Shown here piece after piece: positions 1 through 64,000 of a stretch of DNA of 64,000 bases (within the stretch, counting starts at the first letter, position 1; every line of letters begins with the position of its first letter). Source of the stretch: Lysobacteraceae bacterium (GTDB taxonomy: Bacteria > Pseudomonadota > Gammaproteobacteria > Nevskiales > Nevskiaceae); the NCBI GenBank assembly GCA_013823855.1, contig PNMW01000082.1, positions 62,001 through 126,000 of the forward strand. Direction: 5' to 3'. The notes beneath the pieces were generated by a model. It ran no database searches. It saw only the letters and a program-made list of their open reading frames with translations, and was not told where the DNA came from. Made by a program: the position numbers and the translations under genes.

Positions 1-330
1 ATCGAGGCGGTAGCGACCCGGGTCTATGGCGCCTCCGGTGTCAGCGCCGATTCGAAAGTGAAGAAGCAGCTCGAGGAATGGGCTGATGCCGGCTACGGCC
101 ATTTCCCGGTCTGCATCGCCAAGACCCAGTATTCGTTCTCGACCGATCCGAGCCTGAAAGGCGCACCGAGCGGCCACTGGCTGCCGGTCCGCGAAGTCCG
201 GCTGTCAGCCGGCGCCGGCTTCATCGTCGCCATCTGCGGCGAGATCATGACCATGCCGGGCCTGCCGGCCCGACCAGCCGCCGAGGTCATCGATATCGAC
301 GCCGCAGGCAACATCACCGGCCTGTTCTAA
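1..330 (+). CDS. fhs: Formate--tetrahydrofolate ligase, C-terminal fragment
   Basis: The open frame runs in from the left edge and stops at 328-330. The enzyme makes 10-formyl-THF from formate, ATP and THF in cytoplasmic one-carbon metabolism. The visible 109 residues carry the family's conserved C-terminal blocks: [17 protein letters not shown], then [19 protein letters not shown], and the terminal [13 protein letters not shown] segment ending in GLF. The N-terminal nucleotide-binding part lies outside the window, so intactness cannot be judged. The convergent downstream gene starts its stop only 29 bases away. Confidence 0.95.
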
Positions 331-359
331 ACGTCGGCGGCCACGCCCGCCAAAAGCCT

Positions 360-815
360 TCATGACGGTGGCGCCATCACTCGCCACAGCCACGCGGCCA
401 GCACTGCCGGCACCACCATCAGCAGTAGGATCACCGCGCCGCCCCGGCGCACCGAGCGTTCACGCTGGTCGTGATGCAGCAGCGTCTGGCCGTCGACCCG
501 CAGCCACCAGACATCGAACGGCCCGCGCGGGCCGTGCTGCAGTTCGACACGGCTGCCGACCTGCAGCCGGGCTTGCACCTCGTCCGCCGCAGGCAGCGCG
601 CCGGAGTAGCCGAACCGGCGCTCGTCACCGTGCAGCCGGAACTGCAGGTTCACGGCACCGCGGCCCTGCGAAAGAACCGTCGAGGCAACGACGCCGTTGG
701 CTTCCAGCAAGGGCTGGGGCATTCCGTTACCAGCGTCGATCAGGCCCCACAGACAGCCGAGCATCGGCATCAGCAAGCCGCCGACGACCAGCAGACGTTG
801 CGCGGTGCGCGTCAT
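360..815 (-). CDS. Hypothetical membrane protein, 151 aa
   Basis: Not recognised. There is a hydrophobic N-terminal segment (about residues 8-27) that could be a signal anchor and a second strong hydrophobic stretch near the C-terminus (about 126-146, AVILLLMVVPAVLAAWLW). Between them lies a roughly 90-residue soluble domain, probably periplasmic, with a FRLHGDERRFGY segment. ATG at 813-815. It lies just downstream of the DUF2058 gene on the same strand (27-base gap), so the two may be cotranscribed. The function is unknown. Confidence 0.6.
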   Translation of the reverse strand: MTRTAQRLLVVGGLLMPMLGCLWGLIDAGNGMPQPLLEANGVVASTVLSQGRGAVNLQFRLHGDERRFGYSGALPAADEVQARLQVGSRVELQHGPRGPFDVWWLRVDGQTLLHHDQRERSVRRGGAVILLLMVVPAVLAAWLWRVMAPPS

Positions 816-842
816 CGGGCCGGGTCGCGGCGGCTCGCGGAC

Positions 843-1403
843 TCACCAGATCAGGTCGTCCGGCACCTTGTAGTCCTTGTACGGGTCGTTTTCGTCGACC
901 TTGTCCGATTCCCGGTTGATCACGGCGACGGCATTCGCATCGCGGTCACGGATCTTGTCACCGACGGCTGCCGGCACCAGGTAGTAGCGTCCTTCGCAGC
1001 GGGCGATGGCCAGGCGGCCATCGATGATCTGGGCACGCAGCTCCGGCGTCACCGGGATGCGGCGGATATTGTTCTTGCGATCGGTGAAGTTGTAGAGCAT
1101 CTCGCTGTTGACCGGCGGCAGCTTGTTGGCCTCGACCAGCTGCTTGATCTCGGCGTACTTCGCCTTCAGCGCCTGCTTTTCCCTGGCCTTCTCCATCAGC
1201 TCGCGATCTTTCGCGGCCTTGGCCTGCCGCGCCGCTTCGGCCGCTTTCAGGGCCTCGGCATTCGGCGCCGGCGCCGTCACCGGCCGACCCTTGTTGTGCT
1301 GGCCACGCGGCTTGGCCTTGCCGGTTTCGGCTTGTGCCTTTTCGGCCTGCTTCTTGGTGATCAGGCCAGCCTGCAACAGCTGGTCGCGCAGCGAAAGACT
1401 CAT
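843..1403 (-). CDS. DUF2058 family (YaiL-like) nucleoprotein
   Basis: 186 aa from the ATG at 1401-1403. The longer frame to 1571 is rejected because the family starts with the MSLSLRDQLLQAGL block. Layout: N-terminal LRDQLLQAGLITKKQAEKAQ; a Lys/Arg/Ala-rich, probably coiled-coil segment (about residues 50-95); then a C-terminal domain with YNFTDRKNNIRRIPVTPEL and GRYYLVPAAVGDKI. Proteins of this family in gammaproteobacteria are annotated as nucleoprotein or polynucleotide-associated; the biochemical role is poorly known. It is cytoplasmic and probably constitutive. Confidence 0.85.
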   Translation of the reverse strand: MSLSLRDQLLQAGLITKKQAEKAQAETGKAKPRGQHNKGRPVTAPAPNAEALKAAEAARQAKAAKDRELMEKAREKQALKAKYAEIKQLVEANKLPPVNSEMLYNFTDRKNNIRRIPVTPELRAQIIDGRLAIARCEGRYYLVPAAVGDKIRDRDANAVAVINRESDKVDENDPYKDYKVPDDLIW

Positions 1404-1507
1404 GTTCTTGACTCGTGGAGCGTGGGAGCGGCTTTGAAAGCTTATCTCACGCGAAAGCACGCGGCGGAGGCAGAGAACAGTCTGCAACGAGAAAAGCCAA
1501 GAGCTCG

Positions 1508-1614
1508 GGGGCACAAAGGCACAGAGAGCAGCCAAGACGGGGACACAAGGAAAGAGCCTTCTGATGGGCATTTCTTCGTGTCCTTGCTTTTCGCCTTCGT
1601 GCCTTTGGTGCTCC
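1508..1614. repeat. Long imperfect inverted repeat 3' of the BVMO gene
   Basis: Two arms of about 40 bases (about 1508-1550 and 1574-1614) are imperfect reverse complements. The left arm has GGCACAAAGGCAC followed by GGGGACACAAGG; the right arm has TTCGTGTCCTTG then TTCGTGCCTTTGGTG. It lies between the end of the BVMO gene and the start of the DUF2058 gene. A related structure lies on the other side of the BVMO gene at 3256-3380. It could act as a transcript-end hairpin or be a dispersed intergenic repeat. Confidence 0.6.
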
Positions 1615-1679
1615 GGATTTTCTTGCCGCTTTTCTCTGCGTCCTCCACTTGGGCAATCACTTCTCGCGCCGCCCCGCGC

Positions 1680-3200
1680 TTACACCAGCCGGTAGTCGCG
1701 CTCCCGGAATTCCGCCATCTGGCGCGCGAACTGGGTCGCGAAGCCCGGGAACATCGTCGAGTTGAAGCCGTCGGCCGACAGGTACCAGCTCTTGCAGCCG
1801 GAGTTCCAGTTGGTCTTCGCCAGCCGCTTCTGGATGTCGACGTTGTAGGCCTTCTGGGCGTCGGCACGGACATCGACGTACTTGAGCTTGCCCGCCGCCA
1901 GCTTGCCGATCGAGCGAACGATGTAGTCGATCTGCGATTCCATGTAGACCAGCGCCGAATTGTGGCCCGGGCCGGAGTTCGGGCCGAACGTGAAGTACAG
2001 GTTCGGATAGCCGGATACCTGCACGCTCTTGTAGGCCTGCGCCCCACCCGACCATTCGGCGTTCAGGTCGCGGCCGCCAAGGCCGTGGACCGGGAACGGC
2101 GTGCCGTTCTTCGACACTTCGAAGCCGGTCGCGAAGACGATGCAGTCGACCTGATGCTCCAGGCCTTCGACGCTGCGGATGCCTTTCTCCGAGATATTGG
2201 CGATCGGCCAGGAAATCAGTTCGCAGTTGGCTTTTTGCAGCGCCGGGTAGTAATCGTTGGTCATCAGCACGCGCTTGCAGCCGATCCTGAAATCCGGCGT
2301 CAGCTGGCGGCGCAGCCAGGCGTCCTTGACCTGCGCTTCGCGGAAGCGGGTGCCGAGGATTTCCAGCGCCCTGGTCATCGGCGTGTTCCAGATCATGCCG
2401 AGCGCCATCGACTCGTGGATCCAGTACATCGCTTCGCGGACCGCGGTCTGCGACACCGGCAGCTTGGCGAACAGCGCCATGACCCATTCCGGCGACTGGA
2501 AATCGAGACGCGGCAGCACCCAGCCCGGCGTGCGCTGGAATACCTTGACCTTGTCGGCGACCTTGACCAGCTCCGGGATGATCTGCACCGCGGAGGCACC
2601 GGTGCCGATCACGGCAACGCGCTTGCCTGAGAAGTCATAGGCGTGATCCCAGCGGGCGCTGTGAATCTTCTTGCCCTGGAAGGTCTCGATGCCGCGGATG
2701 CTCGGGAAGCCCGCGTTCGACAGCGGCCCCTGGGCCATCACCACCGAGCGCGCCTTGATCGGCTCGCGGCCGGTCAGGGTCACGGTCCACACGCCTTCGC
2801 CGCCGTCGAAGTGCAGCGCCTCGACGTTGTGCTGGAAGCGGATCAGCGGCAGCAGGTCGTGGTCACGCGCCAGGCCCTTGATGTACGCGAGGATTTCCCG
2901 GCTGCCCGAGTAGCCGCGGGTCCAGCCCGGGTTCTGGGCGAACGAGAACGAATAGAGATTCGACGGAATGTCACAGGCGGCACCCGGATACTGGTTGTCG
3001 CGCCAGGTGCCGCCGACCTCGGTGCCGCGCTCGACGATCGCGATGTCGTTGATGCCGGCACGGCGCAACTGGATCGCGCTGCCGAGTCCGGCAAAGCCGG
3101 CGCCGACGATCAGCACTTCCACCACTTTCACGGCGGCAGGTCTGGCAGGCTTGCGCGAACGGCGGCCGGCGATGGGGGCTTTGTCGAGATACTGGGTCAT
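1680..3200 (-). CDS. Flavin-containing (Baeyer-Villiger type) monooxygenase
   Basis: 506 aa. FAD- and NADPH-dependent oxygenase that inserts one oxygen atom next to a ketone or oxidises a heteroatom; the substrate cannot be read from sequence. Visible motifs: FAD Rossmann GAGFAG (33-38), the BVMO fingerprint FxGxxxHSxxWD (174-185), the NADPH Rossmann GTGASA (199-204) and a distal ATG motif (VFATGFE). Type I BVMOs are soluble and cytoplasmic. It is the last gene of a minus-strand cluster with a ferritin-like protein, an SDR and a PF10118 protein, which suggests oxidation of an alicyclic or steroid-like ketone (inference). No good Shine-Dalgarno precedes the ATG. Confidence 0.9.
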   Translation of the reverse strand: MTQYLDKAPIAGRRSRKPARPAAVKVVEVLIVGAGFAGLGSAIQLRRAGINDIAIVERGTEVGGTWRDNQYPGAACDIPSNLYSFSFAQNPGWTRGYSGSREILAYIKGLARDHDLLPLIRFQHNVEALHFDGGEGVWTVTLTGREPIKARSVVMAQGPLSNAGFPSIRGIETFQGKKIHSARWDHAYDFSGKRVAVIGTGASAVQIIPELVKVADKVKVFQRTPGWVLPRLDFQSPEWVMALFAKLPVSQTAVREAMYWIHESMALGMIWNTPMTRALEILGTRFREAQVKDAWLRRQLTPDFRIGCKRVLMTNDYYPALQKANCELISWPIANISEKGIRSVEGLEHQVDCIVFATGFEVSKNGTPFPVHGLGGRDLNAEWSGGAQAYKSVQVSGYPNLYFTFGPNSGPGHNSALVYMESQIDYIVRSIGKLAAGKLKYVDVRADAQKAYNVDIQKRLAKTNWNSGCKSWYLSADGFNSTMFPGFATQFARQMAEFRERDYRLV

Positions 3201-3255
3201 GGGTGTTTACTCATGCGGATGCAACGCGAGGCTTGAAAGGCGACGTCAAAATTTC

Positions 3256-3380
3256 AGCGCGAAGGCGCTAAAGAACAGCAGAAGAAAGGACAGCAATGAA
3301 AAGCGAGATACGGAAGAAGCCGCATTTCTTTCTGATCGCCTCTCTTTGCGTCCTTTCCGCTCCCTTCGCGCCTTCGCATT
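3256..3380. repeat. Long imperfect inverted repeat 5' of the BVMO gene
   Basis: The left arm (about 3256-3300) has AGCGCGAAGGCGCT followed by GAAAGGACAGCAA. The right arm (about 3341-3380) has TTTGCGTCCTTTCC then TTCGCGCCTTCGCATT. The arms are imperfect reverse complements. The style and word order match the repeat at 1508-1614, so the BVMO gene is bracketed by two related elements. It occupies most of the gap between the ferritin-like gene and the BVMO gene. Confidence 0.6.
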
Positions 3381-3423
3381 CAACGGTTGAGGTTGCGGTT
3401 GCTTGGAAGCCGCGCCAGCAGCA

Positions 3424-4362
3424 TCAGGCCGCCGTCTTCCAGGTCAGGCCCTTGACCCAGGTCGGTGTCGCCTTGAGCCAGCGGCGCGGGTAGTAGTCGG
3501 TCAGCCGCACCAGCGCATCGACCGGCACGTGGTACAGCGACTTGCGGTCGACGACCATCGCCGACTGGTGGCTGATGATCTGGAACCAGGGATTGCGCCG
3601 GCCCTGCTCGGTGCGGCCGCCGATGCGCTTGTACTTGTTCATCGCTTCGTAAAGGCGCTCTTCCTTGAGCCCCAGCTTCACCAGGTTGTCGCGCATCCGG
3701 TTCAGCAGCGGCAGGTAGGCGGCGATGCCGATGATCAGCTTCGGATTCAGCAGGTTGCCGGCAGCCTTGACCAGCAGCTGGTGCAGCTTGCCGTGGCCCA
3801 TCACTTCGAGCACGTGGAAGCCGATGCCGAGATGGCGCGCCTCGTCCTCGTTGATCTTCTCGAACGCGGCGTGGCAGACCGGGTCCTTGACGGTGTCGAG
3901 CAGGAACTTGCACAGCGCACCGTCGAGGGCGATTTCCAGGCTCGGGATCACCGAGCCGAGCACCTCCAGCGGCATCTCGTCGCTGTAGGTGTCGAGCCAG
4001 TCGATGACCAGCCGCAGGTTGATGTTCGGCTCCGGCAGGATCGGGTTGTCGGCATCGCCTTCGAGCATGCCCCAGCGCTTCATCAGCGCCATCTCGACAT
4101 TGGCGTGGCGCTGCTCTTCGGCGTGGAAGTAGCGGTAGATCTCGGCCAGGGTGTCGTCCGGCGCCTTCCTGGCCATCGCCGCGAAGGCACGCGCGCCGAC
4201 GTGCTCGATCCACATCAGGTCGGCCATGAACACCTTGAGCTTGGCGTACAGCTCCGGATCACCGGTCACCAGTTCGGCACCCGGCGCCTCCCAGTCGATG
4301 TCGGCGAGCGCCCACTGGGTGTTCTTGATCTTGGCCAGCATCTTCACGGTATCGAGTTGCAT
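3424..4362 (-). CDS. Ferritin-like diiron-type protein, 312 aa
   Basis: Largely helical protein with two ExxH motifs of the ferritin/diiron type: AEEQRH (81-86) and EDEARH (172-177), with an upstream candidate ligand in WIEH (51-54). This is the residue pattern expected for a carboxylate-bridged diiron site, as in ferritin-like oxygenases and desaturases. I do not recognise a named subfamily. Near the C-terminus there is a modest hydrophobic segment (IIGIAAYLPLL). The ATG is preceded by a good AGGAG. It sits between the BVMO and SDR genes on the same strand. A role as an oxygenase or redox partner in the same pathway is inference. Confidence 0.7.
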   Translation of the reverse strand: MQLDTVKMLAKIKNTQWALADIDWEAPGAELVTGDPELYAKLKVFMADLMWIEHVGARAFAAMARKAPDDTLAEIYRYFHAEEQRHANVEMALMKRWGMLEGDADNPILPEPNINLRLVIDWLDTYSDEMPLEVLGSVIPSLEIALDGALCKFLLDTVKDPVCHAAFEKINEDEARHLGIGFHVLEVMGHGKLHQLLVKAAGNLLNPKLIIGIAAYLPLLNRMRDNLVKLGLKEERLYEAMNKYKRIGGRTEQGRRNPWFQIISHQSAMVVDRKSLYHVPVDALVRLTDYYPRRWLKATPTWVKGLTWKTAA

Positions 4363-4413
4363 CGGAGACTCCTCCAGCTTTTGGATTGAATGCGGTCAGG
4401 CGGAATTCGGCGA

Positions 4414-5241
4414 TCAGGCTTTCGCGGTCATCAGGCGGTTCAGCACCCCGGCGCCGCGGGCGTAAAGGCCCGGTGCGAGGCGCTTCATCCGCCAGATGGC
4501 GCGCGCTTCGAGCTGCGGCAGCACGTAGAGCTGGTTGCGGTCGAGCGCGTCGAGCGTCTGCTTGGCAACGCCGTCGGCTTCGATGCCGGTCCAGCGCATG
4601 ACTTTCTCGGCGAAGCCCGAGGTGCCGGCGTCGATGCGGCCGTCTTTCACAATGTTGGTTTTCACGAAGGTCGGGCACAGCGCGGTGATGTGCACGCCGC
4701 TGCCCTGCAGTTCGGCAGCCATGGTTTCACTGAGCGCCAGCACGGCGGCCTTCGACACGTTGTACGGGCCCATCATCGGCGCCGCGGCGAAGCTGGCGGT
4801 GGAGCCGACGTTGATGATCCCGCCGCGCCCGGTCGCCCGCAGCCGAGGGGCGAACACATGGCAGCCGTGGATCACGCCCCACAGGTTCACGCCGAGCACC
4901 CAGTTCCAGTCGTCCATCGAGGTGGCGCCGACCGGCTTGCCACCCGCGCCAACACCGGCGTTGTTGATGACCAGCGTCGCCGGCCCCGTGAACCAGGCTT
5001 CAGCCTTGGCGGCCAGCGCTTCGACTTCCTCGATCCTGGTGACATCGCAGCGCAGTGCGCTGCCCGTTGAACCGAGCTCCTCGATCAGCTTCACGGTCTC
5101 TTTCGCAGCCGCGAGATTGATGTCGGCGCAGACCACGCGGCTGCCGCGACGGGCCAATTCCAGCGCGAAGGCACGACCGATGCCGCTGCCGGCGCCGGTG
5201 ACGACGGCAGCAGCATCGCGAGTGATCTTTTTTCTGGCCAT
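4414..5241 (-). CDS. Short-chain dehydrogenase/reductase
   Basis: 275 aa from the ATG at 5239-5241 (an upstream ATG at 5310 lacks SDR homology). Classical SDR: TGAGSGIG cofactor motif (15-22), NNAG (93-96), a catalytic Ser in NVGSTAS (145-151) and YNVSK (160-164). Family members interconvert alcohols and ketones with NAD(P)H in the cytoplasm. In this cluster it could supply a ketone to the BVMO, a common pairing in cyclic alcohol catabolism (inference). The gap to the ferritin-like gene is 51 bases. Confidence 0.88.
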   Translation of the reverse strand: MARKKITRDAAAVVTGAGSGIGRAFALELARRGSRVVCADINLAAAKETVKLIEELGSTGSALRCDVTRIEEVEALAAKAEAWFTGPATLVINNAGVGAGGKPVGATSMDDWNWVLGVNLWGVIHGCHVFAPRLRATGRGGIINVGSTASFAAAPMMGPYNVSKAAVLALSETMAAELQGSGVHITALCPTFVKTNIVKDGRIDAGTSGFAEKVMRWTGIEADGVAKQTLDALDRNQLYVLPQLEARAIWRMKRLAPGLYARGAGVLNRLMTAKA

Positions 5242-5357
5242 GAGAAGGTTCCGTGCAAGGCTTGAGGACGCAGGGGGCCGGCAGGCTGCAGGGCAGCCCG
5301 TCAGTGGCATTCGAATGAGGCGGCGCGGAGCATCACGATGCTCCGCGCCGGATGTCG

Positions 5358-6254
5358 TTACGCGACTTTCGCGTAAGCCGCGCGCGGCGTGCGGAAGGCT
5401 TCGGTGAAGGCCTCGACTTCGGCCAGGAAGTGGCTGTTGTCGTCATCCCAGGGATGGAAGCCCGGGCGGAAGTAGTCGAACCACGGGCGCACCATCTTGC
5501 GCAGGAAGCCGACTTCGCCGAAGGCCAGGCGATAGAACGACTTCCAGCCGTCGACATCGGTCAGCTTGCCTTCCTGGCGGACGAAGTTCAGGAAGTGCGG
5601 CGTCACCATCGCCCAGAACACCGTGGTCGCCAGCACCAGACCGAAGGCACGCACGACGTAGGCCTGGACACCCTTGCCCTGGGTGGCTTCCCAGACGTCG
5701 TAGGCCACACCCTTGTGCTCGGTTTCTTCCAGCGCATGCCAGCGCCACAGCGCGCTGTAGCCCGGCTCCGCCTTCTCGCTGACGCGCGGCTCCTGCAGCA
5801 GGCCGTCGGCCATGATCGCGGTGAGGTGTTCGAGGGCAATGGTGCCGGACAGGCGCATCGACGGCGGCGTATTCCCCTGGAACCAGTCGAGCAGCGCCTT
5901 GACCCGCTTCTCGAACACGCCGGCCGATGGCAGGCGTTCGATCATGCGGGCGTTGTATTCGTCGTGCTCGCGGCCGTGCATCGCTTCCTGGCCGATGAAC
6001 GCCGTGGCGGCCTTCTTCAGCTCCGGATCGGTGATCTGGTCGCGATAGTGGCGAACGGCGTCGATGAAGAAGCGCTCGCCGACCGGAATCACCAGCGACA
6101 TGGTGTTCATCAGCTGGGAGAACTGCACGCCGCCGTCGCCGATCCAGTCCTGCACGCGATCGGCGGGCAATGGAAACTGGGCGTCGCGACGAACCGGCAT
6201 CACCGACTGGGACTTGGCGTTGCGGGCGGGCTTCTGGCTCGACTTGCTGCTCAT
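5358..6254 (-). CDS. PF10118-type putative metal-dependent hydrolase
   Basis: 298 aa. The start is the ATG at 6252-6254, eight bases after GGAG; the upstream TTG at 6260 is too close to that site. The protein has the family's QEAMHGREH and ALEETEHKG motifs plus a conserved EHLTAIMAD helix. These ExxH pairs suggest a ferritin-like diiron fold despite the 'hydrolase' name, which rests on annotation rather than biochemistry. A hydrophobic stretch near the centre (FGLVLATTVFWAMV) may contact membrane. It is the first gene of the minus-strand oxidation cluster and is divergent from a TetR gene, its likely regulator. Confidence 0.8.
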   Translation of the reverse strand: MSSKSSQKPARNAKSQSVMPVRRDAQFPLPADRVQDWIGDGGVQFSQLMNTMSLVIPVGERFFIDAVRHYRDQITDPELKKAATAFIGQEAMHGREHDEYNARMIERLPSAGVFEKRVKALLDWFQGNTPPSMRLSGTIALEHLTAIMADGLLQEPRVSEKAEPGYSALWRWHALEETEHKGVAYDVWEATQGKGVQAYVVRAFGLVLATTVFWAMVTPHFLNFVRQEGKLTDVDGWKSFYRLAFGEVGFLRKMVRPWFDYFRPGFHPWDDDNSHFLAEVEAFTEAFRTPRAAYAKVA

Positions 6255-6333
6255 CTTCAATTCTCCTCAGGGCTGACGAGACCCCATGGGCTGGTTTTGA
6301 TTCGCATACCGCGGAAGGCAGGCCTTCAAGAGG

Positions 6334-6383
6334 TATACAATCGTCGACACGCACAGTAGACGACTGTAGACAAAATCGTCAAC
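6334..6383. promoter_or_regulatory. Candidate TetR operator: three related half-sites
   Basis: In the divergent gap before the TetR gene, TATACAATCGTCGAC (6334-6348) is an imperfect inverted match to GTAGACGACTGTAGA (6356-6370). A third copy in the first orientation, GACAAAATCGTCAAC, follows at 6369-6383. The shared core is ACA-N-TCGTC. The arrangement is typical of a local TetR-family operator controlling both the PF10118-BVMO cluster and the regulator itself. Binding is inferred. Confidence 0.55.
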
Positions 6384-6427
6384 AGGGTCTGTGACATTAT
6401 TTGATGGCAAAGACGTAACCAACGGAT

Positions 6428-7156
6428 ATGGCGAAGAATTCAGACGATCGCAGGAGCAGGGACAAGCCTGTCGAGCGCTCGACGAGCGGTCGCCAGAAGC
6501 TGATGGAGGCTGCGCTGGAACTGGCGGCGACCACCCGCAGCCTTGCCAGCCTTGGCCTGCGCGAAGTCGCCCGCCACGCTGGCCTGAACCCGAACACCTT
6601 CTATCGCCACTTCAAGGATTTCGACGATCTGGGCGTGGCGATGCTTGACGAACTGGGCACCGAACTCCGTGCCGGCCTTCGCGAAGCGCGGATGCGCCCT
6701 GCCAAGAAGGGCTTCCGGCTGTCGGACTTCTCGAACCCCGCCGAAGGCCTCGCCCAGGCGCAGGCGCTGGCGCGAGAATCGGTCGGCCTGGTGCTCGATT
6801 TCGTCATGGATCACCGCGAGGCCTATACCGTCGGCATCCGCGAACTGCATGGCACCAGCCCGGTGATGCGCCAGGCGATGCAGGACTTGCTCGACGGCAT
6901 CGCCGTCGACATGACCGAAGACCTGCTCGGCGTGCTGATGCTGCCTGCGGTGTCGCACGAGGAACTGCTGGCCGTGGCGCGGGTGATCGTGCGCCAGATG
7001 GTGTTCTTCTCGATGGATTATCTGGAGCAGCCGTCTCGCCAGGCGGAAATCAAGCGCGAGGCCGAACGCTTCATCCTGCTGCTGTTCTGGGGCGCGATCG
7101 CGGCACGGGCACCGGAACTGCTATCCCAGGCGAAGCTGAAGTTCCCCGCGATCTGA
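6428..7156 (+). CDS. TetR family transcriptional regulator
   Basis: 242 aa. The N-terminal helix-turn-helix spans about residues 40-63, with LREVARHAGLNPNTFYRHFKD. This resembles the FabR-like subgroup (fatty-acid and lipid responsive regulators share the FYRHFxDxDxLG pattern). The rest is a helical ligand-binding domain. It is transcribed divergently from the PF10118-SDR-ferritin-BVMO cluster, with repeated half-sites between. It is probably a repressor released by a pathway substrate or acyl compound (inference). Confidence 0.88.
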   Translation: MAKNSDDRRSRDKPVERSTSGRQKLMEAALELAATTRSLASLGLREVARHAGLNPNTFYRHFKDFDDLGVAMLDELGTELRAGLREARMRPAKKGFRLSDFSNPAEGLAQAQALARESVGLVLDFVMDHREAYTVGIRELHGTSPVMRQAMQDLLDGIAVDMTEDLLGVLMLPAVSHEELLAVARVIVRQMVFFSMDYLEQPSRQAEIKREAERFILLLFWGAIAARAPELLSQAKLKFPAI

Positions 7157-7159
7157 AGC

Positions 7160-7177
7160 GGGAACGCTGACGTTCCC
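7160..7177 (+). terminator. Short hairpin after the TetR gene
   Basis: GGGAACG-CTGA-CGTTCCC is a perfect 7-bp stem starting four bases after the TetR stop codon. The following T-run is weak (TTACC), so termination efficiency is uncertain. Confidence 0.5.
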
Positions 7178-7247
7178 TTACCTATCAGTGCCGCATGGTC
7201 TGGCGATGTTGCGTCGATCCCCGGCGCGAAAGCCGCGCAGAGTCTTT

Positions 7248-7445
7248 TCAGACGGCGACTCGGCGCTCGAAGGCGTCGGCCCGTTTCACGGCGTCGACAA
7301 GGTCATTGGCCCGGACGACGATCGGCTGGCCGCAGTCGCAGGACAACTCGTCATGCTCCTTGAGCCATCCCAGCAGGGCGGCCTTGATCTGGCCGCAGTG
7401 CTCGCAGCGCAGTTCGATGAGCTGGGTATCGGCCTTCTTCTTCAT
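7248..7445 (-). CDS. Small Cys-rich (zinc-ribbon-like) protein, 65 aa
   Basis: Starts at the ATG at 7443-7445. The longer open frame above it is a shadow of pufC and its flank. It has CEHC (14-17) and CDC (36-38) spaced like a small zinc ribbon, inside an otherwise soluble sequence. It lies downstream of pufC on the same strand but is separated from it by a strong terminator, so it is probably a separate unit. There is no clear ribosome-binding site and the function is unknown. It could be spurious, but the paired cysteine motifs support it. Confidence 0.5.
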   Translation of the reverse strand: MKKKADTQLIELRCEHCGQIKAALLGWLKEHDELSCDCGQPIVVRANDLVDAVKRADAFERRVAV

Positions 7446-7623
7446 GCTGCTGCACCTGCTGCGGGGACCCGGTCGGAGCGTAACCAGTTCGCTGATGCGG
7501 GTCAGCCACCAGCCGTCAGATGACAGATTGATGACGGTCCTCGCGTGACCAGGCCTCCCCTCCTGACCGCACGGCGGACGGCGCGCCGACGGCATGCGAG
7601 CGCGATCACCTCGACGCCGGCGG

Positions 7624-7665
7624 GGAAAAAAGAGAACCCCCGGTCCACGGAGGAACCGGGGGCTC
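7624..7665 (-). terminator. Rho-independent terminator of the puf operon
   Basis: On the minus strand, a GC-rich stem (7652-7665 pairing with 7634-7646; core GCCCCCGGTTCC / GGACCGGGGGT) with a 5-base loop is followed by a run of T (plus-strand A at 7625-7630). It begins 50 bases after the pufC stop and is well placed to end the crtEF-bchCXYZ-pufBALMC transcript. Confidence 0.88.
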
Positions 7666-7714
7666 AGGCCAGTCCAGAAGGCAGTGCTACCTTCAGGGCT
7701 GTTGCTGCGGAGCT

Positions 7715-8848
7715 TCAGCCGGGCTGCCCTGCTCCGTTGGGCGACGCGTCGCCGGTCGAACTGGTTTCGGCGGCGGCAGGCGGTGCGGCCTCGCCCTCGG
7801 CCGGCACTGCCTCCGCCGGCGGCGGCGCTGCCGCAACCGGTGCGGCAAGCGCGGTCACGTAGTCCTTCAGCATGCTCGCCCCGTACAGCGGCTTGTAGGC
7901 ACCCTGGTGGCAGGTCGCGCAGTTCAGCTTGGCAACGTCGCCGAGCGGCCCCTTGCGATCGGCCGGGAAGACCTCGGTCAGCGGCACCATGAACTCGTTG
8001 TTCAGGGCGCGGGCCATCCGGATGCCATGCCAGGCGACGGCGCGTTGCGGCGGGCTCTGCGACCAGTCGTTGAATGCGCGGCTGTTGTGGCAATAGGTGC
8101 AGTTGACGCCAAGACCCTGCGACATGTGGGTCATCAGCGCGAACGTCCACTCCGCCTGCTTGATCGACTTGCGATTGCCGGTCGGCAGCGCCGTGGCGCC
8201 GGTGAAGCGGATCGGCTCGGCGCCGAGCAGGAACGGCGTGAACGGATCGGATGGCAATGAAGCGCCATTGATCGCCGCAGTCGAGCGGTTCTGTCCGGCG
8301 CGATTGCCGAGCCCGCCAGCCGCCGTGTTGTCGACGTCCTTGAACCAGACGTACTCCGGCACCGGCTTGCCGCGATGGCAGGTGTAGCAGGTGACACCGG
8401 TCGCCTGGACGTGCGGCTTCCAGTCGGCGTTGATCTTCTGCGTCATCTGCAACATCTTGCGGGCGACGACCTTGGTGTACTTGCTGTCGTCGGCAAAGTT
8501 CGCACCCTCGTGGCAGTACGCGCAGCCCTGCTCCTTCGGCGCCACCCAGGCGGTGATCGCCAGCATCGTCCGGCTGAACTCGCCGACCGACAGGCCGCCG
8601 AGCACCTTGACGTTCTGATAGACCGTGCCGGCCGACGGCCCCCCTTCGGCGGCTGCCGGCTGCGCGGCCGGCACCACGTTGTGCGTCGCCTGTTCGGCGA
8701 CGACGCGCGGGTTGTACATCTGCACCATGCCGGTACCGCGATAGCCGTGCTGGACCTCGTCGACCGGCGGACGTTCGCAGCCTGCGGTGACCAGCGCCGC
8801 CAGCGCCAGTGCGGCGGCGACGTTCAGCTTGCGTGCTGTCGTGCTCAT
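7715..8848 (-). CDS. pufC: Photosynthetic reaction centre tetrahaem cytochrome c subunit
   Basis: 377 aa from the ATG at 8846-8848, preceded by AGGAG and overlapping the pufM stop by four bases. It re-reduces the oxidised special pair from the periplasmic side. It has an N-terminal lipoprotein signal with lipobox TAGC (Cys24), so it is probably lipid-anchored. Four CxxCH haem sites are visible: CAYCH (109-113), CYTCH (154-158), CTYCH (250-254) and CATCH (310-314). The last 60 residues are a low-complexity Ala/Pro/Glu-rich tail. It is the last gene of the puf operon, followed by a strong terminator. Confidence 0.97.
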
Positions 8849-9831
8849 GGCGCGGCTCCTGGCAGCGAGGCGGGATCGACGGTCGGGGCAGCCCAGACCT
8901 GCGGATAGGCGGCGACGATGTGGTGCTTGATGCCCCACAGGTACCAGTTATCGACCACCGTGCCGGTCAGCAGGATGCCGATGCCGCCGGTGATCGGGCA
9001 CAGGATCGCGAACCACCAGGCCCAGCGATGCACCGATTCCATGGTCGCGTTGAAGCCCATCGTCCAGCGCCAGAACAGCGCGGCGCGTTCGGACGCGGTG
9101 CCGCGGTCGACGATCTGCTCCAACTCGCGCTCGCCGCCGTAGCGGGACACCGCGAGGATGGTCGCCGCGTGCATGGCGAACAGCAGGGTCGCGCCGTACA
9201 GGAAGGCGATCGACAGCATGTGGAACGGGTTGTAGAACAGGTTGCCGTAGCGGATCGAGAACGCGGCGGTCCAGTCCAGATGCGGGAAGATGCCGAACGG
9301 CACCGCTTCGCCCCAGCTGCCCATCAGGATCGGCCGGAAGAAGCCGAGCACCAGATACAGCCAGATCGCCGCACCGAAGGCCCAGGCGATATGCGGTCCC
9401 ATGCCATGCGCCTTGGCCCGCTGATAAGTCCTGAGCCACCAGAGCAGCACCGACGCGGTCAGGAAAAAGCCGGCGATCAGCCACCAGCCGCCCTGGTTCA
9501 GCGGCGGGAAGCTCAGGCCGTACGACGGTGGCGGCGGCTCCAGCGCCAGCCACGGCAGCTGGCGAACGAACTCGATCCAGTTCCAGCCGACCGAGGCCAG
9601 CATGTTCAGGCCGATGATCTCGAAGGCGATGAAGCCGAACAGCAGCGAGGTCAGCCCGGTCCAGCCGAGATAGATCGGGCCGATCTGGGCATCACCGAAC
9701 TTGCCGATCAGATGCTGCAGGAACGGCTTGCCGTCGCGGCCGCCGATGGAGCCGTCGTTCGGCAGCGGCACACCCGGATAAGGGGGTGCTGTCACCTGCA
9801 CGCGGGTGAAGATGTTTTGGTATTCAGCCAT
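8845..9831 (-). CDS. pufM: Photosynthetic reaction centre M subunit
   Basis: 328 aa from the ATG at 9829-9831, with GGGGG upstream. Five-helix integral membrane protein that, with PufL, binds the bacteriochlorophyll special pair, bacteriopheophytins, quinones and non-haem iron. Recognisable blocks: [12 protein letters not shown] (45-56), the ligand-bearing [21 protein letters not shown] segment, and the C-terminal [16 protein letters not shown]. Residue 47 is Asp at the position where Rhodobacter has Asn M44 and Blastochloris viridis has Asp M43; PufL has the matching Asn. It starts 10 bases after the pufL stop region and overlaps pufC. Confidence 0.98.
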
Positions 9832-9841
9832 GACTGCCCCC

Positions 9842-10666
9842 TTAGCCCCAGATCGGAAGATTGAGCCACCAGCTCCACCACTCCGGCCAACCATGGGTCC
9901 AGAACGGGCCGCTGATGACGATGCAGACCGCGCTCCAGAACACCGCGTTCAGCGCGAGGAACAGGCCAAGCCGATGGATGCCGAGCGCGCCGATCGAATA
10001 GCCGATGATGTCGCGGAACAGCGTGTTTTCATGTTCGGCGGTCTTGACCGGCTCGCCCTTGCGCGGGTTGGTGGCGGACAGGATCAACGAGCCGTGCAGC
10101 GACAGCGCCAGCGTGGTGGCGAAGAAGAACGTGATCGCCAGCATGTGCGCCGGGTTGTAATGAAAATGCAGGTACTGGTAGCCGGTGTTCGACACCCAGT
10201 CGAGATGACTGAGAATGCCGTACGGAAAGCCATGGCCCCAGGCACCGAGCAGCACTGGCCTAACCACGACCAGCGTGAAGTACGCAAGAATCGCGAAGCT
10301 GAACGCGAACGGCACGTGGTAGCCCATGCCGAGCTTCCGGCAGATCTCCACTTCCCGCAGCGCCCACGAGACGAAGGCACCGAGCGCGCAGACCGTGATG
10401 ATCTGCCACAGGCCGCCCTGCGCCAGCGGCGCGATGCCGAGACCGTAGGACAGATCCGGCGGCGCGATGCTGATCTGCCAGATATTCCACGTCGGCCCGA
10501 GCGAGGCGCCGTAGACGATCAGCGCCGTACCAAGTGCTGCAAAGAACGCAGTCGTGACACCGAAGAAGCCGACATAGAACGGCCCCACCCAGAAGTCGAA
10601 CAGATCACCCCCCAGCAGGGTGCCTCCGCGGACTCGATATTTTCTTTCAAAGCTGAGCATCGCCAT
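9842..10666 (-). CDS. pufL: Photosynthetic reaction centre L subunit
   Basis: 274 aa, start [15 protein letters not shown] as in the family, GGGGG ribosome site. Integral membrane partner of PufM. Ligand histidines are at 154 (SHLDW), 174 (NPAHML), 191 (SLHGS) and 231 (IHRLG), offset by one from Rhodobacter numbering. In the QB proton path Glu213 is kept (equivalent to L212), but the next residue is Asn (equivalent to L213), as in B. viridis rather than the Asp of Rhodobacter. It lies downstream of pufA across a 113-base gap that contains stem-loops. Confidence 0.98.
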
Positions 10667-10734
10667 GACGAAGACCCCCTGGTCTGTCGGCTAGATGGGT
10701 TCTTGAAGCGCACTGCTGCCGGCGACGGCGTCAG

Positions 10735-10768
10735 CTGGAGAACTCCAGACTGCGCCGCCACCGGCGGC
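10735..10768 (-). promoter_or_regulatory. Intercistronic stem-loops between pufA and pufL
   Basis: Two compact palindromes follow the pufA stop: GCCGCC-N3-GGCGGC (10754-10768) and CTGGAGAACTCCAG (10735-10748). In Rhodobacter, hairpins at this place stabilise the pufBA portion of the mRNA and set the LH1 to reaction-centre ratio. The same role here is inference from position. Confidence 0.6.
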
Positions 10769-10779
10769 AGACGTTGCCG

Positions 10780-10983
10780 TTACGACTGTCCCGCGGACCC
10801 TGTCGACGCCGGAAGCGGCGACAGCTGCGAGGTCGCCGTCGGCGCGGCCGAAGCCCCGCCGATCCAGTTGTACTTCGGCGTGCCGAGCAGGATGAAGTGA
10901 ATCAGGATCGCCAGCACAAACAGAAACGTGGCCAGCGCGACCAGCACACGGCGCGGGTCGAAAAGCAGCCAGATTCTCCACAT
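10780..10983 (-). CDS. pufA: Light-harvesting complex 1 alpha subunit
   Basis: 67 aa with strong GGAGG before the ATG. Single membrane helix (about residues 12-33) with the bacteriochlorophyll-binding His in [11 protein letters not shown], and the LH1-type C-terminal side PKYNWIGG. The polar N-terminus [12 protein letters not shown] is typical of LH1 alpha. The tail after WIGG is about 25 residues of Ala, Ser, Thr and Pro, longer than the shortest LH1 alpha chains. Cotranscribed with pufB upstream and pufL downstream. Confidence 0.96.
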
Positions 10984-11068
10984 GGTTAAGCCTCCTATGA
11001 CGATTTGGACAACAAGTGTTCGATGACAGGGCGATGAGCCCGCTCATCGATTCCAACCATGCGGCGAA

Positions 11069-11218
11069 TCAGCCCCAGGGCTTCCAGCTCCACACGAGGA
11101 AATGCGCAACCACCGCAATCGCCGTGAAGAGAATGAAGCTGGTGATGAACACGCCGTGGAACTCCTTCGCTTCCTTTTCCGACAGTCCGGACAAGGAGCC
11201 GCTTCTTTCTTCAGCCAT
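11069..11218 (-). CDS. pufB: Light-harvesting complex 1 beta subunit
   Basis: 49 aa, read directly from the sequence: it begins [17 protein letters not shown], carries [10 protein letters not shown], and ends [12 protein letters not shown]. Both conserved His residues are present; the second, in VAHFLVW, ligates bacteriochlorophyll. Single transmembrane helix. GGAGG lies eight bases before the ATG at 11216-11218. First of the pufBALMC genes, 160 bases after the bchZ stop, with pufA starting 86 bases further on. No pufQ is seen in front of it. Confidence 0.95.
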
Positions 11219-11377
11219 TTCCAGAACCTCCACTCAGGCCTTGACGGCCGTTACCGCGCTACCCGCGCGGCAGGGACCCTCGAAGCGGATGACTCCACTT
11301 CGTCGATACTGGGCACGCCTCGATCGGCGGCCGTTGTGTCGTGATCCTTGCGGACCTTTGCACCGTCTGACGTCCAC

Positions 11378-12841
11378 TCATGCGGGCAGGCCAGCAGTCA
11401 GCGCCTGGCGCGATGCCGCGAGCCGGACTGCCGTCACGGCGTCTTCGCCTGCTCGGCGCGCATCGGCTTCGGCACGGTCGCGCAGGCGTTTCGCCGCGCT
11501 GATCCGCACCAGCACCGGTTGCAGTTCCAGCCACTCGTCGAGTTGCGCCTTGGCGTCGTCCAGCCACGGCAGTTCCGCGATCAATCGCGACGGCGTTGCT
11601 TCGACGCGATCCATCTCGGTGCCCAGCGGCAGGATGTGGAACAACGCGTCGAACAGCGCATTGCAGAATTCCTGGATCAGCCAGGTCGCCCCGGCATAGC
11701 CCATGAACGGCGTGCCGGTGTGGCGGCGGATGATCGCGCCGGGAAACGAGGCCGGGATGTAGGCGGCTTTCATCATTCCACCGCCACCGGCTTCCGCCAG
11801 ATACATCCTTTCGTTGTAGCTGCCGTAGAGCACCAGCGGCGGCTTGTCCTTGATCAGCTGGCGGACCGCGTCGTTGTCGGTCTTGGCCCCGGCAATCCGC
11901 GAGATCGCGAAGTTGCAGGGCATGCCCATCTCGTCTTCGAGGAAATGGCGCACGCCGCGGGCATAGGTGTCGTTGGCGACGATCGCAAAGCTCGCGGTGC
12001 CGTAGAAATCCTGGGTCACCGACCGCCACAGGTCCCAGATCGGCTTGATCGTGGTGTGCTTCTCGCGTTCGATGAACGGCTCCGGATCCAGGCCCAGCAG
12101 CTCGCCGAGCTTGCGCAGGAACTTGGTCGTCGAGTGAAGTCCGATCGGCGCTTGCAGGTACGGCCGCTCCAGCGTCTCGCAGAGCAGGCGGCCGAACTCG
12201 CGGTACATGCAGATGTTGACGTCGGCATTGATCAGCTTCGGCACGTCGGCCAGATGGCTGCCGAGCGGAAACGCCAGATTGACCTCGGCACCGATGCCTT
12301 CGACGAGCCGGCGGATTTCGGCGAGATCGCTCGGCATGTTGAAGGTGCCGTAGCAGGGGCCAATGATGTTGACGCGCGGCTTGTCGCCGTCCTTGCGGGC
12401 TTTCCGCTCGGGAATCTTCTTCAGGCCGTACTGCGTCCACAGCCAGTTCATCGAGCGGTTGGCGCACTGCCACTGGTCCTCGTCGATCGTCCGCGGCAGG
12501 AAGCGCAGCAGGCCGGTGCCTTCGGGGGTCACGCCGCCGCCGATCATCTCGGCGATCGAGCCGGTGACCACCACCGCCGGCATGTCCGGATCAAGCGCGG
12601 CATGCGCCCGCTTCATCGAGCCTTCGGTGCCTTCGCGGCCGAGCTGTTCTTCAGCCAGACCCGTCACGACGATCGGCAATTCGTGCGGCGGCAGCGCATC
12701 GGTGTAATGCAACACCGAGGTGACCGGCAGGTTCTCGCAGCCGACCGGGCCGTCGATGACCACCTGCAGGCCCTTGATCGCCGTGAACACGTACACGGCA
12801 CCCCAGTAGCCACCGGCGCGGTCGTGATCGAGGACGAGCAT
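11378..12841 (-). CDS. bchZ: Chlorophyllide a reductase subunit Z
   Basis: 487 aa, start [19 protein letters not shown] as in the family. With BchY it forms the NifDK-like catalytic component that reduces the C7=C8 bond of ring B of chlorophyllide a. Cys in VGCENLP (about 35) and in IGPCYGTF are candidate Fe-S or substrate-pocket ligands. Sequence is full length. Unusually, 265 bases of structured non-coding DNA separate it from bchY, its obligate partner. The C-terminal 40 residues are Ala/Arg-rich. Confidence 0.97.
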
Positions 12842-12881
12842 CAGGGCCTGCCTGTTCCGATTTGATCGCAGCGATGCGAGT

Positions 12882-12964
12882 CAGGATCGCGCCTGGCGAG
12901 GCGTGGGCCGCAGGACATGGTCAATCCATGTCCAAGGCCTGCAACGAAGGCAGGCGCGATCCTG
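12882..12964. repeat. 39-bp-arm palindrome between bchY and bchZ
   Basis: Arms 12882-12920 and 12926-12964, equal in length with a 5-base loop (TCAAT). The outer 14 bases (CAGGATCGCGCCTG) and the inner GGACATGG match perfectly; the middle is degenerate. One arm folds further on itself (CCTGC-N7-GCAGG). It resembles a REP/BIME-like mobile palindrome or an mRNA stem that differentially regulates bchZ. Confidence 0.75.
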
Positions 12965-12987
12965 GCCGCAGCCCGAAGGGCCGGGGC

Positions 12988-13069
12988 CGTTTCTGCGCAT
13001 TGCTGCCTCATTCGTCGCTCCAATGTGACTGACATTGCCGCTCCTCTTTCGTTGCACTGCGCAGAAACG
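12988..13069. repeat. Second nested inverted repeats in the bchY-bchZ gap
   Basis: CGTTTCTGCGCA (12988-12999) is the perfect reverse complement of 13058-13069. Inside this pair lies another perfect hairpin, CAATGT-GACTG-ACATTG (13021-13037). Together with the palindrome at 12882-12964 they fill most of the 265-base gap. Confidence 0.7.
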
Positions 13070-13106
13070 ACCTCCGTCGCTGCGACCCAATCGGGACAGA
13101 CAGGCC

Positions 13107-14630
13107 CTAGATCGGCTCCTCGACCTTGGACGCCTTGCGGGCCTTTTCCATCTTTTTCGCGTAGCTGGCTCGGAACTCGGGGCGCAGCTTCGGCACGTCT
13201 TCCCAGACACCGGCCGTATCCCCCTGGCCGACGCCGCCAAAGAACTCGTCCATCGCCAGGAAGCGATCACGATTGCCGAGCGCGGCATTGATCACGGTCG
13301 CCAGCGAGCCGGCACCGGCCGGGCCCATCAGCGGGCGCGCGGAAATCAGGTTGGTGAAGTACAGCCCGGGCGTCTTGCGCTCCTTGGCGTACTGCACGAC
13401 CGGCGTGGTGCCGATCGCGACATCCGGCCTGAATTCGTTGAACGCGGCGAGATCCTGTTCCAGCGAGGCGCGGAACTGCACATGCACGCCTTTCGCCTGC
13501 AGCCATTCGCGATCCGGATCGCTCCACGGGGTCTGCGGGCAGGCAGTGCCGACATAGCGCAGGTCCGCACCACTTTCGACCAGCAGCCGCGCGACCAGCA
13601 GTTCGGAGCCTTCGTAGCCGGACATGGTGATCCGGCCCTTGATCGGCAGCTTGGCCAGTGCGCCCTTGACGGACGGCAGGAAGCGATTCTTCGCCGCATC
13701 GATCTGAGCCTGGGCGACGTTGGTCGCCTGCCCGATCGCCTGCAGCCAGGCTTCCGTACCGTCATGGCCGACCGGCGCCGAGGCCACGACCCTGCGGCCA
13801 GCCGCATGGAACTCGCGGACGCTGGCGGTATAGAACGGATGGATCGCGGCGACTGCCGCGCAGTCCAGCGCCGAATAGAGTTCACGCCATTCGCGGGTCG
13901 GCACCACCGGGCCGGCAGCCAGGCCCATCGGCTCCAGCATCATGCCGATGATCACCGGATCGGCCGGAAACATCTCGCCCAGCAAGGTGATCGTCGGCTT
14001 GCTGCTCAAGCCACCGCGCGGCGCGGCGACCGGGCCGGCTTCGGCCTCGGAACGCGCGTACTTGAGCATCGCTGCGGCCAGCACGTCCTTGGCTTCGGCA
14101 TGGGTCGGCACGCCGAAACCCGGCACGTCGATGCCGATCACGCGGACGCCGTTGATCTCTTTGGGGAGGATCTGCAGCGGCACGCCGCTGGCGGTCGGCA
14201 CGCAGAGATTGATGATCACGATCGCGTCGTAGTTGACCGGATCGGCCAGCTTGAACACCGCTTCGCGGATGTCTTCGAACAGCTTGCCGGTGACCAGGGT
14301 CTCGGAGTTGAACGGCACGTAGCCGACCGTGCGGCGCGCGCCGTAGAAGTGGCTGGTGAAGGTCAGGCCGTAGACGCAGCAGGCCGAACCGCTCAGCACC
14401 GTCGCCGTGCGGCGCATGCGCAGTCCGACGCGCAGGGAACCGAACGCCGGGCACATCGACTGCGGCTGGTCGTGTGGTCCTTTCGGGTAATCCTTGGCGT
14501 ACTGCTCCAGAGTGATGGTCTTGCCGGCCGCCTTGGCCGCTTCGATCATCTGGTCCTTGCCCGAGTGGCAGCCGAGGCCGTCCCCTTGCAAGGCTTGCGG
14601 ATTCACGATCAGTGGCGCGTCGTCGGCCAT
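13107..14630 (-). CDS. bchY: Chlorophyllide a reductase subunit Y
   Basis: 507 aa. NifD/BchN-like subunit of chlorophyllide a oxidoreductase, partner of BchZ. Family Cys positions are visible in GDGLGCHSG (about 21), QSMCPAFGSLR (about 59) and SGSACCVYGL (about 84), consistent with the [4Fe-4S] cluster shared with BchZ. The ATG is at 14628-14630, 16 bases after the bchX stop. The last residues are Lys/Arg-rich (KKMEKARKASKVEEPI). Confidence 0.97.
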   Translation of the reverse strand: MADDAPLIVNPQALQGDGLGCHSGKDQMIEAAKAAGKTITLEQYAKDYPKGPHDQPQSMCPAFGSLRVGLRMRRTATVLSGSACCVYGLTFTSHFYGARRTVGYVPFNSETLVTGKLFEDIREAVFKLADPVNYDAIVIINLCVPTASGVPLQILPKEINGVRVIGIDVPGFGVPTHAEAKDVLAAAMLKYARSEAEAGPVAAPRGGLSSKPTITLLGEMFPADPVIIGMMLEPMGLAAGPVVPTREWRELYSALDCAAVAAIHPFYTASVREFHAAGRRVVASAPVGHDGTEAWLQAIGQATNVAQAQIDAAKNRFLPSVKGALAKLPIKGRITMSGYEGSELLVARLLVESGADLRYVGTACPQTPWSDPDREWLQAKGVHVQFRASLEQDLAAFNEFRPDVAIGTTPVVQYAKERKTPGLYFTNLISARPLMGPAGAGSLATVINAALGNRDRFLAMDEFFGGVGQGDTAGVWEDVPKLRPEFRASYAKKMEKARKASKVEEPI

Positions 14631-14646
14631 GGCGTGCGTGCTCGAC

Positions 14647-15663
14647 CTAGACGTTGTCGTAGACGACTTCGAGCGAGGTCCTGACGATCTCGGTCTTGCC
14701 GCACATGTCGAATTCGGTGGCCGGTTGCAGCACGTAGTCGCGACCCGTGCTGTGTGCCGAGAACAGGCCGAGCAGGCCGTCCTGGCTCAATGGCGTCGGC
14801 CGCATCGGAACGCTGGTATGCACGTTCTCGGCAAGCTCGGCGAACATCGGGCCCCAGACCGAGTCCGGCCGGCCGACGATCTCGTAGTTCGCGCTCTTGC
14901 GGCGGATGTCGTCGTTGGCCGGGATCGTCGCCAGCACCGGAATGCCGACCGCGCTGGCGAACGCCGCCGCCTCGCCAGTGCCGTCATCGCGGTTGATGAC
15001 CATGCCGGCGACACCGACATTGCCGCCGAGCTTGCGGAAGTACTCGACCGCCGAGCAGACGTTGTTGGCGACGTACAGCGACTGCAGGTCGTTGCTGCCG
15101 ACGACGATGACCTTCTGGCACATGTCGCGGGCGATCGGCAGGCCGAAGCCGCCGCAGACCACGTCGCCGAGGAAATCGAGCAGCACGTAGTCGAAGCCCC
15201 ACTCGTGGAAGCCGAGCTTCTCGAGCGTTTCGAAGCCATGGATGATGCCGCGACCGCCGCAGCCGCGGCCGACTTCCGGCCCGCCGAGTTCCATCGCGAA
15301 GACGCCATCGCGCTTGAAGCAGACGTCGCCAATCTTCACTTCTTCACCGGCCAGCTTCTTCTTCGAGCTGGTCTCGATGATCGTCGGGCAGGCCTTGCCG
15401 CCGAACAGCAGCGAGGTGGTGTCGGATTTCGGATCGCAGCCGATCAGCAGGACCTTCTTGCCCTGCTGCGCCATCATGTAGCTCAGGTTGGCGAGCGTGA
15501 AGCTCTTGCCGATGCCGCCCTTGCCGTAGATCGCGATGATCTGCGTCTCCTTGGCCACCGGGCCGGTATGGACCGCATCCGGCTCCTTCGCCGCTTCGCT
15601 GCGCAGGTAATCGGTCAACTGGCTCAGCGGGATGGCGGACACGCCATCGTCAGGTGCGCTCAT
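14647..15663 (-). CDS. bchX: Chlorophyllide a reductase iron protein subunit X
   Basis: 338 aa NifH-like ATPase that hands electrons to BchYZ. P-loop YGKGGIGKS (46-54), and the two [4Fe-4S] Cys regions GRGCGGRGI and VVCGGFGLP that bridge the dimer. Its ATG overlaps the bchC stop (ATGA), implying translational coupling, with GGAG inside the end of bchC. Cytoplasmic. The order bchC-X-Y-Z matches other purple bacteria. Confidence 0.97.
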   Translation of the reverse strand: MSAPDDGVSAIPLSQLTDYLRSEAAKEPDAVHTGPVAKETQIIAIYGKGGIGKSFTLANLSYMMAQQGKKVLLIGCDPKSDTTSLLFGGKACPTIIETSSKKKLAGEEVKIGDVCFKRDGVFAMELGGPEVGRGCGGRGIIHGFETLEKLGFHEWGFDYVLLDFLGDVVCGGFGLPIARDMCQKVIVVGSNDLQSLYVANNVCSAVEYFRKLGGNVGVAGMVINRDDGTGEAAAFASAVGIPVLATIPANDDIRRKSANYEIVGRPDSVWGPMFAELAENVHTSVPMRPTPLSQDGLLGLFSAHSTGRDYVLQPATEFDMCGKTEIVRTSLEVVYDNV

Positions 15664-16601
15664 TGCGGCGTGCTCCAGTCGAGAATCATCTTCAGGCAGG
15701 CGGAATCGCCGAAGGCCGTGCGATAGGCGCTGTCCGCGCTCGCAACCGGCTGCCGATGGGTAATGAGACCGGCCAGTGACAGCGCGCCGGATTCAGCGAG
15801 TTGCTTGGCAGCCAGCAGGTCCTGCGGCTGCCATTGCGCCGCAACGCGGATCCGCGCTTCGCGCATGAACGCAGGCGGGAAGGCGAATTCGAGGCGCTCG
15901 CTGTAGAAGCCGGCCAGCACGATTTCGCCACCCGGGGCCAGTCGGCCGATCAGCGTGTCGAGCAGCTTCGCGTCGCCGGAGACATCGCAGATCGTCTGGT
16001 AGTCGCGGCGAGGGTCGTTCACAGGATCGACCACCGGATATCCCTGCGCGCCCGTTGCACGGCCGGCCTGGGTTTCCCAGACCGTCGGCGCGGCGCCACC
16101 GAGCGCGAGCGTCATCCGCGCCAGCAGCCGCCCGAGCACCCCGTGTCCGACGATCAGATCCGGCAGCCGCGAATGGCGAGCCACCAATGCGTGGTGTGCG
16201 GTGGCGGCCAGCGCCAGCAAGGTCGCGTCGGCACCGAGATGCTCGGCGACCACCAGCGCCTTGGCGCCGGGAATCACCACGGTTTGCGCCGCGCCGCCAA
16301 ACAGCCCGCGCACATCGCCGAAGCAGCGGGCGCCGGGAACGAAGACCAGATCGCCGGTCCGCGCGCCGGAATCCGGACCGGCTTCGCGCACCCTGCCGAC
16401 CGATTCGTAGCCCGGCACCAGCGGATAGCCCATGCCCGGAAATTCCGGCATCCGGCCGGTCCACAGCAGGCGCTCGGTCCCGGTGGAAATGCCGCTCCAG
16501 CAGATGTCGACCACCACGTCATCGGCGCGCGGATCAGCCAGGGTCAGACGCGTCAGCGCGAGACGTTCCGGCTGTTCGAAGACGACTGCGATGGTGTCGA
16601 T
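15660..16601 (-). CDS. bchC: Bacteriochlorophyllide a dehydrogenase, apparent ATC start
   Basis: 313 aa if started at 16599-16601. NAD-dependent MDR-family enzyme that oxidises the 3-hydroxyethyl group to the 3-acetyl group. The frame with homology runs upstream of the first standard start (GTG, 16515-16517) and encodes the family N-terminus (D-T-I-A-V-V-F-E-Q-P-E-R-L-A-L), which aligns with other BchC proteins when the codon before it is the initiator. That codon is ATC, seven bases after a strong GGAGG. Upstream to the stop there is no ATG, GTG or TTG. Starting at GTG would remove 28 conserved residues. The alternative is an ATG-to-ATC sequence error. Further in, it has VVDICWSGISTGTE and the GHGVLGRLLA cofactor region. 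Confidence 0.9.
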   Translation of the reverse strand: MDTIAVVFEQPERLALTRLTLADPRADDVVVDICWSGISTGTERLLWTGRMPEFPGMGYPLVPGYESVGRVREAGPDSGARTGDLVFVPGARCFGDVRGLFGGAAQTVVIPGAKALVVAEHLGADATLLALAATAHHALVARHSRLPDLIVGHGVLGRLLARMTLALGGAAPTVWETQAGRATGAQGYPVVDPVNDPRRDYQTICDVSGDAKLLDTLIGRLAPGGEIVLAGFYSERLEFAFPPAFMREARIRVAAQWQPQDLLAAKQLAESGALSLAGLITHRQPVASADSAYRTAFGDSACLKMILDWSTPQ

Positions 16602-16666
16602 GCCCGTTCCTCCGGTGCGCTCAGCGAGTGATCGAGTCCGTTGGTCGGACCTCTGTTGCTGTTGTT

Positions 16667-16706
16667 AGTTTAATCTGACATCTCAAACTGTCAATCTAAA
16701 TTGACG
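16667..16706 (-). promoter_or_regulatory. bchC promoter with PpsR-like site
   Basis: On the minus strand, TTGACA (plus 16689-16694) and TAAACT (plus 16667-16672) are 16 bases apart, a good sigma70-type promoter for bchC. A near-match to the PpsR/CrtJ site, TGT-N12-ACG (16689-16706), covers the -35, and TGACA-N8-TGTCA (16676-16693) covers the spacer. In Rhodobacter, CrtJ/PpsR represses bchC from such paired palindromes. Confidence 0.65.
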
Positions 16707-16742
16707 ATTTAATTTCAACCGCGCGTCCTTCCGGCTTGACGG

Positions 16743-17894
16743 TCAGCCGTGCCGGACTTCGGCCAGTACCACCGAGGTCTGCATCGGCATCGCGGTCGGA
16801 ATCAGACGCGGCGCGATGAAGCCGGCGGCGCGCAGCATTTCGCCGATCCGGGCCGGGGTTCTCGGCCGACCGCGTCCCATTGCCAGCAGGTAGAAACCGA
16901 AATAGGCATCGCCGACCGCCTCGGCGCCCGGCGTGGCCGACATCGGCTCGGCGATCAGCACCCGGCCGTCGCTGGGCAGCGCGGCACGGGCGGCGCGCAG
17001 GATGGTCATCACCGAATCGTCATCGTGGTCGTGCAGCACCCGCACCAGGGTCAGCAGATCGGCGCCGAGCGGCAGCGGCTGATGCAGGAAGCTGCCGCCG
17101 ATCGCGACCGTCCGCGCCTGCAGGCCAAGCGTCGCGAAGCGCGCGGACGCCCGTTCGGCGACCGGCGGCAGATCGAACAGGAAGCCGTCGAGATGCGGCC
17201 AGCGCCTGGCAATGGCGCTCAGGAAGCTGCCGTCGCCGCCGCCGACATCGAGCACGCGGCGATGCCGGCGCAGCGAATAGGCGTCCAGCACTTCATCGGC
17301 GATCAGGGTCTGCGAGGCCGCCATCAGGCGGCTGTAGGTGGCGATCCGTTCCGGCGCGTAGCCCTCGCCGCTGCGATTCGCGCAATACGGCCAGTAGCGC
17401 GCCAGTTCGCCGTCGGCGCGGGCACCGTCGCGCAGCAGCGCCACCGGATCGCGGAGGTCGGCATAGAACAGCGCGTGGTGCTCGACCAGCGCGTGAATGC
17501 CGGCGTCGCCGGCAATCGGCGCGCCGACGCTGCCCAGCCGCAGCCTGCCGTCGCGGCAGCGCGCAGCGAGCTTCAAGGCCACGGCGGCATCGACCAGCCG
17601 CTGGGTGCCGGCCAGCGGCAGGCCGATGCGCAGGCTCAAGGCTTCTGGCGTCGTCGGCCCTTCGGCAAGCACGCCGAGCAGGTTCAGCCGCACGCAGGCC
17701 AGCAGCACCTGCGAGTAGACGAAGCCGGACACCAGATCGAAAACCGCCTGCGCGCGGCGGCGGGCAATCGGCCGGGTCAGCGGGAAGCGGGCCGCGAAAC
17801 GGCGGAAACGCGGGCTGGCGATCGCGGCATTGCAGGCCGCATGGAAGCGGTCCAGCCATGAACCGCTCACCGGATCGACTCCGAGCGTCGACAT
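16743..17894 (-). CDS. crtF: Hydroxyneurosporene (demethylspheroidene) O-methyltransferase
   Basis: 383 aa from the ATG at 17892-17894, 19 bases after the crtE stop; the longer open frame to 18368 is a crtE shadow. SAM-dependent methyltransferase that methylates the tertiary hydroxyl of acyclic carotenoids, giving the methoxy groups of spheroidene or spirilloxanthin. N-terminal helical dimerisation domain, then the Rossmann domain with VLDVGGGDGSFL (SAM motif I, about 225) and LLTLVRVLHDHDDD (catalytic His region). Cotranscribed with crtE. Confidence 0.95.
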   Translation of the reverse strand: MSTLGVDPVSGSWLDRFHAACNAAIASPRFRRFAARFPLTRPIARRRAQAVFDLVSGFVYSQVLLACVRLNLLGVLAEGPTTPEALSLRIGLPLAGTQRLVDAAVALKLAARCRDGRLRLGSVGAPIAGDAGIHALVEHHALFYADLRDPVALLRDGARADGELARYWPYCANRSGEGYAPERIATYSRLMAASQTLIADEVLDAYSLRRHRRVLDVGGGDGSFLSAIARRWPHLDGFLFDLPPVAERASARFATLGLQARTVAIGGSFLHQPLPLGADLLTLVRVLHDHDDDSVMTILRAARAALPSDGRVLIAEPMSATPGAEAVGDAYFGFYLLAMGRGRPRTPARIGEMLRAAGFIAPRLIPTAMPMQTSVVLAEVRHG

Positions 17895-17913
17895 CGCGCC
17901 GTCCGCCCGCCGC

Positions 17914-18783
17914 TCAGGCGGCGCGGCGCAGTTCGACCGGCAGCAGGTTCTGCATCTCCAGCCGCATCGCGGACCGCAAAGCGGCGGCGCCAACGCAATC
18001 GGGAATCGCCTCCATGGCGCTGTCGACCAGCCCCTGGAGCCGCAACAGGGCGCCGTCCAGGCCCAGTTCGCGCGCCGCGTTGGGGCGGCCAAGACTGGCG
18101 TCCTGGCCGGTCGGCTTGCCGATCTTTTCGGCGTTGCCGGCGACATCGAGGATGTCATCGGCCACCTGGAACGCCTCGCCCAGCCGTTCGCCGAGCATCC
18201 GCCACGGGCGCGGATCGGTGACGCCGGCAGCGGCCGCGCCAGCCATCGTCGCACCGGCGAACAAGGCGCCGGTCTTCTGCTGCTGGTAGTCGGACAGCAC
18301 CGCCAGCGGTTCGCACTCCCAGGCCTGGCCGGCGACGATGCCGGTCGGCGCACTGATCGCGCGGGCAATGATCGGGGTCAGCACGGCCAGCCGCTGCGGG
18401 TCGTGACCCAGCGAGGTTGCCAGATGCTGGAAGGCCAGCACGATCAGGCCGTCGCCGGATAGCACCGCCAGCCGCTCGCCGTACGCACGGTGGACCGACG
18501 CCTTGCCGCGCCGGGTTTCGGCATTGTCGAAGCACGGCAGATCGTCGTGGACCAGCGAAGCGCAGTGCAGCAGTTCGATCGCGACCGCTGCGGCATTGGT
18601 CGCCGCCGGGTCGTCATCGCCGTTGGCCAGCGCCACCGCCAGGCACAGCCGTGGCCGGATCCGCGCGCCACCGGGAAACACCGCGTAGCGCAGCGCTGCC
18701 GCCAGCTTGGGCGGACAGCCGCCAGCGTCGACGCTGGCAAGTGCGGACATCAGGGCCTGCTCGATTCGCGTCACGGTTGCCAT
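17914..18783 (-). CDS. crtE: Geranylgeranyl diphosphate synthase
   Basis: 289 aa trans-prenyltransferase that makes C20-PP for carotenoids and the bacteriochlorophyll tail. First Asp-rich motif HDDLPCFDNAETRRG (79-93, DDx4D) and second DDILD (about 202). Shorter than the IspB paralogue at 27198. GAGGGA precedes the ATG at 18781-18783. First gene of the crtEF-bch-puf unit. Its promoter region carries two perfect TGT-N12-ACA sites shared with divergent crtD. Confidence 0.95.
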   Translation of the reverse strand: MATVTRIEQALMSALASVDAGGCPPKLAAALRYAVFPGGARIRPRLCLAVALANGDDDPAATNAAAVAIELLHCASLVHDDLPCFDNAETRRGKASVHRAYGERLAVLSGDGLIVLAFQHLATSLGHDPQRLAVLTPIIARAISAPTGIVAGQAWECEPLAVLSDYQQQKTGALFAGATMAGAAAAGVTDPRPWRMLGERLGEAFQVADDILDVAGNAEKIGKPTGQDASLGRPNAARELGLDGALLRLQGLVDSAMEAIPDCVGAAALRSAMRLEMQNLLPVELRRAA

Positions 18784-18848
18784 GTCGCTATCCCTCGTCG
18801 GAGCCGCTGCACTGGATGGTCCGCCCGCTTTCGGTCAGGCCGGTTTTA

Positions 18849-18891
18849 TGTAAATCTGTGTTTACATGTTTTATGTCATTTACATTAGACA
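18849..18891. promoter_or_regulatory. Two perfect PpsR/CrtJ-type sites between crtE and crtD
   Basis: TGTAAATCTGTGTTTACA (18849-18866) and TGTCATTTACATTAGACA (18874-18891) both fit TGT-N12-ACA exactly; the first is also a TGTAAA-N6-TTTACA palindrome. They are eight bases apart (about two and a half helical turns centre to centre), as expected for cooperative binding by a PpsR tetramer. They can cover both divergent promoters. Redox- and light-dependent repression is inferred from Rhodobacter. Confidence 0.8.
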
Positions 18892-18900
18892 TCAAACGAG

Positions 18901-18940
18901 GTCGCGTCAACGCGACAGCGCAGGTCCAACCGCCAGGAGA
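18901..18940 (+). promoter_or_regulatory. crtD leader hairpin and start-adjacent ribosome site
   Basis: GTCGCG-TCAA-CGCGAC (18901-18916) is a perfect 6-bp hairpin in the crtD leader. AGGAG touches the ATG at 18940 directly, which is too close for normal initiation. A GTG two codons later (18946) is six bases from AGGAG and may be the true start. Confidence 0.5.
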
Positions 18941-20514
18941 TGCCGGTGCTGCAAGCCCGCAGGGTGCTGATCGTCGGAGCCGGAGCCGGCGGCCTGTCGG
19001 CGGCGATCGATCTCGCTGCGCAGGGTCTCGACGTCACCGTGCTCGAACGCGGCGCGACGCCGGGCGGCAAGCTTCGTCAGGTGCGCATCGGCGACCTGCA
19101 GCTCGACGCCGGCCCGACCGTGCTGACCATGCGCTGGGTGTTCGATACGCTGTTCGCCGACGCCGGGCTGGACTTCGCGTCGGCAGTCGCGCTCGATCGC
19201 GCCGGCGTGCTGGCCCGCCATGCCTGGGGCGGCGCGCAGCATCTCGACCTGCATGCCGACCTCGCCCGCTCCGCAGATGCCATCGCCGCGTTCGCCGGCC
19301 CGGAAGAAGGCCGCCGCTTCGTCGAATTCAGCGCGCGCGCAAAAGCGATCTACCGGACGCTGGAAGGCCCGTTCATCCGCAACAGCTGCGACGGCCCGCT
19401 GGCACTGACCCGCGCCGTCGGCCTGAACCGCGTTGGCGATCTGTGGCGGATCACCCCGTTTGCCTCACTGTGGCGGGCGCTCGGCCAGCACTTCCGCGAT
19501 CCGCGTCTGCGCCAGCTGTTCGGCCGCTACGCCACCTATTGCGGCTCGTCACCGTTCGCTGCACCGGCCACCCTGATGCTGGTCGCCCATGTCGAACAGG
19601 ACGGCGTCTGGCGGGTACGCGGCGGCATGCACCAGCTGGCGGTGGCGATGGCACAGGCGGCAGAGCGGGTTGGCGGGTGCTTTCGCTACGGCTGCGAGGT
19701 CGCCGGGATCCTGACCGACGGCCAGCGCGCCACCGGTGTTCGTCTGGCCAGCGGCGAGCAGATCAAAGCCGACGCGGTGATCGTCAATGCCGATCCGGCC
19801 GCGCTTGCCGCAGGACTGTTCGGCGTCGCCGCACAGCATGCCGTGACGGCGGTGAAGCCGGCGCGGCGCTCGCTGTCGGCGCTGACCTGGAACCTGGTGG
19901 CGCGCAGCCGCGGCTTTCCGCTGTCGCGCCACAACGTGTTCTTTTCCAGCGATTACCGCGCCGAGTTCCGCGACCTCTTCCAGCGCCGGCGCCTGCCGCA
20001 GGCACCGACCGTCTACGTCTGCGCCCAGGATCGCGACGACGACGGTGGCACCGGGCCGCGGCTCGGCGAGCGCCTGCTGTGCCTGGTCAACGCGCCGCCG
20101 GACGGCGACCGCCATCCCTTGTCTGCCGAGAATATGACGACATGCGAATCCGCGACTTTCGCGCTGCTGCAGCGCTGCGGCCTGCATCTGGCGCGCAATC
20201 CGGAGCAGACGGTGCTGACCACGCCGACCGACTTCCATCGGCTGTTCCCGGCGACCGGTGGCGCGCTGTACGGCCCGGCCTCGCACGGCTGGATGGCCTC
20301 GTTCCGGCGACCGGGGGCCCGCAGCCGGATTCCGGGCCTGTATCTGGCGGGCGGCAGCACCCATCCGGGCCCTGGCGTGCCGATGGCAGCGCTGTCGGGC
20401 CGGCTGGCAGCCGCCAGCCTGCTGTCGGACCTCGGTTCGACGCGCCGGTCGCCCCCGGTGGCTATCGCTGGTGGTACCTCGATGCCCTCAGCGACGACGG
20501 CCGGCACGGGCTGA
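18940..20514 (+). CDS. crtD: Methoxyneurosporene (hydroxyneurosporene) desaturase
   Basis: 524 aa, or 522 from the GTG at 18946. FAD-dependent carotenoid 3,4-desaturase of the CrtI family. FAD motif VGAGAGGLSAAIDLAAQG (near 9-26) with ERGATPGGK, and the C-terminal carotenoid-desaturase signature YLAGGSTHPGPGVPMAALSG. Membrane-associated. Divergent from crtE. About the last 30 residues overlap the start of crtC in another frame and look like coding-overlap sequence rather than family sequence. Confidence 0.94.
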   Translation: MPVLQARRVLIVGAGAGGLSAAIDLAAQGLDVTVLERGATPGGKLRQVRIGDLQLDAGPTVLTMRWVFDTLFADAGLDFASAVALDRAGVLARHAWGGAQHLDLHADLARSADAIAAFAGPEEGRRFVEFSARAKAIYRTLEGPFIRNSCDGPLALTRAVGLNRVGDLWRITPFASLWRALGQHFRDPRLRQLFGRYATYCGSSPFAAPATLMLVAHVEQDGVWRVRGGMHQLAVAMAQAAERVGGCFRYGCEVAGILTDGQRATGVRLASGEQIKADAVIVNADPAALAAGLFGVAAQHAVTAVKPARRSLSALTWNLVARSRGFPLSRHNVFFSSDYRAEFRDLFQRRRLPQAPTVYVCAQDRDDDGGTGPRLGERLLCLVNAPPDGDRHPLSAENMTTCESATFALLQRCGLHLARNPEQTVLTTPTDFHRLFPATGGALYGPASHGWMASFRRPGARSRIPGLYLAGGSTHPGPGVPMAALSGRLAAASLLSDLGSTRRSPPVAIAGGTSMPSATTAGTG

Positions 20515-21344
20515 CCCTGATCGCCTTCATCGGCAGCGTCTTTTCGCCGTACTACAAGCGCGCGCGCCGCCGAAACCCGGCCGCCGATCCGCTCGATCAC
20601 TGCGCCATCAACATCGCGCTGTACGGCCGCGCCGGGCATCGCTGGGCGATGACCGAGCGCCGGCGCGGCAGCGTCGCGCGCGATGCCGACAGCCTGGCGA
20701 TCGGCAACAGCGCGCTGGACTGGAACCGCGACGGCCTGACCGTGTCGCTCGACGAAACCACGGTGCCCTGGCCGTCGCCGATCCGCGGCTGCCTGCGGCT
20801 GCATCCCACGGCTCTGGCGCAGCAGGTCGAAGGCCTCGCGCCCGGGCATCGCTGGCAGCCGATTGCCGCCAGCGCGCGCATCGAGGTGCTGCTGGCGGCA
20901 CCGGCGCTGCGCTGGACCGGCCATGCCTACTTCGACAGCAACGCCGGCGATGCGCCGATCGAGGACGCGATGCGGCACTGGCACTGGTCGCGAAGCCCGT
21001 TGCGCGATGGCGGCGCGGCCCTGCTCTACGACCTCGAACGCCGGGACGGCAGCCGGCACGCGCTCGGCCTGCGCTTCGATCGTCACGGTCAGGCCGAGCC
21101 GTTCGCGGCACCGGCGGTGGCGCCGCTCGTCCGCAGCGGCTGGCGCGTCGAGCGGCAGTCACGCGGCGATGCCGCGATCGTCGGGACGCTGGAGGACACG
21201 CCGTTCTATGTCCGCTCCACACTCGCCGCAACGCTGTGCGGCGAGCCGACGCTGGGCGTTCACGAAAGCCTCGATCTGGATCGCTTCAACAGCCCGGTGG
21301 TGCAGTGGATGCTGCCGTTCCGGATGCCTCGGTCGCGGCGCTGA
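20424..21344 (+). CDS. crtC: Carotenoid 1,2-hydratase, no standard start codon
   Basis: About 306 aa; the start given is approximate. The family's N-terminal block RFDAPVAPGGYRWWYLDALS begins at about 20433, then HGLTLIAFIGSVFSPYYKRA and LDHCAINIALYG. CrtC adds water to the 1,2 double bond of acyclic carotenoids. The frame stays open far upstream over crtD, but no ATG, GTG or TTG lies near the expected start; the nearest odd candidates are GTC (20424) or CTG (20289). It overlaps the crtD end in the -1 frame, with a CCCCC run at the crossing. Options: a rare start codon, a -1 frameshift giving a CrtD-CrtC fusion, or a sequence error. The C-terminus DLDRFNSPVVQWMLPFRMP is typical. Confidence 0.88.
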   Translation, partial: VGPRFDAPVAPGGYRWWYLDALSDDGRHGLTLIAFIGSVFSPYYKRARRRNPAADPLDHCAINIALYGRAGHRWAMTERRRGSVARDADSLAIGNSALDWNRDGLTVSLDETTVPWPSPIRGCLRLHPTALAQQVEGLAPGHRWQPIAASARIEVLLAAPALRWTGHAYFDSNAGDAPIEDAMRHWHWSRSPLRDGGAALLYDLERRDGSRHALGLRFDRHGQAEPFAAPAVAPLVRSGWRVERQSRGDAAIVGTLEDTPFYVRSTLAATLCGEPTLGVHESLDLDRFNSPVVQWMLPFRMPRSRR

Positions 21345-21361
21345 AGCGCGCCCTCGCCCGT

Positions 21362-21508
21362 TCACAAGTCGGGGCGACGACCTCGTTTTTCGTGTTCCCG
21401 ATCGCGTCGCTGCGTCCGCCGCAGCGATACCAGCTCCCAGACCGCCAAGCCGAGGATCACGCCGAACGCAAGGCCGAGATCGAGCACCGCGAACCAGTCG
21501 ATCGTCAC
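21362..21508 (-). CDS. Small membrane protein coupled to crtB, 48 aa
   Basis: GTG at 21506-21508 overlaps the crtB stop (GTGA), so translation is probably coupled. One clear transmembrane helix (about residues 7-28, VLDLGLAFGVILGLAVWELV) followed by a very basic, charged tail (SLRRTQRRDREHEKRGRRPD). There is no recognised family. It could be a small subunit or anchor for the membrane carotenoid enzymes. It is too short to be certain of expression. Confidence 0.6.
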   Translation of the reverse strand: MTIDWFAVLDLGLAFGVILGLAVWELVSLRRTQRRDREHEKRGRRPDL

Positions 21509-22650
21509 GCGCTGCCGACAGCGCCGACGTCCTGCGCTGACGGCGCCGCCGTCGCGTCGGCCCATGGCGACCGCGCCACACGGCGCCGCGCCAGCGCATC
21601 GCGCTCCTCGCGCTCCAGCCGTTCGAACAGGCCAAGTACCCAGACCGCACGGGTACGGAAGCGCCACCACGGCACGGCCGGTTCGAGGGCCGGCGCCGCC
21701 GCCGACGTCCGGGGCGCAGCAGCAGCCACCGCATCGATGAGGAACCGGCATTCGGCAAGTGCGGCCATGGCGGCACCGGCCTGCGGGTCCGGCTCGCGGC
21801 CGTAGGCCTGCATCAGCAGCGCCAGCTTGCGGCCGGCCGGCACGATCGCCCGCTGGCTGACCGAATCGCCACCGCGCCGACGCAGTTCGTGACCGATCTC
21901 GGCGTACAACAGCCGCGCGGCCATGATGCCGGGCCGGCAGCCGGGTGGCAGACGGGCAATGCCGGAATCGACCTGTCCGTAAAGCCGGTCCGCCTCGCCG
22001 AGCAGACGCTCGATGACCGCGTGCAGGCGGGCGTCGAAGCGCGGGGCAGCGAGCCACTGATCCGGGTCGACGCCAGCCTCGCGCAGCCACGTGCGCGGCA
22101 GATAGAGGCGGCCGTTGCGGGCGTCCTCGCCGACATCGCGGGCGATATTGGTCAGCTGCATCGCCGTGCCGAGGTCGCAGGCGCGGGCGATCGCTTCGGG
22201 ATCGCGCACGCCCATCAGCAGCGCCATCATCGCGCCGACCGTGCCGGCGACTCGCGCGGCATAGGCGTGCACCGCAGCGATCGTGTCGTACTCGCGCGCC
22301 GTCGAATCCCATTCGAAGCCTTCGATCAGCGCGTCGAGCAGGGTGCGCGGAATCGCATGACTGACCACGACGCGAGCCAGCGCGCGGTCAGCGGCAATCG
22401 CCAGCGGCGTGCCGGAACAGATGCGGTCGAGACGATCGCGCAGCCGGGCCACGGCCTGCAGGCCGCCACCGTCGACATCGACCGCGTCATCGGCGAGCCT
22501 GCAGAACGCGTAGAGCGCGCAGGCCGGATCACGGATCGCGGTCGGCAGCAGCAGCGAGGCGGCGTAGAACGATTTGGAGCCGGCCCGCAGCAGGCGGCGG
22601 CAGGCGGCGAGATCGGCAGCCGGCGTGGTCACGGAGTCAGCGGCCGGCAT
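21505..22650 (-). CDS. crtB: Phytoene synthase
   Basis: 381 aa from the ATG at 22648-22650, which has GAGG nine bases upstream inside crtI; an alternative ATG lies at 22668. Condenses two GGPP to phytoene. Motifs: SKSFYAASLLLP, first Asp-rich RLADDAVD (about 58), and second TNIARDVGEDARNGRLYLP. The frame overlaps the crtI end. The C-terminal 80 residues (after about 300) extend past the core fold and are Ala- and Arg-rich. Confidence 0.95.
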   Translation of the reverse strand: MPAADSVTTPAADLAACRRLLRAGSKSFYAASLLLPTAIRDPACALYAFCRLADDAVDVDGGGLQAVARLRDRLDRICSGTPLAIAADRALARVVVSHAIPRTLLDALIEGFEWDSTAREYDTIAAVHAYAARVAGTVGAMMALLMGVRDPEAIARACDLGTAMQLTNIARDVGEDARNGRLYLPRTWLREAGVDPDQWLAAPRFDARLHAVIERLLGEADRLYGQVDSGIARLPPGCRPGIMAARLLYAEIGHELRRRGGDSVSQRAIVPAGRKLALLMQAYGREPDPQAGAAMAALAECRFLIDAVAAAAPRTSAAAPALEPAVPWWRFRTRAVWVLGLFERLEREERDALARRRVARSPWADATAAPSAQDVGAVGSA

Positions 22651-24175
22651 CGGCGAATACCTCGGCATTCGGCACCACGGTGTCGAGCACCCGCGCCGAC
22701 GACAGCACGCCCGGCAGACCCGCGCCGGGATGGGTGCCGGCGCCGACCAGGAACAGGTTCTCGAAGTCCTCGCTGCGGTTGTGCGGACGGAACCAGGCGC
22801 TCTGGGTCAGGATCGGTTCCAGGCTGAAGGCGGCACCGTTGACCGAGTTCAGGCGGTCCTGGAAGTCCTGCGGCGTCAGCAGCCGCTGGCTGACGATTTC
22901 GTTCGCAAGCCCTGGCAGCAGGCTGGCCGACAGCAGCCTTTCGATCGATTGCCGGTAGCGCTCGGCCTCGGTCGCCCAACGGGTGCCGCTGCCCAGATGC
23001 GGTACCGGGGACAGCACGTAGAAGCTGTCACAGCCGGCAGGCGCCAGCGACGGATCGGTCGCGGTCGGCCGATGCAGGTACAGGCTGAAGTCATCGGCGA
23101 GCACCCTGCGATCGAAGATGTCCTCCAGAAGTTCCTTGTAGCGGGGCCCGAGCAAGATCGTGTGGTGCTCGACATCCGGATACTGCCGCCGGGTGCCGAA
23201 GTACCAGACGAACAAACCCATCGAATAACGCGCGCGGCTGAGCTTGCCGGCGCTCCAGCGCCGCTTTGCCGCACTCGGCAGCAGGTGGCGATAAGTCCAG
23301 GCGGCATCGGCATTCGAGACCACGATGTCGGCAGCGATCCGCTCGCCGTTCACCAGCCTGATGCCGACGGCCTTGCGCTCATCCAGCAGGATTTCGGCGA
23401 CTTCGCTGTCGCAGCGAACGACATTGCCCTGCCCTTCGATCAGATCGACCAGCCCGGAGACCAGCCGCCCGGTGCCGCCCATCGCGAAGTGCACGCCCCA
23501 TTTGCGTTCCAGATGGGCGATCAGGCAGTACACCGAGGTGGTGGTGAACGGATTGCCGCCGACCAGCAGCGGATGGAAGCTCAGCACCGTGCGCAGGCGC
23601 TCGTCACGGACGTACTGCGAGACCAGGCCGTGGACGGTGCGGTAGCTGGCCAGCTTCATCAGGTCCGGCACCACCTTGACCATGTCGATGATCGAGTCGA
23701 ACGGCACATGGCCGAGCTGCTCGAAACCGACCTTGAAGATCGCTTCGCTGGCGTGCATGTAGCGCTCGTAGCCGGCGACGTCGTCCGGCGAGAACTTGGC
23801 GACTTCGCGGCGCATCGCCTCGGCGTCGCCGCTGTAGTCGAAGATCTCGCCGCCGGCAAAACGGATGCGGTAGAACGGCGACACCGCCCGCAACTCGACG
23901 TCGTCGGCCAGCCGCCGTCCGCACAGCGCCCACAGTTCCTCGAACAGGAACGGCGCGGTGACGATGGTCGGGCCGGCATCGAAGATGTAGCCATCCTGGC
24001 GATAGACGTAGGCGCGGCCGCCGGGCGCATCGAGCTTTTCCAGCACCGTGACCCGATAGCCCCGCGCCCCGAGTCGAACCGCTGCCGCCAGGCCGCCGAA
24101 ACCGCTGCCGATGACCAGCGCATGGGGACGGGCATCACGGCTGGCGGACCATTCGAAACCTTGGGGCGCGTTCAT
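22637..24175 (-). CDS. crtI: Phytoene desaturase
   Basis: 512 aa. FAD enzyme that desaturates phytoene in several steps to neurosporene or lycopene; the number of steps cannot be told from sequence. FAD motif VIGSGFGGLAAAVRL (21-35), EKLDAPGGRAYVY, and the C-terminal LFLVGAGTHPGAGLPGVLSS. There is no ribosome-binding site before the ATG; the predicted promoter puts the transcript start at or next to the ATG, suggesting a leaderless mRNA. Coding overlaps crtB downstream. Confidence 0.96.
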   Translation of the reverse strand: MNAPQGFEWSASRDARPHALVIGSGFGGLAAAVRLGARGYRVTVLEKLDAPGGRAYVYRQDGYIFDAGPTIVTAPFLFEELWALCGRRLADDVELRAVSPFYRIRFAGGEIFDYSGDAEAMRREVAKFSPDDVAGYERYMHASEAIFKVGFEQLGHVPFDSIIDMVKVVPDLMKLASYRTVHGLVSQYVRDERLRTVLSFHPLLVGGNPFTTTSVYCLIAHLERKWGVHFAMGGTGRLVSGLVDLIEGQGNVVRCDSEVAEILLDERKAVGIRLVNGERIAADIVVSNADAAWTYRHLLPSAAKRRWSAGKLSRARYSMGLFVWYFGTRRQYPDVEHHTILLGPRYKELLEDIFDRRVLADDFSLYLHRPTATDPSLAPAGCDSFYVLSPVPHLGSGTRWATEAERYRQSIERLLSASLLPGLANEIVSQRLLTPQDFQDRLNSVNGAAFSLEPILTQSAWFRPHNRSEDFENLFLVGAGTHPGAGLPGVLSSARVLDTVVPNAEVFADAGR

Positions 24176-24176
24176 G

Positions 24177-24668
<492 letters not shown>

Positions 24669-24684
24669 GTCGATCGCGGCCACG

Positions 24685-24726
24685 AAAAAGGCGGAAGGTC
24701 ACGAGACCTTCCGCCTTTTTCGTTTT
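24685..24726. terminator. Bidirectional terminator between glnB and the VOC gene
   Basis: AAAAAGGCGGAAGGTC-ACGA-GACCTTCCGCCTTTTT is a perfect long stem with A and T tracts on both sides, so it can end both convergent transcripts. Confidence 0.92.
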
Positions 24727-24767
24727 TCCCGTCTGACCCGCCGAAGCGGGGCAGGCGCTGGCTTCGA

Positions 24768-25157
24768 TCAGGCCGGGGCGAAGCAGTAGCAGCAGATCTT
24801 GTTGCCGTCCGGATCGCGGACATAGGCGGCATAGGCGGTCGGCGTGAACGAACGCGGACCCGGTGCGCCTTCGTCCTTGCCGCCGTGGGCCAGGGCGATT
24901 TCGTGGAACTTGTGCACCGCGGCGCGCGACGGCGCGGCAAAGCTGATGGTGCCGCCGTTGGCGTAGGTCGCCGGCAGGCCGTTGCCCGGCTTGGTGATCA
25001 TGAACAGGTCGGAGTCGGCGGCGCCGGTGCTCCACAGCGAGGCCGCATCGAAGTTCATGACCCGCTTCAGACCCATCGTGTCGAGCACGGCGTCGTAGAA
25101 CTTGCGGCCACGTTCGACATCGTTGGTGCCGACAACCACATGCGTGAAGATACCCAT
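24768..25157 (-). CDS. VOC (glyoxalase/bleomycin resistance-like) protein
   Basis: 129 aa, one VOC domain with two beta-alpha-beta-beta-beta modules. Candidate metal ligands are H6 in FTHVVVGTNDVERG and the C-terminal YVRDPDGNKICCYCF region, which is typical of glyoxalase-like small proteins. GAGGA precedes the ATG. The substrate cannot be assigned; these range from lyases to binding proteins. Cytoplasmic, monocistronic, ending in the shared terminator. Confidence 0.85.
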   Translation of the reverse strand: MGIFTHVVVGTNDVERGRKFYDAVLDTMGLKRVMNFDAASLWSTGAADSDLFMITKPGNGLPATYANGGTISFAAPSRAAVHKFHEIALAHGGKDEGAPGPRSFTPTAYAAYVRDPDGNKICCYCFAPA

Positions 25158-25353
25158 GGTGAATTCTCCTCAAATCAGGTTCTTGTAGATGATGGGCACC
25201 GGGCGCGTGATGGTGGTCAGACCCGTTGCCTGCACGCACTCTGGAGCAGTCGTGGGCCTCGCACAAGATGTGCGGAAACGCGCCAGAAAGCCTCTTCGGC
25301 GCGGCCACTTATGACACAGCGCCAGCCTCCGGCCGGCGCCCGCCGGGCGTCTC

Positions 25354-26193
25354 TCAGATCAGCGCGGGCGCGCTGACCGGCGCGCTCGAACCTTCCTCGT
25401 CGGTCCACACCCGGAACAGTTCCAGCGTGTGCTGGCCATAGGTCGTGGTGATCGCGACGTCTGCGGCATCGCGGCCGCGGGCGATCAGGATGCGGCCGAT
25501 GCGCGGCTGGTTGTTGCGCGGATCGAAGGCATGCCAGGCCCCACCGAGGAACACCTCCATCGAGCCGGCGAAGTCCATCGGCGCATCGACCTTGGGCACG
25601 CCGATGTCGCCCAGGTAGGCGGTGCAGTAACGGGCCGGAATGTTCAGGCAGCGGCAGAACGCGATGGCCAGATGCGCGTAGTCGCGACAGACACCACGCC
25701 CTTCGATGTAGGCCTCGAAGGCGGTCTTGGTCGGCCGCGCGTACTCGTAACCGAACTGGATGTGGCGGTTGACGAAATCGCAGACCGCCTGAACCCGTCG
25801 CCAGCCGGGCGGCGTGTGGCCGAACAGCTTCCAGGCGGTGTCGGTCAGCAGATCGGTTTCGCAGTAGCGGCTGCCGAGCAGGTAGACCAGGGTCTCCTCC
25901 GGCAGCGATTCGACCGGATGCTGGACGGCGTCGAGCAGCACCGGCTCCGGCAGGCCATGGTCGCGAATCAGGCCATCGGCAAACAGCCGCACCCGTCCGG
26001 CGGGCGCCTTGATGCGGCTGCACCAGTTGCCGAAACCATCGCGGTACATGGTGATCGGCACCGGCGGATCGACGCAGAGATGGTCGGGACGCACCAGATC
26101 GGAAGCCCGCGAGTAGTGGGCGTGCAGATTGAGGATCATCGGTGTCGGCTGCGGACACTGGTAGACGATCTCGTAACCAAAGCGGATCAGCAT
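25354..26193 (-). CDS. Transglutaminase-like cysteine peptidase family protein
   Basis: 279 aa. N-terminal beta domain (bacterial transglutaminase-like N region), then the catalytic core with Cys in EGRGVCRDYAHLAIAFCR (about 169), His in GGAWHAFDPRNNQPRIGR and Asp six residues on, the C-H-D triad. Proteins of this type are often linked to peptide or amide-bond hydrolysis rather than crosslinking. It lies downstream of the N-formylglutamate amidohydrolase gene on the same strand (57-base gap). Confidence 0.87.
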   Translation of the reverse strand: MLIRFGYEIVYQCPQPTPMILNLHAHYSRASDLVRPDHLCVDPPVPITMYRDGFGNWCSRIKAPAGRVRLFADGLIRDHGLPEPVLLDAVQHPVESLPEETLVYLLGSRYCETDLLTDTAWKLFGHTPPGWRRVQAVCDFVNRHIQFGYEYARPTKTAFEAYIEGRGVCRDYAHLAIAFCRCLNIPARYCTAYLGDIGVPKVDAPMDFAGSMEVFLGGAWHAFDPRNNQPRIGRILIARGRDAADVAITTTYGQHTLELFRVWTDEEGSSAPVSAPALI

Positions 26194-26250
26194 GGAGTTC
26201 TTTCCGGCGGGGTGGGTGGACCACGGTTCCGGATCGATCCGGTGCCGGAG

Positions 26251-27045
26251 TTACAGCGCTGCCAGCAGCGGTGGCAGCAAGCGTGCCAGCCGAGTCGCCC
26301 ATTGCTGCTGGCCGGCGCTGTCAGCGATCAGGTCCTGGCGAATCTCCAGTTCGACATGCGGCAAGCCACGACGTTCACCATGCTCGGGGATCGTCCAGTC
26401 GGTCTGGTCGGACAGATCGTAGGGCTCGTTGTAGCCGACGTTGAGGCGGCCCTCGGCCGCAAGCGCGCGGCCCAGCGCCTGCGCCAGACGCGGATCGCGG
26501 TTGTACAGCACCCCGACCTGCCAGGGGCGACGGCGACCATTCCAGACCGGCGTGAAACTGTGGATCGCGATCAGTGCCGTCGCTCGCCGCTGCTGCCGGC
26601 GCTCATCGAGCAAGGCTGCGATGGCAGCGTGATACGGCAGGAAGATCTCGCGGGCGCGCTGCCCGGCATCGGCAGAAGTGACCGACGCGTTGCCCGGAAT
26701 CACCGTGCCGTCGCTGACCGTGACGATCGACTCGGCGCTGTGCAGCGGCCGATTGCAGTCGATCACCAGCCGCGAATAGCGTTGCATCAGCAACGCCGCC
26801 TTGAGCATCGCCGACAGCCGCAATGCGACTTTCGCCGAACCGAGGTCCCAGCCGATGTGACGGCGCAACTCCGCTTCCGGAAGGCCCAGCGCACCGAGAC
26901 GCTGCGGCACCGCGCAGCCGGCGTGATCGGCGACCAGCACGAAGGGCGAGGCACCATCGAGGCGCCGGGTCCACACCGGCGACGGTTCGCCGGTGGCCAG
27001 CAGCGCTGCGGAAGACTGCGATTCGGAATGTGCCGAGAGCGCCAT
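26251..27045 (-). CDS. N-formylglutamate amidohydrolase family protein
   Basis: 264 aa. The family (PF05013) hydrolyses N-formylglutamate in the histidine pathway, but many members stand outside hut operons, as here. Motifs: VLVADHAGCAVP near the N-terminus, YSRLVIDCNRPL, IHSFTPVWNGRRRPWQVGVL and the late HVELEIRQDLI, with His and Glu zinc ligands. No hut genes are adjacent. Paired with the transglutaminase-like gene, suggesting a role in small amide turnover (inference). Confidence 0.88.
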   Translation of the reverse strand: MALSAHSESQSSAALLATGEPSPVWTRRLDGASPFVLVADHAGCAVPQRLGALGLPEAELRRHIGWDLGSAKVALRLSAMLKAALLMQRYSRLVIDCNRPLHSAESIVTVSDGTVIPGNASVTSADAGQRAREIFLPYHAAIAALLDERRQQRRATALIAIHSFTPVWNGRRRPWQVGVLYNRDPRLAQALGRALAAEGRLNVGYNEPYDLSDQTDWTIPEHGERRGLPHVELEIRQDLIADSAGQQQWATRLARLLPPLLAAL

Positions 27046-27096
27046 GGTGTCGGGTCTCGGACTTCGATGAAGCCGCCGGACGGCGGTCTTCGTAAA

Positions 27097-27173
27097 TGGT
27101 CGGGGCGACAGGATTCGAACCTACGACCTCTTGCTCCCGAAGCAAGCGCTCTACCAAGCTGAGCTACGCCCCG
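27097..27173 (-). tRNA. tRNA-Pro (anticodon CGG)
   Basis: 77 nt with encoded CCA (plus-strand TGG at 27097-27099). Acceptor CGGGGCG pairs with CGCCCCG, the D-arm is GCTCAGCTTGGTAGAGC, the anticodon loop TTCGGGA reads CCG codons, and the T-arm has GGTTCGAATCC. Confidence 0.97.
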
Positions 27174-27197
27174 CAAACTGCGGTTTTACTGCTGGAT

Positions 27198-28262
27198 CTA
27201 GCTGTCTCGCCGAAGGCAGAAATCAACCAGTTCCACGAGCGCTTTTTTGTGCGGAGTTTCGGGCAAACCCTGCAGCGCTGCTGTTGCCGAGTGGCTGTAC
27301 CGCCCGGCGAGGGCGCGACTATACGGGATCGCTCCGGTCGCTTCAACCGTTTCCAGCACATCATTGATGCGTTCGACGCGACCGTTGGCAATGGCATCGC
27401 GAATCAGCGCGCGCTGGGCGTCCGAGCCCTTCTGCATCGCGTACAGCAGCGGCAAGGTCGGCTTGCCTTCGGCGAGGTCGGTGCCCAGATTCTTGCCGCT
27501 GACCTCGGGATCGGCGGTGTAGTCGAGCAGGTCGTCGATCAGCTGATAGGTCATGCCGAAGTCGTGACCGAACTGGCCGTAGATCGCCTGCTGCTCGGGC
27601 GGCAGATCGGCGGCGATCGCCCCCAGCGTGGCGGCTGCGCGGAACAGCTGCGCGGTCTTCAGTTCGATCACGCGCAGGTAGCGCGCCTCGGTGATGTCCG
27701 GGTCGTTGCAGTTCATCAGCTGCAGCACTTCGCCTTCGGCGATGGCATTGGTGGTGTCGGCCATCGTCCGCATCACCGCCATGCGATCGCTTTCGACCAT
27801 CAGCTGGAAGCTGCGCGAGTACAGGAAGTCGCCGGACAGCACTGCGCCGGCATTGCCCCACACGGCATTGGCGGTCTTGCGGCCACGGCGGCGATCGGAG
27901 TGATCGACGACATCGTCGTGCAGCAGCGTGGCCGTGTGGATGAACTCGATCACCACGGCGAGCAGGTTGGCCAGTTCGCCCTTGGCACCGAGCGCGCGGG
28001 CCACCAGCAGCAGCAGCGCCGGACGCAGCCGCTTGCCGCCGGCCGCGATGATGTAGCCGCCGATCTCGTTGATCAGCGGCACCTCGGACGCCAGGCGACG
28101 GCGGATCAGGGCATCGACGGCACGCATGTCCTCGTCGACCGGAGCCAGCAGCGCGGCCAGTTCGGCCGAGCGCCCCTTGCCCGACGACAGCTGGGGAACG
28201 GCGGCCGCCACGGCAGCGAGGCTACCGGCGGAAAACACGGAATCCACGGGATTGATGGTCAA
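27198..28262 (-). CDS. ispB: Octaprenyl (all-trans polyprenyl) diphosphate synthase
   Basis: 354 aa if the TTG at 28260-28262 is used. Builds the quinone side chain from FPP and IPP. Motifs: GGKRLRPALLLL, first Asp-rich LLHDDVVDHSDRRRG and second LIDDLLDYTAD. Compared with E. coli IspB it has about 30 extra N-terminal residues, so the start is uncertain; GTG codons occur a few codons in. It lies just downstream of tRNA-Pro on the same strand. Confidence 0.92.
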   Translation of the reverse strand: MTINPVDSVFSAGSLAAVAAAVPQLSSGKGRSAELAALLAPVDEDMRAVDALIRRRLASEVPLINEIGGYIIAAGGKRLRPALLLLVARALGAKGELANLLAVVIEFIHTATLLHDDVVDHSDRRRGRKTANAVWGNAGAVLSGDFLYSRSFQLMVESDRMAVMRTMADTTNAIAEGEVLQLMNCNDPDITEARYLRVIELKTAQLFRAAATLGAIAADLPPEQQAIYGQFGHDFGMTYQLIDDLLDYTADPEVSGKNLGTDLAEGKPTLPLLYAMQKGSDAQRALIRDAIANGRVERINDVLETVEATGAIPYSRALAGRYSHSATAALQGLPETPHKKALVELVDFCLRRDS

Positions 28263-28371
28263 GGAGATAGCAGTCTGGAAGCGGTGCGCCGGCGGAAGGC
28301 CGGCGGACCGGAGCCGCGCAAGGACGATGCCGGATTCTATCAGCCTGAAAACGGCAGGACGGCCGCCCGGC

Positions 28372-29607
28372 TCAGACGCCGGCTTCCGCGACCAGGTCCT
28401 TCATCGACACGGACTCGTCGGCGAGACGCTCGGCTGGCACCGTTGCCCGAGCCGCGACCAGCTTCTTCATCAGGCCGAAGTCGCGCAGCTGGCTGACCGC
28501 ATCGGCGGCAATCACCTTGCCCTGCTTCAGGTAGAACGCCGAGAACGTGCGGTTGGCGGTCGAGCCGCGCACCACCAGCTGGTCGAAGCCGCTCGACAAC
28601 CCGCACATCTGCAGCTTCAGCTCGTACTGGTCGGACCAGAACCACGGCAGCTCGTCGTAGGCCTTCGGCTGCCCCATGATCGCGCGCGCCGCGTAGCGCG
28701 CCTGCTCCATCGCGTTCGGCACCGACTCCAGGCGCACGCGCCCGCCGAGCAGCGCGCTCGGGCGGTTGGCGCAGTCGCCGGCCGAATAGATGTCCGGGTC
28801 CGAGGTCTGGCCGTGTTCGTCGACGACGATGCCGTTGTCGACCGCGAGCCCGGCCGCTGCGGCCAGTTCGCAATTGGGGATCAGGCCGATGCCGACGATC
28901 ACGGCATCGGCGTTGATGATGCTGCCGTCGACCAGCCGCACGCCGCTGACCGCGCCTTCGCCGACCAGCGCGGCGATCTGCACGCCCAGCTTGATGTCCA
29001 CACCTTCCTCGCGATGGACACGGGTGTAGAACTCGGAAATCTCCGGCGCGGTCACCCGCGCCAGCACCTGCGGCGCCGACTCCAGCACCGTCACCTTCAA
29101 ACCCTTCTTGACCGCAACCGCCGCGATCTCCAGGCCGATGTACCCCCCGCCGATGATCACCAGGCTGCGGCCTTCGACCAGCCGCTCGCGAATCGCCGCG
29201 GCATCGGCCACCGAACGCAGCGACAGCACGTTGCCGAGGTCGGCACCGGGAATCGGCAGCGGCCGGGCGCGCCCGCCGGTGGTCAGCGCCAGCTTGGTGT
29301 AGGCGATGGTCTGGCCGTCGGACAGGGTGACGGTCTTCGCGGCGCGATCGATCGCCGTCGCCGACACGCCGGCGATGAACTCGATTCGGTTCTTCTCGTG
29401 CACCGCAGCCGAGCGGATCGGCAGCTGGTCGGGCGTCACCGAGCCGGTGAGATAGCCCTTGGACAGCGGCGGCCGCTTGTACGGCAGCTCGGCTTCGTCA
29501 CCGACCATCACCACGCGCCCCGGAAAGCCCAAGGTCCGCAGTTCGGCGGCGAACTCGCTGCCAGCCTGGCCGGCACCGACGATCACCACGGTCGAATCGG
29601 CGTTCAT
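28372..29607 (-). CDS. Ferredoxin/rubredoxin reductase-type FAD oxidoreductase
   Basis: 411 aa. NAD(P)H-dependent flavoprotein of the putidaredoxin/rubredoxin reductase family, which passes electrons to a small iron-sulfur protein for P450 or alkane hydroxylases. FAD motif VGAGQAGSEFA (10-20), NAD motif IIGGGYIGLEIA (about 157-168) and the late IYSAGDCAN. GGGAG precedes the ATG. No ferredoxin, rubredoxin or P450 is in the window, so the partner is elsewhere. The upstream neighbour on the same strand is a DUF1302 protein. Confidence 0.88.
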   Translation of the reverse strand: MNADSTVVIVGAGQAGSEFAAELRTLGFPGRVVMVGDEAELPYKRPPLSKGYLTGSVTPDQLPIRSAAVHEKNRIEFIAGVSATAIDRAAKTVTLSDGQTIAYTKLALTTGGRARPLPIPGADLGNVLSLRSVADAAAIRERLVEGRSLVIIGGGYIGLEIAAVAVKKGLKVTVLESAPQVLARVTAPEISEFYTRVHREEGVDIKLGVQIAALVGEGAVSGVRLVDGSIINADAVIVGIGLIPNCELAAAAGLAVDNGIVVDEHGQTSDPDIYSAGDCANRPSALLGGRVRLESVPNAMEQARYAARAIMGQPKAYDELPWFWSDQYELKLQMCGLSSGFDQLVVRGSTANRTFSAFYLKQGKVIAADAVSQLRDFGLMKKLVAARATVPAERLADESVSMKDLVAEAGV

Positions 29608-29709
29608 CGGGCACTCCCGATCGGAGACAGGACGGAAGCGGCAGCGTATCGGGTCATCGGGCGGTCACCGTGGTTATGGACGGCGCGCATGATAGCAATC
29701 GGGCCGGAC

Positions 29710-29739
29710 CCGCGCCCCGCCCTTCGGACCGGGGCGCGG
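29710..29739 (-). terminator. GC-rich hairpin after the DUF1302 gene
   Basis: CCGCGCCCCG (29710-29719) pairs perfectly with CGGGGCGCGG (29730-29739), 12 bases after the DUF1302 stop. There is no T-run, so it may be a Rho-dependent or 3'-protecting stem. Confidence 0.55.
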
Positions 29740-29751
29740 CCGGCCGCCACA

Positions 29752-32247
29752 TCAGAACTGGTAGCGCAGGAAGAAGCCGATGTTGTCACGATCGCGGATC
29801 TGGTTATTGCCGCCGCCGCGCGTGTACATGTTGTAGGTGATGGTCAGCGAGGTCGACTTCTCGTAGCGGATCTCGAACAGCGAGTTCAGCTGGATGCGGC
29901 CTTCGACGAAGTTGGCGCCCGGCCCCGGCGAGTTGTTGTAGACGTCGTGCTGGAAGATGAACAGCGGCTGCACCGAAATGCCCGGCAGCACGGATTCGTA
30001 GCTGATGCGGCCGACCACGCGGTAGCCGCCGGCGAAGCTGTGCGCGAACTGGTTGCGCTTCGCCTGGAACGGATTGAAGCGCAGGCCGTCGCCGCCGATC
30101 GAGCATGCCGGGTTTGTCGAGCAGGCCAGGCGCGAGCCGTCGGCGCCCGAACCGTCGGCACCGGCCGAGGCGTGGGTATAGGCGGCACCAGGACCTTCGA
30201 TCTGCAGCTGATCGAACTTCGGCAGATTCAGCACATGGGTGGCCGCAACCTCGTAGAGCAGGATGACTTGGTCGGCACCGATCCAGTTCTCCGTCGCGCT
30301 GAGCACGCGAGTGGCGCCGAAGGCGTACTGCATGACCTTGCCCGGGATCCAGCCACGGATGTACTCGTTCGGTGCGTTCTCACCAATCGTGCCGCCGCGG
30401 TAAGGGGTAATGAAATTCGGAAAGCTGCGCGCGGAGCCCGGCACCGAACCAACCACCAGCGTCAACGTGTCCGGGAATGGGTTATCGCCGTTGGCATCGA
30501 CGAAATCATTGCTGGGGAGGAGGCTGTACTGATTGCCGCCGTTCTCGGTGAATCCCACCGAGTTGGTGGTTCCGAGGCAGCCGATCGCCTGATCATGGCA
30601 ACGACTCAGCGTCGGGCCAAACGCGGCGAACGCGAGATCGACGATGGCAACCTGCAGCGGCAAGTTGGGACGATAGGAAATCTCGCCCTGGTAGCTGTAA
30701 TCCCCATAGGTCGTGTTAAAGCTGAAACCAATCATCTTGCGATTCTCGGGGTATTCCAGCTGGATACGTGCCGTGTCGAACGGCACGGCGTCCGATTCCT
30801 GCAGGCCGGGTCTCGGCAGAAGCAGGTTCGGAACCCCGAGCACATCACCCCCGAGATCCAGCGCTGCCAGCGGGGACAACGCGAGAAGCTGGACAAGATC
30901 CGTCGCCAATGACAATGGGGTGGCCAGACCATTGGTCGCGATCGGCAGGTTCGGACAGGAATTCAGGAACGTGAAAGCGCTGGTAGCGTCGATGCCGATT
31001 GCCGAGCCCTCGCGCCTCGCGCAGCTAGCATCCGTTGCATAGGTGCTCACATACGGTAGCTTCGAATGGTAATTCATGAAGTAGAAGCTCAGATCGGTAC
31101 CGTTGTTCAGCCATTCGGCGTAGTAGCCGAGCTTGAAGCCGTACTGGCCCTGATCCTTGGCGCGGTTGTCCGGCAGTCGGGGAATGGCAAGGCTGGTGGG
31201 GGTGATGGTGGTCAGCGGACTGTCGAGTCTGCCGCCGGCCAGCTGTTCGAAATCGTCGGCTGCCGAACCGAAGCTGGCATTGACGAATCCCCGCAGGTCC
31301 TGGGTGCCGATGTCGACAAAGCTGTTGAAGGTTCCCGGCGTCGGGATTTCCACCGCCCGCCACTCGAACTGGTAGTAGCCCTCGACCGAGACGCCCTCGA
31401 CCAGATTGGTGGACAAACGCAGCATGTTGACGGGCACATAGAGATCTTCAAGCAAACCGTTGCCGCTGCGGAAAAAGGCATTGGCGTTGATCGGCTGTGC
31501 CTGGTTGACCGAGTTCAGCAGGGCAACAGTTGCCTCGCCCCACTGCACGGTCTGGCGACCGACGCGGAACTGCAGGTCACGATCGCCTGGCAGGGCCACC
31601 GAGCCGAAGAAGTTGGTGTCGAGGAACTGGTAGCGCAGGCCGATCTGCTGAGCCTCATCCTCGTTGCGAGCCTCGGTGAACGCCTGGCCAGGACCGTAAA
31701 CCTGAGTGTAGTACCGATTCGATGGAGTGCTGCGAATCGGCCCCGACAAGCCGACCGACGCAAAATTCTCGGACGTAATGCGATTCCTGTACCGCACCTT
31801 GCCGTGATACAGCGCCGGATCGTAGATCGCACGGCCGCGGTAGAAGAAACCGAAATCGCCGGATTCGATCTTCAGATCGTGAGTCCAGACGATCGGGCTC
31901 TGGGTGATGTCACCTTGATTGAAGTTGAGATTTCCGTCATCGAAGTTCATCGACGCGGCACCCGGTGCTCGCCTCAACTGCTCCGCCGGAAAGGTCTGAG
32001 TGCGGTTCACACCCTGACAGAGCATATACACACCCGAGCAGACATTCGGATTGATGTTGGCCTTGCCGATCAGCCGCGAGTCCTGCGGCTCAATGCGGAA
32101 CGCCACTCCGGCCGTCAGGGTCTGGTTGACGATCGCATTGAAGTCCTGATCAATGAAATTGAAATCGAACTCGGTCGCCGTCACAACAATCGGCGAGATG
32201 CTGCCGACAACGACCACGGCACAAGCCGCACGCTTGGTTACACGCAT
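29752..32247 (-). CDS. DUF1302 family envelope protein, 831 aa
   Basis: The start at 32245-32247 has an ideal GGAGG; the upstream extension is not coding. Signal peptide (MRVTKRAACAVVVVGSISPIVVTATEF broken after about residue 25), then the DUF1302 pattern of alternating aromatic beta-strands: FNAIVNQTLTAGVAFRIE, RVGRQTVQWGEA and the C-terminal Phe (FFLRYQF) typical of outer-membrane beta-barrels. Family members occur with DUF1329 proteins in hydrocarbon and lipid users; transport of a hydrophobic compound is suspected, not proven. It is a second, diverged copy of the protein at 59731-61917 and has no DUF1329 beside it. Confidence 0.85.
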   Translation of the reverse strand: MRVTKRAACAVVVVGSISPIVVTATEFDFNFIDQDFNAIVNQTLTAGVAFRIEPQDSRLIGKANINPNVCSGVYMLCQGVNRTQTFPAEQLRRAPGAASMNFDDGNLNFNQGDITQSPIVWTHDLKIESGDFGFFYRGRAIYDPALYHGKVRYRNRITSENFASVGLSGPIRSTPSNRYYTQVYGPGQAFTEARNEDEAQQIGLRYQFLDTNFFGSVALPGDRDLQFRVGRQTVQWGEATVALLNSVNQAQPINANAFFRSGNGLLEDLYVPVNMLRLSTNLVEGVSVEGYYQFEWRAVEIPTPGTFNSFVDIGTQDLRGFVNASFGSAADDFEQLAGGRLDSPLTTITPTSLAIPRLPDNRAKDQGQYGFKLGYYAEWLNNGTDLSFYFMNYHSKLPYVSTYATDASCARREGSAIGIDATSAFTFLNSCPNLPIATNGLATPLSLATDLVQLLALSPLAALDLGGDVLGVPNLLLPRPGLQESDAVPFDTARIQLEYPENRKMIGFSFNTTYGDYSYQGEISYRPNLPLQVAIVDLAFAAFGPTLSRCHDQAIGCLGTTNSVGFTENGGNQYSLLPSNDFVDANGDNPFPDTLTLVVGSVPGSARSFPNFITPYRGGTIGENAPNEYIRGWIPGKVMQYAFGATRVLSATENWIGADQVILLYEVAATHVLNLPKFDQLQIEGPGAAYTHASAGADGSGADGSRLACSTNPACSIGGDGLRFNPFQAKRNQFAHSFAGGYRVVGRISYESVLPGISVQPLFIFQHDVYNNSPGPGANFVEGRIQLNSLFEIRYEKSTSLTITYNMYTRGGGNNQIRDRDNIGFFLRYQF

Positions 32248-32586
32248 GAAAATCCTCCTTTGATGAAGCTCGTCATTCGCACGTTTTGGTCGGGACCGGC
32301 ACTCCGGCGCCGTTGTCGCGCCGTGACCGGTCCTCGTTGCCTTCCTGCCCCGCGTAAGCCTTGCAGCCAACCCAGTTCCCGTCTCGGCGGAATTGCTGAA
32401 CGAACGGAGAATAAACAGCCATGTGCCAAATTGCAGCGCCTTTCACGCAGCGCCGTCCGACGGCGCCGGAGGCGACCCCGATTCCTGTGCGTCGAACCCG
32501 GATCGGCCGCGCCGAATCTCCGACATTTCCCGCTGATTCGGGCAAGGAAATTTGACACGTGTATAACGAACAACTAGATTCCAGCG
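32248..32586. other. Intergenic region between the DUF1302 gene and the TetR gene
   Basis: 339 bases without a convincing gene. It holds divergent promoters and, near the right end, one copy of the TetR operator described at 32554. A GC-rich block around 32450-32480 (GTCCGACGGCGCCGGAGG) may fold locally. No RNA gene or riboswitch fold was recognised. Confidence 0.5.
32554..32567 (+). promoter_or_regulatory. TetR operator copy 1
   Basis: GACACGTGTATAAC, centred on the palindrome ACACGTGT, 19 bases before the TetR ATG. A 12-of-14 match (GACGCGTGTCTAAC) lies after the gene at 33244, before the efflux genes. Confidence 0.6.
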
Positions 32587-33225
32587 ATGGAACCGCTTGA
32601 ATCGCGTCGTCATGAAGAGAAGGAGCGCCGCCGCGAGGACATCCTCGACGCGGCCGAATCGGTGCTGGCCGCCAAGGGCTACGACGACGCCAAGATGGAT
32701 GACATCGCGCGTGCCGCCCGAGTCTCCCGGGCGCTGCTGTACATCTACTTCAAGGACAAGCGGGAACTGCAGTTCGCGCTGTGCCTGCGCGGTCTGGACC
32801 TGCTGCGCCAGCGCTTCGCCGAAGCCCGCGGCCGACATCCGCGCGGGGTCGACCAGATCAAGGCGATCGGCCGCGCCTACATCGGCTTCGTTCAGGAATT
32901 CCCGGTGTATTTCGATGCATTGGCGCGCTCGGAAGCGCAGCACACCGAGCTTGAAGACGACGACAGCGTCTGCCACCGGATGATGCTGGCCGGCCGTCTC
33001 GTCCATCTGGAAACGATCACCGCGCTGCAGGCCGGCGAGAAGGACGGCAGCCTCCGTCCCGATCTCGGCGACCCGCTGCGGGTGGCGATGACGCTGTGGG
33101 GCTTCACCCACGGCGTCGCCCAGCTGGTGATGACCAAGAGCGAGATCTTCGCCCACGAGGGCATCGCCCTGAACGCCTTCGTCAACGACGCGATCGACAT
33201 GGCGACGCGCTCGATTGCCCGCTGA
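32587..33225 (+). CDS. TetR family regulator of the RND efflux operon
   Basis: 212 aa. HTH at about residues 35-57 (MDDIARAARVSRALLYIYFKDK), then a helical ligand domain of AcrR/TetR_C type. It is the first gene of a plus-strand set: regulator, outer-membrane factor, membrane fusion protein, RND pump. Repeated 14-base sites before this gene and before the pump genes suggest repression of both itself and the operon. The effector is unknown. Confidence 0.9.
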   Translation: MEPLESRRHEEKERRREDILDAAESVLAAKGYDDAKMDDIARAARVSRALLYIYFKDKRELQFALCLRGLDLLRQRFAEARGRHPRGVDQIKAIGRAYIGFVQEFPVYFDALARSEAQHTELEDDDSVCHRMMLAGRLVHLETITALQAGEKDGSLRPDLGDPLRVAMTLWGFTHGVAQLVMTKSEIFAHEGIALNAFVNDAIDMATRSIAR

Positions 33226-33243
33226 TTTTCATGTCCGGAGACT

Positions 33244-33257
33244 GACGCGTGTCTAAC
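33244..33257 (+). promoter_or_regulatory. TetR operator copy 2
   Basis: GACGCGTGTCTAAC, in the 34-base gap between the TetR stop and the first ATG of the outer-membrane factor gene. Same orientation and near-identical sequence to 32554-32567. Confidence 0.6.
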
Positions 33258-33259
33258 TG

Positions 33260-34713
33260 ATGGACAGAAATCCAAACTCGATGCACCGACCGGTCCAGCG
33301 CCGCGACGTCCCGCCGGACGCCGCCGGACCAGACCGCTGGCGCTGCTGGTCGGCCTGCTGCTGACGGTAACCGCGCATTCCAACGAGCCGTCGGCAGCCG
33401 ATCCGCTGCCGGCCTACCTCGCCGAAGCGCTGGCCAGCAACGCCGCACTGGAGGCCCGGAATTTCGCGGTCGAAGCCGCCGCCCGCGGCCTCGGTGCCGC
33501 CCGCGCCCGGCGCGCGCCGCAGCTGGCGCTGAACGCCCGCTACACGCTGGCCGATGGCGGCCGGGTCACCCGCATCCCGACCGGCGATCTGGTCAACCCG
33601 ATCTACCAGACGCTGAATGCGCTGACCGCCGGCAGCGACAACCCGACCCAGTTCCCGCAGATCGGCAACAACGACATCAATTTCCTGCGCCGCACCGAGC
33701 AGGACACCCGGTTGACCCTGAGCGCGCCGATCTACGCGCCGCAGATCACCGAGCAGATCGGCATCCGCGCCGCCGAGTTCGACGGCGCGATCGCCAGCCG
33801 CGAAGCCTTCGCCCGCACGCTGGTGCGCGACGTCAAGGCCGCCTACTTCCAGCTGGCCCAGCTGCAGGCCGGCATCGAGGTACTGGACGCCAGCCGGATC
33901 ACGCTGGCCGAGAACCGCCGCGTCGCCGAGTCGCTGGTCGCCGCCGGCAAGGCCACCCGCGATCGCGTGCTGCGCGCGGAGGCCGAATGTCTCGCCATCG
34001 AACAGCGCCTGCACGCAGCGCGCAACGACGAACGCGCGGCCCGCCGCTACCTGAACCTGCTGCGCAACCGCGAGGAAGGCGAACCGGTCGCGGTCGCCGA
34101 CGGCGCCCTGTCCTTGCCGGCTCCGACACCGGGTGATGCCGCCACCCGCCCCGAGCTGCGCGACCTCGACGCCCGCGTCGATGCCGCCGATCACGCCACC
34201 CGCCTCGCCGGCGCCAGCTTCCTGCCGAGCCTGTCGCTGATCGCCGACAGCGGCGTGCAGGGCACCAGCTACCGCATCGACCGCGACAGCGATGTCAGCA
34301 CCGCCTCGCTGGTGCTGAGCTGGACGCTGTTCGATTTCGGTGCCCGGCGCGCGGCGGAATCACAGGCGCGCGCGCAGCGCCAGCAGCTGCAGGCGGCGCG
34401 CGACGATGTCCGGCGCCAGCTCGAACTGGCCCGGCTGTCGGCCGACGACCAGGCGCAGACCGCCGAACGCGCGCTGCTGACCGCCGAAGCGCGGATCGCC
34501 GCCGCCGAGGAAGGCTTCCGGATCGCCGAGAAGAAACGCGATGCCGGCCAGCTGAGCCAGATCGAATTCCTCGACGCCGAGCGCGCCCGGACCGAGGCGC
34601 GTCTCGGCCTGGTCATCGCCCGCAGCGCGCTGCAGACCGCGCGCGCCGAACAGGAATACGCCAGCGCCGCCTACCCCCTGCCCGCCACCGTCGTTTCGAG
34701 CGCCACGCCATGA
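33260..34713 (+). CDS. TolC-family outer-membrane efflux factor, start region frameshifted
   Basis: The homologous frame is open from the TetR stop and reads ...RTRPLALLVGLLLTVTAHSNE (signal peptide), then LPAYLAEALASNAALEARNF and a repeated coiled-coil OEP domain (VKAAYFQLAQLQAGIEVLDAS, later RDAGQLSQIEFLDAERARTEARL). That frame has no ATG, GTG or TTG before the signal peptide. ATGs at 33260 and 33281 are one frame off and meet a stop inside the signal peptide. A single missing base near 33300-33350 would join them. So this is either a sequence error, a true N-terminal frameshift or a CTG start. The stop overlaps the next gene (ATGA). Confidence 0.82.
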
Positions 34714-35777
34714 TCGCCCCTCTTCCCTTGCTGATCGCCGTTTCGCTGGCCCTGCTGGCCGCCTGCAGTTCCGACGCCGGACACGACGCCGCTGTCGCGC
34801 CGCCGCCGCGCGCGGTTCGCGTGGCCCCGGTCATGCGCGGCCCGGGCGAGCCGCCGGTGCAGGCCACCGGGCTCGCCAGCAGCCGCGATGAAGCGAAGCT
34901 CGCGTTCAAGGTCGGCGGCGTGATCGCCGCGATCGAGGTCCGCGAAGGCGATACGGTGCGCGCCGGCCAGCGGCTGGCGCGGATCGAGGCCGCCGAGATC
35001 GACGCCGCGGTCACCCAGGCGCGCGAGGCACTGGCCAAGGCCAGCCGCGATCTGGCGCGCGGCCGGAAACTGTTTGCCGAGGACGTGGTGACCCGCGAGC
35101 AGCTCGATGATCTCGGCACCGCCGAAGCGGTGGCCCGCGCCCAGTTCGACAGCGCCCGCTTCAACCGCCGCTACGCCGAGATCACCGCGCCGGCCGACGG
35201 CCGCGTGCTGTCCCGGCTCGCCGAGCCGCGCGAACTGGTGCAGGCCGGCGCGCCGGTGCTGGTGGTGTCGGCCAGCGGCAGCGGCACCGTGCTCGATGTC
35301 GGCCTTGCCGATCGCGATGCGCTGCGGGTCGCGGTCGGTGATCGTGCCGAGGTCCGCTTCGACGCCCTGCCCGGCCGCGACTTCCCGGCCCGGGTGCAGG
35401 AAATCGCGCGCGCCAGCGATCCCCGCACCGGCACCTGGCGCTGCCAGCTGGCGGTCGACACCGCCAATGCCGAACTGCCGGCGTTCAGCGGACTGATCGG
35501 CCGGGCCCGGATCGTGCCAGCCCGCAGCCTGGCCAGCAGCCGCAGCTATCTGCCGATCGCCGCCCTGGTCGAGGGCGACCAGGCCAAGGCCAGGCTGTAC
35601 CTGTTCGATGCCGCGACCGGCACCGTCAAGGGCGTCGAACAACGCGTCGCCTTCATCAGCGGCCGCGAGGTCGCGCTCGACGAGGCGCTGCCCGACGGCA
35701 GCCAGGTGGTCACCGAAGGTGCAGCCTACCTGCGCGATGGCGAAGCCGTGCAGGTGATCCGCGAGGCCGCGCCATGA
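34710..35777 (+). CDS. RND efflux membrane fusion (periplasmic adaptor) lipoprotein
   Basis: 355 aa. Lipoprotein signal with lipobox LAAC (Cys19), so it is anchored in the inner membrane. Then barrel-sandwich and lipoyl-like half (KVGGVIAAIEVREGDTVRAGQRLARIE), a short helical hairpin (EALAKASRDLARGRKLFAEDVVTREQLDD), the second half (ITAPADGRVLSRLAEPRELVQAG) and beta-barrel domains. Bridges the RND pump to the TolC-like channel. Overlaps both neighbours by four bases, indicating tight coupling. Confidence 0.94.
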   Translation: MIAPLPLLIAVSLALLAACSSDAGHDAAVAPPPRAVRVAPVMRGPGEPPVQATGLASSRDEAKLAFKVGGVIAAIEVREGDTVRAGQRLARIEAAEIDAAVTQAREALAKASRDLARGRKLFAEDVVTREQLDDLGTAEAVARAQFDSARFNRRYAEITAPADGRVLSRLAEPRELVQAGAPVLVVSASGSGTVLDVGLADRDALRVAVGDRAEVRFDALPGRDFPARVQEIARASDPRTGTWRCQLAVDTANAELPAFSGLIGRARIVPARSLASSRSYLPIAALVEGDQAKARLYLFDAATGTVKGVEQRVAFISGREVALDEALPDGSQVVTEGAAYLRDGEAVQVIREAAP

Positions 35778-38700
35778 GCCTGCCGGAATTCTCGGTCCGC
35801 AACTTCCCGTTCACGCTGGTGATGTTCGGGCTGCTGGCGGCACTCGGCATCTCCAGCCTGAACAGCATCCCGCGCACCGAAGATCCCTACTTCCCGATCT
35901 CGGCGTTCAACGTCATCGCCATCTATCCGGGCGCCGACCCGATCGAGATCGAGCGGCAGATCGCCGAGCCGATCGAGGACGCGATCAACGGGATCGATGA
36001 CGTCAAGCACCTGTTCACGCGCGCCGACGATTCGCTGGCGCTGGTGCAGGTCGAGTTCGCCACCGAGGTTGATGTCGAGAAGAAGTACGACGAGCTGTCG
36101 CGCGAGATCGCCGCGCTGCGGCCGACCCTGCCGTCCGGCGTCACCCGCCTGGAGGTCAAGAAGATCAATCCGGGGCTGGTCAACATCGTGCAGGTGGCGC
36201 TGGTCTCCGACAGCGCCAGCTACGGCCGGCTGGCCGATCTCGCCGAAGATCTCGAAGACCGGCTGGAAACCATCGCCGCGGTCCGCGAAGCGAAGACCTG
36301 GGCCTATCCCGAGCGCGAGCTGCGGGTGGCGCTGGACTTCCACCGGCTGGCCGAGCTGAAGCTGAAGGCCGCCGACGTGCTGGCCGCGGTCAGCGGCGAG
36401 AACACCAACATTCCCGGCGGGCCGATCGACATCGGCAGCCGCCGCTTCAACCTGCAGACCTCCGGCAGCTTCGCGTCGCTCGATGCGGTGCGCAATACGG
36501 TGATCGGCGGCAGCCCGGGCCGGCTGATCACCGTCGGCGATGTCGCCACCGTCGACTGGGACTACGAATCGCTGGAGTACAGCGCCCGCTACAACGGCCG
36601 GCGGGCGATCTGGATCACCGCCAACCAGAAGGACGCGCAGAACATCTTCACCACCCAGAAGGCGATCGAGACGGTGATCGCCGAATTCGCGAAGACGCTG
36701 CCGGCCGATGTGAAACTGGAGCGTGCCTTCGACCAGTCGAAGAACGTCGACCGCCGGCTGTCGCGTCTGACCCTGGATTTCGCGCTGGCCATCGCCCTGG
36801 TCGCGATCACCCTGCTGCCGCTCGGCCTGCGCGCCGCCGGCGTGGTGATGATCTCGATTCCGCTGTCGCTGGCGACCGGGGTTGCAGCGCTGCACTTCGC
36901 CGGCTTCTCGATCAACCAGCTGTCGATCGCCGGCTTCGTCGTCGCGCTCGGGCTCCTGGTCGACGACTCGATCGTGGTCACCGAGAACATCGCCCGCTTC
37001 CTGCGCATGGGCCACTCGCGGCTCGATGCCGCGATCCTTGCGACCAAGCAGATCTCGCTGGCGGTGCTCGGCTGCACGGCGACCTTGCTGTTCGCCTTCC
37101 TGCCGCTGCTGATGCTGCCGGAGAACGCCGGCAAGTTCATTCGCTCGCTGCCGGTGGCGGTGGTGTTCACGGTCACCGCCTCGCTGTTCGTCAGCCTGAC
37201 GATCATTCCGTTCCTCGCCTCGCGGATGCTGCCGCGTGAGGAACACGGGGACGGCAATGCCTTCCTGCGCGCCACACTCAAGCTGATCCGCAACGTCTAC
37301 GCGCCGCTGCTGCACCGGGCGCTGGCGCGACCGGCCGCCACCGCCACGGCGGCCGGCCTGCTGTTCGTCGCCAGCCTGGCGCTGGTGCCGGCGATCGGCT
37401 TCTCGCTGTTCCCGAAAGCCGGCACGCCGCAGTTCCTGGTGCAGATCACCCTGCCGGCCGGCGCCAGCCTCGCGGCCAGCGACGCCGTGCTCCGTCAGGT
37501 GGAGGCGGCCCTCGAGGGCGAGCCGGACGTCGCCAAGGTGATGGCCAACCTCGGCCGCGGCAATCCGCAGATCTACTACAACGTGTTCCAGAAGGAACTG
37601 GCGGCCAACTACGCCGAAGTGTTCGTCGAACTGGAGCGCTTCGACGAGCGCCGCACCACCGCCGTCTACGACCGCCTGCGCGCGAAGTTCGCGCAGATTC
37701 CGGGCGCGGAGATCGTGCTCAAGGAGTTCGAGAACGGCCCGCCGATCGCCGCGCCGATCGCGATCCGCATCGTCGGCCCGGAACTGACCGAGTTGCGCAC
37801 GCTCGCCGGCGAGGTCGAAGCGATGATCAACGCCGTGCCCGGCACCCGCGACGTGATCAACCCGCTGCGCCGCACCCGACTGGATCTGGAACTGGCGGTC
37901 GATCCGCAGCGCGCCGGCCTGCTCGGCGTGCTGCCGGTGGATCTGGACCAGACGCTGCGGATGGCGGTCGCCGGGCTGCCGGCCGGCGATTTCCGTACCG
38001 CCGACGGCGACAACTACCCGGTGGTGCTGCGCGCGCCTATGCAGCCGCGGGCGACGCTCGACACGCTCGACGGCCTGCACGTCGGCACCGTCAACGGCAG
38101 CCAGGTGCCGCTGGCGCAGCTGGCCGAACTGAAGCTGATCGAATCGCCGGCGCGCATCGAACGCTATGACCGCGCCCGCTCGGTGACCGTGTCCGGCTAC
38201 AGCCGCACCGGCTACAACACCAATGCCCTGACCCGCGCCGTGGTCGACAAGCTGGCGGCCTACGACTGGCCGGCCGGCTACCGCTACGACATCTCCGGCG
38301 AAGCCGAAAGCCGCGCCGAAAGCTTCGCCGGCTTCGGTGCCGCGATCATGATCACCACCTTCGGCATCCTGGCCGTGCTGGTGCTGGAATTCGGCAGCTT
38401 CAAGTCGACCTTGATCGTCGCCACGGTGATTCCGCTCGGCGTCATGGGCGGCCTGCTGGCGCTGTTCGCCAGCGGCTACTCCCTGAGCTTCTCGGCGATC
38501 ATCGGCTTCATCGCGCTGATCGGCATCGAGATCAAGAACTCGATCCTGCTGGTCGACTTCACCAACCAGCTGCGCCGCGACGGCGTCGAGCTGAATCGGG
38601 CGATCGAACAGGCCGGCGAAGTGCGCTTCCTGCCGATCCTGCTGACTTCGCTGACCGCGATCGGCGGCCTGCTGCCGCTGGCGCTGCAGGGCTCCGGGCT

Positions 38701-38857
38701 GTATTCGCCGCTGGCCTGGGTGATCATCGGCGGCCTGGTGTCGTCGACCTTGATCGGCCGGCTGGTGACGCCGGTGATGTACAAGCTGCTGCCGCCGGTG
38801 ATCGAGACGACGGCTTCGCCGTCGGCGGACGCGCCGGGCGCGCTGCCGGCGGGTTGA
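35774..38857 (+). CDS. RND family efflux pump, inner-membrane transporter
   Basis: 1027 aa, full length for the AcrB/HAE-type superfamily. Proton-driven pump with 12 predicted helices: one at residues 11-30, a block at about 335-480, one near 525, and the C-terminal block from about 855. The proton-relay Asp pair is in GLLVDDSIVVTENI (about 398-411), and the late GIEIKNSILLVDF is present. Large periplasmic loops carry the porter domains. Sequence resembles the broad multidrug group rather than the heavy-metal CusA group, since the Met ligands of CusA are not obvious. Last gene of the TetR-controlled operon. Confidence 0.95.
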   Translation: MSLPEFSVRNFPFTLVMFGLLAALGISSLNSIPRTEDPYFPISAFNVIAIYPGADPIEIERQIAEPIEDAINGIDDVKHLFTRADDSLALVQVEFATEVDVEKKYDELSREIAALRPTLPSGVTRLEVKKINPGLVNIVQVALVSDSASYGRLADLAEDLEDRLETIAAVREAKTWAYPERELRVALDFHRLAELKLKAADVLAAVSGENTNIPGGPIDIGSRRFNLQTSGSFASLDAVRNTVIGGSPGRLITVGDVATVDWDYESLEYSARYNGRRAIWITANQKDAQNIFTTQKAIETVIAEFAKTLPADVKLERAFDQSKNVDRRLSRLTLDFALAIALVAITLLPLGLRAAGVVMISIPLSLATGVAALHFAGFSINQLSIAGFVVALGLLVDDSIVVTENIARFLRMGHSRLDAAILATKQISLAVLGCTATLLFAFLPLLMLPENAGKFIRSLPVAVVFTVTASLFVSLTIIPFLASRMLPREEHGDGNAFLRATLKLIRNVYAPLLHRALARPAATATAAGLLFVASLALVPAIGFSLFPKAGTPQFLVQITLPAGASLAASDAVLRQVEAALEGEPDVAKVMANLGRGNPQIYYNVFQKELAANYAEVFVELERFDERRTTAVYDRLRAKFAQIPGAEIVLKEFENGPPIAAPIAIRIVGPELTELRTLAGEVEAMINAVPGTRDVINPLRRTRLDLELAVDPQRAGLLGVLPVDLDQTLRMAVAGLPAGDFRTADGDNYPVVLRAPMQPRATLDTLDGLHVGTVNGSQVPLAQLAELKLIESPARIERYDRARSVTVSGYSRTGYNTNALTRAVVDKLAAYDWPAGYRYDISGEAESRAESFAGFGAAIMITTFGILAVLVLEFGSFKSTLIVATVIPLGVMGGLLALFASGYSLSFSAIIGFIALIGIEIKNSILLVDFTNQLRRDGVELNRAIEQAGEVRFLPILLTSLTAIGGLLPLALQGSGLYSPLAWVIIGGLVSSTLIGRLVTPVMYKLLPPVIETTASPSADAPGALPAG

Positions 38858-38870
38858 GCCGCCGCCCGGC

Positions 38871-39413
38871 TCAGCGCCGCTCGGGCATCGGCGGCGGTGC
38901 GCCGCCGATGCCCGGGCCGATCGGCATCCGACCGAGGCCGCGCGCGAAGGCCTTGCGATCGTCCGGCGACAGCACGGCCGCGAGTGCGGCGATCCGCTCG
39001 GCCATCCGCGCCGACATCGCCGCTTCGGCGTCGCGCAGCCGCGCGAACGCGGCATCGAAGGCGGCGCGGTCGAACGGCTCGGCGGCGAATGCCTGATCCA
39101 TCGCCTGGCGTGCGTCACGCAGCGCCGCGAGATGTTCGCCCAGCGCCGCTTCGTCGGCTTCCCGCAGCGCCATCAGCTGCTCGCGGCCGGCCGCCGACAG
39201 CCCTTCGGCGAACGGTCCGCCAGGCCCCGGACCGTGCATCGGCAACCGGCCGCCGAAGGCCATCCCCGGCGGTGGCCGGTGCGGGCCGAACAGCAGCGCC
39301 GAGGCGATTCCGCCGAGCAGGAAGAGGTTGAGCGCCACCGAGGCGATCAACCAGTTGTTGCGGCGGGATGCCGGCGGAACGCTGTTCATCGGGGATTCGG
39401 CTTCGGAAGTCAT
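38871..39413 (-). CDS. Periplasmic heavy-metal sensor-like protein (Spy/CpxP type)
   Basis: 180 aa. N-terminal transmembrane anchor (residues 20-42, NWLIASVALNLFLLGGIASALLF), then a His/Met/Gly/Pro-rich linker (GPHRPPPGMAFGGRLPMHGP) and a helical domain with repeated Ala/Glu/Arg segments and an LSPDDRKAF motif typical of the Spy/heavy-metal-sensor group. Its ATG overlaps the anti-sigma stop. It probably senses envelope stress or metal and acts with the sigma/anti-sigma pair (inference). Confidence 0.82.
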   Translation of the reverse strand: MTSEAESPMNSVPPASRRNNWLIASVALNLFLLGGIASALLFGPHRPPPGMAFGGRLPMHGPGPGGPFAEGLSAAGREQLMALREADEAALGEHLAALRDARQAMDQAFAAEPFDRAAFDAAFARLRDAEAAMSARMAERIAALAAVLSPDDRKAFARGLGRMPIGPGIGGAPPPMPERR

Positions 39414-39892
39414 TGCGGAATCTGCTGCAGATCGAGCAGCAGGCGTTCGGCGAAGCCCTGGCTGTAGCGGGCCTCATCGCGGGTGGAAGCGCTGTCGGCG
39501 CCCGGGCTGGCGGTTTCCGTGGTCGAGAACACCACGGCACCCGCCGTGGCGCCGAGATTGATGCCGGCGACCAGCGCCATCGCCATCGCCGGCAGCGCGA
39601 TCCGCCAGCCGCCGAGCAGCGCCAGCAGCTCCTGCCCGCGCGACACCCGGAGGACCGGCGGCGGCAAGGCGGCCAGCAGCGCGCGCCGCGCCGTCGCAGT
39701 GGCCGGGGCCGAGACATCGGCGTCGAGCAGGGCATCGAGCGCGGCCGCGTCGCGCAGCAGGGCGGCGGCGCGCGCGTCGCCGTTCGCGAAGGCCAGCGCC
39801 TCGGCGCGCTCGGCCTGCGGCCAGCGCCGGGGCTCCGCGCCGTAGGCATCGATGAGCGCGGCAAAGCGTTGCAGATTCATCGTCAGGTTCAT
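39410..39892 (-). CDS. Probable anti-sigma factor (membrane)
   Basis: 160 aa from the ATG at 39890-39892, which overlaps the sigma factor stop (ATGA). N-terminal cytoplasmic part LQRFAALIDAYGAEPRRWPQAERAEALAF, one transmembrane helix (about residues 98-122, ALPAMAMALVAGINLGATAGAVVF) and a short periplasmic tail. Order and coupling match ECF sigma/anti-sigma pairs. No zinc-binding HxxxCxxC anti-sigma motif is visible, so identification rests on layout. Confidence 0.7.
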   Translation of the reverse strand: MNLTMNLQRFAALIDAYGAEPRRWPQAERAEALAFANGDARAAALLRDAAALDALLDADVSAPATATARRALLAALPPPVLRVSRGQELLALLGGWRIALPAMAMALVAGINLGATAGAVVFSTTETASPGADSASTRDEARYSQGFAERLLLDLQQIPQ

Positions 39893-40539
39893 GACAGGTC
39901 TCCAATCAGCGCCGCGCGCTCCGGCAGCAGGGCGGCGCGCAGCGCCCGGCGGCCTCGGGCCAGCAGCGATTCGAGCGCCTCGATCGAAATCTCCAGCGCC
40001 GCGGCGGCTTCGATATTGGTCATCTCCTCGAAGTGGCACAAGACGACCGCGGCGCGCTGCCGCTCGGCCAGGGTCGCCAGCGCGGCGCGGACCCGCAGCG
40101 CCACCGACTGCTGCTGCAGCCTGGCGTCGAGCGGCGGGCTGCGGTCGACGAATTCCGCGCTGTCGTCGAGCGAGGTCTCGCGCCGGGCGCGCAGCCGGTC
40201 GGTGCAGCGCGATAGCGCGACCCGGTGCAGCCAGGTCGAGAACCTCGCTTCGCCGGCGCGCCAGTTCGCGGTCTGCCGCCAGCCGCGCAGCAGCACGTCC
40301 TGCGCCACGTCCTCGGCTTCGGCCCGGCTGCCGAGCATCCGTTCGGCGACCCGGGTGATGGCGTCGATGTTGCGGCTGACGATGCGGCCATAGGCCACCT
40401 GATCGCCATCGGCCGCGCGCCGCAGATCGGCCAGATCGGGATCGTCGCCAGCGTGGCCGGCGCCGTTCACGGCGCGCGACGACGGCAGCGGTGGCGCCAG
40501 CAGGCGCGGCTCGCTCGGGCAGGACAGTTCGGGAACCAT
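39889..40539 (-). CDS. ECF-type RNA polymerase sigma factor
   Basis: 216 aa from the ATG at 40537-40539; longer frames upstream are unlikely. Region 2 contains RIVSRNIDAITRVAERMLGS and AEDVAQDVLLRGWRQT, with EARFSTWLHRVALSRCTDRL. Region 4 has RVRAALATLAERQRAAVVLCHFEEMTNIEAAAALEISIEALESLLARGRRALR. The first 40 residues are a Pro/Ser-rich extension. Directs RNA polymerase to envelope-response promoters; the target promoters could include the three lipoprotein genes upstream. Confidence 0.92.
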   Translation of the reverse strand: MVPELSCPSEPRLLAPPLPSSRAVNGAGHAGDDPDLADLRRAADGDQVAYGRIVSRNIDAITRVAERMLGSRAEAEDVAQDVLLRGWRQTANWRAGEARFSTWLHRVALSRCTDRLRARRETSLDDSAEFVDRSPPLDARLQQQSVALRVRAALATLAERQRAAVVLCHFEEMTNIEAAAALEISIEALESLLARGRRALRAALLPERAALIGDLS

Positions 40540-40555
40540 GCGTTCGCCATCCGGA

Positions 40556-41173
40556 TTATCGAAACATGAAACGCGGCAGCGCCGCGACATCGGTCGCCAC
40601 CGGCGACCACGGCCCGGCGTCATGGCCCGCGTCGTGCGCGGGATCGTGACCGAGGTCATGGCCGGCGAGCAGGCTCAGGCGCGGCAGGAAGCGGTGCACG
40701 TCCGGAAACGGCCCGAGCCGGATCACCGAGGCATCGAGATCGAGCAGCGCGGTCAGCGGATGGGCGTGACCGGCGGTGAGGTCGAGATCGAGATCGGCGA
40801 ACGCCGAGGCCGGATCCACGGCCAGCGGCGCGCGCGCCCCGCCCGGCAGCTCGAACCAGACCGTCGGGTCGAAGACCAGCCGCAGGCCCAGGTAATGCCC
40901 GGCCGGCAGTTCGCCGCGCAGCTGCAGCCGCAGCGGCGCCGTCGCCAGCGCCACCAGGTCGACCTGCGCCGGCCGCGCGACCGGCAGCCGGAACAGCAGG
41001 CCGCGGGCATCGATCAGCTCGACGGCGGTCGGGATCGCCAGCACATGGCTGTCCGTGAACGCCCGGCTGACCATCAGCTCGAGTTCGATCCGGGCGCCGC
41101 GCTGGCAGCCGGCGAGGCCGAGGCCGGACACCAGCAGCAGCCACAGCACGCATCCCCGCATCGGCCGGCTCAT
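40556..41173 (-). CDS. DUF4382-like lipoprotein with His/Asp-rich tail
   Basis: 205 aa. Lipobox LAGC after a hydrophobic signal (LWLLLVSGLGLAGC). The body resembles DUF4382-type domains (VELIDARGLLFRLPVA; PAGHYLGLRLVFDP; LDLDASVIRLGPFPDVHRFLP). Near the end is a His/Asp repeat, GHDLGHDPAHDAGHDAG, that could bind metal. Its ATG overlaps the stop of the Ig-like lipoprotein. The gap to the sigma-factor ATG is 16 bases, so it is in one unit with it. Confidence 0.65.
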   Translation of the reverse strand: MSRPMRGCVLWLLLVSGLGLAGCQRGARIELELMVSRAFTDSHVLAIPTAVELIDARGLLFRLPVARPAQVDLVALATAPLRLQLRGELPAGHYLGLRLVFDPTVWFELPGGARAPLAVDPASAFADLDLDLTAGHAHPLTALLDLDASVIRLGPFPDVHRFLPRLSLLAGHDLGHDPAHDAGHDAGPWSPVATDVAALPRFMFR

Positions 41174-42465
41174 GGCGACAGCCCGGCATTGGGGTCCGGG
41201 CTGCTCGCGGCATAGCCGCGCACGGTCACGAAGTCGTCGCCATCGTCGCGGGCGACGCCGGCGGCGCCGCCGATAGTGGTGCTCACCTCGGCGTCCGGCA
41301 CGCTGACCGTGCCGGCATTGTCGTTGACGCCGGAGACCACGCTGACCGTGCCCAGCTCGCTGCTCCAGGTGACGTGCCGGCTGATCGGCCGGGTGACGCC
41401 GTCGGCGAACAGGCCGCTGGCAACCAGCAGGCCGGTGTCCGGATAGCGGATGCGCAGATCCTCCGGCGCCAGGGTCACGCGCAGCAGCTCGGTGTCGCTG
41501 GTCAGCCAGCGCTTGCTGGCGACGCTCAGGCTGCGATCGGACAGGCGCAAGGTGAAGCCGGTGGCGGTGGCACTGCTGTCGACGGCCTGCACGAACAGGT
41601 GTTCGTCGCCTCGGCTGACGGCCAGAAGATCGTCGTCGACATCGGCAATGTCGATCTGGCTCGACAGGTTCTGGACCACGCTGTCGGTCGCCGCGAATCG
41701 CGCGCTGACGGTCAGCGCCTCGCTGTAGCCGACCGGCAGGCGCAGCTCGCTGCCCTGCTCGTAATCGACCTGCAGCGCAGTCGGCGTCGAGACCCGCAGC
41801 GGCAGGCTGACTTCGCGGCCGCAGCCGGGGATCCGCGCCAGCAGGGTCGCGGATTCGCCGGCATTGGCGCTGTTGGCACTGACCACGCCGGTGCTGGCGC
41901 CGACGGCGGCGATCGCGGTCGGCCGGGCGAAGCTCCATTGCGCGGCGGTGGTCACGTCCAGCTCTGCGGTCAGCGCCGTCGGTCGCAGCAGCAGCTGGAA
42001 CGGCTGGTCGAGTTCGGCAACGAGATCGGTCAGCTGCGGCGCGATGCGCAGCCCGGCCAGCGCCGCAACTTCGACGCTGGCGCTGGCGCTGTACTCGGAG
42101 AAGCGCGCGGTCAGCTGCGCCTGGCCCGGCTTCAGGCCGATCACAGAACCGGCCGCGACCACCACGCCATCCGGCCCGGCGGTGACGCCGTCGGACACGT
42201 ACAGCGTGTCCGGTGCCGACGAGGTCCAGGTGACACGGCTGGAGAAGTCGCCGTTGCTGGCGCCGTCACCGGCGAACACCAGCACCGCGGTGACCTGGCT
42301 GGCGACGCATTCCGGCACCTCGAAACCGCCGGTCGCGACATCGCCGTAGGCCAGATACAGCCCGGTCGGCCCGGTGCCGCTGCCGACGCTGAGGTCGCCT
42401 GCGCCGCCGCAGCCGGCCAGCAGGCCGGCCGCCGCGCAGGCGGCCAGGGAGGAGAACCTCGGCAT
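41170..42465 (-). CDS. Ig-like (BIG2-type) lipoprotein
   Basis: 431 aa. Signal with lipobox LAGC (Cys19) and a Gly-rich start. Repeated beta-sandwich modules with the BIG2 pattern, such as VTWTSSAPDTLYVSDG, SAQ-type KPGQAQLTARFSEYSASASVEV and HVTWSSELGTVSVVSG. Such modules mediate adhesion or serve as structural stalks on the cell surface. Overlaps the DUF4382-like gene; 7 bases separate it from the NHL gene stop. Confidence 0.75.
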   Translation of the reverse strand: MPRFSSLAACAAAGLLAGCGGAGDLSVGSGTGPTGLYLAYGDVATGGFEVPECVASQVTAVLVFAGDGASNGDFSSRVTWTSSAPDTLYVSDGVTAGPDGVVVAAGSVIGLKPGQAQLTARFSEYSASASVEVAALAGLRIAPQLTDLVAELDQPFQLLLRPTALTAELDVTTAAQWSFARPTAIAAVGASTGVVSANSANAGESATLLARIPGCGREVSLPLRVSTPTALQVDYEQGSELRLPVGYSEALTVSARFAATDSVVQNLSSQIDIADVDDDLLAVSRGDEHLFVQAVDSSATATGFTLRLSDRSLSVASKRWLTSDTELLRVTLAPEDLRIRYPDTGLLVASGLFADGVTRPISRHVTWSSELGTVSVVSGVNDNAGTVSVPDAEVSTTIGGAAGVARDDGDDFVTVRGYAASSPDPNAGLSP

Positions 42466-42472
42466 GGTCCGA

Positions 42473-43663
42473 TCAGCCCGGGAACGCCAGCACGCGATGG
42501 TTGTTGCGATCGACCACGTAGAGCACGTTGGCGAACACGCTGACGCCGGTCGCCGACGACAGCGTGCGGGCGCTCGGCGTGTCGTCGGTGACGCCGTCCT
42601 GATCGTCGTCGTTCGGCAGCCGGGCGCTGTAGCTGTCGCGGTCCTGACCGTAGACGTCGACCGCCAGCGCGTTGTTGGCGATCGGGAAGGCATCGAACTC
42701 CAGCACCCGGTTGTTGCCGGAGTCGGCGATCCAGATCCGGGTGCCGTCGGACGCCACTCCGAACGGCGTGCGCAGCGCACCCTGGCCGACGCCGGCGGTG
42801 ACCCGCGAGAAATCGCTCTGGCCGATCACGAAGCTGGCATCGGCGCCGCTGACTCTCGGCAGCTGCGACCAGACCAGCACCCGGTTGTTGCCCGAGTCGG
42901 CGACCAGCAGGCGGAAGCCATCACTCCAGATGCCGGCCGGCGAATTCAGGCCGTCTTCCTCGTCGTTGGCGACCGAGGTGGTGAAGTCCTGCTGGCCGAG
43001 CACGACGTCGGCCGGCGTGCCGTTGACGGTCGGCACGCTGTTCCAGATCAGCACCCGGTTGTTGTCCTGGTCGGAGACGATCAGCTTGTTGTTGGCGATC
43101 GTCGCGGCGATCGGAAAGCTGAGCTTGTCGGCGGCGGTGCCCGGATCATCGGTCAGCAGATCGACCTGGCCGACCACCACGTCCGGCGGCGTATTGCCGA
43201 CCGGCAGCGTGTTCCAGATCAGCACCCGGTTGTTGCCGGCATCGGCCACCACCAGACGGCCGTCGGCGATCGCCACACTGGCCGGCAGCGCCATCCGCGT
43301 CGGGCCGGTGCCCGGCGTGTTGGCGGTTGCCGAATCCTGGCCGAGCACGAACAGCGCCGGCGTGGTGGCGCCCGGAATCTCGCCGTAGCCGAGCACCCGG
43401 TGGTTGCCGTAGTCGGCGATGAAGAAGCGGGTACCGTCGGTGGCGATGGTGCCCAGCGGCTGGGCGATGCCCAGCGCCGACACGGCGCCACCGCGGTTGG
43501 CGCTGCCGGAGACGAAATCGGCCTGGCCGATGACCCGGGTGGCGCTGATCAGCTCGAGACTGTCATCGCTGCCGCCCCCGCCGCCGCAGGCGCCGAGCGA
43601 CAGGGCGGACAGCACCAGGGGGAGCACCAGCAGGCGGCGAAATGGCGACGACGGGACGGGCAT
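42473..43663 (-). CDS. NHL-repeat beta-propeller lipoprotein
   Basis: 396 aa. Lipobox LGAC (Cys26) followed by a Gly run. At least five NHL-like blades, each with a D-x-G-N-N/H-R-V-L motif: YGNHRVLGY, DAGNNRVLIW, DQDNNRVLIW, DSGNNRVLVW, DSGNNRVLEF and DRNNHRVLAF. Expected to be a surface or periplasmic propeller that binds protein or other ligands. First gene of the lipoprotein-ECF set. Function unknown. Confidence 0.82.
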   Translation of the reverse strand: MPVPSSPFRRLLVLPLVLSALSLGACGGGGGSDDSLELISATRVIGQADFVSGSANRGGAVSALGIAQPLGTIATDGTRFFIADYGNHRVLGYGEIPGATTPALFVLGQDSATANTPGTGPTRMALPASVAIADGRLVVADAGNNRVLIWNTLPVGNTPPDVVVGQVDLLTDDPGTAADKLSFPIAATIANNKLIVSDQDNNRVLIWNSVPTVNGTPADVVLGQQDFTTSVANDEEDGLNSPAGIWSDGFRLLVADSGNNRVLVWSQLPRVSGADASFVIGQSDFSRVTAGVGQGALRTPFGVASDGTRIWIADSGNNRVLEFDAFPIANNALAVDVYGQDRDSYSARLPNDDDQDGVTDDTPSARTLSSATGVSVFANVLYVVDRNNHRVLAFPG

Positions 43664-43800
43664 GAGGCAAGGCTTCCGTTGAATGAGGACGATGGCGCGC
43701 CGCGCTCGCAGCGGGCGTCGCTGTCACTTCAACGGCGCGCGGCGGCGATTCCGTCGCCGCGATCGCCGATGCACCGGACGCGTCGCGCCCGCTGCCGCGC

Positions 43801-44622
43801 TCAGGCCAGCGGCGGCAGTCCGCGCACCTGGCGCCAGATCGCCTGCCCGGCGCGGTCGTAGGCGCGCACCGTCTCGAAGAACGCGTGACGGGCGTCGACA
43901 TCGACCATCGGCGCCGGCAGCAGCGGGTCGAACACCACCTGCCGGATCGCCTTGCGGCCCATCAGCAGCGACTCGCGGGCGGCAACTTCCAGTTCCAGCT
44001 TGCCAGCGCGCTGCATCCAGGCCTGCAGTTCCCGACCCAGCCTGCGGTAGGCGGTGTTCAGCGCCGCGCCGTCCCACAGTGCCACGATCCGCGCGCTGCG
44101 CGCGGCATCGAACTGGCTGGCGACGAAGACCGCGGCTTCCGCTTCCAGGCCGAGCTTGACCAGCCGCGTGCGCACCGCGTCGATGCCGCCCTCGATGTTG
44201 TCCGGCCGCACTTCGAGGCCGGGATCGACGGCGCGGAAGCCGAGCATCTCCAGCGCCCGGGTGCGCACGCCGATGCGCTTGCGATCGCTGCGACCCAGCG
44301 GCCCGCTGTGCACCACCAGCCAGCCGCCGGTCCACGGCCGGGTACGGCTTTCGATGGTCCGCCAGGTGGCCACGTCGCCGGCCAGTTCATGGGCCGCGCC
44401 GCTGAGCCGGTAGACGCCGCGATCCACCGCTTCGATCAGGCCTTCGGTCGACAGCCGCATCAGCGCGATGCGGACGTTGTTCTCGCGAATGCCGAGCAGG
44501 GCCGCGCCGCTGATCGCCTCGCGCGCCGACAAGGGCTCGCCTTCGATGGCCAGCAGCAGGTCAAGGATCAGGGTCTTGGCGGTGAGCATGGTCGGCGTGA
44601 TCGGCGGCGGCGTGGCTTGCAT
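43801..44622 (-). CDS. PaaX-like transcriptional regulator
   Basis: 273 aa. N-terminal winged HTH (about residues 15-70, LLAIEGEPLSAREAISGAALLGIRENNVRIALMRLSTEGLIE), then the PaaX middle and C-terminal domains. PaaX represses phenylacetyl-CoA genes; here it is divergent from an enoyl-CoA hydratase and a desaturase, so a different acyl-CoA may be the effector. Alternative start ATG at 44589. Confidence 0.88.
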   Translation of the reverse strand: MQATPPPITPTMLTAKTLILDLLLAIEGEPLSAREAISGAALLGIRENNVRIALMRLSTEGLIEAVDRGVYRLSGAAHELAGDVATWRTIESRTRPWTGGWLVVHSGPLGRSDRKRIGVRTRALEMLGFRAVDPGLEVRPDNIEGGIDAVRTRLVKLGLEAEAAVFVASQFDAARSARIVALWDGAALNTAYRRLGRELQAWMQRAGKLELEVAARESLLMGRKAIRQVVFDPLLPAPMVDVDARHAFFETVRAYDRAGQAIWRQVRGLPPLA

Positions 44623-44631
44623 GCACCGATC

Positions 44632-44675
44632 ATTACCGATATTGTCGGTTCATGCACATATCAGTAATGAACCGA
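44632..44675. promoter_or_regulatory. Candidate PaaX-like operator
   Basis: In the short divergent gap: CATTACCGATAT (44632-44643) is an 11-of-12 inverted match to ATATCAGTAATG (44658-44669), and TCGGTTCAT (44645-44653) is a perfect inverted match to ATGAACCGA (44667-44675). The interleaved arms fit a dimeric regulator. Confidence 0.55.
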
Positions 44676-45490
44676 TGCGCCCGCTGATCCTGATCGACCG
44701 CGCACCGCCGCTGCTGACGGTCACCATCAATCGGCCGGAGGTCCGCAACTGCGTCGACCGGCCGACCGCCGATGCCCTGGTCGCCGCCTTCGAAGCCTTC
44801 GACCGCGATCCGGCATTGCGGGTGGCGATCCTGACCGGGGCCGACGGCGCGTTCTGCGCCGGCGCTGATCTGAAGGCGGTCAGCGCCGGCGATCCGGCGC
44901 GGATGAACCACGTCGGCAGCGACGGCAGCGGCCCGCTCGGGCCGTCGCGGATGCGGCTGTCGAAGCCGGTGATCGCTGCGGTGTCCGGCCCTGCGGTCGC
45001 CGGTGGGCTGGAACTGGCGCTGTGGTGCGATCTGCGGGTGGCCGACGACAGCGCGCTGTTCGGCGTCTACTGCCGGCGCTGGGGCGTGCCGCTGATCGAC
45101 GGCGGCACGGTGCGGCTGCCGCGGCTGATCGGCCAGTCCCGGGCGATGGACATGATTCTCACCGGCCGCGCTGTCGGCGCCGACGAAGCCTTCGCGATCG
45201 GCCTCGCCAATCGCCGGGTGCCGGCCGGCCAGGCGCTGAGCGCGGCACAGGCGCTGGCGCGGGAACTCAGCGCCTTTCCGCAGGCCTGCCTGCGCAGCGA
45301 CCGCCAGAGCGCGCTCGACCAGTGGAGCCTGCCCGAAGCCGAGGCGATCGCCCATGAATTCGCGCTCGGTCACCAGACCATCCAGACCGGCGAAACCGTC
45401 GCCGGCGCAACCCGCTTCGCCGAAGGGCTTGGCCGCCATGGCCAGTTCGACGGCCCGTTTGCCGACGCCGGCCCGGAGGCCCGCCGATGA
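44675..45490 (+). CDS. Enoyl-CoA hydratase/isomerase family protein
   Basis: 271 aa from the ATG at 44675; longer frames run over the PaaX gene. Crotonase fold: oxyanion-hole segments GADGAFCAGADLKAV (about 57-71) and SGPAVAGGLELALWCD (about 103-118). Substrate unknown. Transcribed divergently from the PaaX-like gene and overlapping the desaturase by four bases, so both probably act on the same fatty-acyl substrate and answer to that regulator. Confidence 0.88.
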   Translation: MRPLILIDRAPPLLTVTINRPEVRNCVDRPTADALVAAFEAFDRDPALRVAILTGADGAFCAGADLKAVSAGDPARMNHVGSDGSGPLGPSRMRLSKPVIAAVSGPAVAGGLELALWCDLRVADDSALFGVYCRRWGVPLIDGGTVRLPRLIGQSRAMDMILTGRAVGADEAFAIGLANRRVPAGQALSAAQALARELSAFPQACLRSDRQSALDQWSLPEAEAIAHEFALGHQTIQTGETVAGATRFAEGLGRHGQFDGPFADAGPEARR

Positions 45491-46446
45491 AGACCTACAC
45501 GCTGGACCCGGCGCTGCGCGAGCAGCTGAAAGTCCGTTCCGACTGGCGCGGCGCGCTGTCGGTCGCCGAGGACTACGGCCTGATGGTCGCCGCCTTCGCG
45601 CTGCCGATGATCTGGCCGCATCCGCTGGCCTGGCTGATCGCGATCCTGATGCTCTGCGGCGTCCATGTCGGCCTGGCGATCCTGACCCACGAGGCGGCGC
45701 ACAAGTCGCTGTTCGCCAGCAGCCGGGTCAACGAGTTCGTCGGCCAGTACCTGTGCGCACTGCCGCACTTCAACCACATGCCGATGTACCGCGCCTATCA
45801 CATGGCCCATCACCGGCTGGCCGGCACCCGGGACGACCCGGACCGGATCATGGTCGACCGCTATCCGGTCTCGAAGGCCAACCTGCGCCGCAAGCTGCTG
45901 CGCGACCTGTCCGGGCAATCCGGCATCAAGTTCCTGATCGGCATCGTCGCGATGACGGCCGGCTACTGGAAGTTCCAGCAGAACGGCGTCGTCGAGAAGC
46001 TGGCCTACGATCGCCCGCAAGGCTTCGTCGACTACGCACGGCGCTTCATCGTCAACGGCGGCGCGGTGTCGGTCGCCTGGCAGTTCGCGATCTGGGCGCC
46101 GCTGCACGCGCTCGGCCATGGCGAGCTGTACCTGGCCTGGGTGCTGGCCTTCCTGATCCCGTTCCCGCTGACCATGCGCGTCCGCGTGCTCGCCGACCAC
46201 GGCGCGATCGACGATCCGGATTCCACCGATCCGCTGCTGCACGCCCGCAGCACCCGGCTCAACTGGATCGAAAGGCTGCTGTTCGCCCCGCACCACGAGC
46301 ACTACCACCTCGAGCATCACCTGATGCCGTCGTGCCCGCACTGGAACCTGCCGAAACTGCACGCCGTGCTGATGCGCGACGGCGTGATTCCGCCGGCCAA
46401 TCAGGCGAACGGCATGATCGAGGTGCTGCGCCGCGTCACGCGCTGA
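45487..46446 (+). CDS. Membrane fatty acid desaturase/hydroxylase family
   Basis: 319 aa. Three His boxes of membrane diiron desaturases: HEAAH (67-71), HMAHH (107-111) and HHEHYHLEHH (about 274-283). Hydrophobic hairpins lie around residues 28-58, 145-165 and 205-225. Introduces double bonds or hydroxyl groups into fatty-acyl chains at the inner membrane. Start overlaps the crotonase gene stop. Confidence 0.9.
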   Translation: MKTYTLDPALREQLKVRSDWRGALSVAEDYGLMVAAFALPMIWPHPLAWLIAILMLCGVHVGLAILTHEAAHKSLFASSRVNEFVGQYLCALPHFNHMPMYRAYHMAHHRLAGTRDDPDRIMVDRYPVSKANLRRKLLRDLSGQSGIKFLIGIVAMTAGYWKFQQNGVVEKLAYDRPQGFVDYARRFIVNGGAVSVAWQFAIWAPLHALGHGELYLAWVLAFLIPFPLTMRVRVLADHGAIDDPDSTDPLLHARSTRLNWIERLLFAPHHEHYHLEHHLMPSCPHWNLPKLHAVLMRDGVIPPANQANGMIEVLRRVTR

Positions 46447-46449
46447 GCA

Positions 46450-47278
46450 TCACGCCGCCGCGATCGTGGTCCGGTGCAGCAGCCGGTGATGGCCGGCGTA
46501 GCCGCCGGTGGCGGCGTGCAGCAGCGGGCGGTTGTCCCAGATCACCAGCATCTCCGCCTGCCCGCGATGACGGTACTGGAACGCCGGGCCTGACTGCCAC
46601 TGGTACAGCTCGAACAGCAGCGGCAGCGCTTCGGCATCGTCGATGCCGACGATGTAGCCGAAGAGGCCTTCGCGCCCGGTTTCCGGGTGGCAGCGGATCA
46701 GCGGATGTCGCTGCACGGCTTCGGCGTCCTTCGACGGCTTGATCACCATCGAGCGGCTCTGGCGGTCGCGCTCGCCGTACAGGCCGTCGGGTGCGTAGGC
46801 CTTCTTCGCCGAATGCAGCGCGATGCGGCCTTCGGGGCGCTGGCGCAGCCGGTCCGGCATCGCGTCGAGCGCGGCGTGCTGGTTGGCGAACAGGGTGTCG
46901 CCGCCGACCGGCGGAATGACGATGCCGTACAGGCAGGTGCCGGCCGGCGGCCGCGGCTGGAAGCTCCGGTCGCCGTGCCAGGTCTTCCGCGAACGGCGAC
47001 GAGCGTTCATCGGCGCGCCGTTCGACCGCGATGATGTGGCGGCGGCCGGCAATCGGCGCGACGAACGGGTCGTCGCCAAAACCGCCGAAGGCCTGCGTGA
47101 TCCGCTCCAGATCGTCGTCGCCGAGGCGCTGCTCGGGAAAGGCCAGCACGTGATGCTGCAGCCAGGCCTCGCGCAGCGCCGCGATCGTCTCGTCCGCCAG
47201 CGGCTGCGACAGGTCGACGCCGCTGACCGTGGCGCCGCAGGCCTGTCCGGAATCGGTGATGCGAAGGCCGCTGCTCAT
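46450..47278 (-). pseudogene. TauD/TfdA-type dioxygenase, frameshifted
   Basis: An Fe(II)/2-oxoglutarate dioxygenase split into two frames. The first runs from the ATG at 47276-47278 (ITDSGQACGATVSGVDLSQPL) to about 46987. The second then carries TWHGDRSFQPRPPAGTCLYG, PPVGGDTLFANQHAALDAMP and WDNRPLLHAATGG, ending at 46450. The catalytic HxD lies right at the junction (WHGD). One extra base near 46978-46990 explains it. Either a recent inactivation or a sequence error. Confidence 0.82.
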
Positions 47279-47543
47279 GCCGGCAGTCTGCAGGTCCGCA
47301 CCCGCGCGAGTGATGACCCTTGCCGGTCACGCAGAGACTGTCCACCCTGCGTCCCGGAGACCCGACGAAGCAGGGCCGACCCGGCATGGGCAATCTCTCC
47401 CAGCGGCGGCGGCTCGATGCAGGCGCCGGTTCGGTGAACAGTCGGTTACATTTCCTGACAGACGCCTCAGATGTCCGCGAATGGCCTGCAAATGGCCTCG
47501 TTCATGCTGGGCCGATGACCATCCAACGACCGGAGACCGACTG

Positions 47544-50237
47544 ATGATGCGATTGATCGTGGCCGCTGCCAGCGCCCTTGCCGCCGTTGGCAGTACGGCC
47601 ACCGCAGGAACCCTGGCGCCGCCGCAGGCCAACTTCGACGCCTCGTTCGCGGCGCCGGACAGCCCGGCGAATCCGGGGCTCCTCGCGCGCGCCGTCAGCA
47701 TCGCGCAGGCGGCACCGCGCCGGGCCGGGCTGGCATCGACGGTCGATGCCGCGCTTGGCGCCGCCACCTTCCTGTGGGCCGCCGACGGCGCGCCGGTCGC
47801 CAGCGTCGGTGCGCTGGCGCCGGCGGCACTGGCGGTCGCCCGCGCCCGCGAATACGCCGGCCGCCAGGCGGCGCTGCTCGGCGTCAGCCGCGCCGCCATC
47901 GACGCGGCGCAGGCGCGCGTCGTCCACGCCACCGCCGATGGCGTCCGAATCGTCCGCCTGCAGCAATCGGTGAACGGCATCGAGGTGTTCAACCGCCAGT
48001 TCAACGTGCTGATCGGCAGCCGCGGCGAGCACATCGCGACCTCCGGCTACTTCGCCGGCCCTACTGCCAGCAGCTCGCGTCAGCGGCTCGGCGCCGCGCA
48101 GGCGGTCGCCGCGGCGATCGCCGATGCCGGCGGCAGCGTGCTGGCACTGGCACTGCGCCCGTCGACGACGGCCGGGCCTTACACCTCGTTCCGGAAAGTC
48201 GCGACCGGCGACCTCGACCTGAGCCGCGAGCCGCGCGCCAGGCCGGTGTACTTCCCGGTCGGCGATCGTCTGGTCGCCGGCTGGTATGTCGAGGTGATCG
48301 GCGGCGGCAGCGACGGTTCGATGCGTGCCTACGGCACGGTGATCTCGGCGGAAACCGGCGCGGTGCTGTTCCGCAAGAACCTGGTCGAGCAGGCCGCCTA
48401 CAGCTACCGGGTGTTCGCCGACGCCGACGGCATCCACCAGCCGTTCGATGCGCCGATCGGCAACGGCTGGTCGCCGTTTCCCGGCGCTGCACCGAATGTC
48501 GTCCAGCCCCGGGTCACTGCGGTCGCCAATCTGGTGACTCTTGATGCAGGCCCGATCTCGACCGGCGATCCCTGGCTGCCGGCCGGTGCCACCACCACGA
48601 CCGGCAACAACACCGATGCCTATCTCGATACCGGCCTGCTGTTCGGCGCGCCGCTCAGTGCCACCCTGACCGACGGCTACCAGCCGCGCACCAGCGATGT
48701 CCGGGCCACGCTGACCGGCCCGGCCAGCTTCGATCACGCGATCGTCGCCGACGCCAATCCGGCCGAAGCGACGGCGCGCCAGGCGGCGATCGTCAACCTG
48801 TTCTATCTGAACAACTGGCTGCACGACATCTTCTACGACCGTGGCCTGAACGAAGCGGCCGGCAATGCCCAGACCCGCAACTACGGCCGTGGCGGCGAAG
48901 AGGGCGATGTCCTGCTCGCCGAAGGCCAGGATGCGTCCGGCCGCAACAACGCCAACATGCTGACGCCGGCCGATGGCGACAGCCCGCGGATGCAGATGTA
49001 CCTGTTCGATGGCGCGATCAAGGGCACGGTCAAGGTCACCGCGCCGGTACCGGCGCCGGGGCTGGTGTTCAGCACCGCCAGCTTCGGTCCACAGACCTTC
49101 GACGTCACCGCGCCGATCGCGTTGGCCCACGAGCGCGGCGGCATCTCGAGCAGCGACGGCTGCGCCGCCGGCCAGCCGCTGCCGCTCACCGGCACCACGC
49201 TGCCGGCCCTGCCCGACCGCAACCTGCGCGGCAAGATCGCGCTGATCGACCGCGGCAACTGCGCGTTCTCCACGAAGGCCAAGTTCGCATCGTCGAGCGG
49301 AGCGCTCGGCATCATCGTGATCAACAACGAGCCGCTCGCCGACCCGATCCCGATGGGCAATGCCGACGTGCCGCAGCTGCCGGTCAACCTGCCGCTGCCA
49401 CTGGCCACCGATGATCTGTACCGGCTGCCGACGGTGATGATCCGGCAGGACGCCGGCAACGCCCTGAAGGCGCAGCTGGCCGCCGGCAGCGCGCTGCGCA
49501 TGCGGATCAACCGCCAGCCCTCGATCGACTTCGACGGCACGCTGGACAACCAGATCATCGTCCACGAGTTCTTCCATTACGTCTCGAACCGCCTGGTCGG
49601 CGACGCCAGCGGCCTGTCGAACAATCAGGGTCGCGGCATGGGAGAAGGCTGGAGCGACTTCGCCGCCTTGCTGTTGACCGCACGGCCGGATGATCTCGCC
49701 GTACCGGGCAATGCCGGCTACGGCGGCGCCTATCCGCTGGCTTACTACTCGACCGCCAGCTTCAATGCGGCGTATCAGTACTTCGGCATTCGCCGCCAGC
49801 CGTTTTCGCGCAACTTCGCGTTCAACTCGCTGACCTTCCGGCACATCCAGGACGGCGCGGCGCTACCGGCCGGAGCGCCAATCGCGTTCGGCCAGGACGG
49901 CGCCACCAATTCGGAGGTGCACAACACCGGCGAGATCTGGGCCAACATGCTCTGGGAAGGCTATTCGACAATGCTGGCCAGCGGCCGCTACAGCTTCACC
50001 GGGACTCGCGAACGGATGATGGATTACCTGATCGCCGGCCTGAAGCTGACCCCGAACGCACCGACCATCCTCGAGGCCCGGGACGCCGTGCTGGCCGCAG
50101 CGATGGCCCGCTCGCAGGCCGATTACCTCGACTTGATCCGCGGCTTTGCGCGGCGCGGCGCCGGCGTCGGCGCGGTGGGCCCGGGACGCAATTCGACCGA
50201 CCAGGTCGGCGTCGTCGAAAGCTACGCAGCCCCGTAG
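47544..50237 (+). CDS. Secreted M36 (fungalysin-type) metallopeptidase
   Basis: 897 aa from the ATG at 47544, which has GGAG eight bases upstream. Signal peptide (LIVAAASALAAVGSTATAG), an N-terminal propeptide with FTP-like blocks (VRIVRLQQSVNGIEVFNRQFNVLI), the zinc site HEFFHYVSNRL with downstream EGWSDFAALLL, and an inserted PA domain (NLRGKIALIDRGNCAFSTKAKFASSS). The ends of the domain are typical of bacterial M36 enzymes. Secreted protease, probably nutritional. Confidence 0.92.
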   Translation: MMRLIVAAASALAAVGSTATAGTLAPPQANFDASFAAPDSPANPGLLARAVSIAQAAPRRAGLASTVDAALGAATFLWAADGAPVASVGALAPAALAVARAREYAGRQAALLGVSRAAIDAAQARVVHATADGVRIVRLQQSVNGIEVFNRQFNVLIGSRGEHIATSGYFAGPTASSSRQRLGAAQAVAAAIADAGGSVLALALRPSTTAGPYTSFRKVATGDLDLSREPRARPVYFPVGDRLVAGWYVEVIGGGSDGSMRAYGTVISAETGAVLFRKNLVEQAAYSYRVFADADGIHQPFDAPIGNGWSPFPGAAPNVVQPRVTAVANLVTLDAGPISTGDPWLPAGATTTTGNNTDAYLDTGLLFGAPLSATLTDGYQPRTSDVRATLTGPASFDHAIVADANPAEATARQAAIVNLFYLNNWLHDIFYDRGLNEAAGNAQTRNYGRGGEEGDVLLAEGQDASGRNNANMLTPADGDSPRMQMYLFDGAIKGTVKVTAPVPAPGLVFSTASFGPQTFDVTAPIALAHERGGISSSDGCAAGQPLPLTGTTLPALPDRNLRGKIALIDRGNCAFSTKAKFASSSGALGIIVINNEPLADPIPMGNADVPQLPVNLPLPLATDDLYRLPTVMIRQDAGNALKAQLAAGSALRMRINRQPSIDFDGTLDNQIIVHEFFHYVSNRLVGDASGLSNNQGRGMGEGWSDFAALLLTARPDDLAVPGNAGYGGAYPLAYYSTASFNAAYQYFGIRRQPFSRNFAFNSLTFRHIQDGAALPAGAPIAFGQDGATNSEVHNTGEIWANMLWEGYSTMLASGRYSFTGTRERMMDYLIAGLKLTPNAPTILEARDAVLAAAMARSQADYLDLIRGFARRGAGVGAVGPGRNSTDQVGVVESYAAP

Positions 50238-50253
50238 GCGGCGGCGTTCCCGT

Positions 50254-50289
50254 GCCCTGCCGGTTCCGGTCGTACGGCGCCGGCAGGGC
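50254..50289. terminator. Hairpin between convergent M36 and AraC genes
   Basis: GCCCTGCCGG (50254-50263) pairs with CCGGCAGGGC (50280-50289), placed between the two stops. The downstream T content is low. Confidence 0.5.
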
Positions 50290-50312
50290 CATTTCGATGG
50301 CGAATGGCGGCT

Positions 50313-51275
50313 TCAGCCACCCTTGAAGCTGCGCCGCCACTGGCTTGGCGACACGCCGAAACTGCGCTGGAAATGCGCGCGCAGCGACGACGGCGATCCG
50401 AGCCCGGCCAGCTGGGCAATGCGCTCGACCGGCTGGTCGGTGGTTTCCAGCAGCCGCTGGCTGAACGCCAGACGCTCGGCGAGCAGCCAATCGCCGACCG
50501 TCGCCCCGGTCTGCAGCCGGAACTGGCGCGTGAAGGTGCGGCGGCTCATCAGCGCGCGCGCCGCCAGCGCGTCGAGCGTATGCGCCTGGTCGAGATGAGT
50601 GCGCAGCCAGTCGATGACATCGCCGAGCCGCGAATTGCGCATCGACACCGGCAATGGCTGGTCGATGAACTGCGACTGCCCGCCCTGTCGGTGCGGCGGC
50701 ACCACCAGCCGGCGGGCGACCGCATTGGCCCGCTCCGCGCCGTAGGCCATCCGCAGCATGTGCAGGCAGCAGTCGATGCCGGCCGCCGTGCCCGCCGAGG
50801 TCACGATCTGCCCTTCGTCGACGTACAGCACGTTGGGATCGAGCCGCACCGCCGGATAGCGGGCCGCGAAATCCTGGGCGTAGCCCCAGTGGGTGGTGGC
50901 GCGGCGGCCGTCGAGCAGGCCGGCTTCGGCCAGCACGCAGGCGCCGAGACACAGGCCGACGATGCGCGCACCGCGGCGCTCGGCACGACGCAGGGCGTCG
51001 AGCAGCGCCGCCGGCGCGGCTTCAGCCGGATCGCGCCAGCTCGGCACGATGACCGTGTCCGCCTCGTCCAGCGCCTGAAGGCCATGCACGATCTCGACCC
51101 GGAAGCCGGCCGTGGTCATCAGACTGCCCGGTTCGACGGCGCAGACTCGCAGGTCGAAGGCCGGCAGCCCCGGATGCGGATCGCCGAACACCACGCAGGG
51201 CACGGCCAGATGGAACGGGCTGATCTGGTCGAAGACGACGACGGCGATCACCGGGGGCATGGCGGGGTCGGACAT
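50313..51275 (-). CDS. GlxA-type AraC family regulator (DJ-1/PfpI domain)
   Basis: 320 aa. N-terminal DJ-1/PfpI-like domain with the nucleophile-elbow region IVGLCLGACVLAEAG (about 103-117), then a C-terminal AraC double HTH (TLDALAARALMSRRTFTRQFRLQTG and VERIAQLAGLGSPSSLRAHFQRSFGVSPSQWR). Members respond to small nitrogen compounds or unknown ligands. Divergent from the HD-domain gene; convergent with the M36 peptidase. Confidence 0.9.
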   Translation of the reverse strand: MSDPAMPPVIAVVVFDQISPFHLAVPCVVFGDPHPGLPAFDLRVCAVEPGSLMTTAGFRVEIVHGLQALDEADTVIVPSWRDPAEAAPAALLDALRRAERRGARIVGLCLGACVLAEAGLLDGRRATTHWGYAQDFAARYPAVRLDPNVLYVDEGQIVTSAGTAAGIDCCLHMLRMAYGAERANAVARRLVVPPHRQGGQSQFIDQPLPVSMRNSRLGDVIDWLRTHLDQAHTLDALAARALMSRRTFTRQFRLQTGATVGDWLLAERLAFSQRLLETTDQPVERIAQLAGLGSPSSLRAHFQRSFGVSPSQWRRSFKGG

Positions 51276-51372
51276 TTCGCACGGGATGCCGTTGGGTCAG
51301 GCCCGGAGTTGGCCCGAATTCGGCGCTGTTTGTCCATCAGGCCACTTCGACGGGCTGCGGTTTCAATGGAAC

Positions 51373-51942
51373 ATGTCACTACCGCCACCGGAACCGGACA
51401 TGACCACGATCGCCCCGCTCGCCCTGCTCGACACGCTGCTGGAAACCTGGAGGCCGCAGATCGGCGGCGCATTTCCCGGCTATCGCAACCACTGCCAGCG
51501 GATGGCCGCATTCACCCTGGCGCTGCGGCCGGATGCCAGCGACGACGATCGCCGGAAGATCGCGATCGCCGCCTGCTTCCACGATCTGGGCATCTGGTCC
51601 GACGGCACCATCGACTACCTGCCGCCGTCGTCGCGGCGGGCCCGCGACTATCTGGCCGCCGAAGGGCTGCAGGACTGGGCCACGGAAATCGAACTGATGA
51701 TCGACGAGCACCACAAGCTGCGCGCCTACAAGGATCCGAGCTATCCGCTGGTCGAAGCGTTCCGCAAGGCCGATCTGGTCGACGTGTCGCTGGGTCTGAT
51801 CAAGTTCGGCCTGCCCGGCGACACGGTGCGGGCGCTGAAGGCCGCCTACCCGAACGACGGCTTCCACAAGACGCTGATGGGCCTCGCCGGCAGCTGGTTC
51901 AAGCGCCATCCGCTGAGCGCGCCGCCGTTCATCAAGTGGTGA
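51373..51942 (+). CDS. HD-domain phosphohydrolase-like protein
   Basis: 189 aa from the ATG at 51373; another ATG at 51400 is possible. HD motif CFHDLGIW (about 61-68) with an upstream His (YRNHCQRM, about 37) and later Asp/His pairs (IDEHHKLRAY), consistent with a metal site. The substrate is unknown; often a nucleotide or phosphodiester. Divergent from the GlxA-type regulator, which may control it. Confidence 0.8.
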   Translation: MSLPPPEPDMTTIAPLALLDTLLETWRPQIGGAFPGYRNHCQRMAAFTLALRPDASDDDRRKIAIAACFHDLGIWSDGTIDYLPPSSRRARDYLAAEGLQDWATEIELMIDEHHKLRAYKDPSYPLVEAFRKADLVDVSLGLIKFGLPGDTVRALKAAYPNDGFHKTLMGLAGSWFKRHPLSAPPFIKW

Positions 51943-51960
51943 GCGGCACCGCGCGGCGGT

Positions 51961-52743
51961 TCAGCCGGGCTTGCGGCTACGCTTCGACAGGAAGGCGGTC
52001 ACCGCCTTGATGAAGCCGGGGTCGCGCCCGAGCCGGGTCTGGCCCGCGGCTTCGTGTTCGAGCTGCGCGGGCAGATCGGCATCGAGGGCGGCATCCAGCG
52101 CGGCGCGGGTCTCGCGCAGCGCCGCCGGTGATTTCGCCGCCAGCCGCTCGGCCAGCGCCTGGGCTGCCGCCGGCAGCGCCTCGTCGTCGACCACCTGCCA
52201 GATCAGGCCCCACTGGGCGGCGGTTGCGGCATCGAGCGCGTCGCCGAGCAGCGACAGGCCGCGTGCCCGCGCCCGACCGATCAGGCGCGGCAGCTGCCAG
52301 GTCGCGCCCATGTCCGGCATCAGGCCGAGATCGATGAACAGGTAGCGGAACGAGGCCGAGCGCGCCGCGATCACCAGGTCGCCGGCCAGCGCCAGTGCCG
52401 CGCCACCGCCGGCAGCGATGCCGTTGACCGCCACCACCACCGGAATCGGCAGCGTGCGCAGCCGCTCGACGATCACGTTGTAGTGGCTGCGCATCGCGGC
52501 ACCGAGGTCGAGGTCCTGAGGCGACACGTCGGCCAGGCTGCCGGCACCGAGGTCGGCGCCGGAGCAGAAGGCCCGGCCGCTGCCGGTCAGCACCAGTGCC
52601 CGCGCCTGCTCGTCCAACGCGCGGTCGAGGCCGGCGAGCAGCGCGTCGATGGTCGCCACATCGAGGCTGTTCAGCGTCTCGGGGCGGTGGAGGATCAGCG
52701 TCGCCACCTGGGCGTCAAGCCGGTACAGGACGTGATCAGTCAT
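51961..52743 (-). CDS. Enoyl-CoA hydratase/isomerase family protein
   Basis: 260 aa from the ATG at 52741-52743. Crotonase motifs SGRAFCSGADLGAG (about 62-75) and VNGIAAGGGAALALAGDLVIAA (about 107-128). The pattern IDLGLMPDMGATWQLPRLIG is common in PaaG-type isomerases/hydratases. Probably beta-oxidation or aromatic acyl-CoA metabolism. Monocistronic, convergent with the HD gene. Confidence 0.88.
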   Translation of the reverse strand: MTDHVLYRLDAQVATLILHRPETLNSLDVATIDALLAGLDRALDEQARALVLTGSGRAFCSGADLGAGSLADVSPQDLDLGAAMRSHYNVIVERLRTLPIPVVVAVNGIAAGGGAALALAGDLVIAARSASFRYLFIDLGLMPDMGATWQLPRLIGRARARGLSLLGDALDAATAAQWGLIWQVVDDEALPAAAQALAERLAAKSPAALRETRAALDAALDADLPAQLEHEAAGQTRLGRDPGFIKAVTAFLSKRSRKPG

Positions 52744-52968
52744 GGTGTTGTCGAGGGATCGGGCTTGCTGCCGCATTCGGCGGCACGTCGTGCTGCGGAA
52801 GGACGGATAGGTTCACGGAACGCGCCCGGGAGCGCTGCGCAACGCGTCGGGCGACCTTAGCGCAGCCGTTTGGCCGCGGGCAATTTCCCGTGCGAGTGTC
52901 ACGCGTTCGGTGACTGCGTCCGCAGGGCGGGTCGAACGATCGGCGCTCCGCCCGACCGGCGAGCCGGT

Positions 52969-54021
52969 TCAGCGATCGCCGATCAGCGGCAGCAGCAGCG
53001 CCGGGTCCGGCAGGCTCAGGCCGATCTGTCGCGCCACCGCATCGAGCTTGCCGCGGGCGCCCGCTTCGAGCTGGGTCAGCAGCAGGATCACCGGCCGGAT
53101 GTCCGGCAGCCGGAACACGGCGCGGACGATATCGGCAAAGATCGCGTCGTCCTGGATCACCGGCAGGTTGATGACCCGCTTCTGCAGCGGCGGCTCCATG
53201 CGCGCCACGATCGGCAGCAGCACATCCCAGCGACCGATCGCCTGGGTGTTGCGGACGATGTTGTCGAGGGCGGATTCCGGCAGCGCGCCGGTGATCGCCG
53301 CCAGCTTCTGCTGGAGCGCGACATCGACGCCGGAGATCAGCGCCAGCGCTTCTCCCCACAGCTCGGACGATCCGGTCGCGGCATGGCTGACGATGGCACT
53401 CAACCGCGCCGGCGCGATGCGTTCGATGATGTCGCCAAGCCGCTCGGTGCTTTCGGCGAAGAAGGCGATATGCAGCAGCCTGGCATCGTCGGTGATCGCA
53501 TCGACCACCGGCCGGATCGCGTCGAGCGCGATCAGGTCGATGAAGCGCCCCATGGTCACGTACTCGCCGCGATGGGCCAGCTCGCGCGCGATGGCGACGA
53601 TCAGGTGCTTCGGAAAGCCGGCGATCAGCTCCTGCGCCGAGCGCGGATCCAGTTCGATGCAGGCATCGACAAGGAACGGCAGCTTGAGCTTCTCGGCGAT
53701 CTCGATCGCCCTGGAGGCTGGCACCAGGCCGCAGACCCGTGCGCAGATCAGCGGGCCGATCACCTTTTCGATGATCAGCACCAGGATCGGGATCGGCAGC
53801 AACCGGCTGGCGGTCGCCATGTTGTGGAAGCGCTTGCGATCGGCATCGAACATCGCCGCCGTCGCCTGTTCGCGCAGCGCCCGGATCAGCGGCGCTTCGA
53901 GCTTGCCGAGCCAGGCCAGTGACGCGTCCTCGACATGACAGAGCCGCGCCAGCTTGATCACCTCGGCCCGCTGGGCCAGCGACAGGCCGAGCAGCGCCGC
54001 GTTCGTGGCTGCCGTGGCCAT
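52969..54021 (-). CDS. Uncharacterised helical protein, 350 aa
   Basis: No family recognised. Mostly helical with regular Leu/Ala/Ile periodicity resembling an alpha-solenoid: repeated units such as LPIPILVLIIEKVIGPLICARVCG and LIVAIARELAHRGEYVTMGRFIDLIALDAI. There is no clear signal peptide. Starts 3 bases after the stop of the small protein gene and is last in the envelope cluster, suggesting a cytoplasmic or membrane-edge partner of the MMPL transporter. Confidence 0.65.
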   Translation of the reverse strand: MATAATNAALLGLSLAQRAEVIKLARLCHVEDASLAWLGKLEAPLIRALREQATAAMFDADRKRFHNMATASRLLPIPILVLIIEKVIGPLICARVCGLVPASRAIEIAEKLKLPFLVDACIELDPRSAQELIAGFPKHLIVAIARELAHRGEYVTMGRFIDLIALDAIRPVVDAITDDARLLHIAFFAESTERLGDIIERIAPARLSAIVSHAATGSSELWGEALALISGVDVALQQKLAAITGALPESALDNIVRNTQAIGRWDVLLPIVARMEPPLQKRVINLPVIQDDAIFADIVRAVFRLPDIRPVILLLTQLEAGARGKLDAVARQIGLSLPDPALLLPLIGDR

Positions 54022-54024
54022 CGT

Positions 54025-54258
54025 TCAGAGATCCAGGATCTTGCGGACCGCGCCACGCAGCAGCAGCGGCACGTGGCTCAGCGATTCGGTCAGCGCCGCA
54101 TCGACCTGCGCCTTCTGGCGCAGCTTGGCCGCCGCCATCAGCGCGGCCAGCTTCGCCAGTTCGGCGGCTTCGAGCGCATCGAGACCGGCCGGTGGCGTGC
54201 GATCCAGCGCGGACCGCAGCGCCTCCAGCGAGGCTTCCCGACTATCGGCCCTGGCCAC
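54025..54258 (-). CDS. Uncharacterised small protein, 77 aa
   Basis: Starts with GTG at 54256-54258. Short Ala/Leu-rich helical protein (LEALRSALDRTPPAGLDALE...AVRKILDL) with no known domain and no signal. Twelve bases after the MMPL stop and three before the 350-aa gene, so it is probably cotranscribed with both. Confidence 0.6.
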   Translation of the reverse strand: MARADSREASLEALRSALDRTPPAGLDALEAAELAKLAALMAAAKLRQKAQVDAALTESLSHVPLLLRGAVRKILDL

Positions 54259-54270
54259 GTCGCGAAACCC

Positions 54271-56871
54271 TCAGTGTGCGGTCTTGGCCGGAGCGAGATT
54301 CTTCGGCATTGTCGCTGGCGCCTCGCCTGGCTTCGGCGGGAACAGGAAAGCGGCGATCGCCGGCAGGCCGAGCACGGCGCCGAACATGTTGGCGGTGAAC
54401 ATGAACAGCAGCAGCAGACCCATGTCGATCTGGAACTGCAGCTGGGACAGCAGCCAGGTCGACACCGAGGCCGCCAGGGTCACGCCGGTGAAGATCACCG
54501 CCTTGCCGGTGCCCCGGAGCGTCTCGAAGTAGGCCACGCGCAGGGTCTTGCCTTCCTTCAGGCCCGACACCAGCACGCCATAGACATAGATGCCGTAGTC
54601 GACGCCGATGCCGACCGCCAGCGCCAGCACCGGAAGCGTTGCCACCTTCATGCCGATATCCAGTGCCGCCATCACTGCGTAGCCCATCTCCGACACCAGC
54701 GCCAGCGGCAGGATGATGCAGACGATCGCCTTCCATTCGCGGAAGCACATCCACAGCAGGATCAGGATGACCACATAGACCAGCAGCACCACGCGGCCTT
54801 CCTGCTCGTGCACGACCTCGTTGGTCGCCGCCATCACGCCGACATTGCCGGTCGCCAGCGCAAAGTTCACCGGGCATTCCAGGGTCATGCCCTCATAGCT
54901 GGCCTGCAGTTCGCCCTGGCGCTTCTTGGCCGCATCGAGCTTGGCCGGATCGCTGGCCGTGCCTTCGCCGAGCCTGAACACATCGAGGTTGGCCGCCTTC
55001 AGCTTCTGGAAGGTGTCGTACTTGGTGGCGCAGTACTCCGGCTTGGTGTCCGGGGCCTTGGCGTAGAAGTCCTTGGCGTTCTCGTCGTTGAATTTCTTCA
55101 CTTCATCGACGATGTGGCTGATCGTTTCGGCCTTGTGATCCTTGGTGAACAGGTAGATCGCCAGCGCGTCGCAATCGTCATTGAGCAGGCCGGTGGAGGT
55201 CGGCACCAGCGCCGTGGCCTGGGCCAGCGCGAACTGGTTGCGCGGCAGCACCAGCGCGTTGAGGCGGCCTTCCGACAGCCCCTGATAGACCAGCTTGGCG
55301 AAGGTCAGCAGCGACAAGGTCGACTGCACGCCGTCGGTGTTCTCCATCTTCCACGCGAAGCGATCGGCCTGATCCATCAGCTGGTAGCTGACGCAACCGT
55401 TCGGCCGGGTTTCGGCGATCACCTTGAAGATGTCGACGGCGATCTGGAAATTGTCGGTGATCGCGTTGAAATCCTGGTTGAAGCGCGAGTCCGGACGCAG
55501 CTCCGGCACGCCCTTCAGCGCATCGCCGACCTTCAGATCCGCCTTGCCCCAGAGCGCCCAGCCGAGCATCGCGCCGCAGGACACCAGCACCGCAGTGGCC
55601 ACCGCCGGCTTGGTGACACCCGACAGCCACCACCAGATCGGATCGAGCTTGGCGTCCTTCTTGGTCTGACGGGCGATGAAGGCATCGACGTCCTTGAGCC
55701 GGACCATGGTCAGCCAGATCGGCACGAACATCTTGTTGGCGACGATGATCGCCAGACCGCCGAGCACGGCGTTGATCGACATCTCCTGGATGATCTGGAT
55801 CTTGATCAGGTAGATGGTCGCGAAGCCGGCGACGTCGGTCAGCAGCGCGATGGTGCCGGCGATCGCCAGACGGCGGAAGGTTTCGAGCGAGGCGTCGAAA
55901 CTGGACTTGCCGGCGTGGACTTCATCGACCCAGGCGTTGACGTACTGCACGCCATGCGACACCGATACCGCGAGAATCAGGAACGGCACCAGGATGGCGA
56001 ACGGATCGACGCCGTAACCGAGCGTCTTCAGCAGCCCCATTTCCCAGACCACCGCGACCACCGACGAGAACAGCGGAATCATCGCCAGCTTGAACGAGCC
56101 GCAGTAGATCCACAGCAGGAAGCCAGTGATGATCAGGGTCAGGAAAAAGAACGCGGCGACCTCCAGCGAGGCCTTGGTCATGTCGTCGACGATCTTCGCG
56201 AAGCCGATGATGTGGACCTTGATACCGTCCTTCTCGTACTTGGCGCGCAGCTTCTCGAGGTACTGGCCGACCTTCAGGTAGTCGAGCTTTTCGCCGGTCT
56301 GCGGATCGACTTCGAGCAGCTCGGTCAGGATCATCGCGCCGCGCTGGTCGTTGGTGACGATGCGGCCGATCACCTGCGCCTTGGCGACGTTCGACTTCAC
56401 CTTCTGCAGCACTTCCGGCGTCGGCTGGTAGTCCGGCGGAATCACCGTGGCGCCGGACAGGCCGCCTTCGACGTTCTCGACGTAGTTGACGTTCGGCGTG
56501 AACAGGCTGGTCACGCGGGCGCGATCGACACCCGGCATGAAGAAGACCTCGTCGTTGGCCTTCTGCAGCGTGTCCATGAACTCCGGCGTGTAGATATCGC
56601 CGGTGCCCTCATCCTTGATCAGCGCAACCAGCACCGTGTTGGCGCCACCGAAGTCGCGGTAGTACTCGCGGAACTTCTCCATGTACGGATGTTCCAGCGG
56701 CACCGATTTGAGCCAGCCGGCGTCCGGCTGCAGCCGTGCCATCTGTACCGTGAAGAACAGGGTCATGACGATCAGGACCCAATGGGTGATCTTGCGCCGC
56801 GCATAGATCACCGGCTCGACCGTCTTGAGAATCTTGTCGGCCCACACGCCGCCTACTGCTGCACCTGCCAT
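54271..56871 (-). CDS. MMPL/RND-family lipid or hydrophobe transporter
   Basis: 866 aa. Two SSD-like RND halves: one helix (about residues 28-48), periplasmic loop, five-helix block (about 235-400, with FLTLIITGFLLWIYCG and ILAVSVSHGVQYVNAWVDE), second loop with Cys residues, then a late block (LLVYVVILILLWMC; GIGVDYGIYVYGVLVSGLKEG). The Asp in GVDYGIY is the expected proton relay. MMPL/HpnN-type proteins move lipids, hopanoids or other hydrophobes. Downstream of the YCF48, DUF1329 and DUF1302 genes on one strand. Confidence 0.9.
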   Translation of the reverse strand: MAGAAVGGVWADKILKTVEPVIYARRKITHWVLIVMTLFFTVQMARLQPDAGWLKSVPLEHPYMEKFREYYRDFGGANTVLVALIKDEGTGDIYTPEFMDTLQKANDEVFFMPGVDRARVTSLFTPNVNYVENVEGGLSGATVIPPDYQPTPEVLQKVKSNVAKAQVIGRIVTNDQRGAMILTELLEVDPQTGEKLDYLKVGQYLEKLRAKYEKDGIKVHIIGFAKIVDDMTKASLEVAAFFFLTLIITGFLLWIYCGSFKLAMIPLFSSVVAVVWEMGLLKTLGYGVDPFAILVPFLILAVSVSHGVQYVNAWVDEVHAGKSSFDASLETFRRLAIAGTIALLTDVAGFATIYLIKIQIIQEMSINAVLGGLAIIVANKMFVPIWLTMVRLKDVDAFIARQTKKDAKLDPIWWWLSGVTKPAVATAVLVSCGAMLGWALWGKADLKVGDALKGVPELRPDSRFNQDFNAITDNFQIAVDIFKVIAETRPNGCVSYQLMDQADRFAWKMENTDGVQSTLSLLTFAKLVYQGLSEGRLNALVLPRNQFALAQATALVPTSTGLLNDDCDALAIYLFTKDHKAETISHIVDEVKKFNDENAKDFYAKAPDTKPEYCATKYDTFQKLKAANLDVFRLGEGTASDPAKLDAAKKRQGELQASYEGMTLECPVNFALATGNVGVMAATNEVVHEQEGRVVLLVYVVILILLWMCFREWKAIVCIILPLALVSEMGYAVMAALDIGMKVATLPVLALAVGIGVDYGIYVYGVLVSGLKEGKTLRVAYFETLRGTGKAVIFTGVTLAASVSTWLLSQLQFQIDMGLLLLFMFTANMFGAVLGLPAIAAFLFPPKPGEAPATMPKNLAPAKTAH

Positions 56872-56923
56872 ATGCCTTCCCCGTGTTCTTCTGGTTCTTT
56901 ACCGCGGCCGTGAAATCAGCTGC

Positions 56924-58030
56924 TCAGGGCTTCGCGAAGCGCTGGACGCCCGAGGTCCCGACGACGATCAGGCTGTCCGCCGTGGCCAGCCCGGCATTCA
57001 TGTTGATGTTGGTCGGAAGCTGCTGACGGACCAGTTGCCCGGCAGCGAGGTCCGCTTTCATGATCCGGCCATTGGCGCCGAACAGCAGCACCGAGCCGTC
57101 GTCGGCCACCGTGCCGCCGAACAGGCTTTCGGTGTCTTCCGAGGCCAGACGAGCCCAGCCCGCCACCTCGCTGATCGGATTGCTGGCGCTACCCGAGGCT
57201 TCCGGATTGGCCGCCGCTTCGCGCAGCGCGGCGAGATCGGCTTCGGTCAGCGGTGCGGCCTTCGACAGGTCGGCGGCATGGAAGGCATTACCGCGCAGGC
57301 CGAACAGCACGATGCCGGCATCACCGCTGGCCACGGCTCCGAAATAGGAGCCGGTGTACGGCGACTTGAGCTGCTTCCAGTTCGCGCCCTGATCGCCTGA
57401 TACGGCAATGAAGCCGCGCTCGCCGGTCAGCACCAGCGAGCCGTTGCCGAGCCGGGTCAGCGTGTACAGGTTCGGCTGATCCTCGAATGCCGGGGACTCC
57501 ACCGTTTCCCAGGTCTCGCCGCCGTCGGCGGTCTTCTGCAGCCGGCCGTTGCCACCGGCGACGAAGCCGTTCTGGGCGTCGAAGAACAGCACATCGAAAT
57601 AGGCCTTGCCCCAGGCAGCATCGAACTGCACCAGGGTCCAGGTGCTGCCGCCGTCCTCGGTGGCGACGATGGTGCCGTCGTAGCCGACCGCCCAGCCGTG
57701 GCTGGCATCGGCAAAGAAGACCCGCACCAGCGTGGCGTCGACAGGCACCTGCACCTGCTTCCACTCGCTGCCGTCGCTCGACAGCAGGATGCCGCCGCGC
57801 TGGCCGACCGCGACCAGCTTGTCGCCGGCCCTGGCGACGCTCAGCAGCAGGCCGGACGCGGCTCGTGGCGCGAGCACCGACGGCCGTGCGACCAGGGTGG
57901 TGTCGACCCCGGTATCGGCTTCGCCGCTGTCTTCCTCTTCCTGGGCGAGCAGCCAGGCCGGGAACGCGAGAGTCGCCGCGAGCGCCGAGGCGATCAGCGC
58001 CGGTCGCAGCTTGTTGGTCTGGAACGTCAT
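56924..58030 (-). CDS. YCF48-like beta-propeller protein, exported
   Basis: 368 aa from the ATG at 58028-58030. Signal peptide (LRPALIASALAATLAFPAWLLAQ), then YCF48/BNR-type repeats: GWAVGYDGTIVATEDGGSTW, GFVAGGNGRLQKTADGGETW and GFIAVSGDQGANW. YCF48 proteins assemble membrane complexes in cyanobacteria; homologues next to MMPL genes are common in these gammaproteobacteria. Probable periplasmic accessory of the MMPL/DUF1329/DUF1302 system (inference). Confidence 0.88.
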   Translation of the reverse strand: MTFQTNKLRPALIASALAATLAFPAWLLAQEEEDSGEADTGVDTTLVARPSVLAPRAASGLLLSVARAGDKLVAVGQRGGILLSSDGSEWKQVQVPVDATLVRVFFADASHGWAVGYDGTIVATEDGGSTWTLVQFDAAWGKAYFDVLFFDAQNGFVAGGNGRLQKTADGGETWETVESPAFEDQPNLYTLTRLGNGSLVLTGERGFIAVSGDQGANWKQLKSPYTGSYFGAVASGDAGIVLFGLRGNAFHAADLSKAAPLTEADLAALREAAANPEASGSASNPISEVAGWARLASEDTESLFGGTVADDGSVLLFGANGRIMKADLAAGQLVRQQLPTNINMNAGLATADSLIVVGTSGVQRFAKP

Positions 58031-58098
58031 GCAAGGCCCCCTGAAGGCTTCGAGAAGATGGCCGGCGCCCCCGCCGGCCATCGATGCCACTGCGCGGC

Positions 58099-59646
58099 TT
58101 ATTTGGTCTGCGACTTGCGGTTCAGACTTCCGGGCGAGAAGTAGTCGTCCTTGAAGCTGATCTTGAAGTCGGAAATCTTGTCTTCGTTGGACAGCGCGGT
58201 GACGAAGTAACGGCCGCTCTGCAGGTCGTAGATGATTTCCGGAATGCCGGTGACGGTCGGCACGAACGGCACCGAGATCAGCTGCGCTTCCTGGACCTTC
58301 CAGAGCTGGTCGCGGTTGTCGTAGGCATCGACGGCGGCGATCGCCCAGCTGTCCTCGTCGACATAGAAGCGGCGCTTCTTGAACTGGTGGCGCAGGCCGT
58401 CGCGGATCGTCGCCTCGACGATCCAGACGCGGTGCAGCTCATAGCGCGACAGGTTCTGGTTGATGTGGCCCGGACGGATGATGTCCTTGTACTTGATCAG
58501 CGGCGCATTGATCAGGAACGAGTTGTAGGCGATGTACATCTCCTTCTTGCCGATCAGCTTCCAGGTGTAGCGGTCGAGCGCACCGTTGAACATGTCGACC
58601 TGATCGTTGAACTGCTCGCCGTCGGTGCCGATGTAGGGATTGTCGTAACCCACGTCCGGCGCCTTGTTCACGCGACCGAGACCCGGGTTGAAGATCCAGG
58701 CATTGCGGCCCGAGCCTTCGGCCCCCGAGGTCTCATGCACCAGCGTCAGCTGGCCGGCCACGCGCGCCGGGGCCACGACATTGGAGAGGTAATACAGCAG
58801 GATCTTGGTTCCCGGCGCCGGTTCGGCGAGGTTCGAGTACTTGAACTTCACGTCCTCGATCAGCTTGGTGATCTTGTAGGTGCCGTCCTGCTTGACCACG
58901 GCCTGATTGTTGAAGCGCCGCACCGCTGAACCGCGGTAGCGCATCTTGTGGTTCCAGATCACCTCGGCGCCGCTGGTCGGTACCGGGAACGGGAAGCCGA
59001 GCACGGCGCCGGCGATCTCGTCGGTGCCCTTGAGTTCGGCACTGGTCGCGTTCTTGATCGTCGCGGCGTTGATCTCGTCCGGGAAGAAGGCCGAGCGCAA
59101 GGTCGGGTAGACGATCATCTTGTAGGTCGGGTACTTGGCGAACATCGCCTTCTGCCCTTCCGTCAGCTTGTCGGCGTACTTCGCGACGTCAGCTTTGGTG
59201 ATGATGAACATCGGCTTTTCGAACTTGCCGCCACCGCCGATCTGCTGGCGCTGCTTGGTGGCCAGCGTCTTCAGGTCCGGCGGCAGCTTGGCGATGATCG
59301 CGTCGATCTGGCCGGAGATCTTCGGGTAGTCGGCCAGGGTGAAGCTGTCGAGATATTTCAGCAGCGCGTCGAAATCGCCCGGCGAGGTCTTGCGGATATC
59401 CTCGAACTTCTGGCGCAGTTCCTCGAGCTTGGCCGGCGTCAGGCCTCGCACTTCGGCGTCGAAGTTCTTGCCACCGACCCAGGCGGGGATCGAGCCATCG
59501 GCATTGCCGGCCGCGATGGCGCCGACCGGCGTCAGTTCCTTGCCGAGCTTGGCGGCATCGGCATCCGACGCCTTCGCGTAGGCGCTCGATGCTGCGCCCA
59601 TGCCAACGGCGCCCGCGAACATGAACCAACTGATGCGTTTCAACAT
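58099..59646 (-). CDS. DUF1329 periplasmic protein
   Basis: 515 aa. Signal peptide (MLKRISWFMFAGAVGMGAASSAYA), then the DUF1329 body with AAKLGKELTPVGAIAAGNADGS near the start and a beta-rich core (EVIWNHKMRYRGSAVRRFNN; YELHRVWIVEATIRDGLRHQF; RRFYVDEDSWAIAAVDAYD). The fold resembles LolA/LolB-like lipid carriers, from knowledge of the family. AGGAG precedes the ATG. Directly downstream of the DUF1302 gene; the usual partners occur together. Confidence 0.92.
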   Translation of the reverse strand: MLKRISWFMFAGAVGMGAASSAYAKASDADAAKLGKELTPVGAIAAGNADGSIPAWVGGKNFDAEVRGLTPAKLEELRQKFEDIRKTSPGDFDALLKYLDSFTLADYPKISGQIDAIIAKLPPDLKTLATKQRQQIGGGGKFEKPMFIITKADVAKYADKLTEGQKAMFAKYPTYKMIVYPTLRSAFFPDEINAATIKNATSAELKGTDEIAGAVLGFPFPVPTSGAEVIWNHKMRYRGSAVRRFNNQAVVKQDGTYKITKLIEDVKFKYSNLAEPAPGTKILLYYLSNVVAPARVAGQLTLVHETSGAEGSGRNAWIFNPGLGRVNKAPDVGYDNPYIGTDGEQFNDQVDMFNGALDRYTWKLIGKKEMYIAYNSFLINAPLIKYKDIIRPGHINQNLSRYELHRVWIVEATIRDGLRHQFKKRRFYVDEDSWAIAAVDAYDNRDQLWKVQEAQLISVPFVPTVTGIPEIIYDLQSGRYFVTALSNEDKISDFKISFKDDYFSPGSLNRKSQTK

Positions 59647-59730
59647 GGATTGCTCCTCCTCAGGAAACAGTGTTGTTCGTGACTGCGACGGCCACCAGCG
59701 CGGCCACTGCAGCGATGACGGGAACTGCGC

Positions 59731-61917
59731 TCAGAACGTGTAGCCGATCTGGAAACCGATGATGTCGCGGTCGCGCTGGGTGTTGACGGTACCGCCGCCG
59801 GTCGAGCCCTGGTACAGCAGCTGGCCGGTCCACGGGCCGCCGTTCTCGATTTCGGTGGCGACCGCGTACTGGATACGGTCCTCGATGAAGTTCTGGATCG
59901 GCAGCGGCGCGATGCCGTAGACGTCGTGGCCGAAGAAGATCGACGGCTTGAGGTTCAGACCCCAGAACAGGTTGTTGTATTCGAAGCGGGTGAAGATGCG
60001 GTAGCCGGTCGAGAAGCTGTCGGCGAAGCCGCTGGTCTGCTGCGTTGGGTTCAGCGAGCGGGTGTCCGGCGTGCCATTGGGACGGCCGGTGCCGTCGGCG
60101 CCGGGGCTCGCGTGCGAGCCGTTGTTGTCGCCGCCCTCGAACTGCAGCCGGCTGCGGCTCGGCATGCCGACGACGTGGGTCAGACCGACTTCGACGAGGA
60201 TGATCACCTGGTCGGCGCCGAACGGATTCTCCGACGCGCCGATCGCCCGGATGCCGGTGATGTCGAGCTGCTGCACCGGCAGGCGCTCGTAGCCGTTGAT
60301 GCGCTGGTTCGGCTGGATCTCGATCCCGCGATAAGCCGACAGGAAGTCCGGCACCGCACTGCGCGACGAGGGCAGCGTGACGTTCGACGCCGCTGCGGGC
60401 AACAGCACCGGCAGGCCGTTCAGCAAGGCGGTGACCTGACCGAGCAGCTGCTGCGGGTTGGAGGTGACGATGTCGCCGATCGAGCCCTGCAGCGAGGCGA
60501 TGGTCTGGGCGATGAACTCCGGCGAGGCGCCGAGCGTGATGTCCTGACGTGGCAGCGACGGCTGCAGGCCTGCGAAGAACACGTCGGACGCCGACACCTG
60601 CAGCGGCATGTTCGGGCGCATCGACCATTCACCGGCGACCGACCACTTGCCGATATTGGTGTTGAAGCTGATGCCGATCAGCTGGATGTTCTCGGGGTAG
60701 GCGAAGAACACCTTTTCCGAATCGATCGGCGCCGGCTCCAGTCCGGTCTCCGGATTCAGGCCGACGAAACCGTTGCAGGCGGTGAACGCCTCGACGAAAC
60801 CAGCGGCGTTGCGGGCGCAGGATTCGTCGGTGGCGATGACACTGAAGTACGGCAGCCGGCTGTGGTAGTTCAGCGCGTAGAAGCCGAGTTCGGTGCCGCC
60901 ATTGAAGTCCGGCAGATACCAGGTGAACTTGCCGCCGACCTGGCCCTGATTGTTCGGCTGCGCGTACTTCAGCGGCAGCACGTCGGCAGTGAACGAGGAG
61001 TTCGAGATCGCGTTGATCGGGAACGGGATGCGCTGCAGCTTGTTCGGGTCGTCGTGGAACTGGCCGACCGAGATGTTGAAGTTGTCGTTCTTGTAGAAAT
61101 CGATATCGGAGTTGAAGGCGCCGCCCGGATCGACCACCACCGGACGCCAGGCGAGCTGGTAGATGAAGTCCAGCGACATGCCCTCGCCGATCTGCGTGTT
61201 CAGCGTGAACAACGGCGTCGAGCGGAATACTTCGCTGATCGGCGTGCCGGGATGGCGCAGCAGGCGCGCATCGGGCGGCTGCAACTCGTTGACCGCGTTC
61301 AGCGCCAGGAAATTCGACTCGCCCCAGCGCACATGCTGGTAGCCGATGGTGGCGTTGAAATCGTGGTCGTAGAGCTGGAAGGCGCGGCCGACGAAGGCGT
61401 CGCGGATCTGGAAGTCCTGGCCGAGCGGGGCGCCGCGGCGATGCGGACGACCTTCGCGGGCGTTCTGGAACGTGGTATCGGCGTTGCGCTCGCTGAACCG
61501 GTAATTGACCGGATCGAAGAAGGCGATGACGCCGAGCTTGAAGTTCCAGTCTCCGTAGCTGCCGGCCGCTTCGGTCGACAGCTTGGCGATCAACGCCACC
61601 GGATCCCATTGCCGGTAGTTCAGGTCGCCATCGTCCTTGTTGGTGGCGATGAAGGCACCCGGCGCATCGACCAGACGCTGGTTCGGCTCCGGATCGCCGG
61701 TGAACGACAGGCAGCCGTCCGGACACAGGTCCGGATTGTTGCTGAGCTTGGCCAGCAGGCGCGCATCCGGCTTTTCGGCGCGGAATGCCGTCGACAGCGA
61801 GATCGTGCTCTTCCAACTGCCGACCAGTTCGCCGTACTCGAAGTCCAGCGCCTGGGCCGGCGTCAGGTTGAAAGCGATCGCGGCCAAGGTCGCGCTGTTC
61901 ATCAGCTTGCGTTTCAT
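59731..61917 (-). CDS. DUF1302 family envelope protein, 728 aa
   Basis: Start ATG at 61915-61917 with GGAGAGAG upstream. Signal peptide (KLMNSATLAAIAFNLTPAQA), then the DUF1302 core: DFEYGELVGSWKSTISLSTAFR, YQHVRWGESNFLALNAVNEL and the terminal beta-strand IIGFQIGYTF ending in Phe, as in outer-membrane barrels. Shares an overall plan with the 831-aa copy at 29752 but is diverged. First gene of the envelope cluster DUF1302-DUF1329-YCF48-MMPL. Confidence 0.9.
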   Translation of the reverse strand: MKRKLMNSATLAAIAFNLTPAQALDFEYGELVGSWKSTISLSTAFRAEKPDARLLAKLSNNPDLCPDGCLSFTGDPEPNQRLVDAPGAFIATNKDDGDLNYRQWDPVALIAKLSTEAAGSYGDWNFKLGVIAFFDPVNYRFSERNADTTFQNAREGRPHRRGAPLGQDFQIRDAFVGRAFQLYDHDFNATIGYQHVRWGESNFLALNAVNELQPPDARLLRHPGTPISEVFRSTPLFTLNTQIGEGMSLDFIYQLAWRPVVVDPGGAFNSDIDFYKNDNFNISVGQFHDDPNKLQRIPFPINAISNSSFTADVLPLKYAQPNNQGQVGGKFTWYLPDFNGGTELGFYALNYHSRLPYFSVIATDESCARNAAGFVEAFTACNGFVGLNPETGLEPAPIDSEKVFFAYPENIQLIGISFNTNIGKWSVAGEWSMRPNMPLQVSASDVFFAGLQPSLPRQDITLGASPEFIAQTIASLQGSIGDIVTSNPQQLLGQVTALLNGLPVLLPAAASNVTLPSSRSAVPDFLSAYRGIEIQPNQRINGYERLPVQQLDITGIRAIGASENPFGADQVIILVEVGLTHVVGMPSRSRLQFEGGDNNGSHASPGADGTGRPNGTPDTRSLNPTQQTSGFADSFSTGYRIFTRFEYNNLFWGLNLKPSIFFGHDVYGIAPLPIQNFIEDRIQYAVATEIENGGPWTGQLLYQGSTGGGTVNTQRDRDIIGFQIGYTF

Positions 61918-62026
61918 CAACTCTCTCCCCACCAGCATTCAGGAATCGCGTCGTCGCGCGATGTTTGTTCTTGTGACGTGTGTTCGGCGCTCCCGAGCAG
62001 CGGCGCCGGCCAAGGCCTTGCGCAAG

Positions 62027-62740
62027 TCAGTCGCCGAGCAGTCCGCGGCTGACGAAGTGAACGTAATCGCGGATCAGGTCATCGAAGCGACCCGCGTACA
62101 AAGTCGAGTGATCGCCACCGAACGGCGAGTGGCGCAGACCGCCGATCGCCGTCAGGCCGAAGATCGTCGAACTCATGCCGAGCAGCAACTGGAACTGCAG
62201 CTTTTCGCGCTGCTTGCCCGGATGCCGCGTCGCCAGCCGCGGCTCGATCTGGTTCAGGAACGGCGCGCACTGCTTGAGCACCAGCGACTGTCCCAGATCG
62301 CCGCCATCGGAAGCCAGACGGGCAACGAAGCGGATTGCATCGCGTCCGGTGTCGTCGGCATGGAACACCTGGATCAGCGGCATCACCAGCCCGGCGACCA
62401 GATCTTCGTCAGTCAGTGTGCCGCTGCGCTCGAGCTGGGAAATCTCGTCGATCACCGCCGCGAAGTAAGGCTCGAATTTCGCGCGCACGAACTCGGCAAC
62501 GGCGATGACCAGACCCTGCTTGTCGTTGAAGTGGTAGTGGATCGCCGACTGATTGCCCTGCCCGGCCTTCTGCACGATTTCGCGCAAAGACACCGCGCCG
62601 ATCGCCCGCTCCGCGAACAGCTTCATCGCTTCGCGCACCAGCGCGTCGCGCGTGCTGACGCCGGATTCCGCACCGCGCGGACGCCGCACGGCACGGGTCG
62701 CTGGCTTGGGCGTGGCGGATTTCTTGACAGCCATCAGCAT
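62027..62740 (-). CDS. TetR family transcriptional regulator
   Basis: 237 aa from 62740, or 235 from the ATG at 62734. Basic N-terminal tail (VKKSATPKPATRAVRRPRG), then HTH (about residues 50-75, VSLREIVQKAGQGNQSAIHYHFNDKQG) and a C-terminal TetR domain. Divergent from the LCM-type methyltransferase gene and upstream, on the same strand, of the DUF1302 cluster, so it may control either. AATGCG-N16-CGCATT lies in the divergent gap. Confidence 0.87.
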   Translation of the reverse strand: MLMAVKKSATPKPATRAVRRPRGAESGVSTRDALVREAMKLFAERAIGAVSLREIVQKAGQGNQSAIHYHFNDKQGLVIAVAEFVRAKFEPYFAAVIDEISQLERSGTLTDEDLVAGLVMPLIQVFHADDTGRDAIRFVARLASDGGDLGQSLVLKQCAPFLNQIEPRLATRHPGKQREKLQFQLLLGMSSTIFGLTAIGGLRHSPFGGDHSTLYAGRFDDLIRDYVHFVSRGLLGD

Positions 62741-62764
62741 GGGCGGGAAACATGCTCCGGAGTT

Positions 62765-62792
62765 AATGCGCGTCCATTACGATATTCGCATT
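62765..62792. promoter_or_regulatory. Inverted repeat between TetR and methyltransferase genes
   Basis: AATGCG (62765-62770) and CGCATT (62787-62792) form a spaced palindrome in the divergent gap. A second perfect one, AGCATG-N9-CATGCT (62738-62758), overlaps the TetR start. Candidate operators only. Confidence 0.4.
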
Positions 62793-62844
62793 CAGGTTGG
62801 GGCGGCAAGCCCGCAACAAAAAAATTCCAACAGGGAAATTGGCC

Positions 62845-63705
62845 ATGCCCGAACCGAGGCATTCCACTGCGGTCAGTCCGACCGCGCTGTACACCGGCGC
62901 GGTCTGGGCGCGCCACCGCCTGTCGCATCCCGCCTTCGCCACCACCGAAGGCCGGCTGATGTATGCGGCCGGCGCCCCGGCGATGCGCCTGTCGCGCGCG
63001 CTCGGCGGGCCGACGCTCGAAGGCCTGCTGCTGGCGCGGCACCGGGTGATCGACGAGCAGCTGCACGCCGCGATCAAGGCCGGCACGGTGTCGCAGGTGA
63101 TCGAGATCGCCGCGGGGCTGTCGCCGCGCGGCTGGCGTTTCGCGCGCCAGTACGGCGAGCGGATCCGCTACATCGAAGCCGATCTGCCGGCGATGGCCGC
63201 CCGCAAGCGCATGCTGCTGGCGCGAGTCGGCTGCGCCGACGGCCCCCATCACCGGGTGGCCGACATCGATGCCTTCGCCGTCGGCGGCGACGCCAGTCTT
63301 GCCGGCATTGCCGCCACGCTGGACCCCGGCAGCGGAACCGCGGTGATCACCGAAGGCCTGATCAACTATTTCCCGATCGCCGCCGTCGGCGCCCTGTGGC
63401 AGCGCATCGCCAACACCTTGAACGGCTTCCCGAACGGCCTGTACCTGTCCGATCTGCATGTCGGCGGCGAAAATCGCGATATCGCCGTGCGGGCCTTCGT
63501 GCGTCTGCTGTCGGTGTTCGTGCGCGGCCGCGTGCACCTGCATTTCGGCGCTCCGGCCGAGGCCGAAGCCGAGCTCCGCGCTGCCGGATTCGCGACGGCG
63601 TCGCTGCTGTCGCCGGCCGATTTCGCCGACCGCTTTCGCGCCTGCCGGGACCCTGCAGCCCGCCTCGTCCGGGTGATCGGGGCGACAACCGCGGCACGGC
63701 GCTGA
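62845..63705 (+). CDS. LCM-family class I methyltransferase
   Basis: 286 aa from the ATG at 62845, with GGGA eight bases upstream. Leucine carboxyl methyltransferase-like fold (PF04072): VSQVIEIAAGLSPRGWRFARQYG (SAM site; the GCG of many relatives replaced by AAG), YIEADLPAMAARKRML, and AVITEGLINYFP (late catalytic motif). The family methylates polyketides, lipids and protein carboxyl groups. Target unknown. Followed by an acyl-CoA synthetase-like gene. Confidence 0.83.
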   Translation: MPEPRHSTAVSPTALYTGAVWARHRLSHPAFATTEGRLMYAAGAPAMRLSRALGGPTLEGLLLARHRVIDEQLHAAIKAGTVSQVIEIAAGLSPRGWRFARQYGERIRYIEADLPAMAARKRMLLARVGCADGPHHRVADIDAFAVGGDASLAGIAATLDPGSGTAVITEGLINYFPIAAVGALWQRIANTLNGFPNGLYLSDLHVGGENRDIAVRAFVRLLSVFVRGRVHLHFGAPAEAEAELRAAGFATASLLSPADFADRFRACRDPAARLVRVIGATTAARR

Positions 63706-63764
63706 GGCTGGAAGTTCGTGAACGACTGTTTCATCATCCGCCGCGCTGCAGCAAGACCATCGCC

Positions 63765-64000
63765 ATGACCCGATCCCAGAAGACTCCGGAAACCGTGCCG
63801 GATCGCGACCGCTCCGGTGATCGCGTCCATCTCGGCGACCTGCTGAAAGGCGTTGTCGAGACGCTGCCGGACGTGCTCAAGGTGCAGCGCGGGCTATGGA
63901 ATCTGGCGACCGCGCGGCCCACGTCGATCGGATCGATCGGCCTGCGCCTGCAGACGCTGGCCGAGACCGCCCCGCACGCCACGGCGCTGAAATTCGACGA
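63765..64000 (+). CDS. Probable acyl-CoA synthetase, N-terminal fragment
   Basis: 78 residues, open at the right edge. The region SIGLRLQTLAETAPHATALKF has the pattern that begins the AMP-binding domain of long-chain acyl-CoA synthetases, preceded by an extra region (LGDLLKGVVETLPDVLKVQRGLWNL) seen in FATP-like members. Assignment rests on this short stretch. The ATG at 63765 has no strong ribosome site. Confidence 0.55.
   Translation, partial: MTRSQKTPETVPDRDRSGDRVHLGDLLKGVVETLPDVLKVQRGLWNLATARPTSIGSIGLRLQTLAETAPHATALKFD

Follow-up and report, generated by a model that had tools for sequence, protein, structure and literature searches.

An unnamed gene couple, P77-P350, beside an AmeABCD-type gene set in a Nevskiaceae bacterium

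An AmeABCD-type core in a catabolic setting

A cassette for monoterpene efflux, AmeABCD of Castellaniella defragrans, was described in 2018. It consists of a DUF1302 protein, a DUF1329 protein, a COG4447 protein and an HAE3 pump, and its composition and organisation are described as conserved in the parts of the article consulted (PMC6394551). Deletion of ameABCD lowered monoterpene tolerance and gave somewhat more Nile Red in de-energised cells; the deletion and parent strains hardly differed in Nile Red efflux when this was followed in real time (PMC6394551). In Pseudomonas putida, PP_0765/PP_0766 (DUF1302/DUF1329) and PP_2018/PP_2019 are needed on Tween20, and PP_0765 has been modelled as a barrel (PMC10866462). 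There, the DUF1302 and DUF1329 proteins work alongside a protein of the periplasm and an efflux transporter, in connection with growth on a fatty ester. The locus numbers put the P. putida genes in two places, unlike the single run described below. Finally, the anaerobic benzene degraders ORM2a, which belong to another phylum, express a nanopod gene cluster with DUF1329, YCF48 and MMPL members, for which the direction of transport is stated as not yet confirmable (excerpts of PMC13101534).

We analyzed 64,000 nucleotides of contig PNMW01000082.1 from a bacterium of the Nevskiaceae (hereafter, the window). A sequence-only reading had proposed a trans-envelope system of six genes within it. All six are present at the positions given there, on the minus strand and in one tight run. 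We further found that the run is flanked on the same strand by a TetR gene upstream and an enoyl-CoA hydratase gene downstream, neither of which had been included. In the direction of transcription, the features are:

62027..62740, minus strand: TetR-family regulator, distantly PsrA-like (TetR_N, 6.9e-10)
59731..61917, minus strand: DUF1302 protein, AmeA-like, presumed outer-membrane barrel (PF06980, 1.9e-123)
58099..59646, minus strand: DUF1329 protein, AmeB-like, LolA-like, periplasmic (PF07044, 2.8e-130)
56924..58030, minus strand: YCF48-like propeller, AmeC-like, periplasmic (PSII_BNR/YCF48 PF14870, 1.2e-21; PDB 2xbg, 4.7e-25)
54271..56871, minus strand: MMPL/HAE3 RND pump, AmeD-like (MMPL PF03176, 1.6e-15)
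54025..54258, minus strand, GTG start: P77, 77 aa, presumably helical and cytosolic
52969..54021, minus strand: P350, 350 aa, presumably a cytosolic alpha-solenoid with weak MgtE_N likeness
51961..52776, minus strand: enoyl-CoA hydratase/isomerase (ECH_1, 3.5e-54)

The DUF1302 reading frame extends over 59731-61938, with the better ribosome-binding site at the 61917 start that had been chosen before, while the YCF48-like frame extends over 56924-58090 and yields a signal peptide from the later ATG at 58030. The best NCBIfam match of the TetR protein is PsrA (47.5 bits vs a cut-off of 300), and its gene is found in the same position in five congener loci (L047, L048, L050, L051, L072). Only 12 bp separate the pump gene from P77 and 3 bp separate P77 from P350, which speaks for one transcript covering the three; the enoyl-CoA hydratase gene follows P350 after 193 bp. 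A promoter scan of the run gave no consensus promoters, and terminator-like sites were no more frequent there than in shuffles.

Since AmeABCD has the identical gene set in the identical order (PMC6394551, as far as consulted), the DUF1302-DUF1329-YCF48-HAE3/MMPL core is not new, and the proposed trans-envelope set is a fair reading of the locus. The A-B-C-D order is complete, with an HAE3 match below the model cut-off; signal peptides are visible by eye on the DUF1302, DUF1329 and YCF48 proteins, and hydropathy gives the fourth protein an inner-membrane RND topology. Both cassettes have a catabolic setting, a monoterpene island for AmeABCD and, instead, the TetR and enoyl-CoA hydratase genes here. 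The ORM2a nanopod cluster resembles the window in its porin-like protein, DUF1329, YCF48-related protein, MMPL transporter and extra cytoplasmic proteins, although those extra proteins are annotated as a universal stress protein and a hypothetical protein (PMC13101534, in excerpt). We found no mention of P77-P350 in the consulted parts of the AmeABCD description (PMC6394551), nor of a similar helical couple in those of the P. putida description (PMC10866462).

The DUF1329 protein also matches LolA_like PF17131 in Pfam (2.5e-10). NCBIfam searches with it and with the DUF1302 protein gave nothing, and a sequence search with the latter reached no solved structure at E<=1. Because our own AF2 model of the DUF1302 protein is poor (pLDDT 37.6, from a 6-row alignment), we base its assignment as a barrel on the P. 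putida model reported earlier (PMC10866462, consulted in part), the signal peptide and a C-terminal Phe seen by eye. DUF1302 and DUF1329 each match 11 times in the genome, one DUF1329 match being weak, and contig 1 carries a second complete DUF1302-DUF1329-YCF48-MMPL cassette (L099). Elsewhere in the window, a second DUF1302 gene (29752-32370, 37% identical to the first) lies in front of a ferredoxin-reductase-like gene (28372-29607), with a TetR gene (32587-33225) nearby on the other strand, and 47229-50237 encodes a long M36 metallopeptidase whose nearest NCBIfam model is myxosortase-dependent, under its cut-off.

The nearest NCBIfam model to the pump is TIGR00921 (HAE3; 1.1e-40, 139.5 bits, under the cut-off of 351.9). 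HpnN/MmpL-type transporters belong to the same pump family and match partially (HpnN, 6wu0, 1.7e-07); HpnN is described as working without periplasmic or outer-membrane partners (PMC6394551, in part). Hydropathy gives 11 segments above 1.6, a weaker first segment read by eye, and two large loops. MmpL3-type pumps carry Asp-Tyr in both halves. TM4 reads SVSHGVQY, with no acidic residue, in 12 of 12 aligned pumps (7 of them the window and close congeners), and TM10 reads G[IV]GVDYG in all 11 aligned pumps that reach it (GVDYG in the window). Judged from these motifs, the proton path may be one-sided.

P77 and P350 form a gene couple

P350 is found in 44 of 61 related genomes, including that of the window. 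For the pairing count and a tree, we used 46 P350 loci, the window and 45 others, and left out L017-L046, which overlap longer stretches. In 45 of the 46 loci, a profile places the P77 stop on the same strand, from 69 bp inside to 98 bp ahead of the first P350-like residue; in the 46th (L078), P77 was found by eye in another frame. A one-strand check of L017-L046 gave P77 in 11 of the 30, corresponding to the loci on the plus strand. Thus, P77 and P350 are a gene couple. We rejected a P77-P350 fusion in L078, as P77 is in another frame there and ends before P350. Ka/Ks values against congeners (4 pairs each) are 0.15-0.20 for P350 and 0.14-0.32 for P77, and both behave as genes kept by selection.

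Neither protein has a Pfam family at E<=0.01 or an NCBIfam match, and the best PDB hits by sequence were at E 0.47 for the P350 profile and E 0.082 for the P77 profile. The AF2 model of P350 is all helix (mean pLDDT 74.0, poorer over the first 100 residues). In fold comparison, the model reached a VIA Z of at most 10.4, under the ~13 common for repeats, with matches to solenoids in general, the armadillo, HEAT and PUF kinds included; Foldseek gave no match at E<=0.001. P350 frames range from 252 to 845 aa across loci, the longest (L076) having many tandem helical repeats at its C-terminal end. P77 is characterized by a C-terminal VPxLLRGxVRKIL motif in an alignment of 31 members. The MgtE N domain, a helical superhelix, shares a weak profile likeness with P350, which is free-standing and longer: 35 of 38 members match MgtE_N (PF03448) at E<=1, the best at 5.9e-07, and the window P350 at E 0.079 and 13.9 bits, below the Pfam gathering score of 25.9. 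No signal peptide was seen by eye on P77 or P350. From their sequences both look cytosolic, and they are therefore unlikely to be parts of an envelope conduit. We recognized no literature on the couple in open-access texts, where it has no name to search by.

Outside the related genomes, P350 matches are sparse: 7 of 274 genomes in a class sample, 4 of the 7 outside the order, and 4 of 398 in a phylum sample that includes the window's own genome, two of these weak. No P350 relative was confirmed in viral contigs. In another family of the class, L107 (9273-9926) and L108 (9067-9747) encode ~220-aa proteins that are weakly P350-like, and no P77 was detected in these two stretches.

Genomic company of the couple

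A survey of the gene order, suggested together with the original proposal, showed the full DUF1302-DUF1329-YCF48-pump-P77-P350 order in the window and in L047, L048, L050, L051, L072 and L078 (P77 by eye in the last), and an order cut by the contig end in L049. In L086 the couple lies behind the pump, with no DUF1302 found within the stretch. The couple thus immediately follows the pump gene in the window and six congeners, and likewise in L078 and L086, which come from other genera of the family. It is also found before DUF1302 in L073, L074, L076 and L080, and after it in L067 and L068.

We compared this linkage with chance over 41 loci, leaving out the congeners L047-L051, which are 80-89% identical to the window. 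Each genome entered with a single DUF1302 count and a rounded size, and nearness was scored with our own DUF1302 profile. In 16 of the 41 loci, DUF1302 is found no more than 9 kb from P350, where 2.18 would be expected under even spread. This model takes genes to be evenly distributed, although both kinds may do no more than collect in islands of lipid catabolism. It lies within 400 bp in 6 of 41 (expected 0.08, or 0.23 with a 1.1-kb neighbour slot on each side). Collapsing seven close clades leaves 4 of 31 (expected 0.19 with the same slots), a result reached in 11 of 200,000 simulations. Any core gene is within 400 bp of P350 in 16 of the 46 loci, seven being the window and its congeners, and none is in the other 30. 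The P350 tree implies at least 6 changes of adjacency state, as read from a quick tree in which 15 of 43 inner branches are weak.

The couple and the core also occur apart. Six genomes of one family (G041, G050, G051, G053, G057, G058) have P350 but neither a DUF1302 match at 1e-10 nor a pump relative at 1e-60, and G060 has P350 and one DUF1302 with no pump relative at 1e-60; P77 is present in the six of these that were examined for it (G041, G050, G051, G053, G058, G060). Conversely, 9 of 17 genomes lacking P350 have a pump relative at 1e-60 (G006, G012, G013, G015, G017, G024, G025, G035, G040). The best of these relatives are 39 to 58% identical, so that not all need be the same pump, and G013 has a 91% identical pump fragment that ends at a contig edge, where a couple may have been lost. 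None of seven pump loci selected for comparison, L099 of the window's own genome among them, has the couple, and pumps at 64-65% identity in G039 and G043 have no couple beside them (L100, L101). The suggestion that the two proteins are new accessory parts therefore holds in that they are linked to the set, and does not hold for a fixed component: P350 without a pump, pump relatives without P350 and the missing signal peptides indicate an optional cytosolic companion rather than a structural part.

Frequently, the couple lies near acyl-CoA genes. Acyl-CoA dehydrogenase genes are found 0 to 1.3 kb upstream of P77 in L061, L074, L080 and L073. An AMP-forming ligase gene directly follows P350 with a 4-bp overlap in L061 and is further off in L076 and L080. 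Enoyl-CoA hydratase genes follow P350 after 104 bp in L055, 14 bp in L058, 34 bp in L059 and 189 bp in L048, as in the window. Clusters with named representatives place SDR, PGAP1-like hydrolase and beta-lactamase-fold esterase genes near the couple in L052, L053, L056, L066 and L089, four of these five also with FadE. Other neighbours do not fit lipids, namely an ATP-synthase-type ATPase (L087), a Na/Pi carrier (L091) and an AraC regulator (L081), and several of those scanned have no family. Outside the order, the neighbours of the couple are ClpB in L096 and, on its two sides, HemN and patatin genes in L106, with no pump next to it. DUF445-like and Abi_alpha-like (PF14337) clusters, with one representative each named, are each near the couple in 10 of 41 loci, both together in L060, L063, L065, L066, L075, L077 and L089. 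A wax-ester synthase/DGAT was considered as the couple's partner and rejected, since it is present in 59 of 61 relatives whether or not they carry P350; G054 and G059, the only two without it, have no P350 either.

Possible roles of the core and the couple

Our leading interpretation, which we hold with about even confidence, is that the AmeABCD-type core moves hydrophobic compounds across the envelope, and that P77-P350 is a cytosolic couple in lipid or hydrocarbon catabolism that is co-made with the pump. The core would join a proton-driven inner-membrane HAE3 pump to the periplasmic LolA-like DUF1329 protein, the YCF48 propeller and the DUF1302 outer-membrane protein, with a cargo here of perhaps acyl lipids or a related growth substrate. 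P350 would be an alpha-solenoid with P77 as its small partner, both serving lipid or hydrocarbon catabolism from the cytosolic side; the likeliest function is that of a scaffold or regulator for acyl-CoA enzymes that handle the substrate of the pump. The couple may have come to adjoin the pump as a way of producing transport and breakdown functions jointly. It is the company of acyl-CoA genes that leads us to prefer a cytosolic role in lipid catabolism that is optional next to the pump.

As to direction, RND pumps are exporters in general, and this counts against a core that imports its substrate. The lower tolerance and higher Nile Red of the ameABCD deletion likewise favour efflux, tempered by the nearly unchanged real-time assay (PMC6394551, in part). 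Import nevertheless has slightly less than an even chance in our estimation, given that such genes are needed for growth on Tween20 (PMC10866462), can sit in catabolic islands, and bear on growth on phenanthrene, for which a DUF1329 mutant of Delftia is cited (in PMC13101534; all from partial texts).

For the couple, the closest competitor to a role tied to the pump's substrate is that P77-P350 serves only cytosolic lipid metabolism, such as ester or storage-lipid turnover, and shares an operon with the pump without contacting it. The genomes with P350 and no pump relative fit this, as does the L052/L053 group with its SDR, hydrolase, esterase and FadE genes. Against it, the couple has joined DUF1302 and the pump repeatedly, in several genera and not always on one side, and we give this possibility tentative credence, well short of even. 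We regard as unlikely a bolder version of the preferred substrate-linked role, in which the couple docks on HAE3 lipid pumps and passes cargo to or from acyl-CoA enzymes, making transport and breakdown one channel, and has been attached several times in the order. Least probable is a gating role in which P350, as a separate cytosolic protein, would do for the pump what the MgtE N domain does for its channel: the widespread MgtE_N likeness and the position directly behind the pump would suit it, but the window's own match is under the gathering score, and P350 genomes without such a pump and pumps without the couple both oppose it.

The P77-P350 family, which is unnamed in Pfam and NCBIfam, is the less known part of this locus. 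As the couple tracks DUF1302/DUF1329 systems and acyl-CoA genes, it may provide a handle on the compounds that these systems serve.
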